In this document: positions 1 through 64,000 of the stretch, one piece after another
How the letters are laid out: each line of letters starts with the position of its first letter
How positions within the stretch are numbered: the first letter of the stretch is position 1
From: Lachnospiraceae bacterium AC2029
GTDB taxonomy: Bacteria > Bacillota > Clostridia > Lachnospirales > Lachnospiraceae
Length of the DNA stretch: 64,000 nt
Direction: 5' to 3'
Assembly: GCA_000703065.1 (NCBI GenBank)
Contig: JNLK01000001.1
Span: forward strand, 2,502,001-2,566,000
The notes under the pieces: generated by a model
The model's database searches: none
Told to the model about the DNA's origin: nothing
What the model saw: only the letters and a program-made list of their open reading frames with translations
Program-made: the position numbers and the translations under genes

Positions 1-591
1 CTCCGGGATGCGACGACCATTTACCGGCAGCATGTGATCCCGAAGCAGCTGCTCTTTGAGCTGATCAGGGATGCGAAGCGTCTGCCGGGCTGCGACATCA
101 TGCTCTGCAGCGTGGACTGCGCTTACTGCGAGGAGTACAGTGAAATGTTCTACTGGCTCCGGGATTCCTATAAATTCAACATCCGCGTGCTGGGAGACTT
201 TGAGACCCGGCTGCAGGATGATATCGTGAAGATGTCCATTTACCAGAAGGATCATGCCGAGGAAACGGTCAATGCCTGGTTTGCTCCCAAGTGGCGCCAC
301 CAGTTCAAGATCGCATCCGCCGGGACCATGTGGATGGATATCGTGGAGCCGGATGCGGATAAGGGAAGCAGCCTCAGGGATCTGCAGATCCAGCTGGGGA
401 TCTCCAAGGAAGAGACCATGGTCTTCGGGGACAACCTGAATGACATCGGTATGCTGGAGGCGGCAGCGGAGAGCTACGCCATCGGCAGCGCCCGTGAGGA
501 GGTACGCCAGGCGGCCCGCCATGTGGCTCCGCCCCTTTCGGAGAACGGGGAGACCCAGGTGCTGAAGGAGCTGCTGCGCAGTCTGTCGTGA
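1..591 (+). CDS. HAD-superfamily (Cof-type) hydrolase, 5'-truncated by the window edge
   Basis: The reading frame is open from base 1, so this is the C-terminal 196 residues of a longer protein; the GTG at 34 is internal. The distal HAD motifs are clear: a DKGSSLRDL stretch matching the conserved lysine region of Cof-type phosphatases, followed by VFGDNLNDIGML, the GD..ND motif that binds magnesium. The cap/core layout fits subfamily IIB sugar-phosphate or nucleotide phosphatases of about 270 residues. The substrate cannot be read from sequence. About 137 bp separate it from isocitrate dehydrogenase. Confidence 0.85.
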   Translation, partial: LRDATTIYRQHVIPKQLLFELIRDAKRLPGCDIMLCSVDCAYCEEYSEMFYWLRDSYKFNIRVLGDFETRLQDDIVKMSIYQKDHAEETVNAWFAPKWRHQFKIASAGTMWMDIVEPDADKGSSLRDLQIQLGISKEETMVFGDNLNDIGMLEAAAESYAIGSAREEVRQAARHVAPPLSENGETQVLKELLRSLS

Positions 592-639
592 TTTCTCCGG
601 CATCCTGAGCGGCGCGAAGAGCTTACGGTGCTTCGGCCG

Positions 640-655
640 GCGGGAGATATCCCGC
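640..655 (+). other. Stem-loop between the HAD gene and icd
   Basis: A perfect 6-bp stem (GCGGGA/TCCCGC) with a GATA loop. It has no T-run, so it is weak as a terminator and may be an mRNA-processing or pausing hairpin. A second small inverted repeat, ACCGA/TCGGT, lies near 691-706, before the icd ribosome site. Confidence 0.35.
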
Positions 656-728
656 GGCAAGGCAACATAGAGTGTGCAAACTACCGAGCTGTATCGGTAA
701 TAAGTTATATCATTTAAGGAGAAACATC

Positions 729-1937
729 ATGAGCAAGATTGAGATGAAGACACCCCTGGTTGAGATGGACGGAGACGAGATGACCCGGATCCTCTGGCAG
801 TACATCAAGGACGAGCTTCTGCTCCCCTTCGTGGACCTGAAGACAGAGTACTATGACCTGGGCCTGGAGCATCGGAATGAGACCGATGACAAGGTGACCT
901 TTGACTCCGCCTATGCCACAAAGAAGTACGGTGTGGCAGTAAAATGTGCCACCATCACACCGAATGCTGCCCGCGTGGAGGAGTATAACCTGAAGGAAAT
1001 GTGGAAGAGCCCCAACGGAACCATCCGTGCCATTCTGGACGGAACCGTATTCCGTGCTCCCATCCAGGTGAAGGGGATCACTCCCTGCGTACGTAACTGG
1101 GAGAAGCCCATCACCATCGCACGTCATGCCTATGGTGATGTATACAAGGCAAGTGAGATGAAGATCCCGGGACCCGGAAAGGTAGAGCTGGTCTACACTG
1201 CAGCTGACGGAACCGAGGAGCGTGTTCTGGTTCATGAATTCGAAACAGCCGGCGTTGCACAGGGAATGCACAACCTGGTTCCCTCCATCGAGAGCTTTGC
1301 AAGAAGCTGCTTCACCTATGCGCTGGATACAAAGCAGACCATCTGGTTCGCTACCAAGGATACCATTTCCAAGAAGTACGATCATACCTTCAAGGATGTA
1401 TTCCAGGAGATCTTTGATAATGAATACAAGGAGAAGTTCGACGCAGCGGGAATCGAGTATTTCTATACTCTGATCGACGATGCGGTTGCCCGTGTCATGA
1501 AGTCCAAGGGCGGCTTCATCTGGGCATGCAAGAACTACGACGGAGACGTTATGAGCGACATGTTGTCTTCGGCATTCGGTTCACTGGCTATGATGACCTC
1601 CGTTCTGGTATCTCCGGAGGGCTTCTATGAGTACGAGGCCGCGCACGGAACCGTGCAGCGCCATTATTATAAGCACCTGAAGGGTGAGGAGACCTCTACG
1701 AATCCGGTGGCAACCATCTTTGCATGGACGGGCGCTCTCCGGAAGAGAGGCGAGATGGATGAGCTTCCGGAGCTCTGCGCATTTGCGGACAAGCTGGAGA
1801 AGGCGACCATCGGTACCATCGAAAGCGGCACCATGACCAAGGATCTGGCGCTGATCACCGAGCTTCAGGATGTAACAACACTTAATACGGAGGATTTCAT
1901 CAAGGCCATCCGTAAGACACTTGAGGGCCTGATGTAA
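729..1937 (+). CDS. icd: NADP-dependent isocitrate dehydrogenase (subfamily II)
   Basis: 402-residue cytoplasmic enzyme converting isocitrate to 2-oxoglutarate plus CO2 and NADPH. The N-terminus ([18 protein letters not shown]) and the substrate-binding stretch [17 protein letters not shown] are characteristic of the dimeric eukaryote-like subfamily II. The YEAAHGT and [10 protein letters not shown] stretches of the nucleotide-binding region are also present. The ATG at 729 follows an AAGGAG site at 716-721 and matches the family N-terminus; an upstream in-frame start at 672 would add 19 unrelated residues. With the citrate synthase downstream on the other strand it completes a route to 2-oxoglutarate for glutamate synthesis. 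Confidence 0.96.
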
Positions 1938-1945
1938 GAGAGATT

Positions 1946-4900
1946 TTGGACATTTGGTCAATTCTGAAAACTGAACCTACGCGGGATCCGGAGGAACTGA
2001 AGAAAGCCTACCGGAAACAGCTGGTCAAGGTACACCCGGAGGATGACCCGGAGGGCTTTCAGGCTCTCCGGGCCGCCTACGAGGAGGCGCTCCGCCTGTC
2101 CGAACTGCCGGAGGATACTCCGGAGGAGGAAGGGAATAAGGTGGAGGACCATACGCCGCGGGGCGAACTGGAACGGGCGATGCAGACATTGTATGCATCG
2201 TTTTTTCGGCGTGTGCAGGTAAGTGAGTGGGAAGCTCTTCTGGAGACTCCCTACGCCACATCCATTGATACGGCCGAGGAAGCCATGATGACCGTTCTGG
2301 ACTTTATCTCCGATCATTATCTTGTGCCCCATCAGGTATTCAAATATCTGTATGAGCATTTCAATCTGAACGACCGGCGGGAGGAGCTGCTGGAGGTTTA
2401 TCCCTTCCGTTATCTGGACTATATCCAGGCAAATGCCACATTTCCGGATGCGGTGGACTTTACGCTCTTTGAAGGCCCGGAGGATTATGATTATGACAGT
2501 CTGATCTCCGTGATCTCCGAATTCTCCAGGAGCAATAAGGGGGGAGATCTGGAACGGCAGAGGGAGCTGCTTCCGAAGCTGACGGATCTTCCGGTGAAGA
2601 ATCCCGACATCGATGCCATGATCTGCCGTTTCCTGTGGCAGGATGACCGGCGGGAGGAGGCGGAGGAACGCCTCGACCGGCTGGAGCAGGAATATCCGGA
2701 CTGCATCAGCGTGATCGTGACAAAGGGAGATATCCTGCAGCATACGGATCGTGTCAACGAAGCGGAGACGTACTACCGGAAGCTGGAGAAGCTTCCCGAA
2801 TACACGGAAATGTTCCGCGGCCGCATGGCGGAGATCGATATCCACAGGGGAGACTATGAACGGGCAAGGGATGCGCTGTTCGACCTGCTTCAGGATGTGC
2901 CTTATGACGGATATTACCGTTCGCTTGTGATCCAGGCGTGTGACGGAATCATCCGCACGAAGAAGGAACAGCTGGAGGAGGAACCCGAAAATATGAAGCT
3001 GCGGACACAGCTGGCCGCGGCGTATTATCAGAGTTATCATTTCGAGGAGGCCATAGAGCTTCTCGGAAGTGTGCCTGCACCGGCGGATCCGGTCCTGCAG
3101 GCGGGATACTATAATTATCTTGGGCGGTCCCTCCTGTCCATACACAGGACAGAGGAGGCGCTTCCGGCACTGACAAGGTGGGTGGATGCGATCCGGGCCG
3201 TTCCGGAGGAGGACACCTCGGAGGATGCGATCGCTGTCAGAAAGAGATATGGCTATGCTCTTTCACTGGTGGGCGTGGCGCATATGCAGAAGCATGAATT
3301 CGATGAGGCCGCTTCCTTCCTGGAGTCGGCGCTGGCGCTGAAGCACGAGGAATTCCTGGTGACGATGGAGGAGTACTGTGTGCTGCAGTATCTGTCCGGC
3401 CGGTATCCGGAGGGGATCGAGGCCTGCAAGGAACTGGAGCTTCGTTCGCCCCAGAATTTCCAGGCGTCCAATATCCGTGCAAAATGTAATTACAAGCTGG
3501 GGCTGCTGCAGGAAGCGACAGAGTATGCGGAGCGAGCGCTGAATATCTATCCTTACATCGCCGAGCCTTACCTGGTGATCGTCAAGTGTATGTTGCAGAT
3601 GAAGGCGTACCGGGAGGCGGAGAACCTGGCGGACCGGTATGAGGCGATCAATCCGGAGAGTGATACGGTTCATCTGATCCGTGCCATGATAAAGCAGGAG
3701 GAATCCGGAGACTGGGACGGGGTTCTGAAAGAGCTCAGGGAGATCCTTCCGCATCTGTCCGGCGAGACCTGCGATATCGAGGAGCGGGATGAGTTCTATC
3801 GTCTTCTGGGAGATGCCTGTGCGGCCAAGGGACAGGCGACGGAGGCACTGGAGCACTATAAAAATGCAATTCATGAGAACAGACGGAGCCCGTTACTGTA
3901 CAATCGGATCGGCGCTCTGTACAAGAAGCTGGATCGTTTCGAGGATGCACTGGATGCCTACCTGGCACAGGGCGCACTGGAAGCCGACAACAGGGTCTAT
4001 CTGAATCAGGCCTTCTGTCTCATGCAGCTGGGACGTCTGCAGGAGGCGCGTGAAGCCGTGCTGCGTGCGGTAGAGGCAAATCCGGACCATGTGATGAACC
4101 TGATGGTATCCGGCCGGCTGCTGATGGATCTGTCCTTCGCGGCAGATGCTCTTCAGGTTCTGGAACGGGCGGAACGATTTGTCGAGGATAATAAGGACAG
4201 GCAGGAGCTTCTGGTGAGCAAGCTGCGGGCGCTGATCCTTCTCAGAAATTATGACCTGGCACAGGAGATCATCAATGCGGTGAACGAAAGCGGCGTTCAG
4301 GTAAGAGAGATCGCGCTTCAGGAGATCGAGCTCCTGACCTGTACGGGACAGTTCCGGCAGGCGGAGAAGGCGATCCGCCGTCTCCGGTGGAGAGAGGCGG
4401 AACAGGAGAAAATGTATGATCTGCTCTGTCGTGTACGGTTCCGGGCCGGTGATCTGGCCGGACTTACCAAGCTGATCCACGAAGTGGAGGAGAAGGAAAG
4501 CTGGGGCATTTATGTGGGCTCGGCCTATCAGTATGAGCTGCTGGGACATTTGCAGATGCTGAATAAGAAGTTTAAGGAAGCGGAGCAGAGTCTTCTCAAT
4601 GCTTCCAACCGGAAGCCGAACCTCAGGTACAGATATCTCGGCTACATGGCGGAATGCGCCTCCCGTCAGTTCAGCGGACGGAGCCGGGTGCTCCGGTATG
4701 TGGCGAATCTGGAACGGACGCAGATCACCGGAGTGGATGCCTGCAAATCGAAGATCCGTCTGGCACAGGGTAAACGCGCGGAGAAGTCCTATGAACGGGC
4801 ACATGAGCTCCTGGAGGAGGTCCTGAACAGTCTTCCCTGGAACGGGGAGCTGAATTCCACCGTTTCCGAGGCGTATGAGGAGCTGGGCTGGCTGTATCTG

Positions 4901-5017
4901 GCCGAGAAGAGAAGAGGCGAGGCACTGCTTGCCTTTGAAAAGGCAGATGATACACGTGGATTTGACGCATCCCTGAAGGATGTCATCAAGAGGTTGAGGA
5001 ATGATAGCAGGAATTGA
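1946..5017 (+). CDS. J-domain protein with TPR array, probable co-chaperone of the adjacent Hsp70
   Basis: 1023 residues. Residues 3-48 look like a J-domain ([20 protein letters not shown], then [20 protein letters not shown]), but the HPD tripeptide that stimulates Hsp70 ATPase reads HPE. The rest is a long alpha-helical solenoid of tetratricopeptide-like repeats, for example [16 protein letters not shown] near 355 and [19 protein letters not shown] near 650. The start is a TTG 8 bp after the icd stop with a poor ribosome site, suggesting translational coupling. The 3' end overlaps the Hsp70 gene by 17 bp, so the pair is almost certainly co-translated. It resembles in principle the DjlB/DjlC partners of HscC; TPRs presumably bind clients. 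The client is unknown. Confidence 0.85.
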
Positions 5018-6698
5018 TCTTGGAACGACAAACAGTCTCATCGCGTACTATGACGGCAGCGAGGTGGTGGTAGTCCCCAATCGACTGGGCGAACTGCTGA
5101 CACCCTCCGTGATCAGTATCGACGCGAAGGGAGAGGCTTATATCGGGAAGAGTGCAAAGGAACGGAGTGTGACCCATCCAAATGAGTCCGTGTCCGTTTT
5201 CAAGCGGAGCATGGGTACGGAACGGATCTTCCGTCTGGGAGAGAGGGAATATACCGCGACCCAGCTGTCCAGCCTGATCCTCCGGAGTCTGAAGGAGGAC
5301 ATCGAGGCACATCTGGGAACCACCGTGGAAGAGGCGGTCATCAGCGTACCCGCGTATTTTAACGATGCCCAGCGGAGAGCCACCAAGAAGGCGGGAGAGC
5401 TGGCGGGTTTCCGTGTGGAGCGGATCGTGTCCGAGCCTACGGCTGCAGCCATCGCCTACGGGATCCATCAGAAGGAAGCGGATTCCAAGTATCTGGTATT
5501 CGATCTGGGCGGCGGTACATTTGACGTATCGATCCTGGAACAGTATGAAAATATCATGGAGGTCCGTGCCGTGGCGGGAGACAACTTCCTGGGCGGCGAG
5601 GATTTCACCGATGTCCTGATGCGGATGTTCCTGACGGAGCACGGCATCGAGGACCATACCCTGTCCGAGAAGGAGGGGGCGATCCTGCGGAAGGCGGCAG
5701 AGGCTGCCAAGCTGCAGTTCTCCGAGAAGAACGAAGTGACCATGCGATGCACCCTGAAGGACAGGGAGTATGTATCGAAGATCGGGATCGATGCCTACGA
5801 ACGGTCCTGCCAGGTGCTTCTTGCAAAGCTGAAGAAGCCCATCGAGCGTTCTCTGAAGGACGCAAATGTGCATCTGGACCAGATCGGTGAGGTTCTGCTG
5901 GTGGGCGGAGCCACGAAGCTGCCGATCCTGCGCCGGTTTGTCAGCAAGACCTTCGGCCGGATCCCGAATACCGGTATCGATCCGGATCAGGTGGTTGCCG
6001 TGGGTGCTGCGCTTCAGGGAGCCATGAAGGAGCGTTCGGAAGCGGTGAAGGAAATGATCCTGACGGATGTATGTCCCTTTACCCTGGGAACGGAGATCTG
6101 TGTCACCAAGCCGGGAGGCGTTAAGGAGCCCGGACATTATCTTCCCATCATCGAGCGGAATACCACGATCCCCGTCAGCCGGACCCATCGTGTCTATACG
6201 GCTTCGGAGGGACAAACCGCGATCCGGGTCAATGTGCTTCAGGGCGAGAGCAGGATGGCCATGAACAATGTACCGTTGGGAGAGCTTGAGATCGCCGTGC
6301 CCAAGGGGCCGGAGGGTTCTGAGGCGGCGGATATCACATTTACCTATGATGTGAACTCCATCCTTGAGGTGGTTGTCAAGGTCGTTTCTACAAAGGCCGA
6401 GAAGCGGATCGTGATCCGAAACGAAGGAAATGAGATGACGGACGAGGAGATCGACCGTCGGCTGTCGGAGTTGGCGGACCTGAAGATCCCACCCCGGGAA
6501 CAGGAGGAGAACCGTTATCTCCTGACCAGGGGTGACCGTCTCTACGAGGAAGCCACCGGCGACAACCGGACCTGGATCGATCACTGTCTCCGGGAGTTCG
6601 AGGCGGTTCTGGACGGACAGGATCCGGAGAAGATCAGGGAGGCCCGAGAACGCCTGAAGGAGCAGCTGGATAATATCGAACTGGATATGGAGGAGTAG
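5001..6698 (+). CDS. hscC: Hsp70-family chaperone, HscC-like
   Basis: 565 residues, shorter than DnaK (about 610-640) and near the HscC length. ATPase-domain signatures are intact: [15 protein letters not shown] at 5-19, [13 protein letters not shown] near 167 and the VGGATKLP stretch near 300. The substrate-binding half is present, but the long lidded tail of DnaK is shortened. The ATG at 5001 lies inside the 3' end of the J-domain gene. DnaK itself would normally sit with grpE/dnaJ, so this is a second, specialised Hsp70 with a dedicated, atypical J-partner. Confidence 0.9.
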
Positions 6699-6701
6699 AT
6701 C

Positions 6702-6723
6702 CCGAAACGCCATCCGGCGTTTC
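6702..6723 (+). terminator. Stem-loop after hscC
   Basis: GAAACGCC/GGCGTTTC inverted repeat just after the stop codon. It has no long T-run and probably works with the stronger terminator 40 bp downstream. Confidence 0.5.
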
Positions 6724-6763
6724 GAAAGGCGTAAGCATTCCGGCCAAACCGGACGATATAATG

Positions 6764-6806
6764 AAAAAAGCTATGAGGTTCATTGTGTGAGCCTCATAGC
6801 TTTTTT
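6764..6806. terminator. Bidirectional intrinsic terminator between hscC and citrate synthase
   Basis: Stem AAGCTATGAGG.../...CCTCATAGCTT flanked by A6 on the left and T6 on the right, so it can end transcription from both converging genes. Confidence 0.85.
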
Positions 6807-6818
6807 GTTCCGGGGGGA

Positions 6819-8183
6819 TTATCGTTTCTCCAGCGGGAGATAGTTCATCTCGTGTGCCACGGACATATAGGCGGGACGGATGATCCTATTTGTGCAGGTC
6901 AGCTCCTCGATACGGTGTGCGGACCAGCCGGCCACACGGGCGATGGCGAAGAGAGGTGTGATGAATTCATCCGGGAGTCCCAGCATGTTGTAAGCGAAAC
7001 CGCTGTAGAAATCAATGTTCGGAGAGACGGGCTTGAACATCTTCCGTTCCTGTCGCATCAGCGGAGGAGCAAGACGTGCCACCGCCTTGTGCAGACGGAA
7101 TTCGTCCATCCGGTCCTTCTCCTCAGCCAGCTTCTCCGTGTAGGTCTCCAGGATCCTGGCCCGGGGATCGGACTTCGTATAGATGGCGTGGCCGATGCCG
7201 TAGATCAGACCGGACTTGTCGAAGGCCTCCTTGCGGAGGATCTTCAGCAGGTAAGCGGATATCTCCTCGTCATCCTCCCAGTCGTGGATCTCCTTCTTCA
7301 GCTCGTCGAACATTTTCTTGGCCTTGATGTTGGCGCCGCCGTGCTTCGGTCCCTTCAGGGAACAGAGGGATGCGGCCACGGAGGAATAGGTGTCGGTTCC
7401 GGAGGAGGTCACCACATGGGTGGTAAAGGTGGAGTTATTACCGCCACCGTGCTCGGCGTGGAGCACCAGTGCGATATCCAGAAGCTGTGCTTCCAGCGGC
7501 GTGAACTTCTTGTCCTGCCGCATGATACGGAGCAGGTTCTCAGCCGTGGACAGCTCCGGCTTCGGGTTATGGATATAAAGACCGCGTTTCTGCAGATAAT
7601 GACGGTAGGACAGGTAGGAGTAGGCTGCGATCAGCGGTACATTTGCGATCAGCTTGATGGACTGGCGCAGTACATTCGGTACGGACAGATCATCCGGATT
7701 CCGGTCATAGGAATTCAGTGCCAGAATGGAACGGGCCATGGCGTTCATGATGTCCTTGTTGGGGGACTTCAGCACCACATCCTCCACGAAATCGTCCGGG
7801 AGTCTTCTGGCATGGGAGACCAGGCGGTTCCACTGCTCCAGCTCGTCTGCGGTCGGCAGCTTGCCGAAGAGCAGAAGATAGACGGTTTCCTCATAGCCGA
7901 ACCGGTTGTCCTTCGTAAAGCCCTTGACCAGATCCTTGATATTGATCCCGCGGTAGAAAAGCTGGCCTTCTATGGGGACCCGCTTTCCGTCCTTCTCCTT
8001 CATACCGTTAACGGTGGAGATCTCGGTGAGACCGGTCAGGACGCCTTTGCCGTTGGGCTCGCGCAGTCCCTTCTTTACTTGATAGACATCGTAGAGCTGC
8101 GGATCGATCTGGTTGTTCTCCACACAGAGATTCGCCAGCTTATGAAGTTCTCTGCTTATTTCTCCTGCGCTTGCATAAGACAT
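6819..8183 (-). CDS. gltA: Citrate synthase (Si type)
   Basis: 454-residue cytoplasmic enzyme condensing acetyl-CoA and oxaloacetate. The citrate-synthase signature is visible: LHAEHGGGNNSTFTTHVV with the catalytic-site His, SLKGPKHGGANIKAKKMF, and a later GIGHAIYTKSDPRA with the third active-site region. The ATG at 8183 has an AGGAGGG site at 8190-8196 on the coding strand. It overlaps the upstream HD gene by 28 bp, so the two form an operon. A Re-citrate-synthase/isopropylmalate-synthase-type gene also begins at 63.3 kb, raising the question of which enzyme makes citrate. Confidence 0.95.
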   Translation of the reverse strand: MSYASAGEISRELHKLANLCVENNQIDPQLYDVYQVKKGLREPNGKGVLTGLTEISTVNGMKEKDGKRVPIEGQLFYRGINIKDLVKGFTKDNRFGYEETVYLLLFGKLPTADELEQWNRLVSHARRLPDDFVEDVVLKSPNKDIMNAMARSILALNSYDRNPDDLSVPNVLRQSIKLIANVPLIAAYSYLSYRHYLQKRGLYIHNPKPELSTAENLLRIMRQDKKFTPLEAQLLDIALVLHAEHGGGNNSTFTTHVVTSSGTDTYSSVAASLCSLKGPKHGGANIKAKKMFDELKKEIHDWEDDEEISAYLLKILRKEAFDKSGLIYGIGHAIYTKSDPRARILETYTEKLAEEKDRMDEFRLHKAVARLAPPLMRQERKMFKPVSPNIDFYSGFAYNMLGLPDEFITPLFAIARVAGWSAHRIEELTCTNRIIRPAYMSVAHEMNYLPLEKR

Positions 8184-8749
8184 ATTTCATCCCTCCTGAG
8201 TATCGATGGCCATCGACCGCCCCGCTCTGTCATGGGGACTTCGATGGGGAGCTTCAGTCCTTTGTAGATCACCGGATCATAACGCTTCCGGCGGATGGTT
8301 TCCAGAGTCGCGCAGATCTTGTCTGCGGCACACACCAGGGCGACCTCCCTGCAGTTCGGAAACCGGCTGATGTTCAGTGGGAACATATGCCGGAAGATGA
8401 TCTGCTTCTCGGTCCGGTTCATGGGGAAGTCCCGGCATGCGGTGATCAGGGCCGTTCTTGCGTGGTGATATCCGTGCAGACGGTGCCATTCCACATCATC
8501 GTGCCAGTCATACAGGAAATAATCGTGCAGAAGCGCGCCCCGGACGATGCTCCGGAGATCCACGCGGGCACGGAAGAAGCGTACCAGCCAGACGCTGACA
8601 TACGCCACTGCCAGAGAATGCTCATAGCAGTCGATCTCACCATGCTGTATATAGTTCACCTCAGACTGAAAGGATTCCGTCACCAGGATATCTCGCCCGT
8701 ATTTCCGGATCACAGCCTTGATCTTCTTATCCTCTCCGAACTTCTTCAT
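8156..8749 (-). CDS. HD-domain phosphohydrolase-like protein
   Basis: 197 residues. HD-superfamily ligands are visible: H44 in CYEHSLAVAY, the HD pair at 75-76 in GALLHDYFLYDWH, further histidines in HGYHHAR, and a later Asp in VCAADKI. Such proteins hydrolyse phosphomonoesters, nucleotides or cyclic nucleotides with divalent metal; the substrate is unknown here. The start ATG (8749) has a GGAG 8 bp upstream. It shares an operon with gltA by overlap. Confidence 0.85.
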   Translation of the reverse strand: MKKFGEDKKIKAVIRKYGRDILVTESFQSEVNYIQHGEIDCYEHSLAVAYVSVWLVRFFRARVDLRSIVRGALLHDYFLYDWHDDVEWHRLHGYHHARTALITACRDFPMNRTEKQIIFRHMFPLNISRFPNCREVALVCAADKICATLETIRRKRYDPVIYKGLKLPIEVPMTERGGRWPSILRRDEICLMQAQEK

Positions 8750-8782
8750 TCACGCACTCCAATCAGGAAAACATCTTTCGAA

Positions 8783-8811
8783 ATTATAGCATACAGAACG
8801 GGTAATCACAA
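8783..8811 (-). promoter_or_regulatory. Sigma-A promoter of the HD-gltA operon
   Basis: On the minus strand: -35 TTGTGA (8806-8811), 17-bp spacer, -10 TATAAT (8783-8788), about 35 bp upstream of the HD start codon. Confidence 0.8.
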
Positions 8812-8936
8812 GGCAAACCCTTCCGCTGTGCGATCAGCCCGTGACAGGTCCGCTGACAGGCTGATCGTCCTTCCGGTAGCAGGCGGACCGTCCCTCGGGC
8901 GGCGGGCTGCCACGTCATGCGCTTTGTCGTTTTTCG

Positions 8937-8965
8937 TTGATTAAAGTGCTAAAGTTTGCTATAAT
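8937..8965 (+). promoter_or_regulatory. Sigma-A promoter of the amylase gene
   Basis: -35 TTGATT (8937-8942), 17-bp spacer, -10 TATAAT (8960-8965). It lies inside the region a longer amylase reading would treat as coding, and so supports the downstream ATG at 9015. Confidence 0.85.
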
Positions 8966-9014
8966 ATCGAAGAATACGGCCAATATCCCTTTGCCGAAGA
9001 AGAAGGAGGCAGTT

Positions 9015-10472
9015 ATGATTGAGAACGGAACCTTAATGCAGTATTTTGAGTGGTATCTCCCGTCAGACGGAAAGCTGTGGAAGCAGCTTGCCGAGGATGC
9101 CACAAAGCTGAAGACCGCCGGGATCACCAGCGTGTGGTTACCGCCGGCATATAAGGGCGCTGCCGGAAAGGATGATTCCGGTTACGGCGTGTATGATCTG
9201 TACGACCTGGGTGAATTCCGCCAGAAGGGAAGCATTCGGACCAAGTACGGAACGAAGAAGGACTATGTGGCAGCCATTGAGAAGCTGCAGCAGGCCGGTG
9301 TCAACGTATATGCGGATGTGGTCCTGAACCACAAGCTCGGTGCAGATGAGGTGGAGCGTGTTCATGCTTCGGAGTTTAACGAGAACAGCCGCTATCAGAT
9401 GATCGGTGAAGATAAGGTGATCGGTGCGTGGACGAAGTTCACATTCCCGGGACGGAAGGGAAAATACTCCGATTTTACCTGGAACTGGAAGCATTTCGAC
9501 GGCATTGACTGGGATCAGAAGCGTGCGAAGCATGCCCTGTTCCGTTTTGCCGGCAAGGAATGGAACGAAGAGGTGGATGCCGAGAACGGCAACTATGACT
9601 ACCTCATGGGAGCCGACATCGACTTCTCAAATCCCGAGGTGTTCGAAGAACTGGTACGCTGGGCAGTCTGGTATATCCAGACTACAAATGTGGACGGCTT
9701 CCGTCTGGATGCGGTCAAGCATATCCCGTCTTCCTTCTATCGTGACTTCCTGGCGGAGGTACGGAAGCTGACCGGCCGTGAGATCTTCGCAGTGGGAGAG
9801 TACTGGAACGGTGACGTGAGGGTGCTGGAGGATTATATGGCTTCCATCAACAGTGAAGCGTCCCTGTTCGATGTTCCCCTGCATTATAACCTGTATCACT
9901 GCAGCAAGGCAGCGGGGGCTTACGACCTCAGAACCATATTTGACAATACACTGGTAGCAAGAGATCCTATACACGCAGTGACATTTGTGGACAATCATGA
10001 TACCCAGCCCGGACAGGCTCTGGAGTCCTGGGTCGATGACTGGTTCAAGCCGCTGGCCTACGCCCTGATCCTGCTTCGCCGCGACGGATATCCGTGTGTA
10101 TTCTACGGCGATTACAAGGGAATCCCCCACGACAAGGTGAAGGCAAAGAAGGCCATGCTGGACAAGCTGCTGAAGGTCCGGAAGCTGAAGGCCTACGGTC
10201 CGCAGCATGATTACTTCGATGATCCTGACTGCATCGGCTGGACCCGTGAGGGTGACGAAGAACATAAGGATTCCGGACTTGCGGTAGTCCTTTCCGACGG
10301 AAAGGGCGGAACCAAGCGGATGTACATCGGAAGACAGTTTGCGGGAGCGCATTTCTCCGATATCATGGGAAATGCAAAGTATAACATCAAGATCGATGAA
10401 GAAGGTTTTGGCGAGTTTTATGTAAACCGAGCTGCCGCGGCCGTATGGGTACGACGTGAACCGAAGGCGTAA
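9015..10472 (+). CDS. amyS: Cytoplasmic alpha-amylase, GH13 subfamily 5 type
   Basis: 485 residues without a signal peptide; hydrolyses internal alpha-1,4 glucosidic bonds of maltodextrin or glycogen in the cytoplasm. The catalytic triad is readable: nucleophile D232 in DGFRLDAVKHI, acid/base E262 in VGEYWNGD, and D329 in FVDNHDTQ. The N-terminal NGTLMQYFEWYLP is typical of this subfamily. The ATG at 9015 is preceded by AAGGAGGC (9003-9010). Expressed from its own promoter; the small yerC gene follows. Confidence 0.94.
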   Translation: MIENGTLMQYFEWYLPSDGKLWKQLAEDATKLKTAGITSVWLPPAYKGAAGKDDSGYGVYDLYDLGEFRQKGSIRTKYGTKKDYVAAIEKLQQAGVNVYADVVLNHKLGADEVERVHASEFNENSRYQMIGEDKVIGAWTKFTFPGRKGKYSDFTWNWKHFDGIDWDQKRAKHALFRFAGKEWNEEVDAENGNYDYLMGADIDFSNPEVFEELVRWAVWYIQTTNVDGFRLDAVKHIPSSFYRDFLAEVRKLTGREIFAVGEYWNGDVRVLEDYMASINSEASLFDVPLHYNLYHCSKAAGAYDLRTIFDNTLVARDPIHAVTFVDNHDTQPGQALESWVDDWFKPLAYALILLRRDGYPCVFYGDYKGIPHDKVKAKKAMLDKLLKVRKLKAYGPQHDYFDDPDCIGWTREGDEEHKDSGLAVVLSDGKGGTKRMYIGRQFAGAHFSDIMGNAKYNIKIDEEGFGEFYVNRAAAAVWVRREPKA

Positions 10473-10540
10473 TGCGAAGCGGGGTCTGCCGGAGCGTGAA
10501 TGCCTGCGGACGGTAAGGTGAAGCACTCAGGGGGAGAAGA

Positions 10541-10840
10541 ATGGAGAAAACGATTCGGACGGAAACGGTAGATTCCTTCTTCGATGCGATCATGCATCTG
10601 AAGGATAAGGAGGAATTCTATCAGTTCTTCGGAGATGTCTGCACCACGAATGAGGTTGTGTCCATCGCACAGCGCTTCGCGGTGGCAAAGATGCTGCACG
10701 AGAATAAGACCTACATAGAGATAGCGAAGGAAACCGGCGCCTCTACGGCAACCATAAGCCGGGTAAACCGTTCCATGATCTACGGGAACGGAAGCTATGA
10801 CATGGTATTTGAACGGCTGGGGCTGGATAAGAAGGAGTGA
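10541..10840 (+). CDS. yerC: TrpR-like DNA-binding protein of the YerC/YecD family
   Basis: 99 residues, the usual family length. The C-terminal half is a Trp-repressor-type helix-turn-helix: SIAQRFAVAKMLHENKTYIE leads into IAKETGASTATISRVNRSM, where the recognition helix carries TATISRVNR. Ribosome site AGGGGGAGAAG is just upstream of the ATG. The target genes are unknown. About 10 bp separate it from the CorC-type gene, suggesting co-transcription. Confidence 0.92.
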   Translation: MEKTIRTETVDSFFDAIMHLKDKEEFYQFFGDVCTTNEVVSIAQRFAVAKMLHENKTYIEIAKETGASTATISRVNRSMIYGNGSYDMVFERLGLDKKE

Positions 10841-10850
10841 TCGACTGAAA

Positions 10851-12152
10851 ATGGACTCTGGATCCGTGATACAACTGGTCGTTTTGATCCTGCTGCTTCT
10901 GCTGTCGGGGGTGTTCTCCTCGGCGGAAACGGCACTGACCACTGTAAACCTGAATAAGCTCAGGGCGCTGGTGGATGAAGGAGGCAGAAAAGGGCGGAAA
11001 GCGGCACGGGTGCTGCGCCTCAGGGAGGATCCGTCCCGTCTTCTTACTGCGGTCCTGATCGGGAACAACGTTGTGAATCTGTCCGCCTCCGCGCTGACCA
11101 CCATTTTCGTGACAAGGGTCTTCGGAGACGGTATGATCGGTGTGGCAACGGGTATCCTGACATTTCTGGTGCTCCTGTTCGGCGAGATCGTGCCCAAGAA
11201 TCTGGCGACACTTTACAATGTGCAGCTGAGCCTTTTCTATGCAACTCCGATCCGGTGGCTTTCCATCGTACTGACGCCGGTGATCTGGTTCCTGAATATC
11301 ATTTCCAGAGGACTGTTCCGGCTCTTCCGTATCGACCCGGACAAGAACCCGGATCAGATGACGGAGTCCGAGCTCCGGAAAATTGTGGATGTGAGCCAGG
11401 AGGAGGGCGTCATCGAAGAGGAAGAGCAGAAGATGATCACAAATGTGGTGGACTTCGGCGATGCGGTCTCCAAGGACATCATGATCCCGCGTACGGATAT
11501 GGTGTGTGCCGAACTGACGGCCGGTTATGATGATCTGCTGAAGCTTCTGGAGCAGGAAAACTACTCCCGCTTTCCGGTATACCGGGACAGCAGGGATCAT
11601 ATCGTGGGGATCCTGCATGTGAAGGACCTGATCCTTTACGCGGAGAAGCACGGAAGAGAGGGCGTGACGGCGGAGCAGGTGATGCGCCGGCCCGTATTTG
11701 TATATGAATACCAGCGGACAGCTGAGATATTCAAGGATATGAAGACGTCCTCCGCAACCATGTGTATCGTACTGGATGAGTACGGGATCACGGCGGGACT
11801 GATCACCATGGAGGACCTGATCGAGGAGATCGTGGGAGAGATCCGCGATGAGTACGATGAAGGCGAGGCCGAGTGGATCAAGCGCCTGTCCGAGAATCAT
11901 TACAGCGTGGACGGCTCCGTGAAGCTGGATGATCTGTCGGATGCCATCGGGGTGAGGCTGGAGAGCGACCACTACGATTCCATCGGGGGTCTGGTGATCG
12001 AGCTTCTGGACCGGCTCCCGGATGCGGGCGATGAAGTGGAAAATGACCGGGTTCATCTGAAGGTGAAGCTGGTGGAGCGGAACCGGGTGGAACGCGTCGA
12101 GGTGACCGTGAAGCCGAAACCGGCCGAGGAAGAGGATGCTTCCGACGAATAG
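10851..12152 (+). CDS. CNNM/CorC/HlyC-family membrane protein (DUF21, CBS pair, CorC domain)
   Basis: 433 residues. The N-terminal DUF21 transmembrane domain begins IQLVVLILLLLLSGVFSSAE and contains SAETALTTVN and GEIVPKNLA, hallmarks of CNNM-type magnesium transporters. Two CBS motifs follow (VSKDIMIPRTDMVCAEL...; MRRPVFVYEYQRTAEIFKDM), then an acidic linker and a CorC_HlyC domain at the C-terminus. Likely role: magnesium or other divalent-cation export. The ATG at 10851 matches the usual family start; the AAGGAG site lies 13 bp away, slightly long. Confidence 0.9.
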   Translation: MDSGSVIQLVVLILLLLLSGVFSSAETALTTVNLNKLRALVDEGGRKGRKAARVLRLREDPSRLLTAVLIGNNVVNLSASALTTIFVTRVFGDGMIGVATGILTFLVLLFGEIVPKNLATLYNVQLSLFYATPIRWLSIVLTPVIWFLNIISRGLFRLFRIDPDKNPDQMTESELRKIVDVSQEEGVIEEEEQKMITNVVDFGDAVSKDIMIPRTDMVCAELTAGYDDLLKLLEQENYSRFPVYRDSRDHIVGILHVKDLILYAEKHGREGVTAEQVMRRPVFVYEYQRTAEIFKDMKTSSATMCIVLDEYGITAGLITMEDLIEEIVGEIRDEYDEGEAEWIKRLSENHYSVDGSVKLDDLSDAIGVRLESDHYDSIGGLVIELLDRLPDAGDEVENDRVHLKVKLVERNRVERVEVTVKPKPAEEEDASDE

Positions 12153-12177
12153 ATGAGATATGAAGGAGGAACAGGTT

Positions 12178-12993
12178 ATGGACGAGCAGCTGCTGCAGCT
12201 GAAACGCGAGATTCGGGAAATGATCCGTCTGGACTTTATCATTCCCGAGGATATACCTGCGATAGAACTCTATATGGACCAGGTGACGCGGTTTATGGAT
12301 CAGCACCTCTCCGGCAACAAGCGGAATGAGGAGGATAAGATCCTGACCAAGACCATGATCAACAACTATACCAAGAACCGGCTGCTTCCGCCGCCGGAGA
12401 AGAAGCGGTATTCCAAAGAGCATATCATCCTTCTGATCTATATTTATTATCTGAAAAATGTGCTTCCGATCGGTGATATCCAGAGGATCCTGGCACCCAT
12501 GTCCGATCAGTTCTTCGATGAGAAGCAGATGACGGAGATCTACGAGGCAATCTACGAGCTGGAGAAGCCGCAGTACTTCAACATTGAGGCCAGTGCCGCG
12601 AAGGCTGCCGCACTGGTGGAGAAGAAGTTCCCCAGGGGCGAGGACGAGTATCTCAGTAAGATGGCGCTGATCTATCTTCTGGGCTACGACATGTTCAGCA
12701 AGAAACGTCTGATCGAGAAGCTGATCGACGAGCTTCCCGAATATCCGCCGAAGGGTATGGGAGAGTCGAAGACCGCGAAGAAGAAAACCGAAAAGGGGAA
12801 GAAGACCGGCGTCCGCCAGGCAGCGGCCAAGAAGGTCGGGATCAAGCCTGCAGGACGGAAGCCTGTGTCCAAAACCTCCACTACCAGAAAGACCGCTTCC
12901 AGGAACGCATCCAAAACCGCTTCCGGAACTGGAGCGAAGCCTGCGGCAGGCAAGACCACTGCCCGCAGAACCACAAAGAAAGACAACGGCTGA
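12178..12993 (+). CDS. DUF1836 protein with a histone-H1-like basic tail
   Basis: 271 residues. Residues about 1-170 match DUF1836 (LDFIIPEDIPAIELYMDQVT, then NNYTKNRLLPPPEKKRYSKE), a MerR-like helix-turn-helix seen in Firmicutes regulators. From about residue 195 the chain becomes low-complexity Lys/Ala/Thr/Arg, with units such as KKTEKGKK and KTASRNASKTASGT, like eukaryotic H1 tails. Start ATG 12178 has AAGGAGGA at 12163-12170; an in-frame ATG at 12160 lies before that site. The tail suggests non-specific DNA binding added to the regulator (inference). Confidence 0.85.
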   Translation: MDEQLLQLKREIREMIRLDFIIPEDIPAIELYMDQVTRFMDQHLSGNKRNEEDKILTKTMINNYTKNRLLPPPEKKRYSKEHIILLIYIYYLKNVLPIGDIQRILAPMSDQFFDEKQMTEIYEAIYELEKPQYFNIEASAAKAAALVEKKFPRGEDEYLSKMALIYLLGYDMFSKKRLIEKLIDELPEYPPKGMGESKTAKKKTEKGKKTGVRQAAAKKVGIKPAGRKPVSKTSTTRKTASRNASKTASGTGAKPAAGKTTARRTTKKDNG

Positions 12994-13039
12994 CGGGCTG
13001 TTCCCGGGAAAAACGGGAAGAAGGATAACAGATGACGTG

Positions 13040-13066
13040 CCGTCCCCGCGAAGAGCGGGAGGACGG
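13040..13066 (+). other. Stem-loop upstream of the ABC-F gene
   Basis: CCGTCC-CCGC / GCGG-GAGGACGG stem with a GAAGA loop. It lacks a T-run, so it may be a weak terminator of the previous operon or a structured leader for the ABC-F mRNA. Confidence 0.4.
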
Positions 13067-13137
13067 ATCAGAGAAATGATTCACGTATCCTTCGATTCAA
13101 TTACGAACCAATATTCAATGAAAGAGGATTATAACAA

Positions 13138-14766
13138 ATGATCAGTGCAAACAACGTATCCCTCCGTTTTGGAAAGAAGGCTCTTTTCGAGGAGGTGAAC
13201 ATCACATTTTCACCCGGTAACTGCTACGGCCTCATCGGTGCCAACGGTGCCGGCAAGTCGACCTTCCTGAAGATCCTTTCCGGTCAGCTGGAGACTACCA
13301 GCGGAGATATCACCATGGATCCGGGCGAGCGTCTCTCCATTCTGGAGCAGGACCACTTCAAATATGATTCCTACAATGTACTGGATACAGTCATCATGGG
13401 CAATAAGCGCCTGTATGAGATCATGAAGGAGAAGGACGCCATTTACATGAAGGAGGATTTCTCCGAGGAGGACGGGATCCGTGCTTCCGAGCTGGAGGCG
13501 GAATTCGCGGAAATGGACGGCTGGAACGCGGAAGCGGATGCCGCGTCCCTGTTGAACGGCCTGGGAGTGGATACCGAGTATCATTACGCGGAAATGGCAG
13601 GCCTGGACGACAATCTGAAGGTGAAGGTGCTTCTGGCACAGGCGCTCTTCGGAAATCCGGACAACCTGCTTCTGGATGAGCCTACCAACCACCTGGACCT
13701 GGACGCCATCGCATGGCTGGAGGACTTCCTGATCGATTTTGAAAATACCGTGATCGTGGTCAGCCACGACCGTTACTTCCTGAACCGTGTCTGCACGCAT
13801 ATCGCAGACCTTGATTATGGTAAGATCCAGATCTACGCCGGCAACTATGACTTCTGGTATGAGTCCAGCCAGCTGATGATCCGTCAGATGAAGGAAGCCA
13901 ACAAGAAGAAGGAGGAGCAGATCAAGGAGCTGAAGGAATTCATCGCCCGTTTCTCCGCGAATGCTTCCAAGTCCAAGCAGGCAACCTCCCGTAAGAAGGC
14001 GCTGGAGAAGATCCAGCTGGAGGAGATCCGTCCCTCCAGTCGCAAGTATCCGTATATCGACTTCCGCCCGAAGCGTGAGATCGGAAATGAGGTGCTGGAG
14101 GTGCACAACATTTCCAAGACGGTGGACGGTGTGAAGCTTCTGGACAATATCAGCTTTACGGTGGGAAGAGAAGACAAGATCGCCTTCGTCGGCCCGAACG
14201 TACAGGCAACAACGATGCTCTTCAAGATCCTTGCGGGCGAGGAAGAGCCGGATGAAGGAAATTACAAATGGGGCGTTACCACATCCCAGGGATATTTCCC
14301 CAAGGACAACACGAAGGAATTTGATAACGACCTGATCATTGTGGACTGGCTGACCCAGTTCTCCGATGACAAGGACGCTACCTATGTTCGTGGTTTCCTG
14401 GGCCGTATGCTCTTTGCCGGCGATGACGGCGTGAAGAAGCTGAAGGTTCTGTCCGGAGGTGAGAGAGTGCGCTGCCTCTTCTCCAAGCTGATGATCATGG
14501 GATCCAACTGCCTGATCCTGGATGAGCCTACGAACCATCTGGACATGGAGTCCATCACGTCCCTGAATAATGCCCTGATCAAGTTCCCGGGAGTTGTGCT
14601 CTTTGCATGTCAGGATCATCAGTTCATCCAGACCACTGCAAACCGCATCATCGAGCTCACCACGACCGGAATGATCGACAAGCAGACCACATACGACGAG
14701 TATCTGGCGAATGACGAGCTGGCAAGAAAGCGTATGATCATGAATATGGACCGCTCCGACGACTGA
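13138..14766 (+). CDS. ABC-F family ATPase (YkpA/YbiT type), soluble
   Basis: 542 residues with two nucleotide-binding domains and no membrane segment, as in ribosome-associated translation factors. Domain 1 has an intact Walker A (GANGAGKST, about 38-46), Walker B LLLDEPTNHLD and VVSHDRYF, but an atypical signature (AGLDDNLKVKV instead of LSGGE). Domain 2 has LSGGERVR, LILDEPTNHLD and ACQDHQF, but its Walker A reads GPNVQATT, lacking the lysine. Between them lies a charged linker (MKEANKKKEEQIKELKEF) that inserts into the ribosome in this family. Expected role: translation quality control or antibiotic tolerance. Confidence 0.92.
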   Translation: MISANNVSLRFGKKALFEEVNITFSPGNCYGLIGANGAGKSTFLKILSGQLETTSGDITMDPGERLSILEQDHFKYDSYNVLDTVIMGNKRLYEIMKEKDAIYMKEDFSEEDGIRASELEAEFAEMDGWNAEADAASLLNGLGVDTEYHYAEMAGLDDNLKVKVLLAQALFGNPDNLLLDEPTNHLDLDAIAWLEDFLIDFENTVIVVSHDRYFLNRVCTHIADLDYGKIQIYAGNYDFWYESSQLMIRQMKEANKKKEEQIKELKEFIARFSANASKSKQATSRKKALEKIQLEEIRPSSRKYPYIDFRPKREIGNEVLEVHNISKTVDGVKLLDNISFTVGREDKIAFVGPNVQATTMLFKILAGEEEPDEGNYKWGVTTSQGYFPKDNTKEFDNDLIIVDWLTQFSDDKDATYVRGFLGRMLFAGDDGVKKLKVLSGGERVRCLFSKLMIMGSNCLILDEPTNHLDMESITSLNNALIKFPGVVLFACQDHQFIQTTANRIIELTTTGMIDKQTTYDEYLANDELARKRMIMNMDRSDD

Positions 14767-14776
14767 CGCAGAGCGT

Positions 14777-14836
14777 GACAGAGGGGACGGGTTCAGTATC
14801 ACATTTTCATGTGACACTGAACCCGATCCCTCTATC
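14777..14836. repeat. Palindromic element A (GTCACAT-core family)
   Basis: 28-nt arms (24 paired) with a 4-nt TTTC loop, arms starting GACAGAGGGGACGGGTTCAG. It lies between convergent genes and probably acts as a bidirectional terminator. Its core matches elements B and C. Confidence 0.85.
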
Positions 14837-14851
14837 ATGTATGAAAGACGC

Positions 14852-14910
14852 AACAGAGAGACAGCCTCCGCGTCACATGGAAAATGTGACGCGGAGGCTG
14901 TCTCTCTGTT
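14852..14910. repeat. Palindromic element B (GTCACAT-core family)
   Basis: 27-bp perfectly paired arms (inner part GCCTCCGCGTCACAT) with a 5-nt GGAAA loop, 15 bp after element A. The core GTCACATNNAAAATGTGAC is shared with elements A and C, while the outer arms differ but stay complementary. Confidence 0.9.
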
Positions 14911-14954
14911 ATATCCTCGTATTATTGATCGTAAGGGGAGACCGGTGCAGCCGG

Positions 14955-15818
14955 TTACTGCTCATCGTCCGGAAGCTGGTATACATAGCGCAGGAAGCGT
15001 TCTGCATTTTCCTTATTGGTGTCGCTCTGGCCGGGGAAGCACATGTAGAGCTCCATTCCCAGGTCCAGGCTCTTTCCGAACTCGGTATCGGTGATGTCGT
15101 ATGCGTAGAAGTACTGCGTCCCGGTGGAGTCTGCGGCCTTTACCTCGTGATCCCGAAGGGAGAGCACGGTGTAGGGAGAAATGATGGTTTCCGGATCAAA
15201 GATGATGTTGCAGTAGCTGCAGTAGTCCAGCCCCTTCCGGTTCGTGATGATCACATCGAAGAAATCCGAGGTGCAGAGCACCGGGAACTGGGTGATGGAA
15301 TAATCATACGGATTATTATGATAGATCTCGTCCGCGGTGTCCAGATCCAGCTGGGCGTCCGTGTTCAGCTTGACGGAGGTCTTGTAGTTCAGCTTGACAT
15401 TTGCAAGGTAATCATCAAAGTTTGCTTCGGTAACCTCCTTATCCGACGGGAGGTTGACGATCGCAGCGGAAAGCCCTACGGGTCTCTTGTTGATAACGAT
15501 GGAAATGACCAGCAGAGTGATGATCAGGATCGCCGAAACGGTGAAAATGATGGGCATCTTAAAGTAGTAGAGAAGATAGGAGACCTTCTCCATCCGTGTC
15601 CGTCCTTCCAGCTCTTTTTTGATCCGTTCCTTCTTTACGGCCCAGCGCTGGCGCCGTGACATGCTGCGAAGTTCAAGATTGTCCTCGCCGTGGCTTTCTT
15701 CCTCCTTCGTGTCGGAGGTGTCTTCAATGATCTGACCGGCCACGGTTCGCGGGCGGGGGGCCTCCTCTCTGATCTTTGAAGGCTCCTCCTGCGTTACTGC
15801 TGATTTCTTTTTTGCCAT
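14955..15818 (-). CDS. Single-pass membrane protein of unknown function
   Basis: 287 residues. A Lys/Glu-rich cytoplasmic N-terminus of about 77 residues precedes one membrane segment (MPIIFTVSAILIITLLVISI). An extracellular domain follows with three Cys, two of them close together (LDYCSYCNIIFDPE), and several Tyr/Asp-rich stretches. I do not recognise the family. The start at 15818 is chosen because it begins MAKKKSAV after an AAGAGG site; a longer reading from 15860 lacks one. It converges on the ABC-F gene, separated by palindromes A and B. Confidence 0.75.
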   Translation of the reverse strand: MAKKKSAVTQEEPSKIREEAPRPRTVAGQIIEDTSDTKEEESHGEDNLELRSMSRRQRWAVKKERIKKELEGRTRMEKVSYLLYYFKMPIIFTVSAILIITLLVISIVINKRPVGLSAAIVNLPSDKEVTEANFDDYLANVKLNYKTSVKLNTDAQLDLDTADEIYHNNPYDYSITQFPVLCTSDFFDVIITNRKGLDYCSYCNIIFDPETIISPYTVLSLRDHEVKAADSTGTQYFYAYDITDTEFGKSLDLGMELYMCFPGQSDTNKENAERFLRYVYQLPDDEQ

Positions 15819-15928
15819 GTCGATACCTCTTTTGAATAGATACTTCTGCCATTTTAACACAAGTGAGTCGGATTTGTAACACTTTTGTCAAATCTGTACA
15901 AAAAAAACCCAAAATCCGAAAAAAAGAG

Positions 15929-15957
15929 TTGCAATATTGTTTATTATGTCCTATAAT
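15929..15957 (+). promoter_or_regulatory. Strong sigma-A promoter of the sugar ABC operon
   Basis: -35 TTGCAA (15929-15934), 17-bp spacer, -10 TATAAT (15952-15957). An A-rich tract at 15899-15927 upstream resembles an UP element. Distance to the start codon predicts a leader of about 220 nt. Confidence 0.85.
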
Positions 15958-15963
15958 AACACC

Positions 15964-16183
15964 ATGTCGCAGGAGACTGCGATAAATACTATTATCATTC
16001 GTGTGCCCAAAACACTCGAGGGCATCACGGAGTGGCTTTGATGTAGGATATCAGAACGGTCCGGCTTCGCTTCGAAGGTCGGAGTTAAGTGTCTCGGGCA
16101 CTTGATGATGGGCAGAGGATGTGACGCAGCTCCGGGAAGATTGAGAACGAAAAGTCAAAAACACTTTAAAGGAGGGTTTTTTT
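15964..16183 (+). promoter_or_regulatory. Long structured 5' leader of the sugar ABC operon
   Basis: A small perfect hairpin TCGCAG-GAGA-CTGCGA sits at 15967-15982. A long-range stem then pairs GTGCCC (16003-16008) with GGGCAC (16096-16101) and ACACT (16012-16016) with AGTGT (16088-16092), across a symmetric 3x3 internal loop. Inside it CCGGCTTCG pairs with CGAAGGTCGG (about 16060-16082). The right arm can alternatively form a local hairpin AAGTG/CACTT. The remaining 80 nt carry no gene or clear terminator and end in AAAGGAGGG. It matches no riboswitch I recognise. Confidence 0.55.
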
Positions 16184-17641
16184 GTGAAGAAATTCAAAAA
16201 GGCACTTGCTCTTTCTCTGACACTTGCTATGGGTCTTTCCATGGTAGCTTGTGGCGACAAGAAGGAGGAAACCACAACCGCAGCAGGCGGCGACACAGCT
16301 GCAGCAACAGAGGCTAAGACAGACGCTCCGGCAACCGAGGCTAAGACAGATGCTCCGGCAACCGAGGCTAAGACAGATGCTCCGGCACCGTCAGCAGGTA
16401 TTGCTAAGCCGGACGTATCCGGATGGGATGATTCCAAGAAGATCTATGCTTATTCTTGGGATGATGACTTCCAGAAGAAGCTGAACGTAGTTCTTGAGAA
16501 CTTCCCGGAGATCCAGCCGTACGTTGAGTACATCAACCTCGGTGTTGCTTCTGAGGAGTCCCTTGAGCTGATCGACGCAGCTTTCAAGTCTGACAAGTAT
16601 CCGTCTCTGATTCCTGCTGATATCGGTTCTGCAAAGTACTGGACAGAGGATGACACAAAGACACTTGACCTGAAGACAATCGGCTTCACAGATGATATGC
16701 TTGCTAATTCTTATCAGTATGCTAAGGATTTCGCAAACTACAACGGAGAGCTTAAGGCAGTTACATGGCAGTCCACAGCTGGTTCTGTATTCTACAACAG
16801 AGCTATCGCTAAGGATACATTCGGAACTGATGATCCGGCAGCTATCCAGGAGAAGATCAAGGATTGGGATTCCTTCTTCGCAGCAGCTGATGAGCTGAAG
16901 GCTAAGGGTTACAAGATTGTTTCCGGACCGAAGGATGTTTACTATGCAATCATCAACGCTCATACAGAGCCGTGGGTATCTGTAGCAGCTGATGGTAAGG
17001 AGACATTCAAGCCGGATAGCACAATCAAGACTTACATCGAGACAGCTAAGAAGCTGGCTGATGGTGGTTACACCAACTCCACAGAGATGTGGGATGGTAA
17101 GTGGGCTGAGTCCATGAAGGACGGCGGAGACGTATTCTGCTACTTCGCTTGCCCGTGGATGATCGGCGTATTCCAGGGTAACGGTGCTACCGATGGTTCC
17201 TGGGGCGCTTGCGTTGGTCCTCAGGCTTACTACTGGGGCGGTACCTACGTATCTGTAGGTAAGGATACTCCGAATCCGGAGCTCTGCGCATTCATCCTTT
17301 ATGAGCTGACATGCGATCCTGAGATCGGCGTTCAGATCACAAACAAGACTGGTGATGCTGTTAACAACATCGCAGCTAACGAGAGACTCGTTGGTGGCGA
17401 GATCGCAGCTGACAACAACGGTGTTAAGTTCCTCGGCGGACAGAACCCCTACGGTACATGGGCTGATGCAGCTTCTGGTATCCAGCAGGGTGCTGTAACA
17501 TATCAGGACAAGAACTACGAAGCATTCATCTCTGATGCAGCTAACGGACTTATCGCTGGTACATACAAGAGCGTTGATGAGGCTATTGACTATGTAAAGA
17601 GCCAGTCCAACACAGTTCTTGGTATCCCGGCTGCTGAGTAA
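16184..17641 (+). CDS. Sugar ABC transporter substrate-binding lipoprotein
   Basis: 485 residues, GTG start 7 bp after an AAAGGAGGG site. A type II signal peptide ends at the lipobox SMVAC (Cys about 23), so the protein is membrane-anchored outside the cell. A linker with three TDAPATEAK-type 9-residue repeats precedes the solute-binding domain (family 1 fold). The codon choice (GCT, GGT, GTT) differs from neighbours and suits very high expression. Two permease genes follow; the ATPase is not here and is presumably a shared MsmX-like subunit elsewhere. The exact sugar is unknown. Confidence 0.9.
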   Translation: MKKFKKALALSLTLAMGLSMVACGDKKEETTTAAGGDTAAATEAKTDAPATEAKTDAPATEAKTDAPAPSAGIAKPDVSGWDDSKKIYAYSWDDDFQKKLNVVLENFPEIQPYVEYINLGVASEESLELIDAAFKSDKYPSLIPADIGSAKYWTEDDTKTLDLKTIGFTDDMLANSYQYAKDFANYNGELKAVTWQSTAGSVFYNRAIAKDTFGTDDPAAIQEKIKDWDSFFAAADELKAKGYKIVSGPKDVYYAIINAHTEPWVSVAADGKETFKPDSTIKTYIETAKKLADGGYTNSTEMWDGKWAESMKDGGDVFCYFACPWMIGVFQGNGATDGSWGACVGPQAYYWGGTYVSVGKDTPNPELCAFILYELTCDPEIGVQITNKTGDAVNNIAANERLVGGEIAADNNGVKFLGGQNPYGTWADAASGIQQGAVTYQDKNYEAFISDAANGLIAGTYKSVDEAIDYVKSQSNTVLGIPAAE

Positions 17642-17686
17642 GCCGAACCAAATCGTTTATCTTAATTTTTAATATAAGGTAAGCAT

Positions 17687-17719
17687 GCACGCATCAGCAC
17701 AGATGTGCTGATGCGTGTC
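17687..17719 (+). other. Intercistronic stem-loop between binding protein and permease genes
   Basis: 13-bp perfect stem CACGCATCAGCAC/GTGCTGATGCGTG with an AGAT loop and no T-run. Such hairpins usually protect the upstream binding-protein mRNA and lower permease expression. Confidence 0.75.
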
Positions 17720-17755
17720 TTATGAAAACACTAAAATAAGGGAGGAGGTTATCAA

Positions 17756-18700
17756 TTGAAAAAGCAAAAAACAGTGGAGCATGGAAAATACGGACTTTTG
17801 TTCATAGTTCCGTTCTTCCTTGTATTCTTCGTATTTCAGTTGTATCCGCTGCTTTACACCTTCTACAATTCCCTGATTTATTCGGCAAAGAACGGACGAA
17901 ACATAGTTGAAACAACCGGTTTCGGTAACTTCACAAATTATGTATTCGGCGAAGCCGGTGATGGTGAGGTTTGGAAGGCATTGGGAGTTACGGCAGTTCT
18001 GTGGATCCTCAACTTTATTCCTCAGATCCTGCTCGCGCTGCTTCTGGCAGCTTGGTTCACAGATGTTCGTTATCATCTGAAAGGAACCGGCGCGTACAAG
18101 GTTATCATGTACATGCCGAACATCATTACGGCTGCTACGATTGCCGTACTTTTCTACAGTTTGTTTGAAACAAACGGACCATTTACCACGATCCTACGAA
18201 ACTGGGGCATGGCGGGAGACAACGGTATCCTACGATCCGGTTGGGCTTCGCTCATTATCATTGCCTTCATTCAGTTCTGGATGTGGTATGGTAACACAAT
18301 GATCATCCTTACCGCAGGTATTCTGGGTATCAACCCGGCCCTGTATGAAGCTGCGATGGTTGACGGTGCTAGTTCGAAGCAGCAGTTCTTCAAGATCACG
18401 CTGCCTCTGCTGAAGCCGATCCTGCAGTATACCCTGGTTACATCCGCAATCGGTGGTCTGCAGATGTTCGATATCCCGCAGTTGTTCAATGACGGTGGAC
18501 CGATCGTTAAGCTTGGTGGCGAAACGGCAGTTAACTCTACGACGACTGTTATGATGCTTATCAAGAAATACGCTACCGCCGGTGCTACTCAGAACATGGG
18601 TCGTGCGGCAGCCTATTCAATCGTACTTTTTGTTGTAACCATGGCGGTCAGCCTTGTATTCTATAAGGTGACGCAGGACAAATCTAAGGACGGGAGGTAG
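17756..18700 (+). CDS. Sugar ABC transporter permease (MalF/UgpA type)
   Basis: 314 residues with about six membrane segments. The EAA loop that docks the ATPase is visible as YEAAMVDGASSKQQFFKITLP (about 200-220). Starts with TTG, 7 bp after GGAGGAGG (17741-17748). Together with the next gene it forms the channel of a CUT1-type importer for oligosaccharides or similar sugars. Confidence 0.92.
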   Translation: MKKQKTVEHGKYGLLFIVPFFLVFFVFQLYPLLYTFYNSLIYSAKNGRNIVETTGFGNFTNYVFGEAGDGEVWKALGVTAVLWILNFIPQILLALLLAAWFTDVRYHLKGTGAYKVIMYMPNIITAATIAVLFYSLFETNGPFTTILRNWGMAGDNGILRSGWASLIIIAFIQFWMWYGNTMIILTAGILGINPALYEAAMVDGASSKQQFFKITLPLLKPILQYTLVTSAIGGLQMFDIPQLFNDGGPIVKLGGETAVNSTTTVMMLIKKYATAGATQNMGRAAAYSIVLFVVTMAVSLVFYKVTQDKSKDGR

Positions 18701-18708
18701 GTGAGCGT

Positions 18709-19569
18709 ATGGATCAGGAAATTAAGGGATTAAACCACAGAAAGGTCGGACGTTATATCGTCTGCATCCTGCTCTGTTTTATATCAATCTTTCCGTTTTA
18801 TGTATTGATCGTTAACTCCACGCTGAAGTCCAGTGATATCACATCCGGTCTGAAGGTCATTCCGGGTGGTGAGTTCATCACAAACTTCAAGGGACTTCTG
18901 GAGTCTGGTGCAAAGACCAGTGGTGTGAACGTGCTTCAGGCTATGCTGAACTCTTTGATCATAACCGTTCCGGCTACGATCCTGCAGATCTATTTCGGAT
19001 CTCTGACAGCATATGCAGTAACAGCTTACAATTTCAGAGGTAAGAAGTTTGTTTGGGCATTCATCTATGCAATCATGATGATCCCGACACAGGTATCTAT
19101 CGTAGGTTTCGTAAATATCTGCCAGCTGACCGGTCTGTACGGTACATTCTGGCCGATGATCATCCCTGCGATCGCAGCTCCGACTACTGTTTACTTCATG
19201 AAGCAGTATATGGAGACCGGACTCTCACTGGAGATTGTTGAAGCAGCACGTATTGATGGTTCTTCCGAGTTTGCAACCTTCAACCGGATCGTATTGCCGC
19301 TGTTGAAGCCGGCTATGGCTACACAGGCAATCTTCGGTTTCGTAGGAAGCTGGAACAACCTGTATACACCGTCGATCATCCTTGCAAACGAGCGTGCAAA
19401 GCAGACCATGCCTATGTATGTGTCTTCGCTGAAGGCTAACGATAAGGATCGTGACTGGGGTCTCATCTATTGCGGACTGTTTACCACAGTTATCCCGATC
19501 CTCATCATGTACTTCTTCTTATCGAAGTACATCATTGCCGGTGTTGCACTCGGTGGTGTTAAGGAGTAA
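18709..19569 (+). CDS. Sugar ABC transporter permease (MalG type)
   Basis: 286 residues, six predicted membrane segments, the first starting YIVCILLCFISIFPFYVLIV. The EAA-loop reads IVEAARIDGSSEFATFNRIV (about 181-200). The gene starts 8 bp after the first permease. The C-terminus YIIAGVALGGVKE matches the G(A/L)xxGAVKG ending of MalG-type permeases. Confidence 0.92.
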   Translation: MDQEIKGLNHRKVGRYIVCILLCFISIFPFYVLIVNSTLKSSDITSGLKVIPGGEFITNFKGLLESGAKTSGVNVLQAMLNSLIITVPATILQIYFGSLTAYAVTAYNFRGKKFVWAFIYAIMMIPTQVSIVGFVNICQLTGLYGTFWPMIIPAIAAPTTVYFMKQYMETGLSLEIVEAARIDGSSEFATFNRIVLPLLKPAMATQAIFGFVGSWNNLYTPSIILANERAKQTMPMYVSSLKANDKDRDWGLIYCGLFTTVIPILIMYFFLSKYIIAGVALGGVKE

Positions 19570-19602
19570 AAACGGCGAACGAACGCAGAATCAAAATCGT
19601 CC

Positions 19603-19631
19603 TTGTTACAGGGTACGGTTTATGATATAAT
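19603..19631 (+). promoter_or_regulatory. Promoter of the YesL-like gene with extended -10
   Basis: -35 TTGTTA (19603-19608), 17-bp spacer, TG-N-TATAAT (-10 at 19626-19631). The predicted start point is only a few bases before the 19642 stem-loop. Confidence 0.75.
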
Positions 19632-19641
19632 GCATCATACA

Positions 19642-19684
19642 AGAGCAGAGACGAAAGTTAAGTCTATTCGTCTCTGCTCTTTTA
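19642..19684 (+). terminator. Stem-loop after the permeases, within the YesL leader
   Basis: 14-bp perfect arms AGAGCAGAGACGAA/TTCGTCTCTGCTCT followed by TTT. It can end the ABC operon transcript. Because the YesL promoter is just upstream, it is also the 5' end of that mRNA, where it may stabilise or attenuate. Confidence 0.7.
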
Positions 19685-19710
19685 AGAGTGACGAAAGAGA
19701 GGTTATTCTC

Positions 19711-21057
19711 ATGCCAGAGAATGAACGCGGTGCCGGCAGACAGAGAGAATGGAAACTGAAAAAGGGCCTGGATGCATTCGGAAATATGTTTGGTCTGAAC
19801 ATTTGCTTTGTGATCGGATGTCTTCCGGTGATCACCATCGGTGCGTCCCTTGCTGCAACCTACGCCATGGCGATCCGACTTCAGGAAAATGAGGAGGAGA
19901 CCGTGCTTCATGGTTATATCCATGAATTTAAGCGCAGCTTTAAGCAGGCGACGATCGCTTTTCTCGGATTTGCAGTAGCGGTGGCGGTGCTTTTGGCAGA
20001 GTGGATCCTGATCAATACAACGACAGGAGCGATCTCGATCTTCTATACCATCGTGTTCTATTTGGAACTTCTCTTTGTAGCACTGATCATGGCATTTTTG
20101 TTCCCGATGATCGCGCGGTATAATACCACACTAAAACAGGCAGTGAAGAATTCCATCCTGCTTTCCGTAGGTTATTTCTTCAGTTGTGTGAAGATCCTTG
20201 TGGCATGGGTGGCGCCCATCGCGCTTTCCATCATTTATCCGATCATTTTCCTTCATACATGGTATTTGTGGCTGCTGATCATTTTCGGAGCCATCATTTA
20301 CGGAACCTCGTATACGATCCGGCATGTCTTCAAGCAGAATGAGCAGGCGCTTCATGAGGCTGAGGAGAATGCAAAGGAGGAAGAGCGGAAGAAGCTGGAG
20401 GAAGAACGTCAGCTGGAGGAAGGCAGAGCAGCGCTCGAGGAAGGACGTATGCGTCTGGAGGCACGTGAGGACGACGTGACCGATGACGATACGGAGTCTC
20501 AGGAGGGCGGTCACGGCATGACCGAGGCAGAAAGGGAGCATGAAAGCGCCAAGGATCCTGAGGATATGTCCATACAGGAGGAACAGAAGGAAGAAAAGGT
20601 GTCCCAGAAGCCTTCTCAGAGCGAGGAACTGGCGAAGAATCTTCAGCAGACGAAGAATGCGCCCGATCAGGGAAAGCAGCAGGAACAGAAGATGAATCAG
20701 GGGACCAAGAAGGTTACGGGAGCGAAGAAAGGCTCTCAGGGCAAGAAGGTACAGCAGGAACAGGAGTCCCGGCAGGAGAAACAGGAGGGACAGAAGCGTT
20801 CCGAGAAGTATCAGGAGCACGTGAGGATCCAGAAGAAGCAGGCGGAGAAAAGAGCGGAAAAGGCTCGTGAGAACGCTGAAAAATCGAAGCAGAACGCGGA
20901 GAAATCCAAGGAGATCACGGAAAAAGCCAAGCAGAACAGTGAGAAACCGAAGGTTCAGTCGGCAGACAAGACCAAGGTTCAGAATATTATTCAGAAACAG
21001 AAATCCCAGCAGAATGTACAGAATTCTGGAAAGAAGGGACCTTCCAGAGGAAGGTAG
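19711..21057 (+). CDS. YesL/DUF624 membrane protein with a long charged C-terminal tail
   Basis: 448 residues. Residues 1-210 are a YesL/DUF624 domain with about five membrane segments (NICFVIGCLPVITIGASLAA; FLGFAVAVAVLLAEWILI). These proteins commonly sit beside sugar ABC transporters, as here. From about residue 212 the chain is entirely Glu/Lys/Gln/Arg coiled-coil-like low complexity, with units such as AEKSKQ and ENAEKSK, unlike classic YesL proteins of about 210 residues. Start ATG 19711 follows GAAAGAGAGG. Confidence 0.8.
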   Translation: MPENERGAGRQREWKLKKGLDAFGNMFGLNICFVIGCLPVITIGASLAATYAMAIRLQENEEETVLHGYIHEFKRSFKQATIAFLGFAVAVAVLLAEWILINTTTGAISIFYTIVFYLELLFVALIMAFLFPMIARYNTTLKQAVKNSILLSVGYFFSCVKILVAWVAPIALSIIYPIIFLHTWYLWLLIIFGAIIYGTSYTIRHVFKQNEQALHEAEENAKEEERKKLEEERQLEEGRAALEEGRMRLEAREDDVTDDDTESQEGGHGMTEAEREHESAKDPEDMSIQEEQKEEKVSQKPSQSEELAKNLQQTKNAPDQGKQQEQKMNQGTKKVTGAKKGSQGKKVQQEQESRQEKQEGQKRSEKYQEHVRIQKKQAEKRAEKARENAEKSKQNAEKSKEITEKAKQNSEKPKVQSADKTKVQNIIQKQKSQQNVQNSGKKGPSRGR

Positions 21058-21060
21058 AAT

Positions 21061-21098
21061 GAAGAAACCGGAGCCGTCAGGCTCCGGTTTCTTCATTT
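21061..21098 (+). terminator. Intrinsic terminator after the YesL-like gene
   Basis: 15-bp perfect stem GAAGAAACCGGAGCC/GGCTCCGGTTTCTTC with GTCA loop, then ATTT. Confidence 0.85.
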
Positions 21099-21217
21099 AG
21101 GCGATAAGATTCCCATCCTACCCGATAGAAAAAAGAAGTAGATTTCCGTTTTATGGAGTATATCTATAACGTAGGGCTTTTTGGACATGTAGAGATTACA
21201 GGACAAGGAGGCACATT

Positions 21218-22225
21218 GTGACGATACGTGAGCAGTTTGAACAGGAGGAGCATGAGCGGCTGAGTCCCTATGCGACCTACAGCGATCGTTCCAGGGGCAG
21301 GGAGAGACCCGAGGAGGAGAGTGATATCCGGACTGTGTTCCAGAGAGACAGGGACCGGATCATTCACAGCAAATCCTTCCGCCGCCTGAAGCATAAGACT
21401 CAGGTGTTCCTGTCGCCGTACGGGGATCATTATCGCACACGACTGACGCATACTCTGGAGGTGTCCCAGCTGGCACGTACCATCGCCAAGGCGATACGTG
21501 CAAATGAGGACCTGACGGAAGCCATCGCTCTCGGCCACGATATCGGTCATACGCCCTTCGGTCATGCGGGAGAAAGGGCGCTGTCCAAAGCCAGCGGACG
21601 TCCGTTCCTTCACAGCGAGCAGAGCGCCCGGGTGGTGGAACGCCTGGAGAAGAACGGAAAGGGACTGAATCTGACCTGGGAGGTGAGAGACGGTTTCCGG
21701 AATCACAGAACCAGTGCGAAGCCGGCCACTCTGGAAGGAGATATCGTCCGTGTCTGTGACAAAATAGCCTATATCAATCATGATATTGATGATGGGATCC
21801 GTGCGGGGCTTCTTACGGAGGGACTGCTTCCCGTGGAATGTACCGAGGTCCTCGGGCATAATACCCGGGACCGCATCAATACCATCATACTGGATACCGT
21901 GGCTGAGACCATGGGAAAGGAACGGGTAACCATGTCGGAACCGGTGTGCACGGCGCTGCTCGGTCTCCGCAGGTTCATGTTTGAGGAATTATATATGAAT
22001 CCTCTCGCCAAGGGCGAGGAAGGAAAGGCGGAAGAGATCGTTGCCATGCTCTATCACCATTATATGGACTGTCCGGAGGAGCTTCCCTCCGAGTATCTCA
22101 GGATGATGGATGAGGGCGAGCCAAAGGATGTGATCGTCTGTGACTATATCGCCGGAATGACCGACAATTATGCGATCCTGAAGTTCCAGGAACTGTTCCT
22201 TCCCAAGTCCTGGTCGGGAATCTGA
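21218..22225 (+). CDS. dgt: Deoxyguanosinetriphosphate triphosphohydrolase-like HD protein
   Basis: 335 residues. HD-superfamily metal ligands are seen in RLTHTLEVSQLAR, ALGHDIGHTPFGHAGERAL (HD pair) and VCDKIAYINHDIDD. It is predicted to release triphosphate from dNTPs, controlling the nucleotide pool, as in dGTPase-like proteins of type 2. GTG start at 21218, 5 bp after AAGGAGGC. It sits directly upstream of dnaG and rpoD, a common arrangement in Clostridia that couples replication priming and sigma-factor synthesis. Confidence 0.93.
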   Translation: MTIREQFEQEEHERLSPYATYSDRSRGRERPEEESDIRTVFQRDRDRIIHSKSFRRLKHKTQVFLSPYGDHYRTRLTHTLEVSQLARTIAKAIRANEDLTEAIALGHDIGHTPFGHAGERALSKASGRPFLHSEQSARVVERLEKNGKGLNLTWEVRDGFRNHRTSAKPATLEGDIVRVCDKIAYINHDIDDGIRAGLLTEGLLPVECTEVLGHNTRDRINTIILDTVAETMGKERVTMSEPVCTALLGLRRFMFEELYMNPLAKGEEGKAEEIVAMLYHHYMDCPEELPSEYLRMMDEGEPKDVIVCDYIAGMTDNYAILKFQELFLPKSWSGI

Positions 22226-22256
22226 TCGGGGAGAGGTTCTTTAGAAAGGATATTAT

Positions 22257-24077
22257 ATGCACTATCCGGAAGAGGTTATAGAGGAGGTACGGGCGCGAAA
22301 TGATATCGTGGACGTTATATCCTCGTTTGTGGCTTTGAAACGTTCGGGCAGCAATTACATGTGCTGCTGTCCGTTCCATAGTGATAAAAGCCCCTCATTT
22401 TCGGTCAGCCGCCAGAAGCAGATGTATTACTGCTTTGGTTGTCATGAGGGCGGAAATGTGATCAGCTTCGTTATGAAGCACGAGAACTTCACATTTCCGG
22501 AGGCAATAAAATACCTTGCAGACCGCGTAGGGTATGCGCTTCCCGAGATGGAGTATTCCGAGGCGGAGAAGCAGAGGGCGAACCGGAAGCAGCAGCTGAG
22601 GGACGTGAATACGGCGGCTGCGGCCTATTTCCATTTCCTTCTTACCAAGACGGAGCGGGGGAAGCTGGGATATAAGTATTTTCGGGAGAAGAGAGGATTT
22701 ACGGATGAGACTATCCGAAACTTCGGGCTGGGATTCTCTGATATTTATGCGGATGATCTTTACAAATACCTGAAGAAGAAGGGCTTCTCCGATGAGATCA
22801 TGCGGGATGCCGGGCTGGTGGATTTTGATGAGAAGCGCGGTCCCCATGACAAGTTCTGGAACCGGGTCATGGTTCCGATCCTGGACCAGAATTCGAAATG
22901 TGTCGGTTTCGGCGGACGTGTGCTTGGGGACGGAAAGCCCAAATACATGAACACGAAGGAGACGGAGATCTTTGACAAGAGTCACAACCTTTTTGCTCTT
23001 TATCTGGCGCGAAGAAGCCGGAGGAGAGGTATGATCCTCTGCGAGGGCTATATGGATGTGATCACCCAGCATCAGGCGGGAATCGACAATGCCATCGCTT
23101 CACTGGGAACGGCATTTACCGAGGGACAGGCGGCGCTGATCAAAAGGTTTACGAAAGAGGTCTATCTGGCCTATGACAGTGATCAGGCGGGAACTCTGGC
23201 GGCAAAGAAGGCCATACAGATCCTCCGGTCCATGGATATGCAGCAGAGAGTGATCGATCTTTCGCCTCATAAGGATCCGGATGAATTTCTTTCGGCAGAA
23301 GGGGTCGAGGCGTATGAGGCCAGGATCCGGGATGCCATCCCGGGACGACTGTTCCTGATCCGGGAGACTGCGAAGGGGTTCCGGATGGATGACCCCGAGG
23401 AAAAGGCGGCCATGATCCGTGAGATCGCGCGGCAGATCGCCGAAAGCTCGGATGTGGCGGAACGGGCCAGCTACTGTGAGACGGTTTCGGCACAGTATCA
23501 TCTGGATGAGAAGCTGCTCCGGCAGGAGGTGAACCGGATCGGACTGGCTGGTCTGGAAGAACGAAGAGCCGTGCCCCGGGAACGTGATCCTGTCGGAACG
23601 GCGGAGTCGGAAGAATGGGAGGCTCCGGGGGTACAGGGTGATCCGGTCAGGGATGAACCGCGACGGGATTCCGGGAACCGGGCTGACAGGACGGAAGCAC
23701 ACCTCCTGACCTGGATGGTGAACCGGCCGGAACTGTTCGATAAACTGAATACCTATGTGTCGGAGGAGGATTTCACCGGCAGGGTGCGGGAAGTGGCGGA
23801 ACAGCTCTTCCGACAGTACCGGGAAACCGGAACCGTGAGTCCGGCTGCGATACTCAGCAGATATGAAGAATCCGGGGACCAGAGGGAGATCACTGAGATC
23901 CTTTACAATGAGGTTCCCTTCGAGACGGATCAGGAAGCCGTGGAAAAGGCGCTTACGGAACTGGTAAGAAAGCTGAAGCAAAGACGGATCGACCGTCAGC
24001 TCCGGGCAGGAGAGGGCAGCACGTTTGAGCTGGCAAAAAAGAAGAGAGAAATACAAAAGATAGTGATACATTTATAA
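22257..24077 (+). CDS. dnaG: DNA primase
   Basis: 606 residues. The N-terminal CHC2-type zinc-binding domain has [15 protein letters not shown] and [11 protein letters not shown] (about 38-65). The TOPRIM catalytic core contains [10 protein letters not shown] and [11 protein letters not shown], with YDSDQAG further on. The C-terminal helicase-binding part from about 430 is less conserved. It makes RNA primers for replication with DnaB. Between dgt and rpoD, 31 bp after dgt and 16 bp before rpoD. Confidence 0.96.
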
Positions 24078-24093
24078 AAGAAAGGTAGAGAGT

Positions 24094-25683
24094 ATGGCTA
24101 CGAAGAAGAAAACAGAGACAGCAGAGGCAGTGACCGAAGAGAAGAAGGTAACGAAGAAGACTACTGCAAAGAAGGCAGAGCCGAAGGAGACTGCAGCTGC
24201 AAAGAAGGAAGAGACGGAGGCTGCTCCGGAGAAGAAGACTTCTGCAAAGAAGACTTCTTCGAAGAAGGCCGCTGCCGGGGAAGAGGCAAAGGAGGCCGCT
24301 GCTCCGGAGAAGAAGGCGCCTGCGAAGAAATCCGCTAAGAAGAAGGACTCCGCGAAGGCGGAAGAGACAAAGGAGAATCCGTCTCCGGAGGATCTTGAAG
24401 CTGAGGCTGACCGTCTTCTTGCCGAAGCGGAGATGGAGAACCATGTGGAAATGGATGACCTGAATCCCGCAGAGAGAGATGCGCTTTCCGCACTGGACGA
24501 GGCAGGCTTTGATGAAGAAGGGAAGAATGATTCCGGTATGTCCGTGGAACAGCTGGTCAGCAATCCGGATTATAAGAAGCAGCTGGATGTTCTTCTGGCA
24601 AAGGCAAGAAAAGAGAAGAACGTGATCGAGGATACGGAGATCATAGAGGCCTTTAAGGACAAGAGCCATCTTCTGACCCCGGACAGCTTTGGAGCCATCC
24701 TTGAATACTTCGAGAATAACGGAGTGGATGTCCTTACCATTACGGAGGATGAGGATGATCTTCCGGATGATGATCTGGACTTCCCCATGTCCGATGAGGA
24801 GGAAATGGAGCAGATCGATCTGGAGCAGGTGGACCTGTCCGTTCCGGAGGGCGTCAGTATTGAGGATCCGGTACGTATGTACCTGAAGGAGATCGGTAAG
24901 GTTGAGCTTCTGTCTGCCGAGGAAGAGATCGAGCTTGCAAAGCGGATGGAGGAAGGTGATGAGGCTGCCAAGAAGAAACTGGCAGAGGCAAATCTCCGTC
25001 TGGTTGTCAGCATTGCCAAGCGTTATGTGGGACGTGGTATGCTGTTCCTGGATCTGATCCAGGAAGGAAATCTGGGACTTATCAAAGCAGTTGAGAAGTT
25101 TGATTACCAGAAGGGTTATAAGTTCTCCACCTATGCAACCTGGTGGATCCGCCAGGCCATTACCCGTGCCATCGCGGATCAGGCAAGAACCATCCGTATT
25201 CCCGTTCATATGGTTGAGACCATCAATAAGCTGATCCGGGTATCCCGCCAGCTGCTGCAGGAGCTGGGACGTGAGCCGGTACCGGAAGAGATCGCCGAGG
25301 AGATGGATATTTCCGTGGAGCGTGTACGTGAGATCCTGAAGATCTCTCAGGAGCCGGTATCTCTGGAGACTCCCATCGGTGAAGAGGAAGACAGCCACCT
25401 GGGCGATTTCATTCAGGATGAAAATGTACCGGTTCCCGCTGAGGCTGCTGCATTTACACTGCTGAAGGAACAGCTGGTGGATGTTCTCGGAACCCTGACA
25501 GACAGAGAGCAGAAGGTGCTCCGCCTGAGATTCGGACTGGACGACGGACGTGCACGTACATTGGAGGAAGTAGGTAAGGAGTTCAATGTAACCCGTGAGC
25601 GGATCCGTCAGATTGAGGCAAAGGCGCTTCGGAAGCTGCGTCATCCTTCCAGAAGCAGAAAACTGAAAGAATTCCTGGAGTGA
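24094..25683 (+). CDS. rpoD: Primary sigma factor, with a Lys/Ala/Glu-rich N-terminal extension
   Basis: 529 residues. Region 1.2 ([20 protein letters not shown]), 2.3-2.4 ([20 protein letters not shown]), 3 and 4.2 ([20 protein letters not shown]) are intact, so this is the housekeeping sigma that recognises the TTGACA/TATAAT promoters found here. The first 110-120 residues are low-complexity KKTxxKKxE/A repeats, similar in composition to H1 tails in two other proteins of this window, then an acidic stretch ([20 protein letters not shown]) typical of region 1.1. Confidence 0.96.
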
Positions 25684-25685
25684 TG

Positions 25686-26399
25686 ATGAATATGAGAGAA
25701 TTGGGGACACGTTTACAGGCGATCGTAGACTATGTGAAGCCTGACCAGAGAGTGGCCGATGTGGGGTGCGACCACGCCTACGTCAGCATGGAACTGGCCG
25801 AGAAGAAGAACTGTACGGCAATCGCCATGGACATCAATGAGGGGCCGCTGAAGACTGCTGCCGATAACATTTACGGACAGCGGCTGGACAAGAAGATCGA
25901 GACCCGCCTGTCCAATGGGCTGGAGGCGCTGAATGCCGGTGAGGTGGATGCTATCGTGATCGCCGGTATGGGCGGACATCTGATCACGGATATCCTGAGA
26001 GACGGTGCGGATAAGCTTCGTCCGGGAATGCAGCTTGTGCTGTCGCCCCAGTCGGACCTCCGGCTGGTGAGATATTCCCTCAGGAAGCAGAACATTTTCA
26101 TCGATAAGGAGACCTGCCTGCAGGAAGCGGGAAAGTGGTACTTTGTCATGAGCTGCACAGTGGGGATGAGCCTCCCGATGGGTGTGCCGGATGAGGTGGC
26201 AAAGGAAAATATGATGTATGGCTCTTATCTGCCGGAGCATCCGACAGATGAGTTCAGAGCGTATCTGGACTGGGAGGCAAAAGGCTTTGAGGTCCTGATC
26301 AAGGATCTTCAGAAGCAGAAGACCCCCGCGGCACGGGCCAGACGGGGAAGCCTCGAGAAGCAGCTGGAGGAGAACCGGAGACTGCGGGAGAGCCTGTAG
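25686..26399 (+). CDS. trmK: tRNA (adenine(22)-N1)-methyltransferase
   Basis: About 237 residues with a Rossmann-fold SAM site VADVGCDHAYVSMEL (motif I) and VIAGMGGHLITDIL, the TrmK signature; it methylates N1 of A22 in tRNA. Several starts are possible (GTG 25680; ATG 25683, 25686, 25692); 25686 is preferred because GGAG at 25677-25680 lies 5 bp upstream, inside the rpoD 3' end. Its last 33 bp, with the stop, are part of a three-copy tandem repeat. Confidence 0.88.
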   Translation: MNMRELGTRLQAIVDYVKPDQRVADVGCDHAYVSMELAEKKNCTAIAMDINEGPLKTAADNIYGQRLDKKIETRLSNGLEALNAGEVDAIVIAGMGGHLITDILRDGADKLRPGMQLVLSPQSDLRLVRYSLRKQNIFIDKETCLQEAGKWYFVMSCTVGMSLPMGVPDEVAKENMMYGSYLPEHPTDEFRAYLDWEAKGFEVLIKDLQKQKTPAARARRGSLEKQLEENRRLRESL

Positions 26400-26474
26400 C
26401 CCGAGGAGAACCGGAGACTGCGGGACAGCCTGTAGCCGGAGGAGAACCGAAAGCTGCGGGACAGCCTGTAGTCG
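26367..26474 (+). repeat. Three tandem 36-bp units spanning the trmK stop codon
   Basis: Units start at 26367, 26403 and 26439. Each encodes EENR(R/K)LR(E/D)SL followed by TAG in the trmK frame. Differences between units are synonymous or conservative in that frame (GAG/GAC, CGG/CGA, AGA/AAG). Only unit 1 is normally translated. Confidence 0.9.
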
Positions 26475-26499
26475 AAGAGACAGAGATAAAGGAGAAGGA

Positions 26500-28170
26500 A
26501 TGAAAGAAATCACAATAACGATCCGGGACGGAGAAGATAAAAGGGAACTCCGGCTGGAAAGCGGTACGCCGCTGAGTCGTCTTGTGAATCAGGATCCGTC
26601 TCAGGGTCAGATGATCGTGGCCGCAAAGGTAAACGGGCGTCTGATGGAGCTGGGACAGAAGCTGTATAAATCGGCAGAGGTGGAGTTCCTGACTACCGCA
26701 TCTGCCATCGGATATGAGATTTACAAGCGGAGCCTGATCCTGCTCATGGTACGTGCCTATCACGAGGTATTTCCGGAGAAGAGAGTCCGTGTACTTTATT
26801 CTTTGGGACAGGGCTTCTTCTGCACGGTATATGATGCGGAAGGGCACCTGGTGGAACCGGAGAGAGCAGATCTGAAAGCGGTTCTGGGCGTCATGCGACG
26901 CCTGGTGAATGAGAAGCTTCCCATAGAGAAGAAGGTGCTGAAGACCGCGGAAGCGGTGAAGATCTTCCGGGAACGCGGTATGGACCAGAAGGCGGAGATC
27001 TTCCGTTACCGTAGAGCGTCCCGGGTGAATCTGTACTGTCTGGACGGGTACGAGGATTATTTCTATGGCTATATGCTTCCGTCCACAGAGGGGCTTTCCA
27101 GATTTAACCTGATCCCCTTCGATGACGGCTTCATCCTGGTGGTACCAAGAAGAAATACGCTGGAGCTCAGCCGGGGGCATGGCGCACCGGAGTCTCTGTA
27201 CATGGCGCTCCGTGAGGCGGAGGACTGGGGAGATCTGATCGGACTCTCCGGCGTGGGACAGCTGAATACGGAGATCTGTAAAGGTCATCTGAATGATCTG
27301 ATCCTGATCCAGGAAGCGATCATGGAGAAGAAGATCGCGGATATCGCCGAGGAGATCCATGCCCGGAACCGTAAGCTGGTTCTGATCGCGGGACCGTCCT
27401 CTTCGGGAAAGACCACATTTTCCAACCGGCTTTCCGTACAGCTTCGTGCGCACGGACTGAATCCGCATCCCATCGCCATGGACAATTTCTTCAAGGAGCG
27501 CGTGGATACGCCCAGGGATGAAAATGGGAAGTATGATTTCGAATCCATCGACGCCGTGGATCTGAAGCTTTTCAATGAAACGATGGAGCGTCTGCTGGAA
27601 GGGGAAGAAATGCCCATGCCCCGGTTTGATTTCACACTGGGGGAGAAGAAGTTTGACGGAAGAACTTTGAAGCTGAAGCCGGACGATGTACTGGTGGTGG
27701 AAGGGATTCACGCGTTGAATCCGGCGTCCACCTATGCGCTTCCGGCGAACAGCAGCTACAAGATCTATATCAGTGCGCTTTCGCAGCTGAATCTGGATGA
27801 GCATAACCGGATCTCCACATCGGACACCCGGCTGCTCCGGCGGATCGTAAGAGATGCCAGAACGCGCGGAAATGATGCGGCGAGGACCATAGCCATGTGG
27901 GAGTCGGTCCGTAGAGGAGAGGAGAAGAATATCTTCCCGTTCCAGGGCGAGGCGGATGCGCTGTTCAATTCGGCACTGATCTATGAGCTTCCGGCCATCA
28001 AGATCTGGGCAGAGCCCCTGCTCTTTATGGTTCCGAGTGATTCGGAGGAGTTCTACGAAGCCAAGCGGTTACTGAAGTTTTTGGAGTATTTCCTGGGAAT
28101 CGATTCCAGCATGGTCCCGACTAATTCTCTCCTAAGGGAATTTATCGGCGGCGGATGTTTCGAAATATAA
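26500..28170 (+). CDS. Nucleoside (uridine-type) kinase with N-terminal TGS/ThrRS-like domain
   Basis: 556 residues. Residues 1-65 form a TGS-like ubiquitin fold and 70-270 resemble the editing/second domain of threonyl-tRNA synthetase. The C-terminal half is a P-loop phosphoribulokinase/uridine-kinase domain with Walker A AGPSSSGKTTF (about 304-314), DNFFKER and VVEGIHALNP. This domain combination is common in Firmicutes and Thermotoga; phosphorylation of uridine or another nucleoside is expected, the role of the N-terminal part is unknown. Ribosome site AAAGGAGAAGG. Confidence 0.9.
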   Translation: MKEITITIRDGEDKRELRLESGTPLSRLVNQDPSQGQMIVAAKVNGRLMELGQKLYKSAEVEFLTTASAIGYEIYKRSLILLMVRAYHEVFPEKRVRVLYSLGQGFFCTVYDAEGHLVEPERADLKAVLGVMRRLVNEKLPIEKKVLKTAEAVKIFRERGMDQKAEIFRYRRASRVNLYCLDGYEDYFYGYMLPSTEGLSRFNLIPFDDGFILVVPRRNTLELSRGHGAPESLYMALREAEDWGDLIGLSGVGQLNTEICKGHLNDLILIQEAIMEKKIADIAEEIHARNRKLVLIAGPSSSGKTTFSNRLSVQLRAHGLNPHPIAMDNFFKERVDTPRDENGKYDFESIDAVDLKLFNETMERLLEGEEMPMPRFDFTLGEKKFDGRTLKLKPDDVLVVEGIHALNPASTYALPANSSYKIYISALSQLNLDEHNRISTSDTRLLRRIVRDARTRGNDAARTIAMWESVRRGEEKNIFPFQGEADALFNSALIYELPAIKIWAEPLLFMVPSDSEEFYEAKRLLKFLEYFLGIDSSMVPTNSLLREFIGGGCFEI

Positions 28171-28238
28171 ATGTCATTCCGGGATTTCGGACAGCTGCGG
28201 GCAGTCCGGAGGAAGAGGAGTAGTTCCGAATAGAAAAG

Positions 28239-28577
28239 TCGAGCAGAACGATAAGCCGGGTTATGTCGTGGGTGATCATCTATCTAGGCCCTGCGTTACC
28301 GCAGGGCTCAAGCAACCTACCTGTGACACGGCGGGCAGCCGTATGGTCACGTCTTGGTCTTGCTTCGGATGGGGTTTACAGAGCCTGCTCTGTTACCAGC
28401 GCAGCGGTGAGCTCTTACCTCGCCATTTCACCCTTACCGGTAGAAACCGGCGGTATATTTCTGTTGCACTTTCCCGGGAGTCGCCTCCGCCGGACGTTAT
28501 CCGGCATCCTGCCCTGTGAAGCCCGGACTTTCCTCACCTGACGTAATGTCAGCCGCGATCACCTGTCCTGCTCGACG
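28239..28577 (-). ncRNA. rnpB: RNase P RNA, bacterial class A
   Basis: Read on the minus strand it has the conserved segments GAGGAAAGTCCGGGCT, ACAGAAATATACCGCC, GGTAAGGGTGAAATGGCG and AGGTAGGTTGCTTGAGC. The ends pair as helix P1: GTCGAGCAGGAC with GTTCTGCTCGAC. It is the catalytic subunit that matures tRNA 5' ends. Apparent protein readings across it on the plus strand are not genes. Confidence 0.96.
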
Positions 28578-28583
28578 GACTTT

Positions 28584-28612
28584 ATCTTACCACAGGGTGG
28601 AGGAAAAACCAA
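28584..28612 (-). promoter_or_regulatory. rnpB promoter
   Basis: Minus strand: -35 TTGGTT (28607-28612), 17-bp spacer, -10 TAAGAT (28584-28589). Transcription would begin at about the first base of helix P1. Confidence 0.8.
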
Positions 28613-28640
28613 TTGTTTTTTTATGAAAGGAGAAGGAACC

Positions 28641-29183
28641 ATGGAACTGGAAACCTGTATCAGGGAGCGTAGGAGTGTACGGCGTTTTACCGAGGAGAAG
28701 GTAGACCACGAAACCATTGAGAAGATCATTGATCTGGCGCGGTTTGCACCGTCATGGAAGAATACACAGACCACCCGTTACTATGTGGTGGAGGATGAGG
28801 AGAAGATCCGTAAGATCGGAGAAGATGCGGTTCTCGGTTTCGAAGGAAACCAGAAGACACTGGCAAAGGCACAGCAGCTGGTTGTGATCGCAACGGTCAA
28901 CAAGCGCTGCGGCTATGAGAGAGACGGTTCCTTCACAACATCCAAGGAAGACCGCTGGGAAATGTTTGACGCCGGTATCGCAAGCCAGACCTTTTCACTG
29001 GCGGCTCACAGCCTGGGGATTGGAAGCGTTATGATGGGTATCTTTGACGAGGCGAAGATCGCCGAGATCATTGATCTTCCGGAAGGACAGAGTGTGTCCT
29101 GCCTTCTGGCCATCGGCTATCCGAAATTCACACCGGATCCGGTACCCCGGAAAGAGGTTGCGGATCTGCTGCAGTATCGATAA
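28641..29183 (+). CDS. Nitroreductase-family flavoprotein
   Basis: 180 residues. The N-terminal IRERRSVRRFTEEKVDHETI and FAPSWKNTQTTRYYVVED are the FMN-binding signature of small nitroreductases; LGIGSVMMGIFD and CLLAIGYPK are the C-terminal part. Likely an FMN-dependent NAD(P)H oxidoreductase; substrate unknown. Start ATG 28641 follows AAAGGAGAAGG; an ATG at 28623 precedes this site. It overlaps the rnpB promoter region divergently. Confidence 0.9.
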   Translation: MELETCIRERRSVRRFTEEKVDHETIEKIIDLARFAPSWKNTQTTRYYVVEDEEKIRKIGEDAVLGFEGNQKTLAKAQQLVVIATVNKRCGYERDGSFTTSKEDRWEMFDAGIASQTFSLAAHSLGIGSVMMGIFDEAKIAEIIDLPEGQSVSCLLAIGYPKFTPDPVPRKEVADLLQYR

Positions 29184-29254
29184 GAGGGTTCTTTCTCCGT
29201 CGGATATGAACGGAAATGACGAACGGGGAAATGAAACCTGCGAAGGAGTAACAT

Positions 29255-31450
29255 TTGAAAAGAGTATTTATAGCCGAGAAACCCAGCGTCGCGCAGCAGT
29301 TTGCGACGGCGCTGGGAATTCGCGGTGCAAGAAATAACGGCTATATCGAAGAGGGAGATACGATCGTAACCTGGTGTGTGGGACATCTCATCACCATGAG
29401 CTATCCGGAGGTTTACGATCCGGAGCTGAAGAAGTGGCGGATGGATACGCTGCCCTTTCTTCCGGAGACCTATAAGTACGAGGTAATCCCCGCGGTAGCC
29501 AAACAGTTTAAGATCGTAAAGGAGCTTCTGAACCGGGACGATGTGGAATCTATCTATGTCTGCACCGACTCCGGGCGGGAAGGAGAGTATATATACCGCC
29601 TGGTGGATCAGATGGCGGAGGTGCCGGCAACGAAGAAGAAGTACCGCGTGTGGATCGATTCCCAGACGGACGAGGAGATCCTCCGGGGGATCCGGGAGGC
29701 GAAGCCTCTCTCGGAGTATGATTCCCTTTCGGATGCAGCCTATCTTCGGGCAAAGGAAGACTACCTGATGGGGATCAATTTCTCCCGTGCGCTGTCCCTG
29801 AAATATGCCTGGAAGGTGAAGGAGTATCTGGGAATGGACCGCTGCGTGATCGCCGTAGGCCGGGTGATGACCTGTGTTCTGGGCATGATCGTGGAACGTG
29901 AGCGAAGCATCCGGTCCTTTGTTCCCACCCCCTTCTACCGGGTAGTGGCCCGTGTGGGAAAGAAGCCGGAGGAGGCTGACAATACCACACTCTTTGACGC
30001 TGAGTGGAGGGTGGTTCCCGGAAGCAGGTACGAAGGAAGTCCGGAACTGTATAAGGAAAATGGGTTCCGGAAGAAGGAAACGGCTGAAGAGCTGATCCGG
30101 CATCTGGATGAACCGGTACCTGTTACCCTGAAGGTTGAGAAGCTGACGAAGAAGACGGAGAAGAAGAATCCTCCGCTGCTTTACAACCTGGCGGAGCTGC
30201 AGAATGACTGTTCAAGGTTCTTCAAGATCAATCCGTCCCAGACGCTGGAGATCGTCCAGGAGCTTTACGAGAAGAAGATGGTTACCTATCCGAGAACGGA
30301 TGCCCGAGTTCTTTCCACCGCGGTGGCGAAGGAGATCCAGAAGAATCTCCGGGGTCTCGGAAGCTATCCGGAGCTTGGCGGTTTCGCAAACTACGTGGTG
30401 CAGCAGGGAGGCTACAAGGGACTGGCAAAGTCCCGGTATGTAAATGACAAGCAGATCACCGATCACTACGCCATCATACCCACCGGGCAGGGCGTAGGAC
30501 AGGCAGCTTCACTTCCCCGTGTCAAGGCGGGAGTCTACGATCTGATCGTACGGCGGTTCCTGTCCATCTTCTATCCGGCAGCGGAGTATCAGAAGGTGGC
30601 CATCGAGCTGGTACGTCATGAGGAACATTTCTTCGCGAACTTCAAAAGCCTGCTGAAGCCCGGGTACCTTCAGATCGCCGACCGGAATTTCGGAAAGAAG
30701 AAGGAGAAGACGGAGAAGGAACAGCAGGATACAGATGCGGAGGGTACGGAGAAGCCGAAGGCGGAGGAAGAAGGAGAACGCACCATGGATCCGGAGGAGG
30801 CTGCACGGCTGGTGGAAGGACTTCGGAAGGGAAGTGTTCTTTCCTGCAACGGCTTTGCTGTCCGGGAGGGAGAGACCACGCCTCCGAAACGGTATGCCTC
30901 CGGTTCCCTGATCCTGGCCATGGAAAATGCAGGACAGCTGATCGAGGATGAGGAACTTCGTGAGCAGATCAAGGGCGCCGGCATCGGAACCTCCGCTACC
31001 AGAGATGCGATCATCAGTAAGCTGGTTAAGAATGAATATATTGCGCTGAATCAGAAGACACAGATCATCACGCCCACATTTCTGGGAGAGATCATCTATG
31101 ACTGCGTGCTGTATTCCATCCGCGGACTGCTCCGGGCAGATCTGACAGCCAGCTGGGAGAAGGGGCTTGCCGGGGTTGCGGACGGAAGCATCTCCTCGGG
31201 TGAGTATATGACAAAGATGACGGACTACGTGTCGAAGTACACGAATTACGTGAAGGGGCTGAACAATCAGAACCAGATCACCCGTGTCTTCGATCAGACG
31301 AAGCCCTTCTATGCCGAAAAGAAAACGGCAAAGAGAAATACGAAGAAGGGCGGCACCAAAGCAGGTGCCGCTGACAAAGGAAACGGCAGGGCAGATGCCG
31401 CTGAGAAAAGCAGCGGGAAAACAGAAAATAAAGAAGAGCAGGAGGCGTAA
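29255..31450 (+). CDS. topB: DNA topoisomerase III (type IA)
   Basis: 731 residues, TTG start after CGAAGGAG. TOPRIM motif at the N-terminus (MKRVFIAEKPSVAQQFA; CTDSGREGEYIYRLV) and the active-site tyrosine Y345 in VTYPRTDAR. An acidic/basic insert of about 35 residues (around 478-515) interrupts the core, and the C-terminal 40 residues are Lys/Ala/Gly-rich instead of zinc ribbons. It relaxes or decatenates single-strand-containing DNA. A chromosomal house-keeping copy is possible, although topB is often also plasmid or ICE borne; no mobility genes are adjacent. Confidence 0.93.
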   Translation: MKRVFIAEKPSVAQQFATALGIRGARNNGYIEEGDTIVTWCVGHLITMSYPEVYDPELKKWRMDTLPFLPETYKYEVIPAVAKQFKIVKELLNRDDVESIYVCTDSGREGEYIYRLVDQMAEVPATKKKYRVWIDSQTDEEILRGIREAKPLSEYDSLSDAAYLRAKEDYLMGINFSRALSLKYAWKVKEYLGMDRCVIAVGRVMTCVLGMIVERERSIRSFVPTPFYRVVARVGKKPEEADNTTLFDAEWRVVPGSRYEGSPELYKENGFRKKETAEELIRHLDEPVPVTLKVEKLTKKTEKKNPPLLYNLAELQNDCSRFFKINPSQTLEIVQELYEKKMVTYPRTDARVLSTAVAKEIQKNLRGLGSYPELGGFANYVVQQGGYKGLAKSRYVNDKQITDHYAIIPTGQGVGQAASLPRVKAGVYDLIVRRFLSIFYPAAEYQKVAIELVRHEEHFFANFKSLLKPGYLQIADRNFGKKKEKTEKEQQDTDAEGTEKPKAEEEGERTMDPEEAARLVEGLRKGSVLSCNGFAVREGETTPPKRYASGSLILAMENAGQLIEDEELREQIKGAGIGTSATRDAIISKLVKNEYIALNQKTQIITPTFLGEIIYDCVLYSIRGLLRADLTASWEKGLAGVADGSISSGEYMTKMTDYVSKYTNYVKGLNNQNQITRVFDQTKPFYAEKKTAKRNTKKGGTKAGAADKGNGRADAAEKSSGKTENKEEQEA

Positions 31451-31476
31451 GGCCTTAGCGGAAAAGAGGAAGAGGA

Positions 31477-32166
31477 ATGAACGAACAGTTACTGGAAGTA
31501 AAGAACATGTATGATCTGACACACACCCTGGCAGCTCCGCTGCTTTCATCCGTGCAGTATCCCTGGGAAGTCCTGCCGAAGATCGGAGACTTCATCCGTC
31601 AGCTGGGCCCCACACTGGGACCGGAGTATAAGAAGCGCGGCGAAGATGTATGGGTACATGAGACCGCAACGGTTTTTGATTCCGCATACATTCACGGACC
31701 GGCGATCATCGGTCCCAATACGGAGGTGCGCCAGTGCGCATTCATCCGCGGAAATGCACTGGTGGGAGCCGACTGTGTTGTGGGCAATTCCACGGAGCTG
31801 AAGAACGTGATCCTCTTCGATCATGTTCAGGTGCCGCATTATAATTACGTAGGTGATTCCGTACTCGGATACTTCTCGCACATGGGAGCAGGATCCATTA
31901 CCTCCAATGTAAAATCCGACAAGACCCTTGTTGTTGTGAAGGGAAGCGGGGAGTTTGGTGACATCGAAATTGAGACCGGACTGAAGAAATTCGGGGCCAT
32001 GCTCGGAGATCATGTGGAGGTCGGATGCAACAGTGTTCTCAATCCCGGAAGTGTTATCGGACGTTACACAAACATCTATCCGCTGTCTCCGATCCGTGGT
32101 TACATTCCCGAATCCAGCATTGTAAAGACCGGCAACGTGATCGTCACAAAGCGGCCGGAAGCGTAG
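31477..32166 (+). CDS. Left-handed beta-helix (hexapeptide-repeat) sugar-nucleotide-type transferase
   Basis: 229 residues. Hexapeptide-like repeats run through the middle (AYIHGPAIIGPNTEVRQCAF; ALVGADCVVGNSTELKNVIL), the fold of acyl/nucleotidyl transferases resembling the C-terminal half of GlmU. The pyrophosphorylase domain is absent. Proteins like this in Lachnospiraceae are often labelled UDP-GlcNAc pyrophosphorylase, but only an acyltransferase-like fold is supported here. Starts 26 bp after topB. Confidence 0.8.
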   Translation: MNEQLLEVKNMYDLTHTLAAPLLSSVQYPWEVLPKIGDFIRQLGPTLGPEYKKRGEDVWVHETATVFDSAYIHGPAIIGPNTEVRQCAFIRGNALVGADCVVGNSTELKNVILFDHVQVPHYNYVGDSVLGYFSHMGAGSITSNVKSDKTLVVVKGSGEFGDIEIETGLKKFGAMLGDHVEVGCNSVLNPGSVIGRYTNIYPLSPIRGYIPESSIVKTGNVIVTKRPEA

Positions 32167-32256
32167 AAAATACGCAGTTTTTATTGTGCAAACTGTTTTG
32201 AAAACTTTACATTATAAGGTAAAACATAGGCAATAAAGAGAAATTATACAAAAATG

Positions 32257-32285
32257 TTGCAAAAATGTTACTTTAGGTCTACAAT
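32257..32285 (+). promoter_or_regulatory. Promoter of the DUF6465 gene
   Basis: -35 TTGCAA (32257-32262), 17-bp spacer, -10 TACAAT (32280-32285), about 80 bp before the start codon in an A/T-rich stretch. Confidence 0.75.
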
Positions 32286-32364
32286 CTGTTACATGAGTAA
32301 AAGAAAGACACAGTTTGTTGCTAGTTAAGTGGATTGAATTATTATCTCACGGAGGGAAAACGAA

Positions 32365-32907
32365 ATGGCAGTTAAGAAGGCAAGCGTAAAGGATCTTGCA
32401 GAGAAGGCAGCAGCAGTAAAGAAGGTTGCAGACGCTAAGGTAGAGGCTGTAAAGGCAGACGCTAAGGCAGAGACCAAGGCTGAGGCTCCGAAGAAGGAAG
32501 CAGCTCCGAAGAAGGCAGCAGCTCCGAAGAAGGCAGCAGCTCCGAAGAAGGAGGCAGCTCCGAAGAAGGAAGCAGCACCGGCTAAGAAGGCAGCAGCTCC
32601 TGCAAAGAAGGAAGCAGCTCCGAAGAAGGAAGCAGCACCGGCTAAGAAGGCAGCAGCTCCTGCAAAGAAGGAAGCAGCAGCAAAGGCTCCGGCTAAGAAG
32701 GCAGCAGCTCCGAAGAAGGCAGCAGAGCCGAAGGTCGAGCTTTTCGTTGAGTATCAGGGTGGCAGCCAGAAGGTTGACGATCTTGTAGCAAAGGCAAAGG
32801 AAGTATCCGGAAAGAAGTCCGTTAAGGTTCTTAACGTATACTATCAGCCGGAGAACAACATCGTTTATTTCACAGCTGATGGCGCTGAGGGAAGCTTCAC
32901 ACTGTAA
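32365..32907 (+). CDS. DUF6465-type protein with a histone-H1-like N-terminus
   Basis: 180 residues, strong ribosome site (CGGAGGG). Residues 35-120 are repeats of PKKEAA, PKKAAA and PAKKAAA, highly basic and H1-like. The compact C-terminal domain (about 127-180; ELFVEYQGGSQKVDDLVAKA) matches DUF6465 of Lachnospiraceae. Monotonous use of GCA, AAG and CCG codons suggests high expression. A nucleoid-associated role is inferred from composition, not shown. Confidence 0.82.
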   Translation: MAVKKASVKDLAEKAAAVKKVADAKVEAVKADAKAETKAEAPKKEAAPKKAAAPKKAAAPKKEAAPKKEAAPAKKAAAPAKKEAAPKKEAAPAKKAAAPAKKEAAAKAPAKKAAAPKKAAEPKVELFVEYQGGSQKVDDLVAKAKEVSGKKSVKVLNVYYQPENNIVYFTADGAEGSFTL

Positions 32908-32926
32908 GACAGACTGATCTATATAT

Positions 32927-32961
32927 AAAAGAGACCCCGTGGATGACACGGGGTCTTTTTG
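32927..32961 (+). terminator. Intrinsic terminator of the DUF6465 gene
   Basis: Stem AGACCCCGTG/CACGGGGTCT with loop GATGA, followed by TTTTT. Confidence 0.88.
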
Positions 32962-33060
32962 TGCACTATGGGCGCCTGGCGGACTCGTGCCTGAACGAAT
33001 GTCCATATGGCGAATGCTGCGACATCGAGCAAAGTGAGATGGCACTCAACGCGACTATCG

Positions 33061-34479
33061 TTAATTGTCTTCAGGTGCGGTCACTCCGCGAAGCTCGATC
33101 TTGGGTGATCCCTTTTTACGGACATAATCACCGGTGATGGTTACCCGGCCGATGGCCTTATCCCTCGGGATCTGATACATGATATCCAGCATGAACTCCT
33201 CAATGATGGAACGGAGCGCCCGGGCGCCGGTCTTCCTTTTTGCGGCTTCCTCCGCAATGGCTTCATAAGCGGACTCGTCAAATCTGAGATCCACCTCATC
33301 CATCAGGAGCAGCTTCTGGTACTGCTTGATGATCGCATTTTCGGGTTCACGAAGGATCTTCACGTACATATCCTGATCCAGCTGATCCAGCGGACAGAGG
33401 ATCGGGAGACGACCGAGAAATTCCGGGATCATTCCGAATTCACGCAGGTCCTCATTTGTTACATAAGAGAGCAGCTTCGGATCATTGGTAAAGGAATCTC
33501 GGAGCTCCGCGCCGAAGCCGATGGAGGACTGTGCCGTAAGCCTTGCGGTGATGATCTTCTCCAGATCCGGAAATGCGCCGCCGCAGATAAAGAGGATATT
33601 TGTTGTATCCATCCTGGTGACGGGAGTCATGGCATTCTTGCTTCCGGAACCGACCGGAACCTCAACCACGGAACCCTCCAGCAGCTTCAGCAGTCCCTGC
33701 TGTACAGCTTCACCGCTGACATCTCTGGAACGTGTCTCCTGCTTCTTTGCGATCTTGTCGATCTCATCGATAAAGACGATACCCTTCTCCGCGCGGTCCA
33801 CATCATTTCCGGCCGCGGTCAGAAGCTTGGACAGAACGCTCTCCACATCGTCGCCGATATAGCCGGCCTCGGTAAGAGAGGTGGCGTCGGTGATGGCAAG
33901 AGGAACGTCCAGAAGCTTCGCAATGGTCTTTACGGTGTAGGTCTTACCAGAACCGGTGGGCCCCAGCATCAGGATGTTGGATTTCTCTATCTCCACACCA
34001 TCATCGGCGGGCTCGGAGAGGATCCGCTTATAATGATTATAGACAGCAACCGAGATCAGTTTCTTGGCATGCTCCTGGCCCACCACATGACGGTCCAGCT
34101 GTGCCTTGATCTGATGGGGCGCAGGGATGTCCTTCAGGGTGAGCTCCTTCTTCTCTTCCTTTTCCCTGCCGCCGGACTGTTCGGGTTTTGGCTTTCTTTT
34201 CTTCACCTTCTGGGAGTCCGGAATATCATCGTTCGGCATGAACTCATTCATGTTGTCGAAGCCCGGCATATTTGACATATCAAAGAAGCGGATGGGGCTG
34301 TGAGATATGGAGTCAAAGGCCTTGTTCAGACAGTCGGGACAGATGTATACTCCGTTAATGAAGCTGACCAGCTTGCCGGTCTCACTTTCCGGACGACGAC
34401 ACATGTAGCAGTATTTCTCATAATCGTCATTATTATTGTTGTTATTATTGTTATTATTCGGGTCTTTCGGATCGGACAT
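33061..34479 (-). CDS. clpX: Clp protease ATP-binding subunit ClpX
   Basis: 472 residues. The zinc-binding domain uses Cys24, Cys27, Cys47 and Cys50. The AAA+ core has Walker A LMLGPTGSGKTYTV, Walker B IVFIDEIDKIAKK and a ClpP-docking-loop region before the arginine fingers. It unfolds substrates for ClpP. Unusual features are ten consecutive Asn (residues 8-17), encoded by mixed AAT/AAC codons, and a Lys/Glu linker of about 35 residues after the zinc domain. clpP and tig are not adjacent. Confidence 0.96.
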   Translation of the reverse strand: MSDPKDPNNNNNNNNNNDDYEKYCYMCRRPESETGKLVSFINGVYICPDCLNKAFDSISHSPIRFFDMSNMPGFDNMNEFMPNDDIPDSQKVKKRKPKPEQSGGREKEEKKELTLKDIPAPHQIKAQLDRHVVGQEHAKKLISVAVYNHYKRILSEPADDGVEIEKSNILMLGPTGSGKTYTVKTIAKLLDVPLAITDATSLTEAGYIGDDVESVLSKLLTAAGNDVDRAEKGIVFIDEIDKIAKKQETRSRDVSGEAVQQGLLKLLEGSVVEVPVGSGSKNAMTPVTRMDTTNILFICGGAFPDLEKIITARLTAQSSIGFGAELRDSFTNDPKLLSYVTNEDLREFGMIPEFLGRLPILCPLDQLDQDMYVKILREPENAIIKQYQKLLLMDEVDLRFDESAYEAIAEEAAKRKTGARALRSIIEEFMLDIMYQIPRDKAIGRVTITGDYVRKKGSPKIELRGVTAPEDN

Positions 34480-34517
34480 AATGTTTCCTTTCTGTTGACA
34501 GACAACGTGCTCTCTCG

Positions 34518-34546
34518 ATTATATCAGTTTAGGAACAGAAATGCAA
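34518..34546 (-). promoter_or_regulatory. clpX promoter
   Basis: Minus strand: -35 TTGCAT (34541-34546), 17-bp spacer, -10 TATAAT (34518-34523). Confidence 0.8.
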
Positions 34547-34559
34547 AATGATTGCACAG

Positions 34560-34588
34560 TTGAAACCTCGGAAAGAGTGTGGTAAAAT
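34560..34588 (+). promoter_or_regulatory. Promoter of the glycerophosphodiesterase gene
   Basis: -35 TTGAAA (34560-34565), 17-bp spacer, -10 TAAAAT (34583-34588), divergent from the clpX promoter. Confidence 0.7.
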
Positions 34589-34641
34589 GTCACGAAACCC
34601 GATATTCGGGGCAGGGGATGTAGCCGGAAAGGCGGCTTGAT

Positions 34642-35361
34642 ATGACAAAGATAGTTGCACACAGAGGAGCTTCGTATCTGGCGAAGCGCGAAAATACAAT
34701 AGAATCCTTCCGACTGGCCATCGATCTGAATGCGGATATGGTGGAGTTTGATGTACGTTGTACCAGTGACCGGAAGCTGGTGGTCTTTCACGACAGTACC
34801 TTCGGGGATATGCCGATCTCGTACCAGACCTATGAGGAACTGAACCGGAGTGCGGCGGAGGAGGGCTTTCGTGTTCCGACCTTTGAAGAGGTTGTCAGGC
34901 TTTGTGCCGGACGGATCTTCATGGATATCGAGGTAAAGGACGGAGGTTATGAGAAGGAACTGGTACATATCCTTCATAAATACTGTACCAATGAGCAGTA
35001 CTCCGTTAAATCCTTCTTCGACCCGATCGTTTACCGGGTGAAGAAGATCGATCCGCAGATCACCACGGGACTGTTGTTGGGAAAGGATCATCCGGGCTTC
35101 ATCTGGCGGATGAAGGAGGTTTTCCCGGTTCGCAGACTGCGTCAGGCAAAATGTGATTTTGTGGCGCCGTTCTGGGTGTTCTCCAGCCGCGGTTTTGTAT
35201 GGCGGATGCACAGACGGGGATATCCCGTGTATGTCTGGACGGTGAATACTCCCGGACTGGTCAGAAAACTGTTGAAGAGAAGGGTGGACGGAGTCATTAC
35301 GGATAAGCCGGATATGGGGCTGGCGGTCCGCAAGAATCTCTATAAGCAGGAATCGTTATAA
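34642..35361 (+). CDS. Glycerophosphodiester phosphodiesterase
   Basis: 239 residues, cytoplasmic (no signal peptide). GDPD motifs are present: VAHRGASYLAKRENTIESF (catalytic His and Glu), VEFDVRCTSDRKLVVFHDST, and near the C-terminus VYVWTVNTPG and GVITDKPD. It releases glycerol-3-phosphate from deacylated phospholipids. A small membrane-protein gene follows 31 bp later. A 16-bp duplication covers the stop codon. Confidence 0.93.
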   Translation: MTKIVAHRGASYLAKRENTIESFRLAIDLNADMVEFDVRCTSDRKLVVFHDSTFGDMPISYQTYEELNRSAAEEGFRVPTFEEVVRLCAGRIFMDIEVKDGGYEKELVHILHKYCTNEQYSVKSFFDPIVYRVKKIDPQITTGLLLGKDHPGFIWRMKEVFPVRRLRQAKCDFVAPFWVFSSRGFVWRMHRRGYPVYVWTVNTPGLVRKLLKRRVDGVITDKPDMGLAVRKNLYKQESL

Positions 35362-35378
35362 GCAGGAATCGCTATAAG
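35341..35378 (+). repeat. Tandem 16-bp duplication at the phosphodiesterase stop codon
   Basis: Two units of ATAAGCAGGAATCG(T/C)T plus a partial third (ATAAGG). A second example, after trmK, of a small duplication located exactly at a gene end. Confidence 0.8.
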
Positions 35379-35392
35379 GAAGAAGGGGTGTT

Positions 35393-35752
35393 ATGAAGAA
35401 GAGGATTTTGGCATATCTGGACTATATCGACCGGATGCTTGAAAGCGGGGAAGACCGGGACTGGGAGGAAGAGGTGCAGAAGCATCTGACGCAGATCGGA
35501 TTCTTTATGCATGAACGGCTGGTTCATCTTCTGGTATTTATGCTGGTGGCGGTATGCACGGTAATGTGTATCCTTGCCTTTGTGCTGTCCTCCGCTATGA
35601 TGCTGCTTCCGCTGATCGGTATGCTGTTTGTGCTGCTGATCCCCTACTGCATGCATTACTATCTGCTGGAAAACAGCGTGCAGAAAATGTATCAGCAATA
35701 TGACGAAATGATCGGGAAAACGAAGTCGTATTTCTCCATGAAGAAGGGTTGA
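35393..35752 (+). CDS. Small membrane protein, unknown function
   Basis: 119 residues. A charged N-terminus with an Asp/Glu-rich helix precedes two adjacent membrane segments (LLVFMLVAVCTVMCILAFVL; MMLLPLIGMLFVLLIPYCM) and a short cytoplasmic tail. The family is not recognised. Probably co-transcribed with the phosphodiesterase. The next promoter overlaps its stop codon. Confidence 0.7.
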   Translation: MKKRILAYLDYIDRMLESGEDRDWEEEVQKHLTQIGFFMHERLVHLLVFMLVAVCTVMCILAFVLSSAMMLLPLIGMLFVLLIPYCMHYYLLENSVQKMYQQYDEMIGKTKSYFSMKKG

Positions 35753-35778
35753 CACAGGCGGTGTTTTCCCACTATAAT
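35749..35778 (+). promoter_or_regulatory. Promoter of the polysaccharide deacetylase operon
   Basis: -35 TTGACA (35749-35754), 18-bp spacer, -10 TATAAT (35773-35778). The leader of about 120 nt contains two stem-loops: AGCGTCCGT/ACGGGCGCT near 35797-35817 and TGCGG/CCGCA near 35850-35861. Confidence 0.82.
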
Positions 35779-35908
35779 CTGTAACAGAGAGAAGGTAGCG
35801 TCCGTGGAACGGGCGCTCTTTCGCGTTTATTTGTGCATTGTGGTAAGAAAATGCGGAACCGCAAAATGTAGGGTTCTGCAGTTTACATAATACGGAGATT
35901 TGTGATCT

Positions 35909-37429
35909 GTGAGTAAAAAGAGGAGAAAACCGAATAACCGGCCCAACCGAAACCGGCCGAATACGCAGTCCCAGAATCCTGCCGCACAGGCAGCGACCGG
36001 GGCTGAAACGGCTGAGGCGGAGGTCGTTGCGGTTACGGAGGACGTTCAGGCTGAGGCTTCCGAAACGGCTGTCGGGGAGGTCTATGAGACTGAGGCTCCC
36101 GCGAATGACGCCGGTGCGGACTATGAGGCTTCGGAGACGGTCGCTGAGGAAGGCTATGAAGCTGAGACTCCTGAGGCCACGGTCATGAATGAGGAAGAGT
36201 ATTACACTGAGGAGGCCGAGGAATACGGACAGGACAGTGTAATGCAGGACGTGATGAAGGAACACACCTTCTACGCACCCCGCAGCTCGGAGGAAACCGA
36301 CTGGGAGGACGATGAGGAGGAAGAGGAGGCAGCCTACAACCGGGACAGTGTGAACCGGATGAAAAAGGCGATTCTGATCGGACTTTTGATCCTGTTCCTG
36401 ATCCCGCTCATCCTCTGCTTCATCCTGTTCATCAAGATGAGTGGAATGAAGAAGGAAATGGAACAGCTGCGTGAGGAGCTGAACAGCAGGAAGGAACGGA
36501 TGCAGCAGGTTCAGATGGCGGAGCAGACCACCGAGGACTTCAGTGCAAGGGATCGGGAGGCCTACGCGAATCTGGAGAAGGAACGCGGCAGCATCACGCC
36601 GGTTCTGCATCAGTCCGGCGAAGCCGTAACGGATGAAGAAGAAACCTCAGAGGAGGCAGCCACGGAAGCAGTGGATCCTTCAGATGTGGAAGAAGGAAAG
36701 AAGATCTATATCACCTTTGATGACGGTCCGTCCGCAAATACCGGAATGCTTCTGGATGTGCTGAAGGAGAAGAACGTCAAAGCCTCATTTTTCATGGTTC
36801 TGAATGACCGCTGCGATCAGACGGTTATCCGTCGGATGGTTGCAGAGGGACATACGATCGGCATTCATTCCGCAAGCCATGTTTATGCCGATATCTATTC
36901 TGATCTGGGAAGCTTCAAACAGGATGTACAGACCGTGCACGATCTGCTCTATGAGATGACCGGTGTGGATGTGAAGTATTATCGTTTCCCGGGAGGAAGC
37001 AGCAACCGTGTATCGGATGTTCCCGTGGAGGAATGTATCGAGTATCTGGAGGAAGCGGGATATACCTATTTTGACTGGAATGCTTCCAACGGTGATTCCT
37101 CCGGCGCAGGCTATACGGCGGATCAGCTGACGGAAAATGTACTGCGTTACGTTCATAACAATACCGGTGCTTCCGTAGTGCTGATGCATGACTTTGATAC
37201 GTGTCCGGAGACCATTGAGGCTCTGCCGGGCCTGATCGATACTCTTCGGGAGGAGGGATATGTATTCCTTCCCATCGATGAGACCACCACTCCGGTTCAT
37301 CACAGAAAGACTGCGAAGGAGCAGGCTGCCGAGATTGAGGAAGAGAAGGCGAAGCTGGAAAAGGCCAGTGAAGAAAAGGCCGAGCTGGAGAGGTTAAGTG
37401 AAGAGCGCGAGCAGGAAGCGCTGGAATAG
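35909..37429 (+). CDS. Membrane-anchored polysaccharide deacetylase (NodB domain)
   Basis: 506 residues, GTG start. A long acidic cytoplasmic region (to about 150) precedes one membrane helix (AILIGLLILFLIPLILCFIL). Outside, after a coiled segment, the carbohydrate esterase 4 domain (about 266-450) has all motifs: TFDDGPS, HSASH, RFPGGSS, DWNASNGDS and LMHDF. It ends in a Glu/Lys coiled coil. It probably deacetylates peptidoglycan N-acetylglucosamine, giving lysozyme resistance, as PgdA does. The folC-HD gene follows 12 bp later. Confidence 0.9.
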   Translation: MSKKRRKPNNRPNRNRPNTQSQNPAAQAATGAETAEAEVVAVTEDVQAEASETAVGEVYETEAPANDAGADYEASETVAEEGYEAETPEATVMNEEEYYTEEAEEYGQDSVMQDVMKEHTFYAPRSSEETDWEDDEEEEEAAYNRDSVNRMKKAILIGLLILFLIPLILCFILFIKMSGMKKEMEQLREELNSRKERMQQVQMAEQTTEDFSARDREAYANLEKERGSITPVLHQSGEAVTDEEETSEEAATEAVDPSDVEEGKKIYITFDDGPSANTGMLLDVLKEKNVKASFFMVLNDRCDQTVIRRMVAEGHTIGIHSASHVYADIYSDLGSFKQDVQTVHDLLYEMTGVDVKYYRFPGGSSNRVSDVPVEECIEYLEEAGYTYFDWNASNGDSSGAGYTADQLTENVLRYVHNNTGASVVLMHDFDTCPETIEALPGLIDTLREEGYVFLPIDETTTPVHHRKTAKEQAAEIEEEKAKLEKASEEKAELERLSEEREQEALE

Positions 37430-37441
37430 TTTGGGGAAGCT

Positions 37442-39253
37442 ATGAAGTATTCGGACGCAATATCATATATAGAGAGTAAGAACAGCCTCGGAATCGTTCC
37501 GGGGCTGGATGTGATTTTGGCACTCCTTGAGAAGCTGGGGAATCCCGAACGGGAGATTCCCGCACTGCATATTGCAGGGACCAACGGAAAAGGGACCATC
37601 ATGTCCTTTGTGGAGCAGTCGCTTCTGGCGGCAGGACTTTCCGTCGGTCGGTATCTCTCACCGTCGGTCCTGGACTATCGTGAGAAGTGGCAGGTGAACG
37701 GAGAGATGGCCTCGGAGGAGGATGTGGCTGAGTGCATGGAGGAGGTCCGCCGGGCGGCAGAGAGCCTTCCCGACAGTCCCACCGTATTCGAGATCGAAAC
37801 GGCACTGGCCTTTGTGCTTTTCAGGAAGAAACACTGTGACGTGATCCTGGTGGAGTGCGGCATGGGCGGACGGCTGGATGCGACAAATGTGCTCCCCCGG
37901 AAGATCGTGGACATCCTGGCTTCAGTCAGTATGGACCATATGCAGTTTCTGGGAGATACCAGGGAGAAGATCCTGCAGGAGAAGCTGGGGATCGTACAGC
38001 CGGGAGACGTGCTGGTAACCTCTCCGCTGGATGAGGAACTGCGCGGGATCCTGGAGAAGAAGGACATTTCTTGGTATGAAACCGAGATGGATGCGCTGGG
38101 GATCCTTTCCGAGACGATCCATGGAACCAGATTCTATTACCATGGAGAGACCTATCAGATCCGTATGCCGGGCAGGGTGGCCGTGGAAAATGCCATCACG
38201 GCACTGACAGCGCTGGAGGTATATAACGAGAGGGCAGAGGAGTTCGGACTCCCCATGCTGACGACAGAACAGATCCGGACCGGGCTGGAGCGAACCTCCT
38301 GGCAGGGACGGTTTACGGTCTTTGATACCAGAAACACCATGATCGTGGACGGAGCACATAACCGTGACGCATGGATCCGCCTGGCAGAGACGCTGCAGCA
38401 TTTCTTCGGTGAGAAGAAGCTGGTCTTCGTCCTGGGTGTGCTTGCAGATAAGGAAGTGGACTGCATGCTGCAGACGCTGCTTCCGCTTGCGAAGAAGGTA
38501 TATACATTTACGCCGGACAGTCCGCGGGCGCTGAACGGAGCGGAGCTGGCGGAACGTATATGGATCCGGGGACTGACGACCGACGGAGAAAAAGCGGACA
38601 GCCATGGATCCCGGGATTCCGTAGAAGCGGGGACTCCGGCAGAATATGTGGAAGAAGGGGCGTTTGCAGCAGCCGTGAAGGCTCTTCGTGAGGCAGAGCC
38701 GGAGGATGTGATCGTGGCCTGTGGGTCCCTTACCTTCCTGGGAGAACTTCTGAAGAATCGTACCCGTCTGGAAATGGACCGGGTCGAGAGGATCCTCGCG
38801 GACGCATTTTACAGGAAACAGATCAAGAAGATCTATGAATCGGAATATGACAGAGAATATTGCAGGCATGGCTTCGGTCATGCGGTGTCCGTGGCAAGGA
38901 TCGCGTATATCCTGGCACTGGAGGAGAAGCTTCCGCTGGAGAAGGACGTGATCTACGGAACGGCGCTCCTGCATGATATCGGACGATACACGAAATACGA
39001 GGAAACCATGTCGCATCATGAGGCAGGTGCCGTATGTGCCCGGGAGATACTGGAACGGGCAGGCTATACGGAAGAGGAGATCCCTGAAATGTGTGACGCC
39101 ATCCGGGCGCACAAGGATCCCGGCGGACGGCGGAATACACTGGAGGGTGTGCTCTACCGGGCGGACAAGCTGTCCAGAAACTGCTTCCTCTGTGATGCAA
39201 GGTCGGAATGCTACTGGCCGGAGGAGCGAAAGAACAGAACGATCCTCTGCTGA
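37442..39253 (+). CDS. folC: Folylpolyglutamate/dihydrofolate synthase fused to an HD phosphohydrolase domain
   Basis: 603 residues, against about 430 for FolC. Residues 1-440 are FolC: ALHIAGTNGKGTIMSFVEQS (P-loop), LSPSVLDYREKWQVNG, VECGMGGRLDATNV and VDGAHNRDA. It adds glutamate to dihydropteroate or folate. Residues about 455-600 are an HD domain: RHGFGHAVSVARI (from residue 475), GTALLHDIGRYTKYE and RADKLSR. The reading is continuous with no stop between them. It is directly upstream of the FolB-FolK-PheA fusion, so the HD part may be the missing dihydroneopterin-phosphate phosphatase (inference). Confidence 0.9.
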   Translation: MKYSDAISYIESKNSLGIVPGLDVILALLEKLGNPEREIPALHIAGTNGKGTIMSFVEQSLLAAGLSVGRYLSPSVLDYREKWQVNGEMASEEDVAECMEEVRRAAESLPDSPTVFEIETALAFVLFRKKHCDVILVECGMGGRLDATNVLPRKIVDILASVSMDHMQFLGDTREKILQEKLGIVQPGDVLVTSPLDEELRGILEKKDISWYETEMDALGILSETIHGTRFYYHGETYQIRMPGRVAVENAITALTALEVYNERAEEFGLPMLTTEQIRTGLERTSWQGRFTVFDTRNTMIVDGAHNRDAWIRLAETLQHFFGEKKLVFVLGVLADKEVDCMLQTLLPLAKKVYTFTPDSPRALNGAELAERIWIRGLTTDGEKADSHGSRDSVEAGTPAEYVEEGAFAAAVKALREAEPEDVIVACGSLTFLGELLKNRTRLEMDRVERILADAFYRKQIKKIYESEYDREYCRHGFGHAVSVARIAYILALEEKLPLEKDVIYGTALLHDIGRYTKYEETMSHHEAGAVCAREILERAGYTEEEIPEMCDAIRAHKDPGGRRNTLEGVLYRADKLSRNCFLCDARSECYWPEERKNRTILC

Positions 39254-39326
39254 GGATAAGATGCAGCGAAAAGGCTCGCTGCAGATGCAGAGCTCTGAAG
39301 GTGAAAGCTTTGAATTGAGGATATTT

Positions 39327-41015
39327 ATGGATAAGATTGAAATCAAAAATCTGAAGATCTACGCATATCACGGCGTATTTGACGAGGAGAAGGAGGAAGG
39401 GCAGTTCTTCCTTATTTCCGCAGAGCTCTTTCTGGATCTCCGTCCCTCTTCCATGTCGGACGACCTTCTGGAAACTGTCAGCTATGATGAGGTGGCTCAC
39501 ACCATCGAACGGGTCGTGACTGAGGAGAAATGGAATCTCATCGAGGCGGTTGCAGAGGCCGTGGCATCGGAGGTCCTTCTGACCTATAAGAAGGTGCACA
39601 GTATCCGGGTTCGGGTGGATAAACCGGAGGCACCTATCGGGCTGGCCTTTGATACCGTATCCGTGACCATAGAAAGAGGACGCCATATCGCCTATATCGG
39701 GATCGGTTCCAACCTGGGAGACCGAAAGACCTACCTGGATCAGGCCGTGGAACAGCTGGGGAAGGATCCCTATATCCGCGTGCTCCGCTCTGCATCCTAT
39801 ATTGAAACCGAGCCCTACGGACCGGTGGAGCAGCCGGATTTCCTGAACGGTGCGGTGGAACTGGAGACACTGTATTCTCCGCAGGAGCTGCTGTCCGTGC
39901 TTCACGATATCGAGCAGGAAGCAGGAAGGAAAAGGATCGTTCACTGGGGGCCCCGGACGCTGGATCTGGATATCCTCCTTTACGATGACTGCGTGATCCG
40001 TGAGGAAGGCCTCTATATTCCCCATGTGGAAATGGAACGACGTACATTTGTCCTGGAGCCTCTGTCGGAGATCGCGCCCTATGTGGTTCATCCGCTGCTT
40101 CATAAGACCGTTAGCCAGCTGCTGGAGGAACTGAAGAAGCAGGATCCCGAGGTTCCGCCCTTTGATACCTCCATGTACCGTTTTACCGAGGAACTGGAGA
40201 AGGACGGGAAGAGTGTGTGCTATGCCGGCGTTCCGGGTGCCTATGCCGAGGCCGCAGCCTTCAAGTACTTCGGGGAAGATGCAGATCTGAAAAATGTAAA
40301 AACCTTCGATGACGTGGTAAACGCGGTAGCCTCCGGAGAGGTTGACTACGGCGTTCTTCCGGTGGAGAACAGCTCAGCCGGTTTCGTCAGCGGAAATTAT
40401 GATATCATCCGGCGTACCGGGGTCACCATAGTGGAAGAGGTGGTCCTGGACATTGAGCATGCGCTTCTGGGACTTCCCAACGCCATGCTGTCGGACATCC
40501 GAAAGGTCTATTCTCATAATCAGGGACTGATGCAGTGCAAGGAATATATCGAGAGCCATCAGTTCAGTACCGAGGGGACAAGCAATACCGCGGTTGCCGC
40601 AAAGAAGGTCATGGAGAGCCGGGATGTGACAAAGGCCGCGATCGCCAGTGAACGGGCAGCGGAGCTGTATAATCTGAAGGTTCTGGCACGTCGTATCAAC
40701 TTTACCAGAGACAATGCCACCCGTTTCGTGATCATCACGAATGAGAAGGTGGTTCTTTCCGGATCCGATTCTGTCATCATGTGCTTTACCGCACCCCATA
40801 AGGTCGGTGCGTTGTACCACATTATGGGGATCATCAATAAGAACGCCATCAATATGACCAGGATCGAGTCCCGGCCGTCTCTGAAGAAGAAATGGGAGTA
40901 CAGCTTCTATGTCAGCTTCGAGGGCAAGCTGACGGACCGGAATGTGATCAAGGCTCTGGCGGAGATCCGGTATGAAGCGGAGGATCTGACGGTCCTCGGT
41001 ACATTTTCCTCGTGA
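39327..41015 (+). CDS. Trifunctional fusion: dihydroneopterin aldolase - HPPK - prephenate dehydratase (ACT)
   Basis: 562 residues. FolB (1-118): IKNLKIYAYHGVFDEEKEEG and VRVDKPEAPIGLAFDT. FolK (121-250): AYIGIGSNLGDRKTYLDQAV and the HPPK signature GPRTLDLDILLYDD (208-221). PheA (296-472): CYAGVPGAYAEAAAFKYFG, GVLPVENSSAG and RDNATRF (catalytic TRF 465-467). ACT (482-560): HKVGALYHI and the phenylalanine-binding ESRP (514-517). FolB and FolK make the folate pterin; prephenate dehydratase makes phenylpyruvate for phenylalanine. No chorismate mutase domain is present. Start ATG 39327 matches FolB N-termini, although the ribosome site (GAGGA) is weak; longer readings from upstream have no FolB homology. 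Confidence 0.92.
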   Translation: MDKIEIKNLKIYAYHGVFDEEKEEGQFFLISAELFLDLRPSSMSDDLLETVSYDEVAHTIERVVTEEKWNLIEAVAEAVASEVLLTYKKVHSIRVRVDKPEAPIGLAFDTVSVTIERGRHIAYIGIGSNLGDRKTYLDQAVEQLGKDPYIRVLRSASYIETEPYGPVEQPDFLNGAVELETLYSPQELLSVLHDIEQEAGRKRIVHWGPRTLDLDILLYDDCVIREEGLYIPHVEMERRTFVLEPLSEIAPYVVHPLLHKTVSQLLEELKKQDPEVPPFDTSMYRFTEELEKDGKSVCYAGVPGAYAEAAAFKYFGEDADLKNVKTFDDVVNAVASGEVDYGVLPVENSSAGFVSGNYDIIRRTGVTIVEEVVLDIEHALLGLPNAMLSDIRKVYSHNQGLMQCKEYIESHQFSTEGTSNTAVAAKKVMESRDVTKAAIASERAAELYNLKVLARRINFTRDNATRFVIITNEKVVLSGSDSVIMCFTAPHKVGALYHIMGIINKNAINMTRIESRPSLKKKWEYSFYVSFEGKLTDRNVIKALAEIRYEAEDLTVLGTFSS

Positions 41016-41132
41016 TCCTCGTGGTAGATGTGCCTTTTCGTATGATTTACACGGGAGATATGCATTTCCGCATGATTTCATCGGAATCGGTATATTTCCC
41101 TGCGACATTACTACATTTTCCGGTGATTTTGC

Positions 41133-41162
41133 TTGACAGAGGCGGGTCAGGTGTGGTAAATT
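41133..41162 (+). promoter_or_regulatory. Promoter of infC-rpmI-rplT
   Basis: -35 TTGACA (41133-41138), 18-bp spacer, -10 TAAATT (41157-41162). Confidence 0.75.
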
Positions 41163-41169
41163 ACCATTT

Positions 41170-41331
41170 GTGTAAAAAAAGAAGAGGTTTCCACTCTCAC
41201 CTTGGATTGCAAATGCGCGGTCGGGTTTGATATTGTAAATGTCATGCAACAGAAGTGTTCTTTTGCTGTGCATTTTCGATGCAGTGGATTCCTTTGGTCC
41301 ACTGTTTTTTAATGTTCGGGAGGGTACAACC
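41170..41331 (+). promoter_or_regulatory. infC leader, L20-type autoregulatory element with terminator
   Basis: A 160-nt leader before infC. Near its end CAGTGGA/TCCACTG (41282-41304) is followed by TTTTTT, an intrinsic terminator ahead of the gene. This matches the L20 leader of low-GC Gram-positives, where ribosomal protein L20 promotes premature termination. The GGGAGGGT ribosome site lies just after the terminator. Confidence 0.7.
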
Positions 41332-41835
41332 ATAGACTACTTAATCAATGAACAAATCAGAGACAAAGAGGTACGTGTCATCGGGGCCGAGGGTGGACAG
41401 CTCGGTGTTATGAGTGTGAAGGATGCACAGAAGCTTGCAGATGATGCAGGCCTGGATCTTGTGCGGGTTTCACCCAATGCAAAGCCGCCGGTATGTAAGA
41501 TCATCGATTACGGAAAGTTCCGCTATGAGATGTCCCGGAAGGAAAAGGACGCGAAGAAGAAGCAGAGGATCGTGGAGATCAAGGAAGTTCGTCTTTCCCC
41601 GAATATCGAGGAAAATGACCTGAACACCAAGGTCGGCATGGCACGGAAGTTCCTTGAGAAGGGAAACCGTGTGAAGGTAACACTGCGTTTCCGCGGCCGT
41701 GAGCTGGCCTATGTGAACCAGAGTAAGCGGATCCTGGATGAGTTCGCTGAAAAGCTGTCGGATATCTCTGTTGTAGATAAGCCGGCAAAGTTCGAAGGAA
41801 GAAGCATGATCATGTTTCTTGCTGAGAAGAAATAA
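41332..41835 (+). CDS. infC: Translation initiation factor IF-3
   Basis: 167 residues. N-terminal [20 protein letters not shown] and C-terminal [20 protein letters not shown] match IF-3 throughout. No ATG or GTG lies at the expected start. The best start is ATA at 41332, 7-8 bp after GGGAGGGT (41317-41324), so a rare AUU-class codon is used, which gives IF-3 control of its own synthesis. An in-frame ATG at 41239 would have to be read through the leader terminator and adds unrelated residues. Confidence 0.93.
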
Positions 41836-41867
41836 CGAAGGGTATTATTAAAAAGGAGGATACAAAG

Positions 41868-42065
41868 ATGCCGAAGTTAAAGACCAAGAAGTCAGCAGCA
41901 AAGCGCTTCACAAAGACAGGAACAGGAAAGCTGAAGAGAAATAAAGCTTACAAGAGCCATATCCTTACAAAGAAGACAACCAAGCGTAAGAGAAACCTGC
42001 GGAAGGCAACTATGATGGACAAGACAAACAGCAAGGTAATGAAGAAGATCCTGCCGTATATCTAA
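41868..42065 (+). CDS. rpmI: 50S ribosomal protein L35
   Basis: 65 residues, standard length. [20 protein letters not shown] and the basic C-terminus are diagnostic. Ribosome site AAGGAGG; middle gene of the infC-rpmI-rplT operon. Confidence 0.98.
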
Positions 42066-42093
42066 GGCAGCATATCGTTAGGAGGATAAGAAA

Positions 42094-42450
42094 ATGGCAA
42101 GAATTAAGGGTGGCGCTAACGCCAAGAAGAAGCATAATAAGACACTGAAGGCTGCTAAGGGATACGTAGGAGCACGTTCCAAGCAGTATCGCGTAGCTAA
42201 GCAGTCCGTAATGCGTGCAGAGGCTTCTGCATTTGCAGGACGTCGTGAGAGAAAGAGAGATTTCCGTAAGCTGTGGATCGCTCGTATCAATGCAGCAGCT
42301 CGTATGAACGATATCTCCTACAGCCAGCTGATGCATGGCCTGAAGACAGCAGGTATCGATATGAACCGTAAGATGCTCGCTGAGCTTGCTGTAAGCGATG
42401 CAGAGGCATTTGCAAAGCTTGCTGAGGCAGCTAAGAACGCACTTGCATAA
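42094..42450 (+). CDS. rplT: 50S ribosomal protein L20
   Basis: 118 residues. [20 protein letters not shown] and [20 protein letters not shown] are conserved. It binds 23S rRNA early in assembly and, in Gram-positives, represses this operon through the leader upstream of infC. Confidence 0.98.
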
Positions 42451-42460
42451 GTGATATTTC

Positions 42461-42488
42461 CGAACTCCCCGCAAAGCGGGGGGTTCGA
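42461..42488 (+). terminator. Stem-loop after rplT
   Basis: CGAACTCCCCGC / GCGGGGGGTTCG with AAA loop. The following bases are A-rich without a T-run, so it is a moderate terminator. Confidence 0.65.
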
Positions 42489-42502
42489 ATAATAAAAACC
42501 AT

Positions 42503-42531
42503 TTGACATAAGTGCTCCTTTGTGGTAGGAT
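42503..42531 (+). promoter_or_regulatory. tRNA-Leu promoter
   Basis: -35 TTGACA (42503-42508), 17-bp spacer, -10 TAGGAT (42526-42531); start about 15 bp before the mature tRNA. Confidence 0.8.
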
Positions 42532-42552
42532 ATCACTTGCGTCAAAGAAAAA

Positions 42553-42636
42553 GCGGGAGTGCTGGAATTGGCAGACAGGCTAGACTAAGGATCTAGTGAT
42601 GGTAACGTCGTGAGGGTTCAAGTCCCTTCTCCCGCA
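42553..42636 (+). tRNA. tRNA-Leu (anticodon AAG)
   Basis: 84-nt class II tRNA. Acceptor stem GCGGGAG/CTCCCGC with discriminator A, anticodon arm CTAGA-CTAAGGA-TCTAG (anticodon AAG, G37), an extended variable arm and a T-arm containing GGTTCAAGTCC. No CCA is encoded; the transcript continues into a palindrome/terminator. Confidence 0.95.
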
Positions 42637-42638
42637 TA

Positions 42639-42682
42639 TGACAAGAAAAGGACAGGTACATGTACCTGTCCTTTTTCTTGTC
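42639..42682 (+). terminator. Palindrome/terminator after tRNA-Leu
   Basis: TGACAAGAAA(A)GGACAGGTACA paired with TGTACCTGTCCTTTTTCTTGTCA, with one asymmetric base, centred on GTACATGTAC. It includes a T5 and is related in its GGACAGGTAC arm to palindrome C at 62.3 kb. Confidence 0.75.
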
Positions 42683-42767
42683 ACAAGCCGGAGCCACTTG
42701 AACCCAGGGTTCAAGGTCTCCGGCTTGCTATGCAAGCCGTCGGTCAGGCGCAATCATAGATTGCGCC
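42656..42767 (+). repeat. 112-bp direct repeat, copy 1
   Basis: Identical over 112 bp to 44981-45092. It starts at the centre of the preceding palindrome and contains two more hairpins: a CAAGCCGGAG.../...CTCCGGCTTG stem holding GAACCC/GGGTTC, and GGCGCAATC/GATTGCGCC. The two copies bracket the peptidase fragment and wall-binding gene. Confidence 0.95.
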
Positions 42768-42815
42768 CGATTCGGCTAAAAACAGCCCACCGGGCTGTTT
42801 TTTTAACGCCGAATC

Positions 42816-42828
42816 CCCTTCTCCCGCA
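42816..42828 (+). repeat. Duplicated tRNA-Leu 3' end (possible attachment-site relic)
   Basis: CCCTTCTCCCGCA is identical to the last 13 bases of tRNA-Leu (42624-42636), and the preceding GAATC resembles a T-loop. Duplications like this are left where integrases use a tRNA 3' end as att site. No integrase gene is present. Confidence 0.6.
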
Positions 42829-42842
42829 GCATAAAAGCGGAA

Positions 42843-42878
42843 TGCACTGAAACAAACTGTTTCGGTGCGTTTTTTTTT
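42843..42878 (+). terminator. Strong intrinsic terminator in the scar region
   Basis: GCACTGAAAC/GTTTCGGTGC stem, AAACT loop, then G and T9. Confidence 0.85.
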
Positions 42879-43188
42879 GTGAAATCCCTTATTCTATAAG
42901 GGATTGTGAACCCTCGACGTTCACTGGAATGCTCTGAAACGAACTGTCGTAAACTGTCCGAAAAGGGTAAAAAAAGAGGAGATTGGGGCCCAAAATGTGG
43001 CCCAAATTGTGGCCCATTTTGCGGGGCTACACCCGTGATAAAATAAGGCTTTAGCGAATGCCTGGCAGCAAAAATAAGTGATTCATTTCACTTTGGAATG
43101 GGGCCGAAAAATAGGCCTTAGAAAAAGACGAGGATTATTTGTAGATAAAGCAGAAAAGCGCAGTGTGAAGAAAGGAAAAGGAGAGTTC

Positions 43189-43218
43189 GCCGTCGTCCCC
43201 AGTGGGTACAGCGGTGAA
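43189..43218. repeat. 30-bp quasi-palindrome, copy 1
   Basis: CCGTCGTCCCCAGTGGGTAC followed by AGCGGTGAA. Nearly self-complementary; same family as the copies at 43243 and 54732. Confidence 0.75.
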
Positions 43219-43242
43219 TCTTCTTTTTCTATTTCCATTGAT

Positions 43243-43272
43243 ACCGTCGTCCCCACTGGGTACAACGGTGAA
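43243..43272. repeat. 30-bp quasi-palindrome, copy 2
   Basis: ACCGTCGTCCCCACTGGGTA followed by CAACGGTGAA, 54 bp after copy 1 and in the same orientation. Confidence 0.75.
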
Positions 43273-43412
43273 TTATGTATGGCTCAGATCCGGGGTTGGA
43301 GTAACAAGCAACGTCTCCATGTACATCTCGGAAACCGAGATTACAGGAGACTGCTTCTTGGGACACCCCAGACCCCGTCGTACAGAAAAAGAACGAGCTT
43401 TTTTATAATAAT

Positions 43413-43916
43413 TTGGAGAGCTTCAAGGAAGATCTCAGGGCGGCGTGTTCTGTGAGCGCCAGTAAGTCCATTTTTCTTTGGCCCTGTCCGTCCAGTAACT
43501 ATATCACTTCCTACTTTGGAAACCGTACGCCACCGAAACAGGGAGCGTCTTCTGATCATAAGGGTATCGATATTGGGGCATCTATGGGTGTACAGGTGAT
43601 TGCTGCTGCGGCAGGGAAGGTAACAACGGTGTCGTACAATTCGGCCAGAGGATACTTCATTGTGGTAGATCACGGGAGCGGTTATTTTACATTGTGTCAG
43701 CATCTCAGCCGGCAGGATGTGAAGGTGGGGGATATGGTGAAGGCAGGACAGCAGATCGGGGCTGTAGGAGAGACCGGTATCAGCACGGCGCCGCATCTGC
43801 ACTTTGAGGTTCATGTGAATGGAACGCCGGTGGATCCGTTGCAGTTTTTTGAGCAAAATTCATACTTGCAGGAAAAAGGATATCGCAGTAAAATGTTACA
43901 CAGATTTCGAAAATGA
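43413..43916 (+). CDS. M23 (LytM) peptidase domain, N-terminally truncated
   Basis: 167 residues from a TTG. The LytM fold motifs are present: HKGIDIGASMG (first His and Asp), GSGYFTLCQHL and HLHFEVHVNG (last two His). This zinc endopeptidase class cuts peptidoglycan cross-bridges. There is no signal peptide or membrane segment, and the frame extends only 37 codons upstream to a stop at 43302, so the export part is missing. It is probably a relic or depends on a non-obvious start. It lies between the 112-bp repeats, 20 bp before the wall-binding gene. Confidence 0.65.
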   Translation: MESFKEDLRAACSVSASKSIFLWPCPSSNYITSYFGNRTPPKQGASSDHKGIDIGASMGVQVIAAAAGKVTTVSYNSARGYFIVVDHGSGYFTLCQHLSRQDVKVGDMVKAGQQIGAVGETGISTAPHLHFEVHVNGTPVDPLQFFEQNSYLQEKGYRSKMLHRFRK

Positions 43917-43936
43917 TCATAGTAAGGAGGATTGCA

Positions 43937-44959
43937 ATGAAAAAAATAAGAAAAACTCTGCTCAAATCAGTTATTCTTGCGGTGATGATGTCATTTTTCG
44001 TTTTTGGCAGTGCGGGTGATGCTTTTGCCTTGAATCTTGACGGGAGTTGGAAACATAATAACAAGGGCTGGTGGTATGCGTACGAGAATGGCTATTATCC
44101 GACAAGTACATGGTGTAAAATCGACGGGAAGTGGTACTATTTCAATGCGGAAGGCTATATGATGACCGGTTGGAAGAAGAGCGGCAAATCCTGGTATTAT
44201 CTTGGCACAGACGGAGCAATGAAGACCGGCTGGGTGCGGGTCAAGGGATCATGGTATTACCTTGGAAGTGATGGAATCATGAGAACCGGTTGGAAGAAGA
44301 TCGGCAAATCCTGGTATTATTTTGGCTCAGACGGAGCAATGAAGACCGGCTGGAAAAAAATTAAAGGAAAATGGTACTATTTTGGCGATGCCGGTGACAT
44401 GAAGACCGGATGGCAGTCGATAAACGGAATAACCTACTATTTTATCAAATCCGGCGAAATGGCAACAGGCGAGGTTAAGATTGGAGAGCGTGTGTATGTA
44501 TTCGAACGTGACGGACAAGTTGGATTAATGATCGATGAAGAGGGCTTATTCACGATGAATGAGAAACTTTTCGGTCTGTCCTTCAAGCAGGTGAAAGATC
44601 GACTCTGCACGCCTGAATTGGAAGAACCGATTTATTGGTCCTATTGGGGCAATAATCTGTATGCGTCATTCCTGGGAGATAGTAATTTTACATTGCTTTT
44701 TCAGAATAACAGTTTGGTGATGGTATTCTATGATTTTCCGGAAGATGGGAATGTTCCTCCGGGATTACTGGGTAGTGCGGCTGTTCTTTGGGGAAGAACT
44801 TACGATAGAGCAGGTTACGGGAGTGATAACGCATTCCATTATACATGGTCAAACCTTGGTGAGAATCACAATAAATTCAGTTATGAACAATATCTCGAGG
44901 TCTACTTAACCGGGGAAGAGCATTATCGGCAAAGATACATATCACATCTGTATCAATGA
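43937..44959 (+). CDS. Secreted protein with choline-binding-type cell-wall repeats
   Basis: 340 residues. A signal peptide ends near DAFA-LN. Residues about 45-185 contain seven aromatic repeats of roughly 20 residues (GW..xxGxWYYxxxxGxMxT), the CW_binding_1 type that binds choline or teichoic-acid decorations. The C-terminal domain (about 200-340) is unrecognised. AAGGAGG (43924-43930) precedes ATG 43937. Codon use is more A/T-rich than core genes, and it lies between direct repeats, both signs of acquisition. Confidence 0.85.
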   Translation: MKKIRKTLLKSVILAVMMSFFVFGSAGDAFALNLDGSWKHNNKGWWYAYENGYYPTSTWCKIDGKWYYFNAEGYMMTGWKKSGKSWYYLGTDGAMKTGWVRVKGSWYYLGSDGIMRTGWKKIGKSWYYFGSDGAMKTGWKKIKGKWYYFGDAGDMKTGWQSINGITYYFIKSGEMATGEVKIGERVYVFERDGQVGLMIDEEGLFTMNEKLFGLSFKQVKDRLCTPELEEPIYWSYWGNNLYASFLGDSNFTLLFQNNSLVMVFYDFPEDGNVPPGLLGSAAVLWGRTYDRAGYGSDNAFHYTWSNLGENHNKFSYEQYLEVYLTGEEHYRQRYISHLYQ

Positions 44960-44980
44960 TACGAAAACAGAGGGCAGGCA

Positions 44981-45092
44981 GTACATGTACCTGTCCTTTT
45001 TCTTGTCACAAGCCGGAGCCACTTGAACCCAGGGTTCAAGGTCTCCGGCTTGCTATGCAAGCCGTCGGTCAGGCGCAATCATAGATTGCGCC
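44981..45092 (+). repeat. 112-bp direct repeat, copy 2
   Basis: Perfect copy of 42656-42767; the left half of the palindrome present at copy 1 is missing here. Serves as the terminator region of the wall-binding gene. Confidence 0.95.
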
Positions 45093-45118
45093 ATGCCGCC
45101 CTCTCCGGATGCTATCGC

Positions 45119-45149
45119 ATCCGTCACATTGTGTGGCGGATCTTTTTTT
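45119..45149 (+). terminator. Intrinsic terminator after the repeat
   Basis: ATCCGTCACA/TGTGGCGGAT stem, TTG loop, then C and T7. A palindrome CCCTTATAGAATAAGGG near 45159 is the reverse complement of the one near 42889. Confidence 0.8.
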
Positions 45150-45245
45150 GCCTGAAATCCCTTATAGAATAAGGGCGCACGGAACATTCACCCTGCCTAT
45201 CCGGTGGTGTGCTGTTTTGTCTTCCAAATGTTCGGTACGAAAGGT

Positions 45246-46301
45246 CTAAGGTTTGATGGAAACCAACACATCCTTCTCCGGCATCACGAAGTAGAATCCT
45301 TTGAAACCCGCTCCTTCCTGCTTCATTTGGGCCTCCTCGCCGTCAACCAGGACATGAAGTTCTCCCTCCTTGATTGTCTTGATCCGGATAAATACCTGTT
45401 CGCATTTTCTGGCTTCCATCTGTGCTTCAAGCAGGATATCTTCATCCAGCCCGTTTAGCTCATACTGAATGGTGAACACCTCGGAGCGATCCATTCCAAG
45501 AAATGCAGTGTCGCCTTTTTCAATGAGTTTCTGCGTGGTTTCAGCTACCAGTCTGCAGACAGCTTCCGCTTCCTTCGCATCTCCCCCGCCTGCAACATAG
45601 GCGTAAACACTACCCACAGGGAATGCAGCGGAAACAAGTATCCTCTTCCCACTACTTCTGCCGGAATCCGTGAAACAGTAGCAAGTCGTGACCGGAACAC
45701 CGTTGATCATGGATGTTGTCTCATTTGTTCCGATGGGCGTGTCTGTAAGCCGTGAAGGATCCACATCAAAATGAATCGCACCAATTGCAGGTGTACTGTC
45801 GTCGCCGGACGGATTTGGATTGTGATTTTCTGTATGCAACATTTTACCTGTATTAGCATCGAAGACAGCACTCACCTCTGTCGGTTGGAAGTTATCTGGA
45901 TAGAGCCTGCTGATCTCTTCAGCTGTCAGCATACAGGGTTTTATTTCTTCCTCAAAGGAAAGACTGAAGGACCCGAACGCACTCTCGTCATTGCGGAAGA
46001 CCACCGTATCCCCGTTATCCAGCGTCACCTTGTATTCTTTTTTAAACCAGCCGAGAAAGAGACCAACGATTACAACTGCTGCTGCCGCAGCCACCAGGCA
46101 GACCGCTGGTATCCATAGTTTTATCTTCTTTCCATTTTTCGCTGTTGATTCAAGCCTCTTTTCAACAGACGATGAATCGTTTGGATCAGAAACACAATCT
46201 CCGGATTGCGAATACTCATCCGCATCCAGAATCAGATTCTCCCTGATTTCCGTAATCCCATCCATCAGCCGTTCACCAGCGTTCTTTTTTTCTTCCTTCA
46301 T
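45246..46301 (-). CDS. Single-pass membrane protein, probable anti-sigma partner of the ECF factor
   Basis: 351 residues. Cytoplasmic acidic N-terminus (about 60), one membrane helix (LWIPAVCLVAAAAAVVIVGL), and an extracellular domain of about 260 residues with no recognised fold. It overlaps the sigma-factor gene by 4 bp. Gene order, topology and coupling match anti-sigma/regulator proteins of ECF systems, although no classical zinc anti-sigma motif is seen. Confidence 0.75.
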   Translation of the reverse strand: MKEEKKNAGERLMDGITEIRENLILDADEYSQSGDCVSDPNDSSSVEKRLESTAKNGKKIKLWIPAVCLVAAAAAVVIVGLFLGWFKKEYKVTLDNGDTVVFRNDESAFGSFSLSFEEEIKPCMLTAEEISRLYPDNFQPTEVSAVFDANTGKMLHTENHNPNPSGDDSTPAIGAIHFDVDPSRLTDTPIGTNETTSMINGVPVTTCYCFTDSGRSSGKRILVSAAFPVGSVYAYVAGGGDAKEAEAVCRLVAETTQKLIEKGDTAFLGMDRSEVFTIQYELNGLDEDILLEAQMEARKCEQVFIRIKTIKEGELHVLVDGEEAQMKQEGAGFKGFYFVMPEKDVLVSIKP

Positions 46302-46855
46302 ACCGATACTCCCTTTCCTTCCAGGTATTTTTTCAGTCGTATCCGCATTTGATACAGCCGGTTCATCAGGAGTTTTCCCGATATATGAAATGTGTTGTTC
46401 AGCTCCGCATATGGATCACCGTACCAGTATCTTCGTACGAAAAGGCATCGGTTTCCTTCCGTTTCCGTATCCAGCCAGTTACTGATCAATTCGCCCAGCA
46501 TGATTCGGTCCAACGCTTTCTCCACATCGTTCTCTGCAGGGATGCAGTCCTTTAGCTCGGAAAACAGAACATCTGCACCTCTGTCACGCTTTCGGGCATG
46601 GTTCTTCCGAAAGCGGCTCAGCGATACATTTCGTACGATACGGCATAGATATGCCTTCAGACTGTTGGGTTTCTCCGGCGGGATCGTATTCCACACAGAC
46701 AGATAGGAGTCATTTACACACTCCTCTGCATCTTCGTGTGAGTCAATAATGTTATACGAAATGCTTCGTGAATATGCCCCATACTTGCAGTCCGTCTCCT
46801 GGATTGCATTTTCATCGCGATCCTGATACAGTTCAATGATCTTGGAATCTTCCAT
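46298..46855 (-). CDS. ECF-type RNA polymerase sigma factor
   Basis: 185 residues. Region 2 is visible as DSHEDAEECVNDSYLSVWNT followed by LKAYLCRIVRNVSLSRFRKN; region 4 near the C-terminus (HISGKLLMNRLYQMRIRLKK) is a diverged helix-turn-helix. It is predicted to direct transcription of a small envelope-stress or antimicrobial-response regulon. GGAG-type ribosome site just upstream; no -35/-10 clear enough to name. Confidence 0.9.
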   Translation of the reverse strand: MEDSKIIELYQDRDENAIQETDCKYGAYSRSISYNIIDSHEDAEECVNDSYLSVWNTIPPEKPNSLKAYLCRIVRNVSLSRFRKNHARKRDRGADVLFSELKDCIPAENDVEKALDRIMLGELISNWLDTETEGNRCLFVRRYWYGDPYAELNNTFHISGKLLMNRLYQMRIRLKKYLEGKGVSV

Positions 46856-47100
46856 TTCACATATCCTCCTACCTGTACAGACGCATTAGGTGAAGAAATC
46901 ACACATGGAGATTCAAAAAAAGTAATAATTTATTGTACCATTCTTTCGGAATGAAAAAAAGCATTCTCTGCCTGATCATTCTCTGGCGACAGAAAGCAAC
47001 GAAACAAATATAATATGAATGCGAATGGTGGTCTTTCATGTTATAATAATCATGTTGTTGTACCCTAAGAAGATAGAATCTAAGCGGAGGAGAGTTATAT

Positions 47101-47412
47101 ATGGTAAAAATCTATGGAATGCCAACTTGCCCATATTGTGATTATGTGCATGCACAGATTGTAGGTCGTGAGGATGAGTTTGAGTTCATTAATATTGGAG
47201 AGAATATTCGAAATATGAAAGCCTTTATGCGACTACGGGATACCAATGCGGCCTTTGATCGTAGCAAAGAGAAAGGCAATGTCGGCATCCCGGCCTTTGT
47301 TTTTGAGGATGGGAAGGTGTCATTGGATCCGACTGATGCAGGTTTGATCAAATATGGCTCTGCGGCGGCATGTTCTGTTGAGGATCATAAAAACGGAAGA
47401 AATGGATGCTAG
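47101..47412 (+). CDS. Glutaredoxin-like thiol protein
   Basis: 103 residues with a thioredoxin fold start and the redox motif CPYC at 10-13 (YGMPTCPYCDYV). The cis-Pro loop is GIPAFVFEDG. It reduces disulfides or mixed disulfides in the cytoplasm. AGCGGAGGAGAG is upstream; a TATAAT at 47042-47047 is a likely -10. The hydrolase gene follows 37 bp later. Confidence 0.88.
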   Translation: MVKIYGMPTCPYCDYVHAQIVGREDEFEFINIGENIRNMKAFMRLRDTNAAFDRSKEKGNVGIPAFVFEDGKVSLDPTDAGLIKYGSAAACSVEDHKNGRNGC

Positions 47413-47449
47413 AGAAAATACTGAAGATTCAAAGAGAAGAGGGGTTACT

Positions 47450-48022
47450 ATGAGCAGGAAACTGGCTGTGTTCTTTCCGGGGATTGGTTACACTGTAGAC
47501 AAACCATTGTTGTATTACAGCAGGAAACTGGCTGCTTCAGCAGGATATGAGATCCGGCTTCTTCCATATACCGGATTTCCCGATAAGATTCTGGGTGATA
47601 AGAGTAGGATGCAGGAGAGTTACCGGATAGCATTTCAGCAGACGGAAGAAATGCTCTCAGATGTGGATTTCAGTGCGTATGATGACCTCCTGTTTGTCGG
47701 AAAGAGTATAGGAACTGCTGTGGCGACGGAATATGCCGTGCAGCTACAGAAACAGGTTAGGTTTGTGCTATACACTCCACTTGAAGAAACATTTCAGTTC
47801 CCAATTGGCGATGCAATCGTTTTTTCCGGTCTTGATGATCCATGGGTGGGAAAAGAGAATAGCAGAATCGAAGCATTGTGTATAGAGAATGATATTCCGT
47901 GTACACTTATTCCGTCCGGAAATCATTCGTTGGAAACAGGAAATGTGCAGGTGGATTTAGCTAATCTTCAGATGATCATGAAAAAAACGGAAAAGTTTGT
48001 GAAGATGGACAGCTCGTTGTGA
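47450..48022 (+). CDS. Small alpha/beta-hydrolase-like protein
   Basis: 190 residues. KLAVFFPGIGYTVDKPLLYY at the start and LLFVGKSIGTAVATEYAV (a GKSIG nucleophile-elbow-like turn) suggest an alpha/beta-hydrolase fold; a late IPSGNHSLETG carries a candidate catalytic His. The family is not named. ATG 47450 has an AGAAGAGGGG site; a longer reading from 47354 would overlap the glutaredoxin stop. Likely an operon with the glutaredoxin. Confidence 0.75.
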   Translation: MSRKLAVFFPGIGYTVDKPLLYYSRKLAASAGYEIRLLPYTGFPDKILGDKSRMQESYRIAFQQTEEMLSDVDFSAYDDLLFVGKSIGTAVATEYAVQLQKQVRFVLYTPLEETFQFPIGDAIVFSGLDDPWVGKENSRIEALCIENDIPCTLIPSGNHSLETGNVQVDLANLQMIMKKTEKFVKMDSSL

Positions 48023-48056
48023 AAAGAACCAAGTAGGGAGTATAGGAGGAAGAACT

Positions 48057-48197
48057 ATGATTGATCAGAATAGAGACCTGCAATTGATGTTTCAGAGGTA
48101 CAGCCAAGAAGCTGCAAAGGGTAAGAAACACGCAATGATGTATATTGCGGATTGTTTCCTGTATGGATTGCTTTCGTCAAGAATTATGTTAGAATGA
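48057..48197 (+). pseudogene. 46-codon fragment resembling one Sel1 repeat
   Basis: A short reading frame with an excellent ribosome site (AGGAGG, 7 bp before ATG). Its middle, YSQEAAKGKKHAMMYIADCF, resembles a single Sel1-like (TPR-related) repeat. Full Sel1 proteins have several repeats, so this is probably the 5' remnant of a decayed gene, although a functional 46-residue protein cannot be excluded. Confidence 0.45.
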
Positions 48198-48287
48198 ATG
48201 CTAATTATATTACAGAATGACAGAGATATGCGGATTTATGATGGGTAGCTTCAGATTGAGGCTGCTCTTTTTTTATATTTGTTGGGT

Positions 48288-48312
48288 TTCTGTTGCTCAA
48301 GTGTTGTTCAAG
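48288..48312 (+). promoter_or_regulatory. 25-bp direct-repeat operator candidate, copy 1
   Basis: TTCTG then TTGCTCAAGTGTTGTTCAAG: two TTGNTCAAG nonamers with an 11-bp period. Identical to 54824-54848. It lies about 150 bp upstream of the secreted 550-residue protein, and a GTCAG sits 15 bp beyond the second repeat, as in copy 2 (ATCAG, 16 bp). Confidence 0.6.
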
Positions 48313-48462
48313 GGTTTGGTTGTGCTGTCAGGATCTTTTTTTGCTTTTGAAAAAGATTTTCGCCTTGTTGTGAGTTTGTTGTTATCGGTGTTGTATATTG
48401 ACATCAGAAAGAACGGAAAACCCTATGAAGGGAGAAAATTAAAAGATTGGAGGATAAGAACT

Positions 48463-50115
48463 ATGAAGAAAATAAAAATGATGACACTTTCATTGGCAGT
48501 AGGAACCGCTTTTACATTTACAGCACCGGCGTTCGGAGGAACCGCTTATGCCGCACCTGTACTTGATGCATCGATTTCCGCGGATGATCTCGCGGATCAA
48601 GTGACGGGTATCGCAAAGGACCTGGCAGAGGAAGGAATCGACTATGTAGCAGGCCTGGTGCCCTGCGGAACATGGCTGGCTAAGCCCTTTAAGTTCGTAC
48701 TCGGAAAGCTTCTTGACGATGGCGGAGAGAATAAGACCAAGAGTCTTCTGGATGAGATCAACAACAAGATGACGGAAATGAAAGAACAGATCGGTAAAGT
48801 GTCCGCACAGATCAGTGACCTTTCAACAAAGCTGGATGAGAAGACCGGAATCATCGCTACCAGGATCAAGAACGGCTTCAATCTGGCAACTCTTCGGGAT
48901 GACATCAAGGCACTCAATTATGATATCAATGAGGTATATAAAGATGTAGAGGATATCGCAGAGCGTCTGGCGAAAGGAACGATCACGGAAGAGCAGGCAA
49001 AGCTGGAACTGGCATCGCTCTATAAGGCAACCAGAATGGATGATCTGAAGTTCAGGATCTTCAATCTCCGGAATTCCATGAGCCAGAACGGCGGACTGAT
49101 CTACGCAGACTTCTACAGAACTGTATTTAACTGCTATGCGGAGGACTATATGTTCAGCGGAGAGTTCTTTGACAAGGCAAAGGCAGATGCAGATGCCCTG
49201 ACATCCCAGTATCTTCTGGGCTGCGGTCTTCTGATGACCTGCCAGGCGGCAGTTCCGGATGTGGCAGCATTCTCAGCAGATCAGCTGGCAGCACTTGATA
49301 CGGAGCATTTCGCATACTATACCGACATCATGAAGAAGCAGAACCGGCTTGAAAAGGATATGAAGGATACAGTAAGTGCAGTAAATGCAGCCACCGAAGG
49401 CTACAGAAAATTCTACGAAGACTACCATGAGAACCGCTACGTGAACTTCGGTCTCGAGAATCTGAAATTCAGGAGTGAGGAGACAAACTTCAAATTCACA
49501 AAGCAGTTAAGATACGATCACGATTTTCCGGGAAGCTACCCCGGACGTTATGCAAGCATTGACGAGGTCAAGAAGGTATACAAGGCATGCCAGTATCATC
49601 TGGATAAGCTTTACTTCACGCCCGAGCTGATGAAGAAAGTAACCGATTATATCCGGAAGAACTATCCGGGCATGACGATCCGTCAGTTCTACAAGGAAAT
49701 TACAGGCGAAGATCTTAAAGGTCAGTATGTGATCACGGATTCCAAGGTTGAAGAAAAGGAAACGGCACACCAGTACGGAGACTGGGGTGGATTAGGCCGC
49801 AAGTTTGATATCCTCATGAAGGGGATCGGCGTAGATGATCCGAAGCTTGAAGTAAAGGGTGTTGTGTTCTGCAAGATAGGAACAGGATGGTTCGCAGGAC
49901 GCAATGCTTACAGCGAGAGTGATAGAAGAGCTTTCTACAACGGAGAATACAGGATCTGCAACTTTGCTGCAGAGACAGATACCATCTTCAGATACAGCCT
50001 TCCGGCTGCTGATATCTTCGATATCGTATACAGCGGAGCGAAGACCTACACAAACGCAGACGGTGTCCTTATCCAGGGACCCCGGTTCCCGATCCCGGGA
50101 CTCACAGATTTCTGA
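48463..50115 (+). CDS. Large secreted helical protein, possible toxin-like
   Basis: 550 residues. Signal peptide MKKIKMMTLSLAVGTAFTFT... ends near AYAA-PVLD. A hydrophobic/amphipathic segment follows (VAGLVPCGTWLAKPFKFVLG), then a long coiled coil (about 85-165; MTEMKEQIGKVSAQISDLST). The C-terminal third is rich in Tyr/Phe and Gly. The pattern of a hydrophobic hairpin region and long helices recalls helical pore-forming toxins or delta-endotoxin N-domains, but I cannot name a family. ATG 48463 follows GGAGGA; the longer reading from 48217 has no ribosome site. Confidence 0.8.
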   Translation: MKKIKMMTLSLAVGTAFTFTAPAFGGTAYAAPVLDASISADDLADQVTGIAKDLAEEGIDYVAGLVPCGTWLAKPFKFVLGKLLDDGGENKTKSLLDEINNKMTEMKEQIGKVSAQISDLSTKLDEKTGIIATRIKNGFNLATLRDDIKALNYDINEVYKDVEDIAERLAKGTITEEQAKLELASLYKATRMDDLKFRIFNLRNSMSQNGGLIYADFYRTVFNCYAEDYMFSGEFFDKAKADADALTSQYLLGCGLLMTCQAAVPDVAAFSADQLAALDTEHFAYYTDIMKKQNRLEKDMKDTVSAVNAATEGYRKFYEDYHENRYVNFGLENLKFRSEETNFKFTKQLRYDHDFPGSYPGRYASIDEVKKVYKACQYHLDKLYFTPELMKKVTDYIRKNYPGMTIRQFYKEITGEDLKGQYVITDSKVEEKETAHQYGDWGGLGRKFDILMKGIGVDDPKLEVKGVVFCKIGTGWFAGRNAYSESDRRAFYNGEYRICNFAAETDTIFRYSLPAADIFDIVYSGAKTYTNADGVLIQGPRFPIPGLTDF

Positions 50116-50178
50116 TCATGATACCTGACCATGATATCTGCTTAGGCTATATAATAAAATGAATTAAGGTAACGCTTA

Positions 50179-50217
50179 CAAGGAAAGCCGTGGAATCGTC
50201 CCCGGCTTTTCCTTTGT
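50179..50217 (+). terminator. Terminator after the secreted protein
   Basis: AAGGAAAGCCG paired with CGGCTTTTCCTT, loop of 12, T-rich right arm. Confidence 0.7.
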
Positions 50218-50308
50218 TCGCGATAAGTGACAATTGCGTTCTTTTTTTATGCGATTCAATCATATATAATGAAATCCGGGTGGATCACCGGATGGAGGAA
50301 CATATAAT

Positions 50309-50446
50309 ATGGATATGGATTTTAAAACGCTTGAGAAAGAAATTAGTTATACTGTTGTTTTCTGGGAAAAGAACAATCCTGAAAGAAAATACAGGATTGG
50401 CGTCTGTATACGGGGGTTACCGGTCTGTAAGCCGGTGGAAGAGTGA
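50309..50446 (+). CDS. 45-residue hypothetical protein upstream of the kinase
   Basis: ATG 50309 is preceded by GGAGGAA (8 bp) and by a TATAAT at 50265-50270. The product starts MDMDFKTLEKEISYTVVFWE, is charged, soluble and has two Cys in the last third. Family unknown. It may be a real small protein or a truncated remnant. Confidence 0.45.
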   Translation: MDMDFKTLEKEISYTVVFWEKNNPERKYRIGVCIRGLPVCKPVEE

Positions 50447-50500
50447 AGCCTCAATTTCAGTGGCAAGTGCCAATTTGGAACGTTCTTGGCCATTGAGCTA

Positions 50501-50509
50501 TGATATAAT
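50501..50509 (+). promoter_or_regulatory. Extended -10 promoter of the two-component operon
   Basis: TGATATAAT, an extended -10 with no good -35. The same TGATATAAT occurs before the second condensation-like gene (59184-59192) and the YesL gene. Confidence 0.6.
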
Positions 50510-50536
50510 CAAATAGTCTTCTGCAGGAGGAATGTA

Positions 50537-52513
50537 ATGAATAAAGCTTTGAAAGGCAAGGCATGGACGATCGTCGGATTTTCCATCATCTTTCTGATCA
50601 TCGTAGGGATCATCGCCCTGGTACGGTATTTCACGCCGGATACCCAGTTCATCGAATCGCGGGATGCTCTGGTGGAAGGAGAGTATTCTGTCGACGGAGG
50701 TGAATGGAAGGAGTTCTACGGATCGGAATCCATAAATGAACGGTTCCAACGGATCGAGATCCGATGGCGGGTACAGCCACAGGATCTTATTGTGTTCAGT
50801 AATCTGAATATTTCCTCGAAGAATGTCTGGTATAATCTGTCAAGGGAAGACGGATTTTTGATTCTTGAGCGTAAATATGAAAGCAGAGAAATGCTGTGGG
50901 ATAAGGCCTATGAGTTCTACAAGGATACCATCGACGATCCAAATGATCCCTATATGGACAAGGAATATTTCATAAAAAATTTTCCGATTGGCTACAGTCT
51001 GGATATGGATATGCCGGACACTCCCGGGTATTCCGTGGGGATCCGTCATTCCGGTGATCTGTATGATAATGATACAACGGCCCTCTTAAATATGGATCAG
51101 GGCCCGATGATGATCCTTACGGTGGAGAATCCTTACGGCGAAAAAATGCGGTTTTCGGAATGCTGCCAGGTGCTCTTCAGCGGGGAAAATGGATTCTATT
51201 TCCTGTTCTTCAAGGAAGCACTACCTGCGGTGATGCTGTTTGCACTGGTGTGCTTCTTCGGCCTGTTCCTGTTCCCCATTGCCGGCTTTATCCTTGGAAA
51301 GGTGGATTATCGTTATCTGGCCTTCGGAGCCCTCAGCTTCATCTGGGGACTCTATATGATCGGTCAGAGGATCAGTGGCTATCTGAACCTTTGGGTCAAG
51401 GACGCGACCGTCTGCATGGCCGTCATAGTGTTGTTGAAGTATTGTCTGATGATCGCCATCCTGCTTTATCTGAAGGTGAATCTGAAAAGAGACCGGGGGC
51501 GTAAATTTGCGAATCTGGTAACTGTTATCTACATTCTTGCGGTGATCGCCGCCATTATCTGTCATTTCACCTTCGTGTGGGATCTCTATGCATCCTCGGA
51601 TGTTATGGATATTTTCATGGCGATCTGTACGCTGCTCATGGGAGGACTCCTTGTCACGGAGGCAGGGGAATCCAGACAGACGGTACATGTTCTGATCGGC
51701 ATGGCGCCGCTGGCAGTATCCACACTTCTGGATGCATTAAATGGTTTCTTTGATTTCGCGGATTTCCATTTTTACTATTTCGGTCTGACCATTACCATGT
51801 TGTACCAGCTGTTCAGGATCATTCTGGATCTCCGGCAGCAGTACAAGGATGCCATCCGCTACCAGAAGATGCAGAAGGAGCTTTATGAGGCCAAGGTAGG
51901 TGTGATGGTCAGTCAGATCCAGCCACATTTTATGTACAATGCTTTGACCTCCATCGCGATGCTGTGCTCCGAAGATCCGGACACCGCGCAGGAGGCCACG
52001 GTGACCTTTGCAAAGTATCTCCGTGGAAATATGGATTCTCTGAAGCAGACAGCTCCGGTGCCCTTCGAGCAGGAGCTGGAGCATCTGAAGAAGTATCTCT
52101 ATATCGAGAAGCTTCGTTTTGATGAGAAGTTGAATATCGTATATGATATAGAGGCCACGGACTTCCGTCTGCCGCAGCTGTCGATCCAGCCGCTGGTGGA
52201 AAATGCGGTGAAGCATGGTGTGGGAATGAAGAAGAAGGGCGGAACCGTGACCATATCCACACGGGAGACGGAGGCGGACTACCGCGTCATCATCTCCGAT
52301 GACGGTGTGGGATTTGACATGGAAGAGGTCCGTAAGAAGCAGGAGACCGAGAGTGACGGCAAATCCCATGTGGGGATGGAGAATACCCGGAGAAGACTGC
52401 AGGATATGTGTGATGGAAGAGTTGAGATCGAAAGCACGCCGGGAGAGGGGACCGTTGCAACTGTGATCCTTCCCAAAAGCGGACAGGAAAAGTCGGATGA
52501 GGAAGACCAATAG
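50537..52513 (+). CDS. LytS-type membrane sensor histidine kinase
   Basis: 658 residues. One N-terminal membrane helix, an extracellular domain of about 190 residues, then seven closely spaced membrane helices (about 225-430), the 7TMR-DISM layout used for sensing extracellular ligands. The cytoplasmic His_kinase domain has the phosphoacceptor H464 in SQIQPHFMYNALTSI, the N box QPLVENAVKHGVG and DDGVGFD. It is a YesM/LytS-class kinase. The response regulator gene follows 9 bp later. The ligand is unknown; the mini-peptides nearby are candidates. Confidence 0.9.
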   Translation: MNKALKGKAWTIVGFSIIFLIIVGIIALVRYFTPDTQFIESRDALVEGEYSVDGGEWKEFYGSESINERFQRIEIRWRVQPQDLIVFSNLNISSKNVWYNLSREDGFLILERKYESREMLWDKAYEFYKDTIDDPNDPYMDKEYFIKNFPIGYSLDMDMPDTPGYSVGIRHSGDLYDNDTTALLNMDQGPMMILTVENPYGEKMRFSECCQVLFSGENGFYFLFFKEALPAVMLFALVCFFGLFLFPIAGFILGKVDYRYLAFGALSFIWGLYMIGQRISGYLNLWVKDATVCMAVIVLLKYCLMIAILLYLKVNLKRDRGRKFANLVTVIYILAVIAAIICHFTFVWDLYASSDVMDIFMAICTLLMGGLLVTEAGESRQTVHVLIGMAPLAVSTLLDALNGFFDFADFHFYYFGLTITMLYQLFRIILDLRQQYKDAIRYQKMQKELYEAKVGVMVSQIQPHFMYNALTSIAMLCSEDPDTAQEATVTFAKYLRGNMDSLKQTAPVPFEQELEHLKKYLYIEKLRFDEKLNIVYDIEATDFRLPQLSIQPLVENAVKHGVGMKKKGGTVTISTRETEADYRVIISDDGVGFDMEEVRKKQETESDGKSHVGMENTRRRLQDMCDGRVEIESTPGEGTVATVILPKSGQEKSDEEDQ

Positions 52514-52522
52514 GAGGTACGT

Positions 52523-53308
52523 ATGAGGATATTGTGTCTTGATGATGAACGACTGGCTTTGAAAATGCTGGTAAACTGTGTGAAGAAGGTGAAGCCGGAT
52601 GCAGAGGTTGAAGCCTTTGATGATCAGGATGAACTGATCGCAGATGCGAAGGAAAATGGCTGCGATGTCGCATTTCTCGATATTCATATGCGTGGTATGA
52701 CCGGAGTACAGGTGGCGAAGAAGCTGAAGGAGATCAACCCGAAGCTGAATATCATCTTTGTTACAGGCTTTTCCGAGTATAAGGGTGAGGCTATGGATAT
52801 GAAGGCCAGCGGTTATATCATGAAGCCTGTCACAAAGGAGGAGGTCGCACAGGAACTGGAGGAGCTTCGGTTCCCCATCGTTCCGAAGAAGGATGCGATA
52901 CTGAAGGTGCAGTGCTTCGGGAATTTCGATGTGTTTACTCCGGACGGGAAGCCGGTACATTTCGATCGTAGCCGGGCCAAGGAAATCTTCGCGTATCTGG
53001 TACACCGTCATGGTAGTTCCTGTTCTTCTCGGGAGATCGCAGCGGCTCTTTTCGAGGATGAGCCTTACGACAAGAAGCAGCAGAGCTATCTTCAGACGCT
53101 TATTGCGGTTATGATGAAGAGCCTCAAGGCTGTGGGCGCGGAGGCTGCCGTGAATAAGGATTATAATTCCATGTCCGTGAATACAAAGGTTCTGGACTGT
53201 GATTATTACCGTTTCGCCGAACTGGATGCAGGTGCGGTAAATGCTTATTCCAACGAGTATATGAGTCAGTATTACTGGGCGGAGTTTATGACGGATGACT
53301 GGGAGTAG
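52523..53308 (+). CDS. Response regulator with SARP-like winged-helix output domain
   Basis: 261 residues. Receiver domain 1-120: acidic pair D7-D8, phosphorylation site D53 in AFLDIHMRG, conserved Lys in IMKPVT. The output domain (about 130-225; CFGNFDVFTPDGKPVHFDRS, then AKEIFAYLVHRHG) resembles the OmpR-like DNA-binding part of SARP regulators instead of the LytTR or AraC domain usual for LytS/YesM partners. SARPs bind direct repeats with 11-bp period, matching the operator candidates at 48288 and 54824. Confidence 0.88.
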   Translation: MRILCLDDERLALKMLVNCVKKVKPDAEVEAFDDQDELIADAKENGCDVAFLDIHMRGMTGVQVAKKLKEINPKLNIIFVTGFSEYKGEAMDMKASGYIMKPVTKEEVAQELEELRFPIVPKKDAILKVQCFGNFDVFTPDGKPVHFDRSRAKEIFAYLVHRHGSSCSSREIAAALFEDEPYDKKQQSYLQTLIAVMMKSLKAVGAEAAVNKDYNSMSVNTKVLDCDYYRFAELDAGAVNAYSNEYMSQYYWAEFMTDDWE

Positions 53309-53423
53309 ATTACAAGTACCGACAGCACAGTGTCCGATCGTCACCCTATGGCGTACAATCGGGATTTGATGAAGAATGGCAATAATAGAGATATCTTCCA
53401 AAATTTTAGTGAGGAAAACGCTT

Positions 53424-54668
53424 ATGGTTAGAAAATTATTCACAGAGTTGAGATCTATTTATTCCGGACACAACATCATTCGCATCCGTATTCGGATGAG
53501 AGATTTGATTGATCCAGGGGTGCTGCGGTATGCGGTTGATACAACCATGAAAAGATATCCATACTTTTGTGTCGAAATAAAGCGTGATCCTGAGTTGTAT
53601 TATGATGAAAACACTCGGCCGGTTGTTATTACTTCTTCTTTGTCAGGTGTGATGCTTAATTCCGAGGAATCAAATTTTCACCTAATTTCCTTTTCTTATA
53701 CTGACAATTGGATTGAAATGGACATTTCGCATGCCATGACAGATGGCACAGGAGCCTATGAAGTGATTCGAACTCTTCTGTATTACTATGTATCCAGGCG
53801 TTATGGCCTCGACTTGTCAACAGATGGAATTCGTATTGTAGGAGACGAAATCAGGCAGGAAGAATGGGAAGATCCTGTTTTGACCGCTGAGAACTTGCCC
53901 ACTCCGGGCAGAACCGATATGCCTCAGGCGCTGAGCATAATAAAATCAGCGGGATTAGAAGAAAAGAGAAGTCCAACAGTATATAGTATAGCTGTCCCCG
54001 AAGATGAGTTTATGCGATTCAACGTTGAAAACGATGGGAGTCCGGCAACTATGGTATCACTGTTTTTAAGCAGGGCCGTTGCCAGGACATTTCCGGAGAG
54101 CAAGGACGTTATTCGCATTGCAATGTGCATCAACCAGCGGAAAGCTCTGAAGGCACCACTGGCTCATCAGTCGCTGGTGGGCGGCGCGATGCTCGAGTAT
54201 AAGGAGAAGATGCGTTCTTGGTCTTTGGATCGACAGGCTACAGCATACCGTGGTATGGTGTTTGCACAGTCTCAGGAAGACAAGGTGCTTGAAGGTGTGG
54301 CCAGGATGAAGGGAATCAGTCAACTCCTTTTGTCGAAAGCGACTGAACAGGAGCGTGTAGGTGTTGCAGGAATGATTGCAAATTTGTCTGCTAAAATTCT
54401 AACTGCCACAGTCAGCTATGTCGGAAAGGCAAACTACTACGATTCGGAGAAATACATACGTGATTTCCGAGTGTGGACACAGAGTTCGGGAGATACCATT
54501 TTGATTGAGATTTCCGCAGTGAACGGGAGGTTTACAATGGACTTCATGCAACCATTCTCCGATCCGCTCGTTTTGAATGCATTTCTCAGAGAGTTGGATG
54601 AAAACGGAATTACATATGATCTTCAGGATGTTGAGCGTTTGGAACTTCCTATGTGTGCCTCGGTCTAA
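53424..54668 (+). CDS. Stand-alone condensation-domain/alcohol-acetyltransferase-like protein A
   Basis: 414 residues. The acyltransferase motif HxxxDG is intact (H103, D107 in ISHAMTDGTG). KRYPYF at 43-48, SLVGGAML and YVGKANYYDS fit the two-lobed condensation/WES/AATase superfamily. Start ATG 53424 has GAGG 9 bp upstream and gives the same 414 length as its paralogue at 59272; an ATG at 53376 is possible. No adenylation or carrier domain is present, so it would use acyl-CoA or acyl-carrier substrates supplied elsewhere. It is 115 bp downstream of the two-component genes and upstream of the mini-peptides. Confidence 0.8.
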   Translation: MVRKLFTELRSIYSGHNIIRIRIRMRDLIDPGVLRYAVDTTMKRYPYFCVEIKRDPELYYDENTRPVVITSSLSGVMLNSEESNFHLISFSYTDNWIEMDISHAMTDGTGAYEVIRTLLYYYVSRRYGLDLSTDGIRIVGDEIRQEEWEDPVLTAENLPTPGRTDMPQALSIIKSAGLEEKRSPTVYSIAVPEDEFMRFNVENDGSPATMVSLFLSRAVARTFPESKDVIRIAMCINQRKALKAPLAHQSLVGGAMLEYKEKMRSWSLDRQATAYRGMVFAQSQEDKVLEGVARMKGISQLLLSKATEQERVGVAGMIANLSAKILTATVSYVGKANYYDSEKYIRDFRVWTQSSGDTILIEISAVNGRFTMDFMQPFSDPLVLNAFLRELDENGITYDLQDVERLELPMCASV

Positions 54669-54731
54669 TTGCTACAAATTCTCGTTGCTGGGATGATGTG
54701 ATAGAAGAGTGAGACCGGAACAGGAAGATTC

Positions 54732-54761
54732 ACCGTCGTCCCCGCTGGGTATAGCGGCAGA
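54732..54761. repeat. 30-bp quasi-palindrome, copy 3
   Basis: ACCGTCGTCCCCGCTGGGTA followed by TAGCGGCAGA, the same family as 43189 and 43243 although 11 kb away. Confidence 0.7.
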
Positions 54762-54823
54762 ACATACATATTCATATGCAGTAAGGAATAGCGATGTGAG
54801 AAAAAAGGGGAGAATTGATGAGA

Positions 54824-54848
54824 TTCTGTTGCTCAAGTGTTGTTCAAG
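54824..54848 (+). promoter_or_regulatory. 25-bp direct-repeat operator candidate, copy 2
   Basis: Identical 25 bp to copy 1: TTCTG then TTGCTCAAGTGTTGTTCAAG. The second repeat occupies the -35 position relative to a weak -10 TGTGAT (54860-54865), as expected for a class of activator-dependent promoters. It drives the region encoding mini-peptides 1 and 2. Confidence 0.65.
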
Positions 54849-54894
54849 CCTTGAAAAACTGTGATCAGAACAAAGGAAAAATCTTTTGACCGGG

Positions 54895-54925
54895 CAGACT
54901 GCAATTTGCAGTCTGTTTTCTATTT
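54895..54925 (+). terminator. Stem-loop with T-tract in the mini-peptide leader
   Basis: CAGACTGC/GCAGTCTG with AATTT loop, followed by TTTTCTATTTT. It lies between the putative promoter and peptide 1, so it may be an attenuator. The remaining 115 bp before peptide 1 hold nothing else recognisable. Confidence 0.7.
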
Positions 54926-55040
54926 TGAAAAAGTTAATTTCACTGTTGTTTTTATTTTGTACAGCACTTTTTATAGCAGACGTAGCACTGGGAACATGGA
55001 TAATGACAGGATACAAAGGTTAATGGGAAGGAGGGCGCGT

Positions 55041-55112
55041 ATGGAAACAGCAACAAATGTAGTAACTGGTATTGCTGGAGTCGCAGGAATTGTACTGTTA
55101 TTCTTACTGTAA
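55041..55112 (+). CDS. Hydrophobic mini-peptide 1 (23 aa)
   Basis: METATNVVTGIAGV then a run of aliphatic residues ending LLFLL. The ATG follows AAGGAGGG at 55028-55035 with ideal spacing. Nearly the whole peptide can span a membrane; it has a TGIAGVAG small-residue patch and no Cys. An in-frame upstream ATG at 54996 would give 38 residues but lacks a ribosome site. Function unknown: secreted signal, bacteriocin-like, or membrane toxin are all possible. Confidence 0.7.
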   Translation: METATNVVTGIAGVAGIVLLFLL

Positions 55113-55163
55113 GAGCATGTCACAGGATAAAATGATTAAAAGTATGAAAGAGAGGATATGAGC

Positions 55164-55253
55164 ATGGAGAAAATAATCGGATATACAGCAGCAGGCGCAG
55201 GACTGGCAACTACGATCGGAACCATAGCACTTTTCGTTGTCTGCCTTCTGTAA
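55164..55253 (+). CDS. Hydrophobic mini-peptide 2 (29 aa)
   Basis: MEKIIGYTAAGAGLATTIGT followed by a hydrophobic end with one Cys (VVCLL). A GAGAGG site precedes ATG 55164; an ATG at 55158 is too close to it. Size, starting ME, small-residue AAGAG patch and hydrophobic C-terminus match peptide 1, 51 bp upstream, indicating a family. Confidence 0.7.
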   Translation: MEKIIGYTAAGAGLATTIGTIALFVVCLL

Positions 55254-55312
55254 GGAATGAAGAAAGAATGATAAAACAGAATATGGGGTAATCTATGAGA
55301 TATAGTAGGTGG

Positions 55313-55347
55313 GGCGCTTTCCGGATGTGTGGAAGGCGCCTTTTGAA
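55313..55347 (+). terminator. Terminator after mini-peptide 2
   Basis: GGCGCTTTCC/GGAAGGCGCC stem (one asymmetric pairing), loop GGATGTGT, followed by TTTT. The right arm begins the duplicated segment R1. Confidence 0.75.
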
Positions 55348-55383
55348 GAAAGCTAAGATGTCAGTGTGTCTTTCTTGAATAGG
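55333..55383 (+). repeat. Segment R1, homologous to 56870-56921
   Basis: Starts AAGGCGCCTTTTG, shares TAAGATGT and ends TGAATAGG with R2; roughly two-thirds of 51 positions match. R1 and R2 flank the AbiE pair. The rest of 55254-55493 shows nothing else. Confidence 0.65.
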
Positions 55384-55493
55384 CATGAATAGGAATAGAG
55401 ACTAGGTGATGACTTGAAATAGTAAATCCCAGTGAACTGGTTAATTCCACCAGTGTATATAAGTATCCGTTTATTTCTGGAGCAAGAAAAAAG

Positions 55494-55531
55494 TTTACTC
55501 ATACGCTACACTTTGGTATAATATGTAGCGT
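55494..55531 (+). promoter_or_regulatory. AbiE promoter and operator
   Basis: -35 TTTACT (55494-55499), 17-bp spacer, -10 TATAAT (55517-55522). The inverted repeat ACGCTACA...TGTAGCGT (55503-55510, 55524-55531) flanks the -10, the arrangement expected for autorepression by AbiEi. Confidence 0.82.
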
Positions 55532-55543
55532 GGAGGTAAATAA

Positions 55544-56134
55544 ATGAAGTATGAATTATTATTGAATTTAACTGAAGAGTATGGAGGAATCCTAAAAACG
55601 GCGGATGTCCTTAAGGCGGGAGTATCAAAGACATATTTAATGGATTATGTCAAAGCGTATCATTTTGAAAAGCTCGCAAATGGAATTTACCTTTCGCCGG
55701 ACGCTTGGAGGGATGAACTGTATATTCTACAACTGCGTTTCCCGGGACTTATTTATTCGCATAATGTATCACTTTATCTTTTTGACTTAAATGACCGTGA
55801 ACCGACAAGGTATACAGCGACTGTGCGTAGGGGATATAATGCAAAAAAACCGAGGGAACTTGGAGTTGCTGTATATACTGTAAAACGCGAATTGTATGAA
55901 ATGGGTGTCACAACTACAATGACGACGATGGGCCATGAGGTGAAGCTTTATTCACCGGAAAGGACGATTTGTGATATCCTGCGACCGAATGCAAATGTGG
56001 AAATGCAGGATCGTCAGACGGCCTTAAAGGAATATGTGAGCAGAAAAGACAGGGATATTCCTATATTGATGGAGTATGCAAAGAACTTAAAGGTAGATAA
56101 GAAATTAAAAAAATATCTGGAGGTTTTGTTATGA
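55544..56134 (+). CDS. abiEi: AbiEi-family antitoxin/transcriptional repressor
   Basis: 196 residues. The N-terminal winged helix (GGILKTADVLKAGVSKTYLM, FEKLANGIYLSPDAW) and the C-terminal antitoxin domain (VKLYSPERTICDILRP) match AbiEi_4 proteins. It binds its own promoter and neutralises the AbiEii toxin of a type IV abortive-infection system. It overlaps the toxin gene start by 4 bp. Base composition is more A/T-rich than core genes. Confidence 0.9.
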   Translation: MKYELLLNLTEEYGGILKTADVLKAGVSKTYLMDYVKAYHFEKLANGIYLSPDAWRDELYILQLRFPGLIYSHNVSLYLFDLNDREPTRYTATVRRGYNAKKPRELGVAVYTVKRELYEMGVTTTMTTMGHEVKLYSPERTICDILRPNANVEMQDRQTALKEYVSRKDRDIPILMEYAKNLKVDKKLKKYLEVLL

Positions 56135-56778
56135 TTCATTCTTCCGATCAGTTAAAATCGCGGGTCAGAAAGATGGCTAACGGCGATAACAAGAAATCAT
56201 TGGTTTTGATCCGAAAGTATGTAATGGAAAGATTTCTTGAGAGAATATCAGTTTCGCCATACAGGAGGAATTTTGTTATTAAGGGTGGGGCGCTGGTTTC
56301 TTCCATGGTTGGTGCAGAGAATCGTGAAACGATGGATATTGATACTTCAATCAACGGATTTAACCTGGATGAAGATACGTTGAAAAGAATACTGCTTGAA
56401 ATAGCAAATATACCGATGGAAGACGGTCTGACATTTGAAATAACTAAAGTAAAGCAAATAATGGATGCATTTGAATATCCGGGAATACGCATCATGATGG
56501 TGGGAATGCTCGATAAAATGCGAACACCGCTTAAGATTGATGTTTCTACGGATGATGTGATTACCCCGGGAGAGATAGAGTACGAGTATCCGTTGTTGTT
56601 TGAAGAACGTAGCATTTCCATTCTTTCCTATAACCTTGAGACGCTCCTGGCAGAGAAACTTGAAACAGTATTAAGTCGATCAGTAGCGAATACACGGATG
56701 AGAGATTTTTATGATTTGGCGATACTCACGTCCGGAGCATATAGGGAATATGATGTTCAGCTGGGAAGATGTTATTAG
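56131..56778 (+). CDS. abiEii: AbiEii-family nucleotidyltransferase toxin, C-terminally broken
   Basis: 215 residues, against about 280-300 for AbiEii. Conserved N-terminal motifs are intact: FVIKGGALVSSMVG and the nucleotidyltransferase D-x-D in METMDIDTS-like context (ETMDIDTSINGF), plus LLAEKLETVLSRSVANTRMRDFYD. After about residue 208 the frame ends, but the +1 frame at 56759-56815 reads SWEDVIRAVSGLFDRIGY and stops, which looks like a family C-terminal end. An internal deletion of about 65 codons plus frameshift is likely, so the toxin is probably inactive. Confidence 0.85.
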   Translation: MIHSSDQLKSRVRKMANGDNKKSLVLIRKYVMERFLERISVSPYRRNFVIKGGALVSSMVGAENRETMDIDTSINGFNLDEDTLKRILLEIANIPMEDGLTFEITKVKQIMDAFEYPGIRIMMVGMLDKMRTPLKIDVSTDDVITPGEIEYEYPLLFEERSISILSYNLETLLAEKLETVLSRSVANTRMRDFYDLAILTSGAYREYDVQLGRCY

Positions 56779-56869
56779 GGCTGTTTCAGGGTTGTTTGAT
56801 CGGATAGGATACTGAGTACCTTCAGGAATGCTTCTTGGAGTAACACTGATCATTCTGCTGAAAAAATGC

Positions 56870-56921
56870 AAGGCGCCTTTTGTAGTGGGGTTAAGATGTA
56901 ATGGCATTTTTCCTGAATAGG
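56870..56921 (+). repeat. Segment R2, homologous to R1
   Basis: Begins AAGGCGCCTTTTG and ends TGAATAGG. It lies before mini-peptide 3 in the same orientation as R1. Confidence 0.65.
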
Positions 56922-56979
56922 TCTGAGAGAGAGAATTGCCAGGCAGACTGCAACCTTATCAGAAAGGAGGAAACCAATT

Positions 56980-57063
56980 ATGATGACAGCATTCGTAATT
57001 ATGGGAACAGCCTCGATTGCAGTATCTGCAGGACTGGCAATCCTCAAGCATTTCGTTAAGTAA
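56980..57063 (+). CDS. Hydrophobic mini-peptide 3 (27 aa)
   Basis: MMTAFVIMGTASIAVSAGLA then a short basic end (LKHFVK). AAAGGAGG precedes the ATG by 8 bp. One membrane-spanning segment with a positively charged C-terminus. The preceding GGCAGACTGCAA matches the leader hairpin of the peptide 1 region, supporting common origin. Function unknown. Confidence 0.68.
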   Translation: MMTAFVIMGTASIAVSAGLAILKHFVK

Positions 57064-57137
57064 TACAACAGAGTTCACATAGACAAATAAATTTTAAGAT
57101 TTTACTTGAAAAAAATTTTTAATTCAATTAGCCTTTT

Positions 57138-57163
57138 CTTAGGACGTCCGAATCTTTCCTAAG
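57138..57163 (+). promoter_or_regulatory. Inverted repeat before the serine hydrolase
   Basis: CTTAGGA...TCCTAAG with a 12-nt gap, touching the ribosome site (57161-57169). Possible operator or translational hairpin. Confidence 0.45.
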
Positions 57164-57178
57164 AGGAGGCTTTTGATT

Positions 57179-58171
57179 ATGAATAAAGAACAACTACATA
57201 GGTACATTTCTGAGAACATCGGAAATGAAAGCAATATATGTCAGATCTATGCCATCAAAGACAGCGATGTGGTACTTGATGATTGCTGGCATGGCTTTAG
57301 GACTCTGGATGCCATGAATGTCAATTCCGTAACCAAAGGTGTTATGGGGCTACTTACCGGGATCGCATTGGATAACGGATACATCAGGAATCTGGATCAG
57401 AAGGTGATGGAGTTTTTCCCTGATTATTCTGTAAAACGTGGGGAGAAGACCATATACGATGTCACAATCAGGCATCTGCTTACTATGACAGCTCCATATA
57501 AGGGAAAGTCAGAACCCTGGAAGAAGGTGTGTACTTCACAGAACTTTACGGTAGCGATACTTGATTATCTTGGAGGACGTAATGGAATCACAGGTGAGTT
57601 CAGGTATGCTACGCTTGGTATTCAGATACTTACCGGAATAATCGAGAAAGCAACCGGTGAGAAATGCATAGATTTTGCAAACAAAAACCTATTTGAGCCA
57701 CTGGGACTCCCGAAGAGAATACCACATGGTGACAGTTCTAAAGAAGATCAGTTTGATTTCTTCATGAACAAAAATCCCAGGAAATACGAGTGGTACACTG
57801 ATCCTCAGGGCAGTGTTACCGCCGGCTGGGGATTATGCATGTCGGCAAAAGACATGGCTGTGATCGGGGCGATGGTGCTAGGCGGTGGCGTGTATAATGG
57901 AAAAAGGATTATCTCAAAAGAATACCTGAAAGACATGTTGGCACCTCACATTAAGCTTGGTGAGCGATTTGGCTTCATGAACTATGGCTACTTATGGTAC
58001 AAGCCCTACGATGATAAAGAGGTATATGCCGCGATTGGTGACAGCGGAAATATTATCTATATAAACAAAGATGTAAACGTATCTGTGGGAATTACAGGTA
58101 CATTCAAGCCAAGGATTTTCGACAGAGTCGATTTTATTGAGCGAAAAGTATTGCCGGTGATTGATGAGTGA
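57179..58171 (+). CDS. Serine hydrolase, class C beta-lactamase/penicillin-binding-protein-like
   Basis: 330 residues, no signal peptide. The catalytic S50-x-x-K53 is in NVNSVTKGVMGLL; the second motif is YAT in GEFRYATLGIQIL, instead of YxN. This family includes esterases, D-amino-acid peptidases and transacylases. ATG 57179 has AAGAGGAGG 9 bp upstream; the TTG at 57173 is too close. Located after mini-peptide 3; it could modify or hydrolyse an acylated product of this locus (inference). Confidence 0.85.
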   Translation: MNKEQLHRYISENIGNESNICQIYAIKDSDVVLDDCWHGFRTLDAMNVNSVTKGVMGLLTGIALDNGYIRNLDQKVMEFFPDYSVKRGEKTIYDVTIRHLLTMTAPYKGKSEPWKKVCTSQNFTVAILDYLGGRNGITGEFRYATLGIQILTGIIEKATGEKCIDFANKNLFEPLGLPKRIPHGDSSKEDQFDFFMNKNPRKYEWYTDPQGSVTAGWGLCMSAKDMAVIGAMVLGGGVYNGKRIISKEYLKDMLAPHIKLGERFGFMNYGYLWYKPYDDKEVYAAIGDSGNIIYINKDVNVSVGITGTFKPRIFDRVDFIERKVLPVIDE

Positions 58172-58246
58172 TTGTCGATCATATCAGAAGTTGATCGCAC
58201 ACCTCCTGTAAAAAATAGGAGCATCAAGCAGCATACGGAAATCTGA

Positions 58247-58287
58247 AGATTCAGGATGACAGTTTATGTTATTCTGAATCTTTTTTT
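58247..58287 (+). terminator. Terminator after the serine hydrolase
   Basis: AGATTCAGGATGACA pairs with TGTTATTCTGAATCT (with G-T pairs), then T7. Confidence 0.85.
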
Positions 58288-58302
58288 GAATCTGTAAGAG
58301 GT

Positions 58303-58346
58303 TTGTAAGTGCCGGTATGTTATCCTATGGTCAGAACAAAGGAAAA
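58303..58346 (+). promoter_or_regulatory. Promoter region with motif shared with the peptide leader
   Basis: Possible -35 TTGTAA (58303-58308), 17 bp, -10 TATGGT (58326-58331), directly followed by TCAGAACAAAGGAAAA (58331-58346). The same 16 bases follow the peptide promoter at 54865-54880. Confidence 0.5.
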
Positions 58347-58382
58347 CCTTAGAAATATATACTGATAAGGGAGGGAAATGTT

Positions 58383-58928
58383 ATGAAGAAGACTATGAGA
58401 AAGATTATCGCACTCATCACAATGTGTTTAGTACTTATGCTCCCACTCACCGCATATGCAGCGCCCGGAGGGCTTCATAAGCCGCGCAGGACATATGAGC
58501 AGGCCGTAAAGCATTTTGAGGAGATTAAGAACAAGCAGGTACATATCCAGTTCTCCCACAGAGGACTGTATGTTGCCAACGAGTCCATATTATATGCCAG
58601 AAAGATAGTCGGCGTCAATGAGGACGGGACTTATCAGCTGAGCCCCTGGGAGTGCATCTCTCATCGTAGTAATGTAGCCTACTGCGATGATAAGGAAATC
58701 ACCCTTCCGGCAACCTATGTAATCTTCGGATACAGCTTTGACATAGCTTGGGGAACAGACTGGCCGTACGGTCAGGAGTTCTGGAATAATGTAAATACCG
58801 TGGCAGAAGATGTCTTAATACTGATCACCGGCGGGACCAGAACACCCGAGGTTCGGATCTTGGTAAACGGTAATACTATATACAAAAATGATAATTGCGC
58901 TGCACATAACCAGTGGATCCCGCGGTAA
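58383..58928 (+). CDS. Small secreted protein, unknown family
   Basis: 181 residues. A clear signal peptide (ALITMCLVLMLPLTAYAA, cleavage after AYA) leads to a mature domain of about 155 residues with three Cys, Trp/Tyr-rich segments and a C-terminal NCAAHNQWIPR. Family not recognised. It is a single-gene unit between two terminators, and its promoter region shares a 16-bp motif with the mini-peptide leader, so it may be co-regulated. Confidence 0.75.
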   Translation: MKKTMRKIIALITMCLVLMLPLTAYAAPGGLHKPRRTYEQAVKHFEEIKNKQVHIQFSHRGLYVANESILYARKIVGVNEDGTYQLSPWECISHRSNVAYCDDKEITLPATYVIFGYSFDIAWGTDWPYGQEFWNNVNTVAEDVLILITGGTRTPEVRILVNGNTIYKNDNCAAHNQWIPR

Positions 58929-58950
58929 GTGAGAATTGTCAGTAAGCAGA

Positions 58951-58982
58951 GAGGCCTCGGTTTATTATACCGAGGCCTCATT
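58951..58982 (+). terminator. Terminator after the small secreted protein
   Basis: 11-bp perfect stem GAGGCCTCGGT/ACCGAGGCCTC with a 7-nt TTATTAT loop, then ATT. Confidence 0.8.
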
Positions 58983-58993
58983 AGGTTCTAAAA

Positions 58994-59179
58994 ATGGGCC
59001 CCCGCCAAACGGAAAAAGAAAAAGACCGGCCCAGTTTTAATTACATCGAACATCAGCTGGACGGGCTGCAGGCAGATGTGCTCTTTCTCGGGGGTTCCGG
59101 CCTGGGGAAGGCTGACAGGGAAACCGGGAAACGGTTCTTCAGTGAAAGTGTGCCAATACGGAACATTATAATTCTTTGA
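58994..59179 (+). pseudogene. Remnant, possibly of an MBL-fold metallo-hydrolase
   Basis: 61 codons. FNYIEHQLDGLQADVLFLGG and LGKADRETGKRFFSES recall the middle of metallo-beta-lactamase-fold hydrolases of Firmicutes, but no metal-binding motif or ribosome site is present. Recognition is from memory of the family and is uncertain. Confidence 0.35.
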
Positions 59180-59183
59180 TCCA

Positions 59184-59192
59184 TGATATAAT
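59184..59192 (+). promoter_or_regulatory. Extended -10 promoter of the second acyltransferase operon
   Basis: ATGATATAAT with -10 TATAAT at 59187-59192 and no good -35, the same style as the kinase promoter. Confidence 0.6.
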
Positions 59193-59271
59193 GCAATAGT
59201 ATTCTGAAAATCCAATAAAACAGAAGACAGAATTGATCCGGAATGAATTATATATTATGGGAGGATAAAAG

Positions 59272-60516
59272 ATGGCAATGAATAAGGCAGATTTATCGGG
59301 AATCATCAGTTCACCTAAAAAACCCAATATCATGGAGTTCCTTTTTATTCTGAAAGAGGATATCGACAGGGATATTATGGACAGGGCCATGCAGAGGACT
59401 ATAAAGAGATATCCTTATTTTGCTTTTCAGATCATCAGGAATGAGAATGGATATGACAAGATAGAGAATGACCGGCCTGTTGTGGTAAAGGATTCTTTTT
59501 CGGAGGAAATCGTTCTTGGTGCGGAAAACGTCAATTATCATTGGCTCGCCGCAGCATGTGACGGAAGACAACTCAAACTATTAGTTAGTCATATGATTGC
59601 CGATGGCAGGAGTGCTATGCGGTTCTATAAAACGCTGCTTTACTGTTATATCTGCGAAAGACATCATGTTCAGCTGGACCCTGCGGGTATCATATTGCCG
59701 GACTCGCCGATCTCTCCGGATGAAGATGTTAAGGTATTTAATACCGTGGATGGGGAAGATGGCACAATGCGGAATACAGTAAAGGATCCTTTTGTGATAC
59801 CCGAAGCTGTGAAAGACGAAATGAAAGGGTATTTATACCAGGTCAGCATCCCGGAGAAAGAATTCCTGGCATCCTCAAAGGGAAGCGACAACAGTCCGCT
59901 CACGCTCCTGACCGTCTATATGGCGAAAACTCTTCAAAGCCTGAATCCTGAAAATGATAAGGAGATCTATGCGGGAATAGCCGTAGATGTCCGGGATGCA
60001 CTTCAGTGTCCGGAAAGCAGATTTTCCAATTCCTATGTGGTTTTTATTAAGCATGATCCTGCTAAGCTTGATCTCGATTTAGAACGTCTCGGAACGATGA
60101 CACGTGGTCAGATCATCATTCAAAGTGACGAAGGGATCGTGAAATATATTCATAATTCGGTTATGCGTATTTCTGCGCAGATACGGTCGACATCGGACAT
60201 GATGGAAAAACAGCGGTTAATGCACGAAATATATCAGCTGGTGGCTTCGAATCCGTCATATATGATCAGTTATGTCGGAAATCCTGAGTGGGGCAGTCTG
60301 GAGCCTTATATCGAAGAAGAGTATACAGTCATCATGAAAGATAAGCTGTTCCTGGAAGTGAATGCAGCCGGTGGCAAATTCTGTATCGGTTGGGTTCAGG
60401 GATTTGAAAATGATTCTTATGTGAAAGAGTTTCAGCAGATGCTGGAGAATAATGGGATCAATTGTGAGGTAAAAGGACCATTCGTCCATAATTGGCACAA
60501 GTGCTATCTGCCATAA
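59272..60516 (+). CDS. Stand-alone condensation-domain/alcohol-acetyltransferase-like protein B
   Basis: 414 residues, paralogue of the protein at 53424. HxxxDG is intact (H107, D111 in LVSHMIADGRS). It shares KRYPYF with protein A and has a similar late SYVGNPEWGSLEPY. GGGAGGATAAAAG precedes the ATG. The HExxH gene starts 30 bp downstream, so they form one operon. It would transfer an acyl group to an alcohol or amine; the substrates are unknown. Confidence 0.82.
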   Translation: MAMNKADLSGIISSPKKPNIMEFLFILKEDIDRDIMDRAMQRTIKRYPYFAFQIIRNENGYDKIENDRPVVVKDSFSEEIVLGAENVNYHWLAAACDGRQLKLLVSHMIADGRSAMRFYKTLLYCYICERHHVQLDPAGIILPDSPISPDEDVKVFNTVDGEDGTMRNTVKDPFVIPEAVKDEMKGYLYQVSIPEKEFLASSKGSDNSPLTLLTVYMAKTLQSLNPENDKEIYAGIAVDVRDALQCPESRFSNSYVVFIKHDPAKLDLDLERLGTMTRGQIIIQSDEGIVKYIHNSVMRISAQIRSTSDMMEKQRLMHEIYQLVASNPSYMISYVGNPEWGSLEPYIEEEYTVIMKDKLFLEVNAAGGKFCIGWVQGFENDSYVKEFQQMLENNGINCEVKGPFVHNWHKCYLP

Positions 60517-60546
60517 TCAGACGCTGAATGAAAAGGAGAAATCGGG

Positions 60547-61410
60547 ATGACATTGCAGGAGCTGGCGGATAAGTATAATCTGAATGATGAGGAGAGTTCT
60601 GTATTCGAGGAATATACGAGGAACCGTTTTGCGGGGGCAGAAGAGAATGAGGATCCGGATACGGGTTTCCTCGATCTATGGAACAGGATTCTGATTTATT
60701 CGGGTTTGGCCGGTGTGGACAGGGCAATCAACGAGAAGGTCTGTTCAAAACGGCCGGTCGATTTTCGGTCGCCGCAGACAATGAAGCTGGAGATCTATGA
60801 TTCCGTAGCCGGGATGATCCCGATCATCTATGTGCGTGACACGGAGGACTTCGAACAGCTGGTGACGAACATTGCCTATAAAGGGATCCGTCCGGAGAAT
60901 ATCTCAACCACCGGAGCCTCCTTTATCTCCGGGAAGACCACCCGGTTCATCATTCTTTCCGCCAAGCCCTACAGTAATGTTCCGGCTTCCGAACTGGGAC
61001 TTCCGGATAAAGCAGAGTGGGAAGAAAAGTCACTGATCCTGCGGCGGGGGCATGAGTGTACCCATTATTTCACGAAACAGACCTACGGGATCACGAACAA
61101 TATCCTGCACGATGAGATCATGGCGGATTTCATCGGGATATATGAGGCGTTTGGGTTCTATAAGGCCGAATGGTTCCTGAGATTTATGGGAATCATCGAA
61201 GGCAGCGGCAGGAGATTCATTTTCTATACCGGGGATCTGCCGGAGAATGTCCGTAAGGCCACATCGAAGCTTGCGGAGCTCTGTGCATATAACCTGGAGA
61301 AGTGGTCCCTTACGGATAGCTTCCGTGCGATGACGGTCGGTGACAGGATTAAATATATGTGCAGAGCCGGATTTGAAGGGCTTCTGCGGGAGAATTACGG
61401 AAGCATATGA
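60547..61410 (+). CDS. HExxH protein, putative zinc metallopeptidase
   Basis: 287 residues, no signal peptide. LILRRGHECTHYFTKQ has a zinc-binding HExxH at 169-173, and the following HDEIMADFIGIYEAFG supplies a candidate third ligand (E190, with D194 near). Related in pattern to small cytoplasmic gluzincin-like proteins, but the family is not recognised. A 30-bp spacing to the acyltransferase suggests a shared pathway, for example trimming of the mini-peptides (inference). AAAGGAG ribosome site. Confidence 0.7.
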   Translation: MTLQELADKYNLNDEESSVFEEYTRNRFAGAEENEDPDTGFLDLWNRILIYSGLAGVDRAINEKVCSKRPVDFRSPQTMKLEIYDSVAGMIPIIYVRDTEDFEQLVTNIAYKGIRPENISTTGASFISGKTTRFIILSAKPYSNVPASELGLPDKAEWEEKSLILRRGHECTHYFTKQTYGITNNILHDEIMADFIGIYEAFGFYKAEWFLRFMGIIEGSGRRFIFYTGDLPENVRKATSKLAELCAYNLEKWSLTDSFRAMTVGDRIKYMCRAGFEGLLRENYGSI

Positions 61411-61576
61411 AATACCTAAGAGCCACGGCTTCCCGGATGGAAGGTGTCTCTTACAGTGTGCCTTGCTTGACAATCCGGATGCTATGATATAAGATTTTTC
61501 CATGTAAACGATCGTTACGCTGTAAGGCGTATCAATGCAAGCTAAACGGTCAAAAGCAGAAAGGAAGGAACAAGAA

Positions 61577-62119
61577 ATGAGAAAGATGAAGAAAGCAACA
61601 GCTGTTATTCTGTGCCTCACGGTTATGGCAGTTTCTCTGGTTGCATGTGGCGACAGTAAGGACAATTCCACATCTGCACCGGATGCTCCGGCAGCTACAG
61701 AAGCAGCGCCGGTAACAACGGAAGCGTCCGCAAGCGTAACCATCGCATCCACGGAAACCTGGGGAGACTACACCGTAGGAATTCCGGAGGGATGGACCTT
61801 CAGGAAGGGATATGCCCTGAATGAAGACGACACCACCTGCTGCTCCGTAAAGAAATCCGATTTCTCCAAATTCGATTTCAACATGGAAAGCGAAGATATG
61901 TACATGAAGAAGTACGATCAGAACAAGGCAACCTATACCCAGGATCAGAAGGATGTCTCCGGCAAGTACGGCGATATCGACTGGACAGGCTTTGAATACA
62001 GCAACGGTTTTGAATTGTACGGAAAGGCAAATGGAAAGCCGGTTCGTGTATCCTGCTCCGGATTCAAGTTCGACAGCCCCGAGACAAAGGCAGTTCTTGA
62101 ATCGCTGAAAATAAAATAA
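61577..62119 (+). CDS. Small lipoprotein, unknown function
   Basis: 180 residues. The signal peptide with lipobox SLVACGDS anchors it outside the membrane. A Thr/Ala/Pro-rich linker precedes a compact domain (ETWGDYTVGIPEGWTFRKGY onwards) of the kind found in short Lachnospiraceae lipoproteins. ATG 61577 follows AAAGGAAGGA; a longer reading from 61535 is less likely. Possible promoter with TTGACA near 61468. Confidence 0.8.
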   Translation: MRKMKKATAVILCLTVMAVSLVACGDSKDNSTSAPDAPAATEAAPVTTEASASVTIASTETWGDYTVGIPEGWTFRKGYALNEDDTTCCSVKKSDFSKFDFNMESEDMYMKKYDQNKATYTQDQKDVSGKYGDIDWTGFEYSNGFELYGKANGKPVRVSCSGFKFDSPETKAVLESLKIK

Positions 62120-62253
62120 CTTCGGTGAATAATACAAAGCTGATAGGGCCTGTAAAATGGCAGCCAGCTGCACATTTCTTTGGACTGGCGGGAATCGGCT
62201 ATGAGCTGATCCGTTTTACGGATCCGAAATTTTATGAGACTGTGTTATAAGGT

Positions 62254-62317
62254 ATGACAGGGGGACAGGTACAGTGTCACATGAAAATGTGACACTGTAC
62301 CTGTCCCCCCTCTGTCA
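62254..62317. repeat. Palindromic element C (GTCACAT-core family)
   Basis: 23-bp perfect inner stem (GGGGGACAGGTACAGTGTCA and CAT) with a GAAA loop, and outer GACAG/CTGTC. Core GTCACATGAAAATGTGAC equals that of A and B. It lies between the convergent lipoprotein and LysR genes. Confidence 0.88.
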
Positions 62318-62321
62318 TGCC

Positions 62322-63170
62322 TCACCCGAAAATCTCCTTGCAGATCTCCTCATGGCTCTTCCTGAAAATGATATAGCTGTTGATCACGGGGGTGTTGAAA
62401 TCGATAAGCGGAACCTCTCTTAGTTTACCTTTTGATACATAATGCTCAGCCATGTCCCTGGGCAGGAAGGTGTAGTTGTCCCTGTCCATAAGAAAGGGAA
62501 CGATCTTCATACAGTCATCGATCTCAAGCTCAAACTGATGATATTTCGGGAAAAGCTTGCGGATATACTGTCCGACTTCCTGAAGCGCAAAGTTGCACAT
62601 CAGGTATTGCTCGGCAAGCAGCTGAGCCTCGGTGATCCCGTCCTTATATTTCTTGTTTCTGCTTCTTGTCACCAGCACCAGCTGATCCTGCTTATACAGC
62701 TCACAGTGGAGAGAATTCTTTTTGATGGGAAGATAGCTGAAGACCACGTCCAGCATATCATTCTGAACCTGTTCCAGCAGATTATCCGAAAGACCGATGG
62801 ATATCTTCAGATAATCCCCGGGATGCGTTCTTCTGTGCTCCAGGATGCGCTCTGCCAGATGCCCCTCGTATATGGAGTCTGCGCAGCCGATCCGCAGATA
62901 ACGGTCATATTGCTGAACCTCGTGGATCTCCGCCAGGGAATTCTCCGTAAGCTCCATCATTTTCTCGGCATATACTCTGAACTTTTCACCCTTTACAGTC
63001 AACTCGACGCTTCTGTTGGTACGTTGGAACAGGACGAATCCAAGCTCCTTCTCCAGCTCATTTATCCGGTTGGTCACTGTGGACTGGGCCACAAAAAGCT
63101 GATCCGCCGCTCTTGTATAATTCCTGGTTTTCGAAAGCACAAGAAATGTTCTGATCGATTCGGTATCCAT
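62322..63170 (-). CDS. LysR-family transcriptional regulator
   Basis: 282 residues. The N-terminal helix-turn-helix (IRTFLVLSKTRNYTRAADQL, then FVAQSTVTNRINELEKELGF) and a periplasmic-binding-like effector domain are typical. ATG 63170 has AGGAG 8 bp upstream; an ATG at 63188 does not. Divergent from the acyl-condensing enzyme at 63308, which it probably controls. Confidence 0.9.
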   Translation of the reverse strand: MDTESIRTFLVLSKTRNYTRAADQLFVAQSTVTNRINELEKELGFVLFQRTNRSVELTVKGEKFRVYAEKMMELTENSLAEIHEVQQYDRYLRIGCADSIYEGHLAERILEHRRTHPGDYLKISIGLSDNLLEQVQNDMLDVVFSYLPIKKNSLHCELYKQDQLVLVTRSRNKKYKDGITEAQLLAEQYLMCNFALQEVGQYIRKLFPKYHQFELEIDDCMKIVPFLMDRDNYTFLPRDMAEHYVSKGKLREVPLIDFNTPVINSYIIFRKSHEEICKEIFG

Positions 63171-63307
63171 GCCGCATTCTCCTAACATGACGCAATGATT
63201 CGATTTTCGAATCGTTGCTATTTATTTTATCCATTTTACAAATAATATAATATGTGCCTATACTTGTAAAGTATCTAATGATCCGGTCAGAGACAAGGAG
63301 ACACATT

Positions 63308-64000
63308 ATGAATGATATCGTACTCAGCAATAAGACCTATAAACTTGAACAGGATCCCTATATCTATCAGTTACAGGACGCTCCGGAACCCGAGCTGTTC
63401 AGGGAAATGTTCCCCTATACGGAAACGCCGAAGATCGCATTCAATTACCGCCGCGTGCCGGAAAATATGCCCGAAGATATCTTCATTACCGATACCACCT
63501 TCCGGGACGGACAGCAGTCCAGAACTCCTTATACAACAGAGCAGATGGTGCATATCTACAAGCTGCTGCACGAGCTGGGCGGACCGAAGGGGATGATCCG
63601 TCAGACCGAATTCTTTGTGTATTCCGAGAAGGACCGGAGGGCACTTGAAAAATGTATGGAGCTTGGCTACGAATTCCCGGAGATCACCACCTGGATCCGT
63701 GCAAGCAAGAAGGATTTCGAACTGGTACGTTCCATCGGGATCAGGGAAACCGGAATACTGGTGAGCTGCTCGGATTATCACATTTTCCACAAGATGGGTC
63801 TTACCAGAAGGGAAGCGCTGGATAAATACCTTGGCATAGTGAAGGAGTGTATTGAAGCTGGCCTTCGCCCCAGATGTCATTTCGAGGATATCACCAGAGC
63901 CGATTTCTACGGCTTCGTGGTTCCTTTTGCAAATGAACTCATGAAGCTTTCAAGGGAAAGCGGTATCCCCATCAAGATCAGAGCTTGTGACACCATGGGC
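63308..64000 (+). CDS. 2-isopropylmalate synthase / Re-citrate synthase family enzyme (3'-truncated by window)
   Basis: 231 residues seen. DTTFRDGQQSRTPYTTEQMV is the metal-binding/catalytic start of the DRE-TIM metallolyase barrel. IRQTEFFVYSEKDRRALEKC and RPRCHFEDITRADFYGFVVP resemble the clostridial branch that includes Re-citrate synthase of C. kluyveri, as well as proteins annotated as isopropylmalate or homocitrate synthases. The product cannot be decided from the visible part. AAGGAG precedes the ATG. Confidence 0.85.
   Translation, partial: MNDIVLSNKTYKLEQDPYIYQLQDAPEPELFREMFPYTETPKIAFNYRRVPENMPEDIFITDTTFRDGQQSRTPYTTEQMVHIYKLLHELGGPKGMIRQTEFFVYSEKDRRALEKCMELGYEFPEITTWIRASKKDFELVRSIGIRETGILVSCSDYHIFHKMGLTRREALDKYLGIVKECIEAGLRPRCHFEDITRADFYGFVVPFANELMKLSRESGIPIKIRACDTMG

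Follow-up and report, generated by a model that had tools for sequence, protein, structure and literature searches.

A candidate two-component regulon coupling a LytS-type kinase and a SARP-type regulator to secreted proteins and hydrophobic mini-peptides in a Lachnospiraceae bacterium

The SARP domain is known from antibiotic regulators of Streptomyces, and quorum-sensing regulons for class II bacteriocins use LytTR regulators together with HPK10 kinases. Leaderless bacteriocins are cationic and usually 30–50 aa long. The AfsR box is described as 22 bp in length, with its centre at −29.5 and the first of its repeats spanning −40 to −30 (PMC10936776). No system of the kind presented here is described in the titles and abstract openings listed by searches of an open-access library, and the main text of PMC13289728 contains neither the word ‘leaderless’ nor ‘NHLP’. 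The locus lies in Lachnospiraceae bacterium AC2029, whose 3.86 Mb genome is a single contig. The window, meaning the whole 64-kb stretch analysed, spans positions 2,502,001–2,566,000 of this contig; feature coordinates count from its first base, and the genes and operators of the locus given below with such coordinates are on the forward strand (+). We favour, with somewhat more confidence than doubt, the interpretation that a two-component regulon has its home here, with a kinase–SARP pair controlling secreted proteins and arrays of mini-peptides.

The pair consists of a histidine kinase (50537..52513) and a response regulator (52523..53308). The kinase matches His_kinase (PF06580, E 8e-22 in Pfam) and HATPase_c (PF02518) and carries a QPHF box with His464, as expected of the LytS type. 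A first-pass annotation of this DNA had named a LytS-type kinase with a 7TM sensor; the kinase stands, and the sensor part matches 7TMR-DISM_7TM under the Pfam cut-off (E 0.007). That annotation let its locus begin at 50309, where no gene starts. The genes it named are present, including the serine hydrolase, and it omitted the AbiEi/AbiEii pair as well as the secreted protein SEC545, which lies outside its range. Its description of the regulator as having a SARP-like output agrees with our structural comparison. The regulator consists of a receiver (PF00072) and an output domain that was modelled over 136 residues from an alignment of 30 sequences (pLDDT 83). A Foldseek search of the PDB with this model returned AfsR first (E 3.5e-4 and 6e-4), followed by EmbR. 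The Z scores are tied (AfsR 10.8 over 111 residues, PhoB 10.6 over 91, EmbR 10.3 over 125), and the alignments to AfsR and EmbR cover more residues than that to PhoB. An OmpR-like winged helix is followed by BTAD-type helices, whose part is short because the protein ends there, and as modelled the output domain has the SARP fold. When named genomes were scanned with the regulator alignment, 322 relatives were found, the nearest being in metagenome-assembled genomes titled Eubacterium sp. (sheep rumen), Lachnospiraceae and Ruminococcus, in a set from which the window genome was possibly excluded.

The candidate operator was recognised in locus L123, in which the kinase and regulator genes are followed by seven mini-ORFs (six found by script and one by eye) and a SEC545 gene. 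Its units are each preceded by TGTAAG, five bases and a second TGTAAG, then by a −10 element and a fixed leader. The survey set comprised 122 sequences, namely the window and 121 loci, with seven repeating contigs; the loci came from the genomes of relatives and from the named-genome regulator scan (L085–L164, the best 80 of the 322 matches). In these 122 sequences the TGTAAG repeat occurs at 30 sites, versus 4 for the reversed pattern. A 50-bp profile built from 23 sites recovered 59, including those 23, and none in one shuffle per strand. The half-sites vary by system (TGTAAG, TGCAAAG, TGTCCG, TGTTG and others), which is expected if the pairs are parallel and separate. A half-site-free scan, which required the 11-bp repeat together with the −10 and leader of the 50-bp profile and ignored the half-site bases, gave 94 matches in the 122 sequences (1.69 Mb; duplicates and training sites counted), whereas three shuffles averaged 0.0. 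The 94 matches correspond to 88 distinct rows, spread over 42 sequences. Of the ORFs that come first after these 88 operators, 14 are shorter than 60 aa and 60 have a hydrophobic N-terminus, by a crude test that does not distinguish signal peptides from membrane helices; 11 are of other kinds, among which are an ABC ATPase, a 183-aa family and a resolvase-like ORF, and for three operators no such ORF was found.

Over both strands of the 64-kb window, the three highest operator scores are at 58293 (45.5), 54827 (33.4) and 48366 (29.4), compared with maxima of 15.9–25.9 in 40 shuffled strands; the three sites precede SEC181, mini-peptide 1 and SEC545, respectively. The SEC545 gene has two candidate operators: the first (48291..48312; TGTTGCTCAAG TGTTGTTCAAG) is without a good −10 downstream, and the second (48366..48387) consists of two 11-bp repeats followed after 6 bp by TATATT. 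The operator of mini-peptide array A (54827..54848) emerged both from the half-site-free scan and from 22-mer identity, since the 22-mer at 48291 is the same as that at 54827 and has no third copy in the 3.86 Mb at up to three mismatches (control 0). Array A has AAAACT as its −10, which is a poor one. The SEC181 operator (58293..58314) reads TGTAAGAGGTT TGTAAGTGCCG, 6 bp, TATCCT. The exact TGTAAG form occurs at two genome sites, upstream of SEC181 and of the SEC545 homologue of the L031 kinase–regulator pair; with one mismatch allowed, there are 6 genome sites versus 4 in the control. Because the other exact copy precedes the L031-pair homologue, we tentatively assign the SEC181 site to the L031 regulator, a related protein of the same genome with a different half-site; this protein, and not the window regulator, probably reads SEC181.

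The genes, the operators, their geometry and their recurrence can all be read from the sequence. Counting the −10 hexamer as −12 to −7 and allowing for the 6 bp of spacing, the 22-bp box occupies −40 to −19; direct repeats spaced by 11 bp lie over −35 at a constant distance from a sequence-predicted −10, in the manner of SARP targets, and operator type and regulator type fit each other. We infer a multistep mechanism in which (i) the membrane kinase would sense an outside cue and phosphorylate the SARP-type regulator; (ii) two regulator molecules would bind the 22-bp site with its two 11-bp repeats, 6 bp ahead of the −10; and (iii) the bound regulator would recruit RNA polymerase as AfsR does. 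Within this genome, its targets would be SEC545, array A and, probably, the array B located at 1.59 Mb. The first-pass annotation had proposed that the kinase controls the mini-peptides, and this is supported by candidate sites that are common to the window, the rest of the genome and relatives.

Two of the candidate targets encode putative secreted proteins, with signal peptides recognised by eye. SEC545 (48463..50115; 550 aa) is predicted to be helical, with a coiled coil and a C-terminal beta part; its AlphaFold model (pLDDT 65) shows the long helices and this beta part. It is 14–99% identical to 14 other proteins; no convincing Pfam family was found in any of the 15 members, whose C-terminal regions differ, and sequence matches in the PDB are to coiled coils at E 0.002 or worse. 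In a comparison with Vip3 insecticidal proteins and alpha pore-forming toxins, the fold likeness to Vip3 was too weak to use, lying below the level that is meaningful for helical bundles, and no sequence or Pfam match was found. One relative of SEC181 (58383..58928; 181 aa) matches the SEC545 profile (E 3e-10). A PI-PLC-X protein stands behind an operator in L157.

Array A begins with a possible 45-aa hydrophobic ORF with a TTG start (54886..55023), a weak candidate and the first ORF behind the promoter. It is followed by mini-peptide 1 (55041..55112; 23 aa), mini-peptide 2 (55164..55253; 29 aa) and, further downstream, mini-peptide 3 (56980..57063; 27 aa). Of the three mini-peptides with excellent ribosome sites noted earlier, the ORFs are all present, and the Shine–Dalgarno sequence is strong (AAGGAGG) for those of 23 and 27 aa but weak (AGGA) for that of 29 aa. 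Between mini-peptides 2 and 3, an AbiEi antitoxin-like gene (55544..56134; PADLOC E 3e-63) adjoins an AbiEii-like gene (56131..56778) that is C-terminally short (215 aa versus a 294-position model); this is the arrangement of an AbiE toxin–antitoxin pair, which lies within array A and is not counted as an array member. A beta-lactamase-fold serine hydrolase gene (57179..58171; PF00144) follows mini-peptide 3; a relative of it stands in L064 beside a kinase remnant and a regulator.

Behind the operators of relatives there are four mini-ORFs in L059, seven in L123 (the one found by eye included), two in L138 and one each in L151 and L157. The 20 mini-peptides from the window and seven loci have 20–30 aa, GRAVY values of 0.65–2.2, a net charge of −1 to +2 and 0–3 Lys/Arg, with abundant Ile, Ala and Gly; the array B peptides have 22–39 aa, so that the set does not show the cationic 30–50 aa profile of leaderless bacteriocins. 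Neither a double-glycine nor a Sec leader was seen by eye in the mini-ORFs, which are too short to have room for a leader plus a core. We infer that these near-neutral, very hydrophobic peptides are translated from their own ribosome sites without a leader and would most likely insert into membranes. As to target and purpose, our guess is that the envelope of other cells is the most likely point of attack for the mini-peptides and the secreted proteins, as a membrane-active arsenal. A wider and tentative version of this proposal is that rumen-type Clostridia carry many parallel kinase–SARP pairs with their own half-sites, and that these pairs would control contact weapons or envelope modulators of a new class. 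Such a weapon or modulator would comprise operons of up to seven different leaderless, near-neutral, glycine-rich membrane peptides, released along with helical secreted proteins of modular build that would open pores or serve in peptide delivery.

The mini-peptides may alternatively stay unexported in the membrane of the producer as small membrane proteins, where they might for instance tune the kinase, protect against SEC545 or behave like type I toxins, which would need antisense RNAs. We give this a minor but appreciable probability. The GRAVY and charge ranges are more in keeping with one membrane helix than with a cationic bacteriocin destined for secretion, and no C39 exporter gene was found in the window, where the only ABC-ATPase match (13105–13851) is at 23%. 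However, the four to seven different peptides per operon exceed what a regulator would need.

The first-pass annotation had further supposed that the acyltransferases acylate the mini-peptides, that hydrolases trim them and that the kinase senses the product, which we consider improbable. Acyltransferase 1 (53376..54668; condensation-like, HAMTDG) starts 68 bp past the regulator, and acyltransferase 2 (59272..60516; HMIADG) lies downstream of SEC181. The paralogy of the two and their HxxxDG motifs are as previously noted, at 25% identity; of the common length of 414 aa, copy 1 departs, being 430 aa from its first ATG and 414 from a later one. A palindromic promoter element is common to the kinase (50467..50482) and acyltransferase 2 (59150..59165) promoters, which speaks for a link, although it has 15 genome sites at up to one mismatch (2 in the control) and serves about 12 promoters genome-wide. 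Acyltransferases also adjoin the pair in L031, L045 and L147; the L031 and L045 proteins form a subfamily with 62% identity between them. In G019 (L033), the acyltransferase-1 orthologue has downstream of it a mini-ORF resembling mini-peptide 1, with no operator detected; the G019 contig with a kinase relative (98%) contains no qualifying mini-ORF, which counts against the regulon interpretation. Against this reading, acyltransferases lie within 6 kb of only four of the 82 kinase–regulator pairs (window, L031, L045 and L147), a frequency perhaps still above chance, and none was found beside the mini-ORFs in the examined stretches of L059, L123, L138, L151 and L201. The six family copies in the window genome are scattered, with two in the window and one beside the L031 pair. 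HxxxDG is present in 11 of the 14 members of family A5, both window copies included, and GG replaces DG in the other three; in L031 and L045 the motifs are HTVCGG and HAPCGG, in which the aspartate is missing. The Pfam Condensation family matches one of the 14 (E 3e-4), and the PapA5 model matches copy 2 at E 0.054. Acylation of the mini-peptides is not supported by this distribution, and acyltransferase 1, which is co-located with the pair, has no step in the mechanism proposed above.

Trimming fares no better. The HExxH protein beside acyltransferase 2 is confirmed as a DUF7005 protein (60547..61410; PF22541 E 3e-47; HECTH) encoded 30 bp past the acyltransferase, but its gene has other partners in relatives. 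DUF7005 occurs in four of 61 genomes, the window genome included, and the other three genes directly follow a pair of ABC proteins (3/3), which in L045 and L052 score above the NCBIfam cut-offs for the NHLP exporter (TIGR03796 and TIGR03797). The gene order in L045 is exporter pair, DUF7005, acyltransferase, kinase, regulator, with no operator detected in that row. On sequence grounds, the HExxH protein thus appears to belong to a bacteriocin-export operon in relatives. The exporter pair ahead of DUF7005 gives the earlier idea of peptide export an echo in another genome; no full-length NHLP exporter relative was found in the window and nine other stretches of its genome.

That the mini-ORFs are leader or remnant ORFs in untranslated regions, leaving a regulon of secreted proteins only, appears quite improbable. 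Array A is unconserved at the DNA level in the genus, as its DNA finds any match in three of 61 genomes, its own included, and in the other two this covers the operator or a hairpin only. Evidence from codon changes is mixed and does not clearly indicate selection (five non-synonymous and two synonymous in one pair; none and two in another). On the other hand, the strong Shine–Dalgarno sequences recur, and mini-ORFs are enriched behind operators. Under the criteria of an ATG start, 16–45 aa, a Shine–Dalgarno match of at least 6, hydrophobicity and a position outside long ORFs, 19 qualified in 3.18 million strand-bases (115 sequences, with seven repeated loci dropped). Thirteen of the 19 fall in the first 1.5 kb after an operator, in 3% of the sequence, where 0.19 would be expected. 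The loci L123, L138 and L151, on which the operator profile was trained, supply nine of these, and the remaining four (one in the window, two in L059 and one in L157) have no training site ahead of them. The six away from operators include mini-peptide 3, and no operator was detected for it or for the mini-ORFs of L054 and L033.

Array B, which is absent from this enrichment count, argues in the same direction. It was traced by a DNA search of 61 genomes of the genus with the array A region and lies in the same genome, 0.97 Mb from array A, with an operator-like site at 1,591,226. Mini-ORFs of 22, 24, 26 and 39 aa stand behind two operators, of which the first has a weak repeat (4/8 positions) and the other shares 20 identical bases with the second SEC545 operator. 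Next comes an insertion element, which by eye is of the IS21 type, with a fifth mini-ORF (31 aa) past it. In array B and L059, mini-ORFs follow the operators without any larger gene a short way downstream. The peptides are also alike between arrays, as mini-peptide 3 resembles mini-peptide b3 of array B, and a shuffling test gave 13 of 210 pairs at p ≤ 0.01, where 2.1 were expected (21 peptides including array B; near-copies and one L123 peptide excluded). The leader pattern, at up to three mismatches, has eight genome sites and none for the reversed control. Four of these are sites of the two arrays and of SEC181, whereas those at 1,408,660, 3,495,875, 700,634 and 1,209,681 are without the repeat (0–3/8 positions) and look unrelated.

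Among 92 distinct regulators of the survey, 82 have a kinase within 300 bp. Within 6 kb of these 82 pairs, the SEC545 family occurs at 22, the SEC181 family at four, an operator at 38 and any of the three at 39, while 43 have none, with flanks of unequal length (at least 6 kb in total for 69 of the 82). Kinase, regulator and secreted protein form the core, and the acyltransferase lies outside it. The co-occurrence in relatives that the first-pass annotation named as a check was found for the kinase and regulator with mini-peptides, and at four of the 82 pairs for the acyltransferase. It is hardly credible that the genes merely stand side by side while the pair regulates something else: about half of the pairs are without such a neighbour, but the shared unique 22-mer and the operator statistics speak against this reading.

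The regulon favoured here can be set beside several known types of system. Of these, AfsR and the SARP activators of Streptomyces have the output fold in common with it, and also a weak promoter overlain from about −40 to −19 by two direct repeats of 11 bp. They differ in that the window SARP domain shares a protein with a receiver and has a LytS-type kinase as its partner, and the candidate targets are secreted proteins and mini-peptides instead of antibiotic clusters. The SARP output domain would thereby be placed in two-component regulators of Clostridia, with an AfsR-like promoter geometry. Quorum-sensing class II bacteriocin regulons are similar in their two-component pair, direct-repeat promoters and small-peptide operons; in contrast, the window has a SARP output, no recognised double-glycine leader or inducing peptide and no C39 exporter. 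Leaderless multi-peptide bacteriocins and phenol-soluble modulins likewise comprise several short leaderless peptides in one operon with their own ribosome sites. Those peptides are cationic or amphipathic, whereas the mini-peptides of the window are near neutral and almost wholly hydrophobic. The operator makes genes for peptides of 20–30 aa, which annotation often misses, searchable, and it has already led to array B. If the peptides act on other cells, they would represent an undescribed weapon of gut bacteria, and a common one by the 322 regulator matches. Finally, the NHLP export operon of L045 runs into DUF7005, acyltransferase, kinase and regulator; the window has DUF7005, acyltransferase and the pair in another order, and the exporter is absent.

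The operator, consisting of two 11-bp direct repeats 6 bp before the -10 element, is followed by a fixed leader. The bases directly behind the -10 element, such as TCAGAACAAAGGAAAA at window positions 58331-58346, are conserved between operons and genera, and this conservation is not accounted for by an activator site. At loci L123, L138, L151, L164 and L149, several target genes have tandem operators, two or three per gene, and several proteins of the secreted helical SEC545 type have an Asn/Thr/Lys-rich stretch N-terminal to the signal peptide. Another operator lies upstream of a PI-PLC-X protein (L157:370-1560) adjoining a mini-ORF. A different element, the palindrome GTGCCAATATGGAAC, occurs at window positions 50467-50482 and 59150-59165 and at further sites in the AC2029 genome; by eye, it keeps a constant spacing upstream of the -10 element in about 12 promoters, including those of VOC-type genes. 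The palindrome points to a putative genome-wide regulator, which also links the kinase with acyltransferase 2.

A paralogous kinase-regulator-SEC545 unit (L006:5742-10312), starting 2.7 kb past the window, has a half-site of its own, TGTGACA. At L064, a kinase remnant (3438-3812) adjoins a regulator gene with an open frame as well as a serine hydrolase relative; a 1981-aa ORF at this locus (11054-16999) resembles, by eye, a peptide-synthetase adenylation protein. The acyltransferases of L031, from the AC2029 genome (8223-9500), and L045 (7514-8788) each adjoin a kinase-regulator pair, share 62% identity and both have GG replacing DG in the HxxxDG motif.

Mini-peptide array A encloses an AbiEi/AbiEii pair (window 55544-56778), with AbiEii short at its C-terminus. 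The 73 bp directly before mini-peptide 1 (window 54949-55021), possibly belonging to a hydrophobic ORF of 45 aa, are 92% identical to G000:C1:3516052-3516124 (L190) in the same genome; this counterpart lies downstream of a VOC-type gene. A second array in this genome (G000:C1:1587968-1591175, minus strand; L201:3969-7176) begins with four mini-ORFs, which are followed by what looks by eye like an IS21-type element and, after it, a fifth mini-ORF.

No precursor peptide was recognised at L045, L052 or L065, where an NHLP-type export pair is followed by the HExxH protein DUF7005 (L045:1287-7373, L052:370-6441, L065:3-4273); in L045 and L052, an anti-sigma-antagonist-like gene lies upstream.
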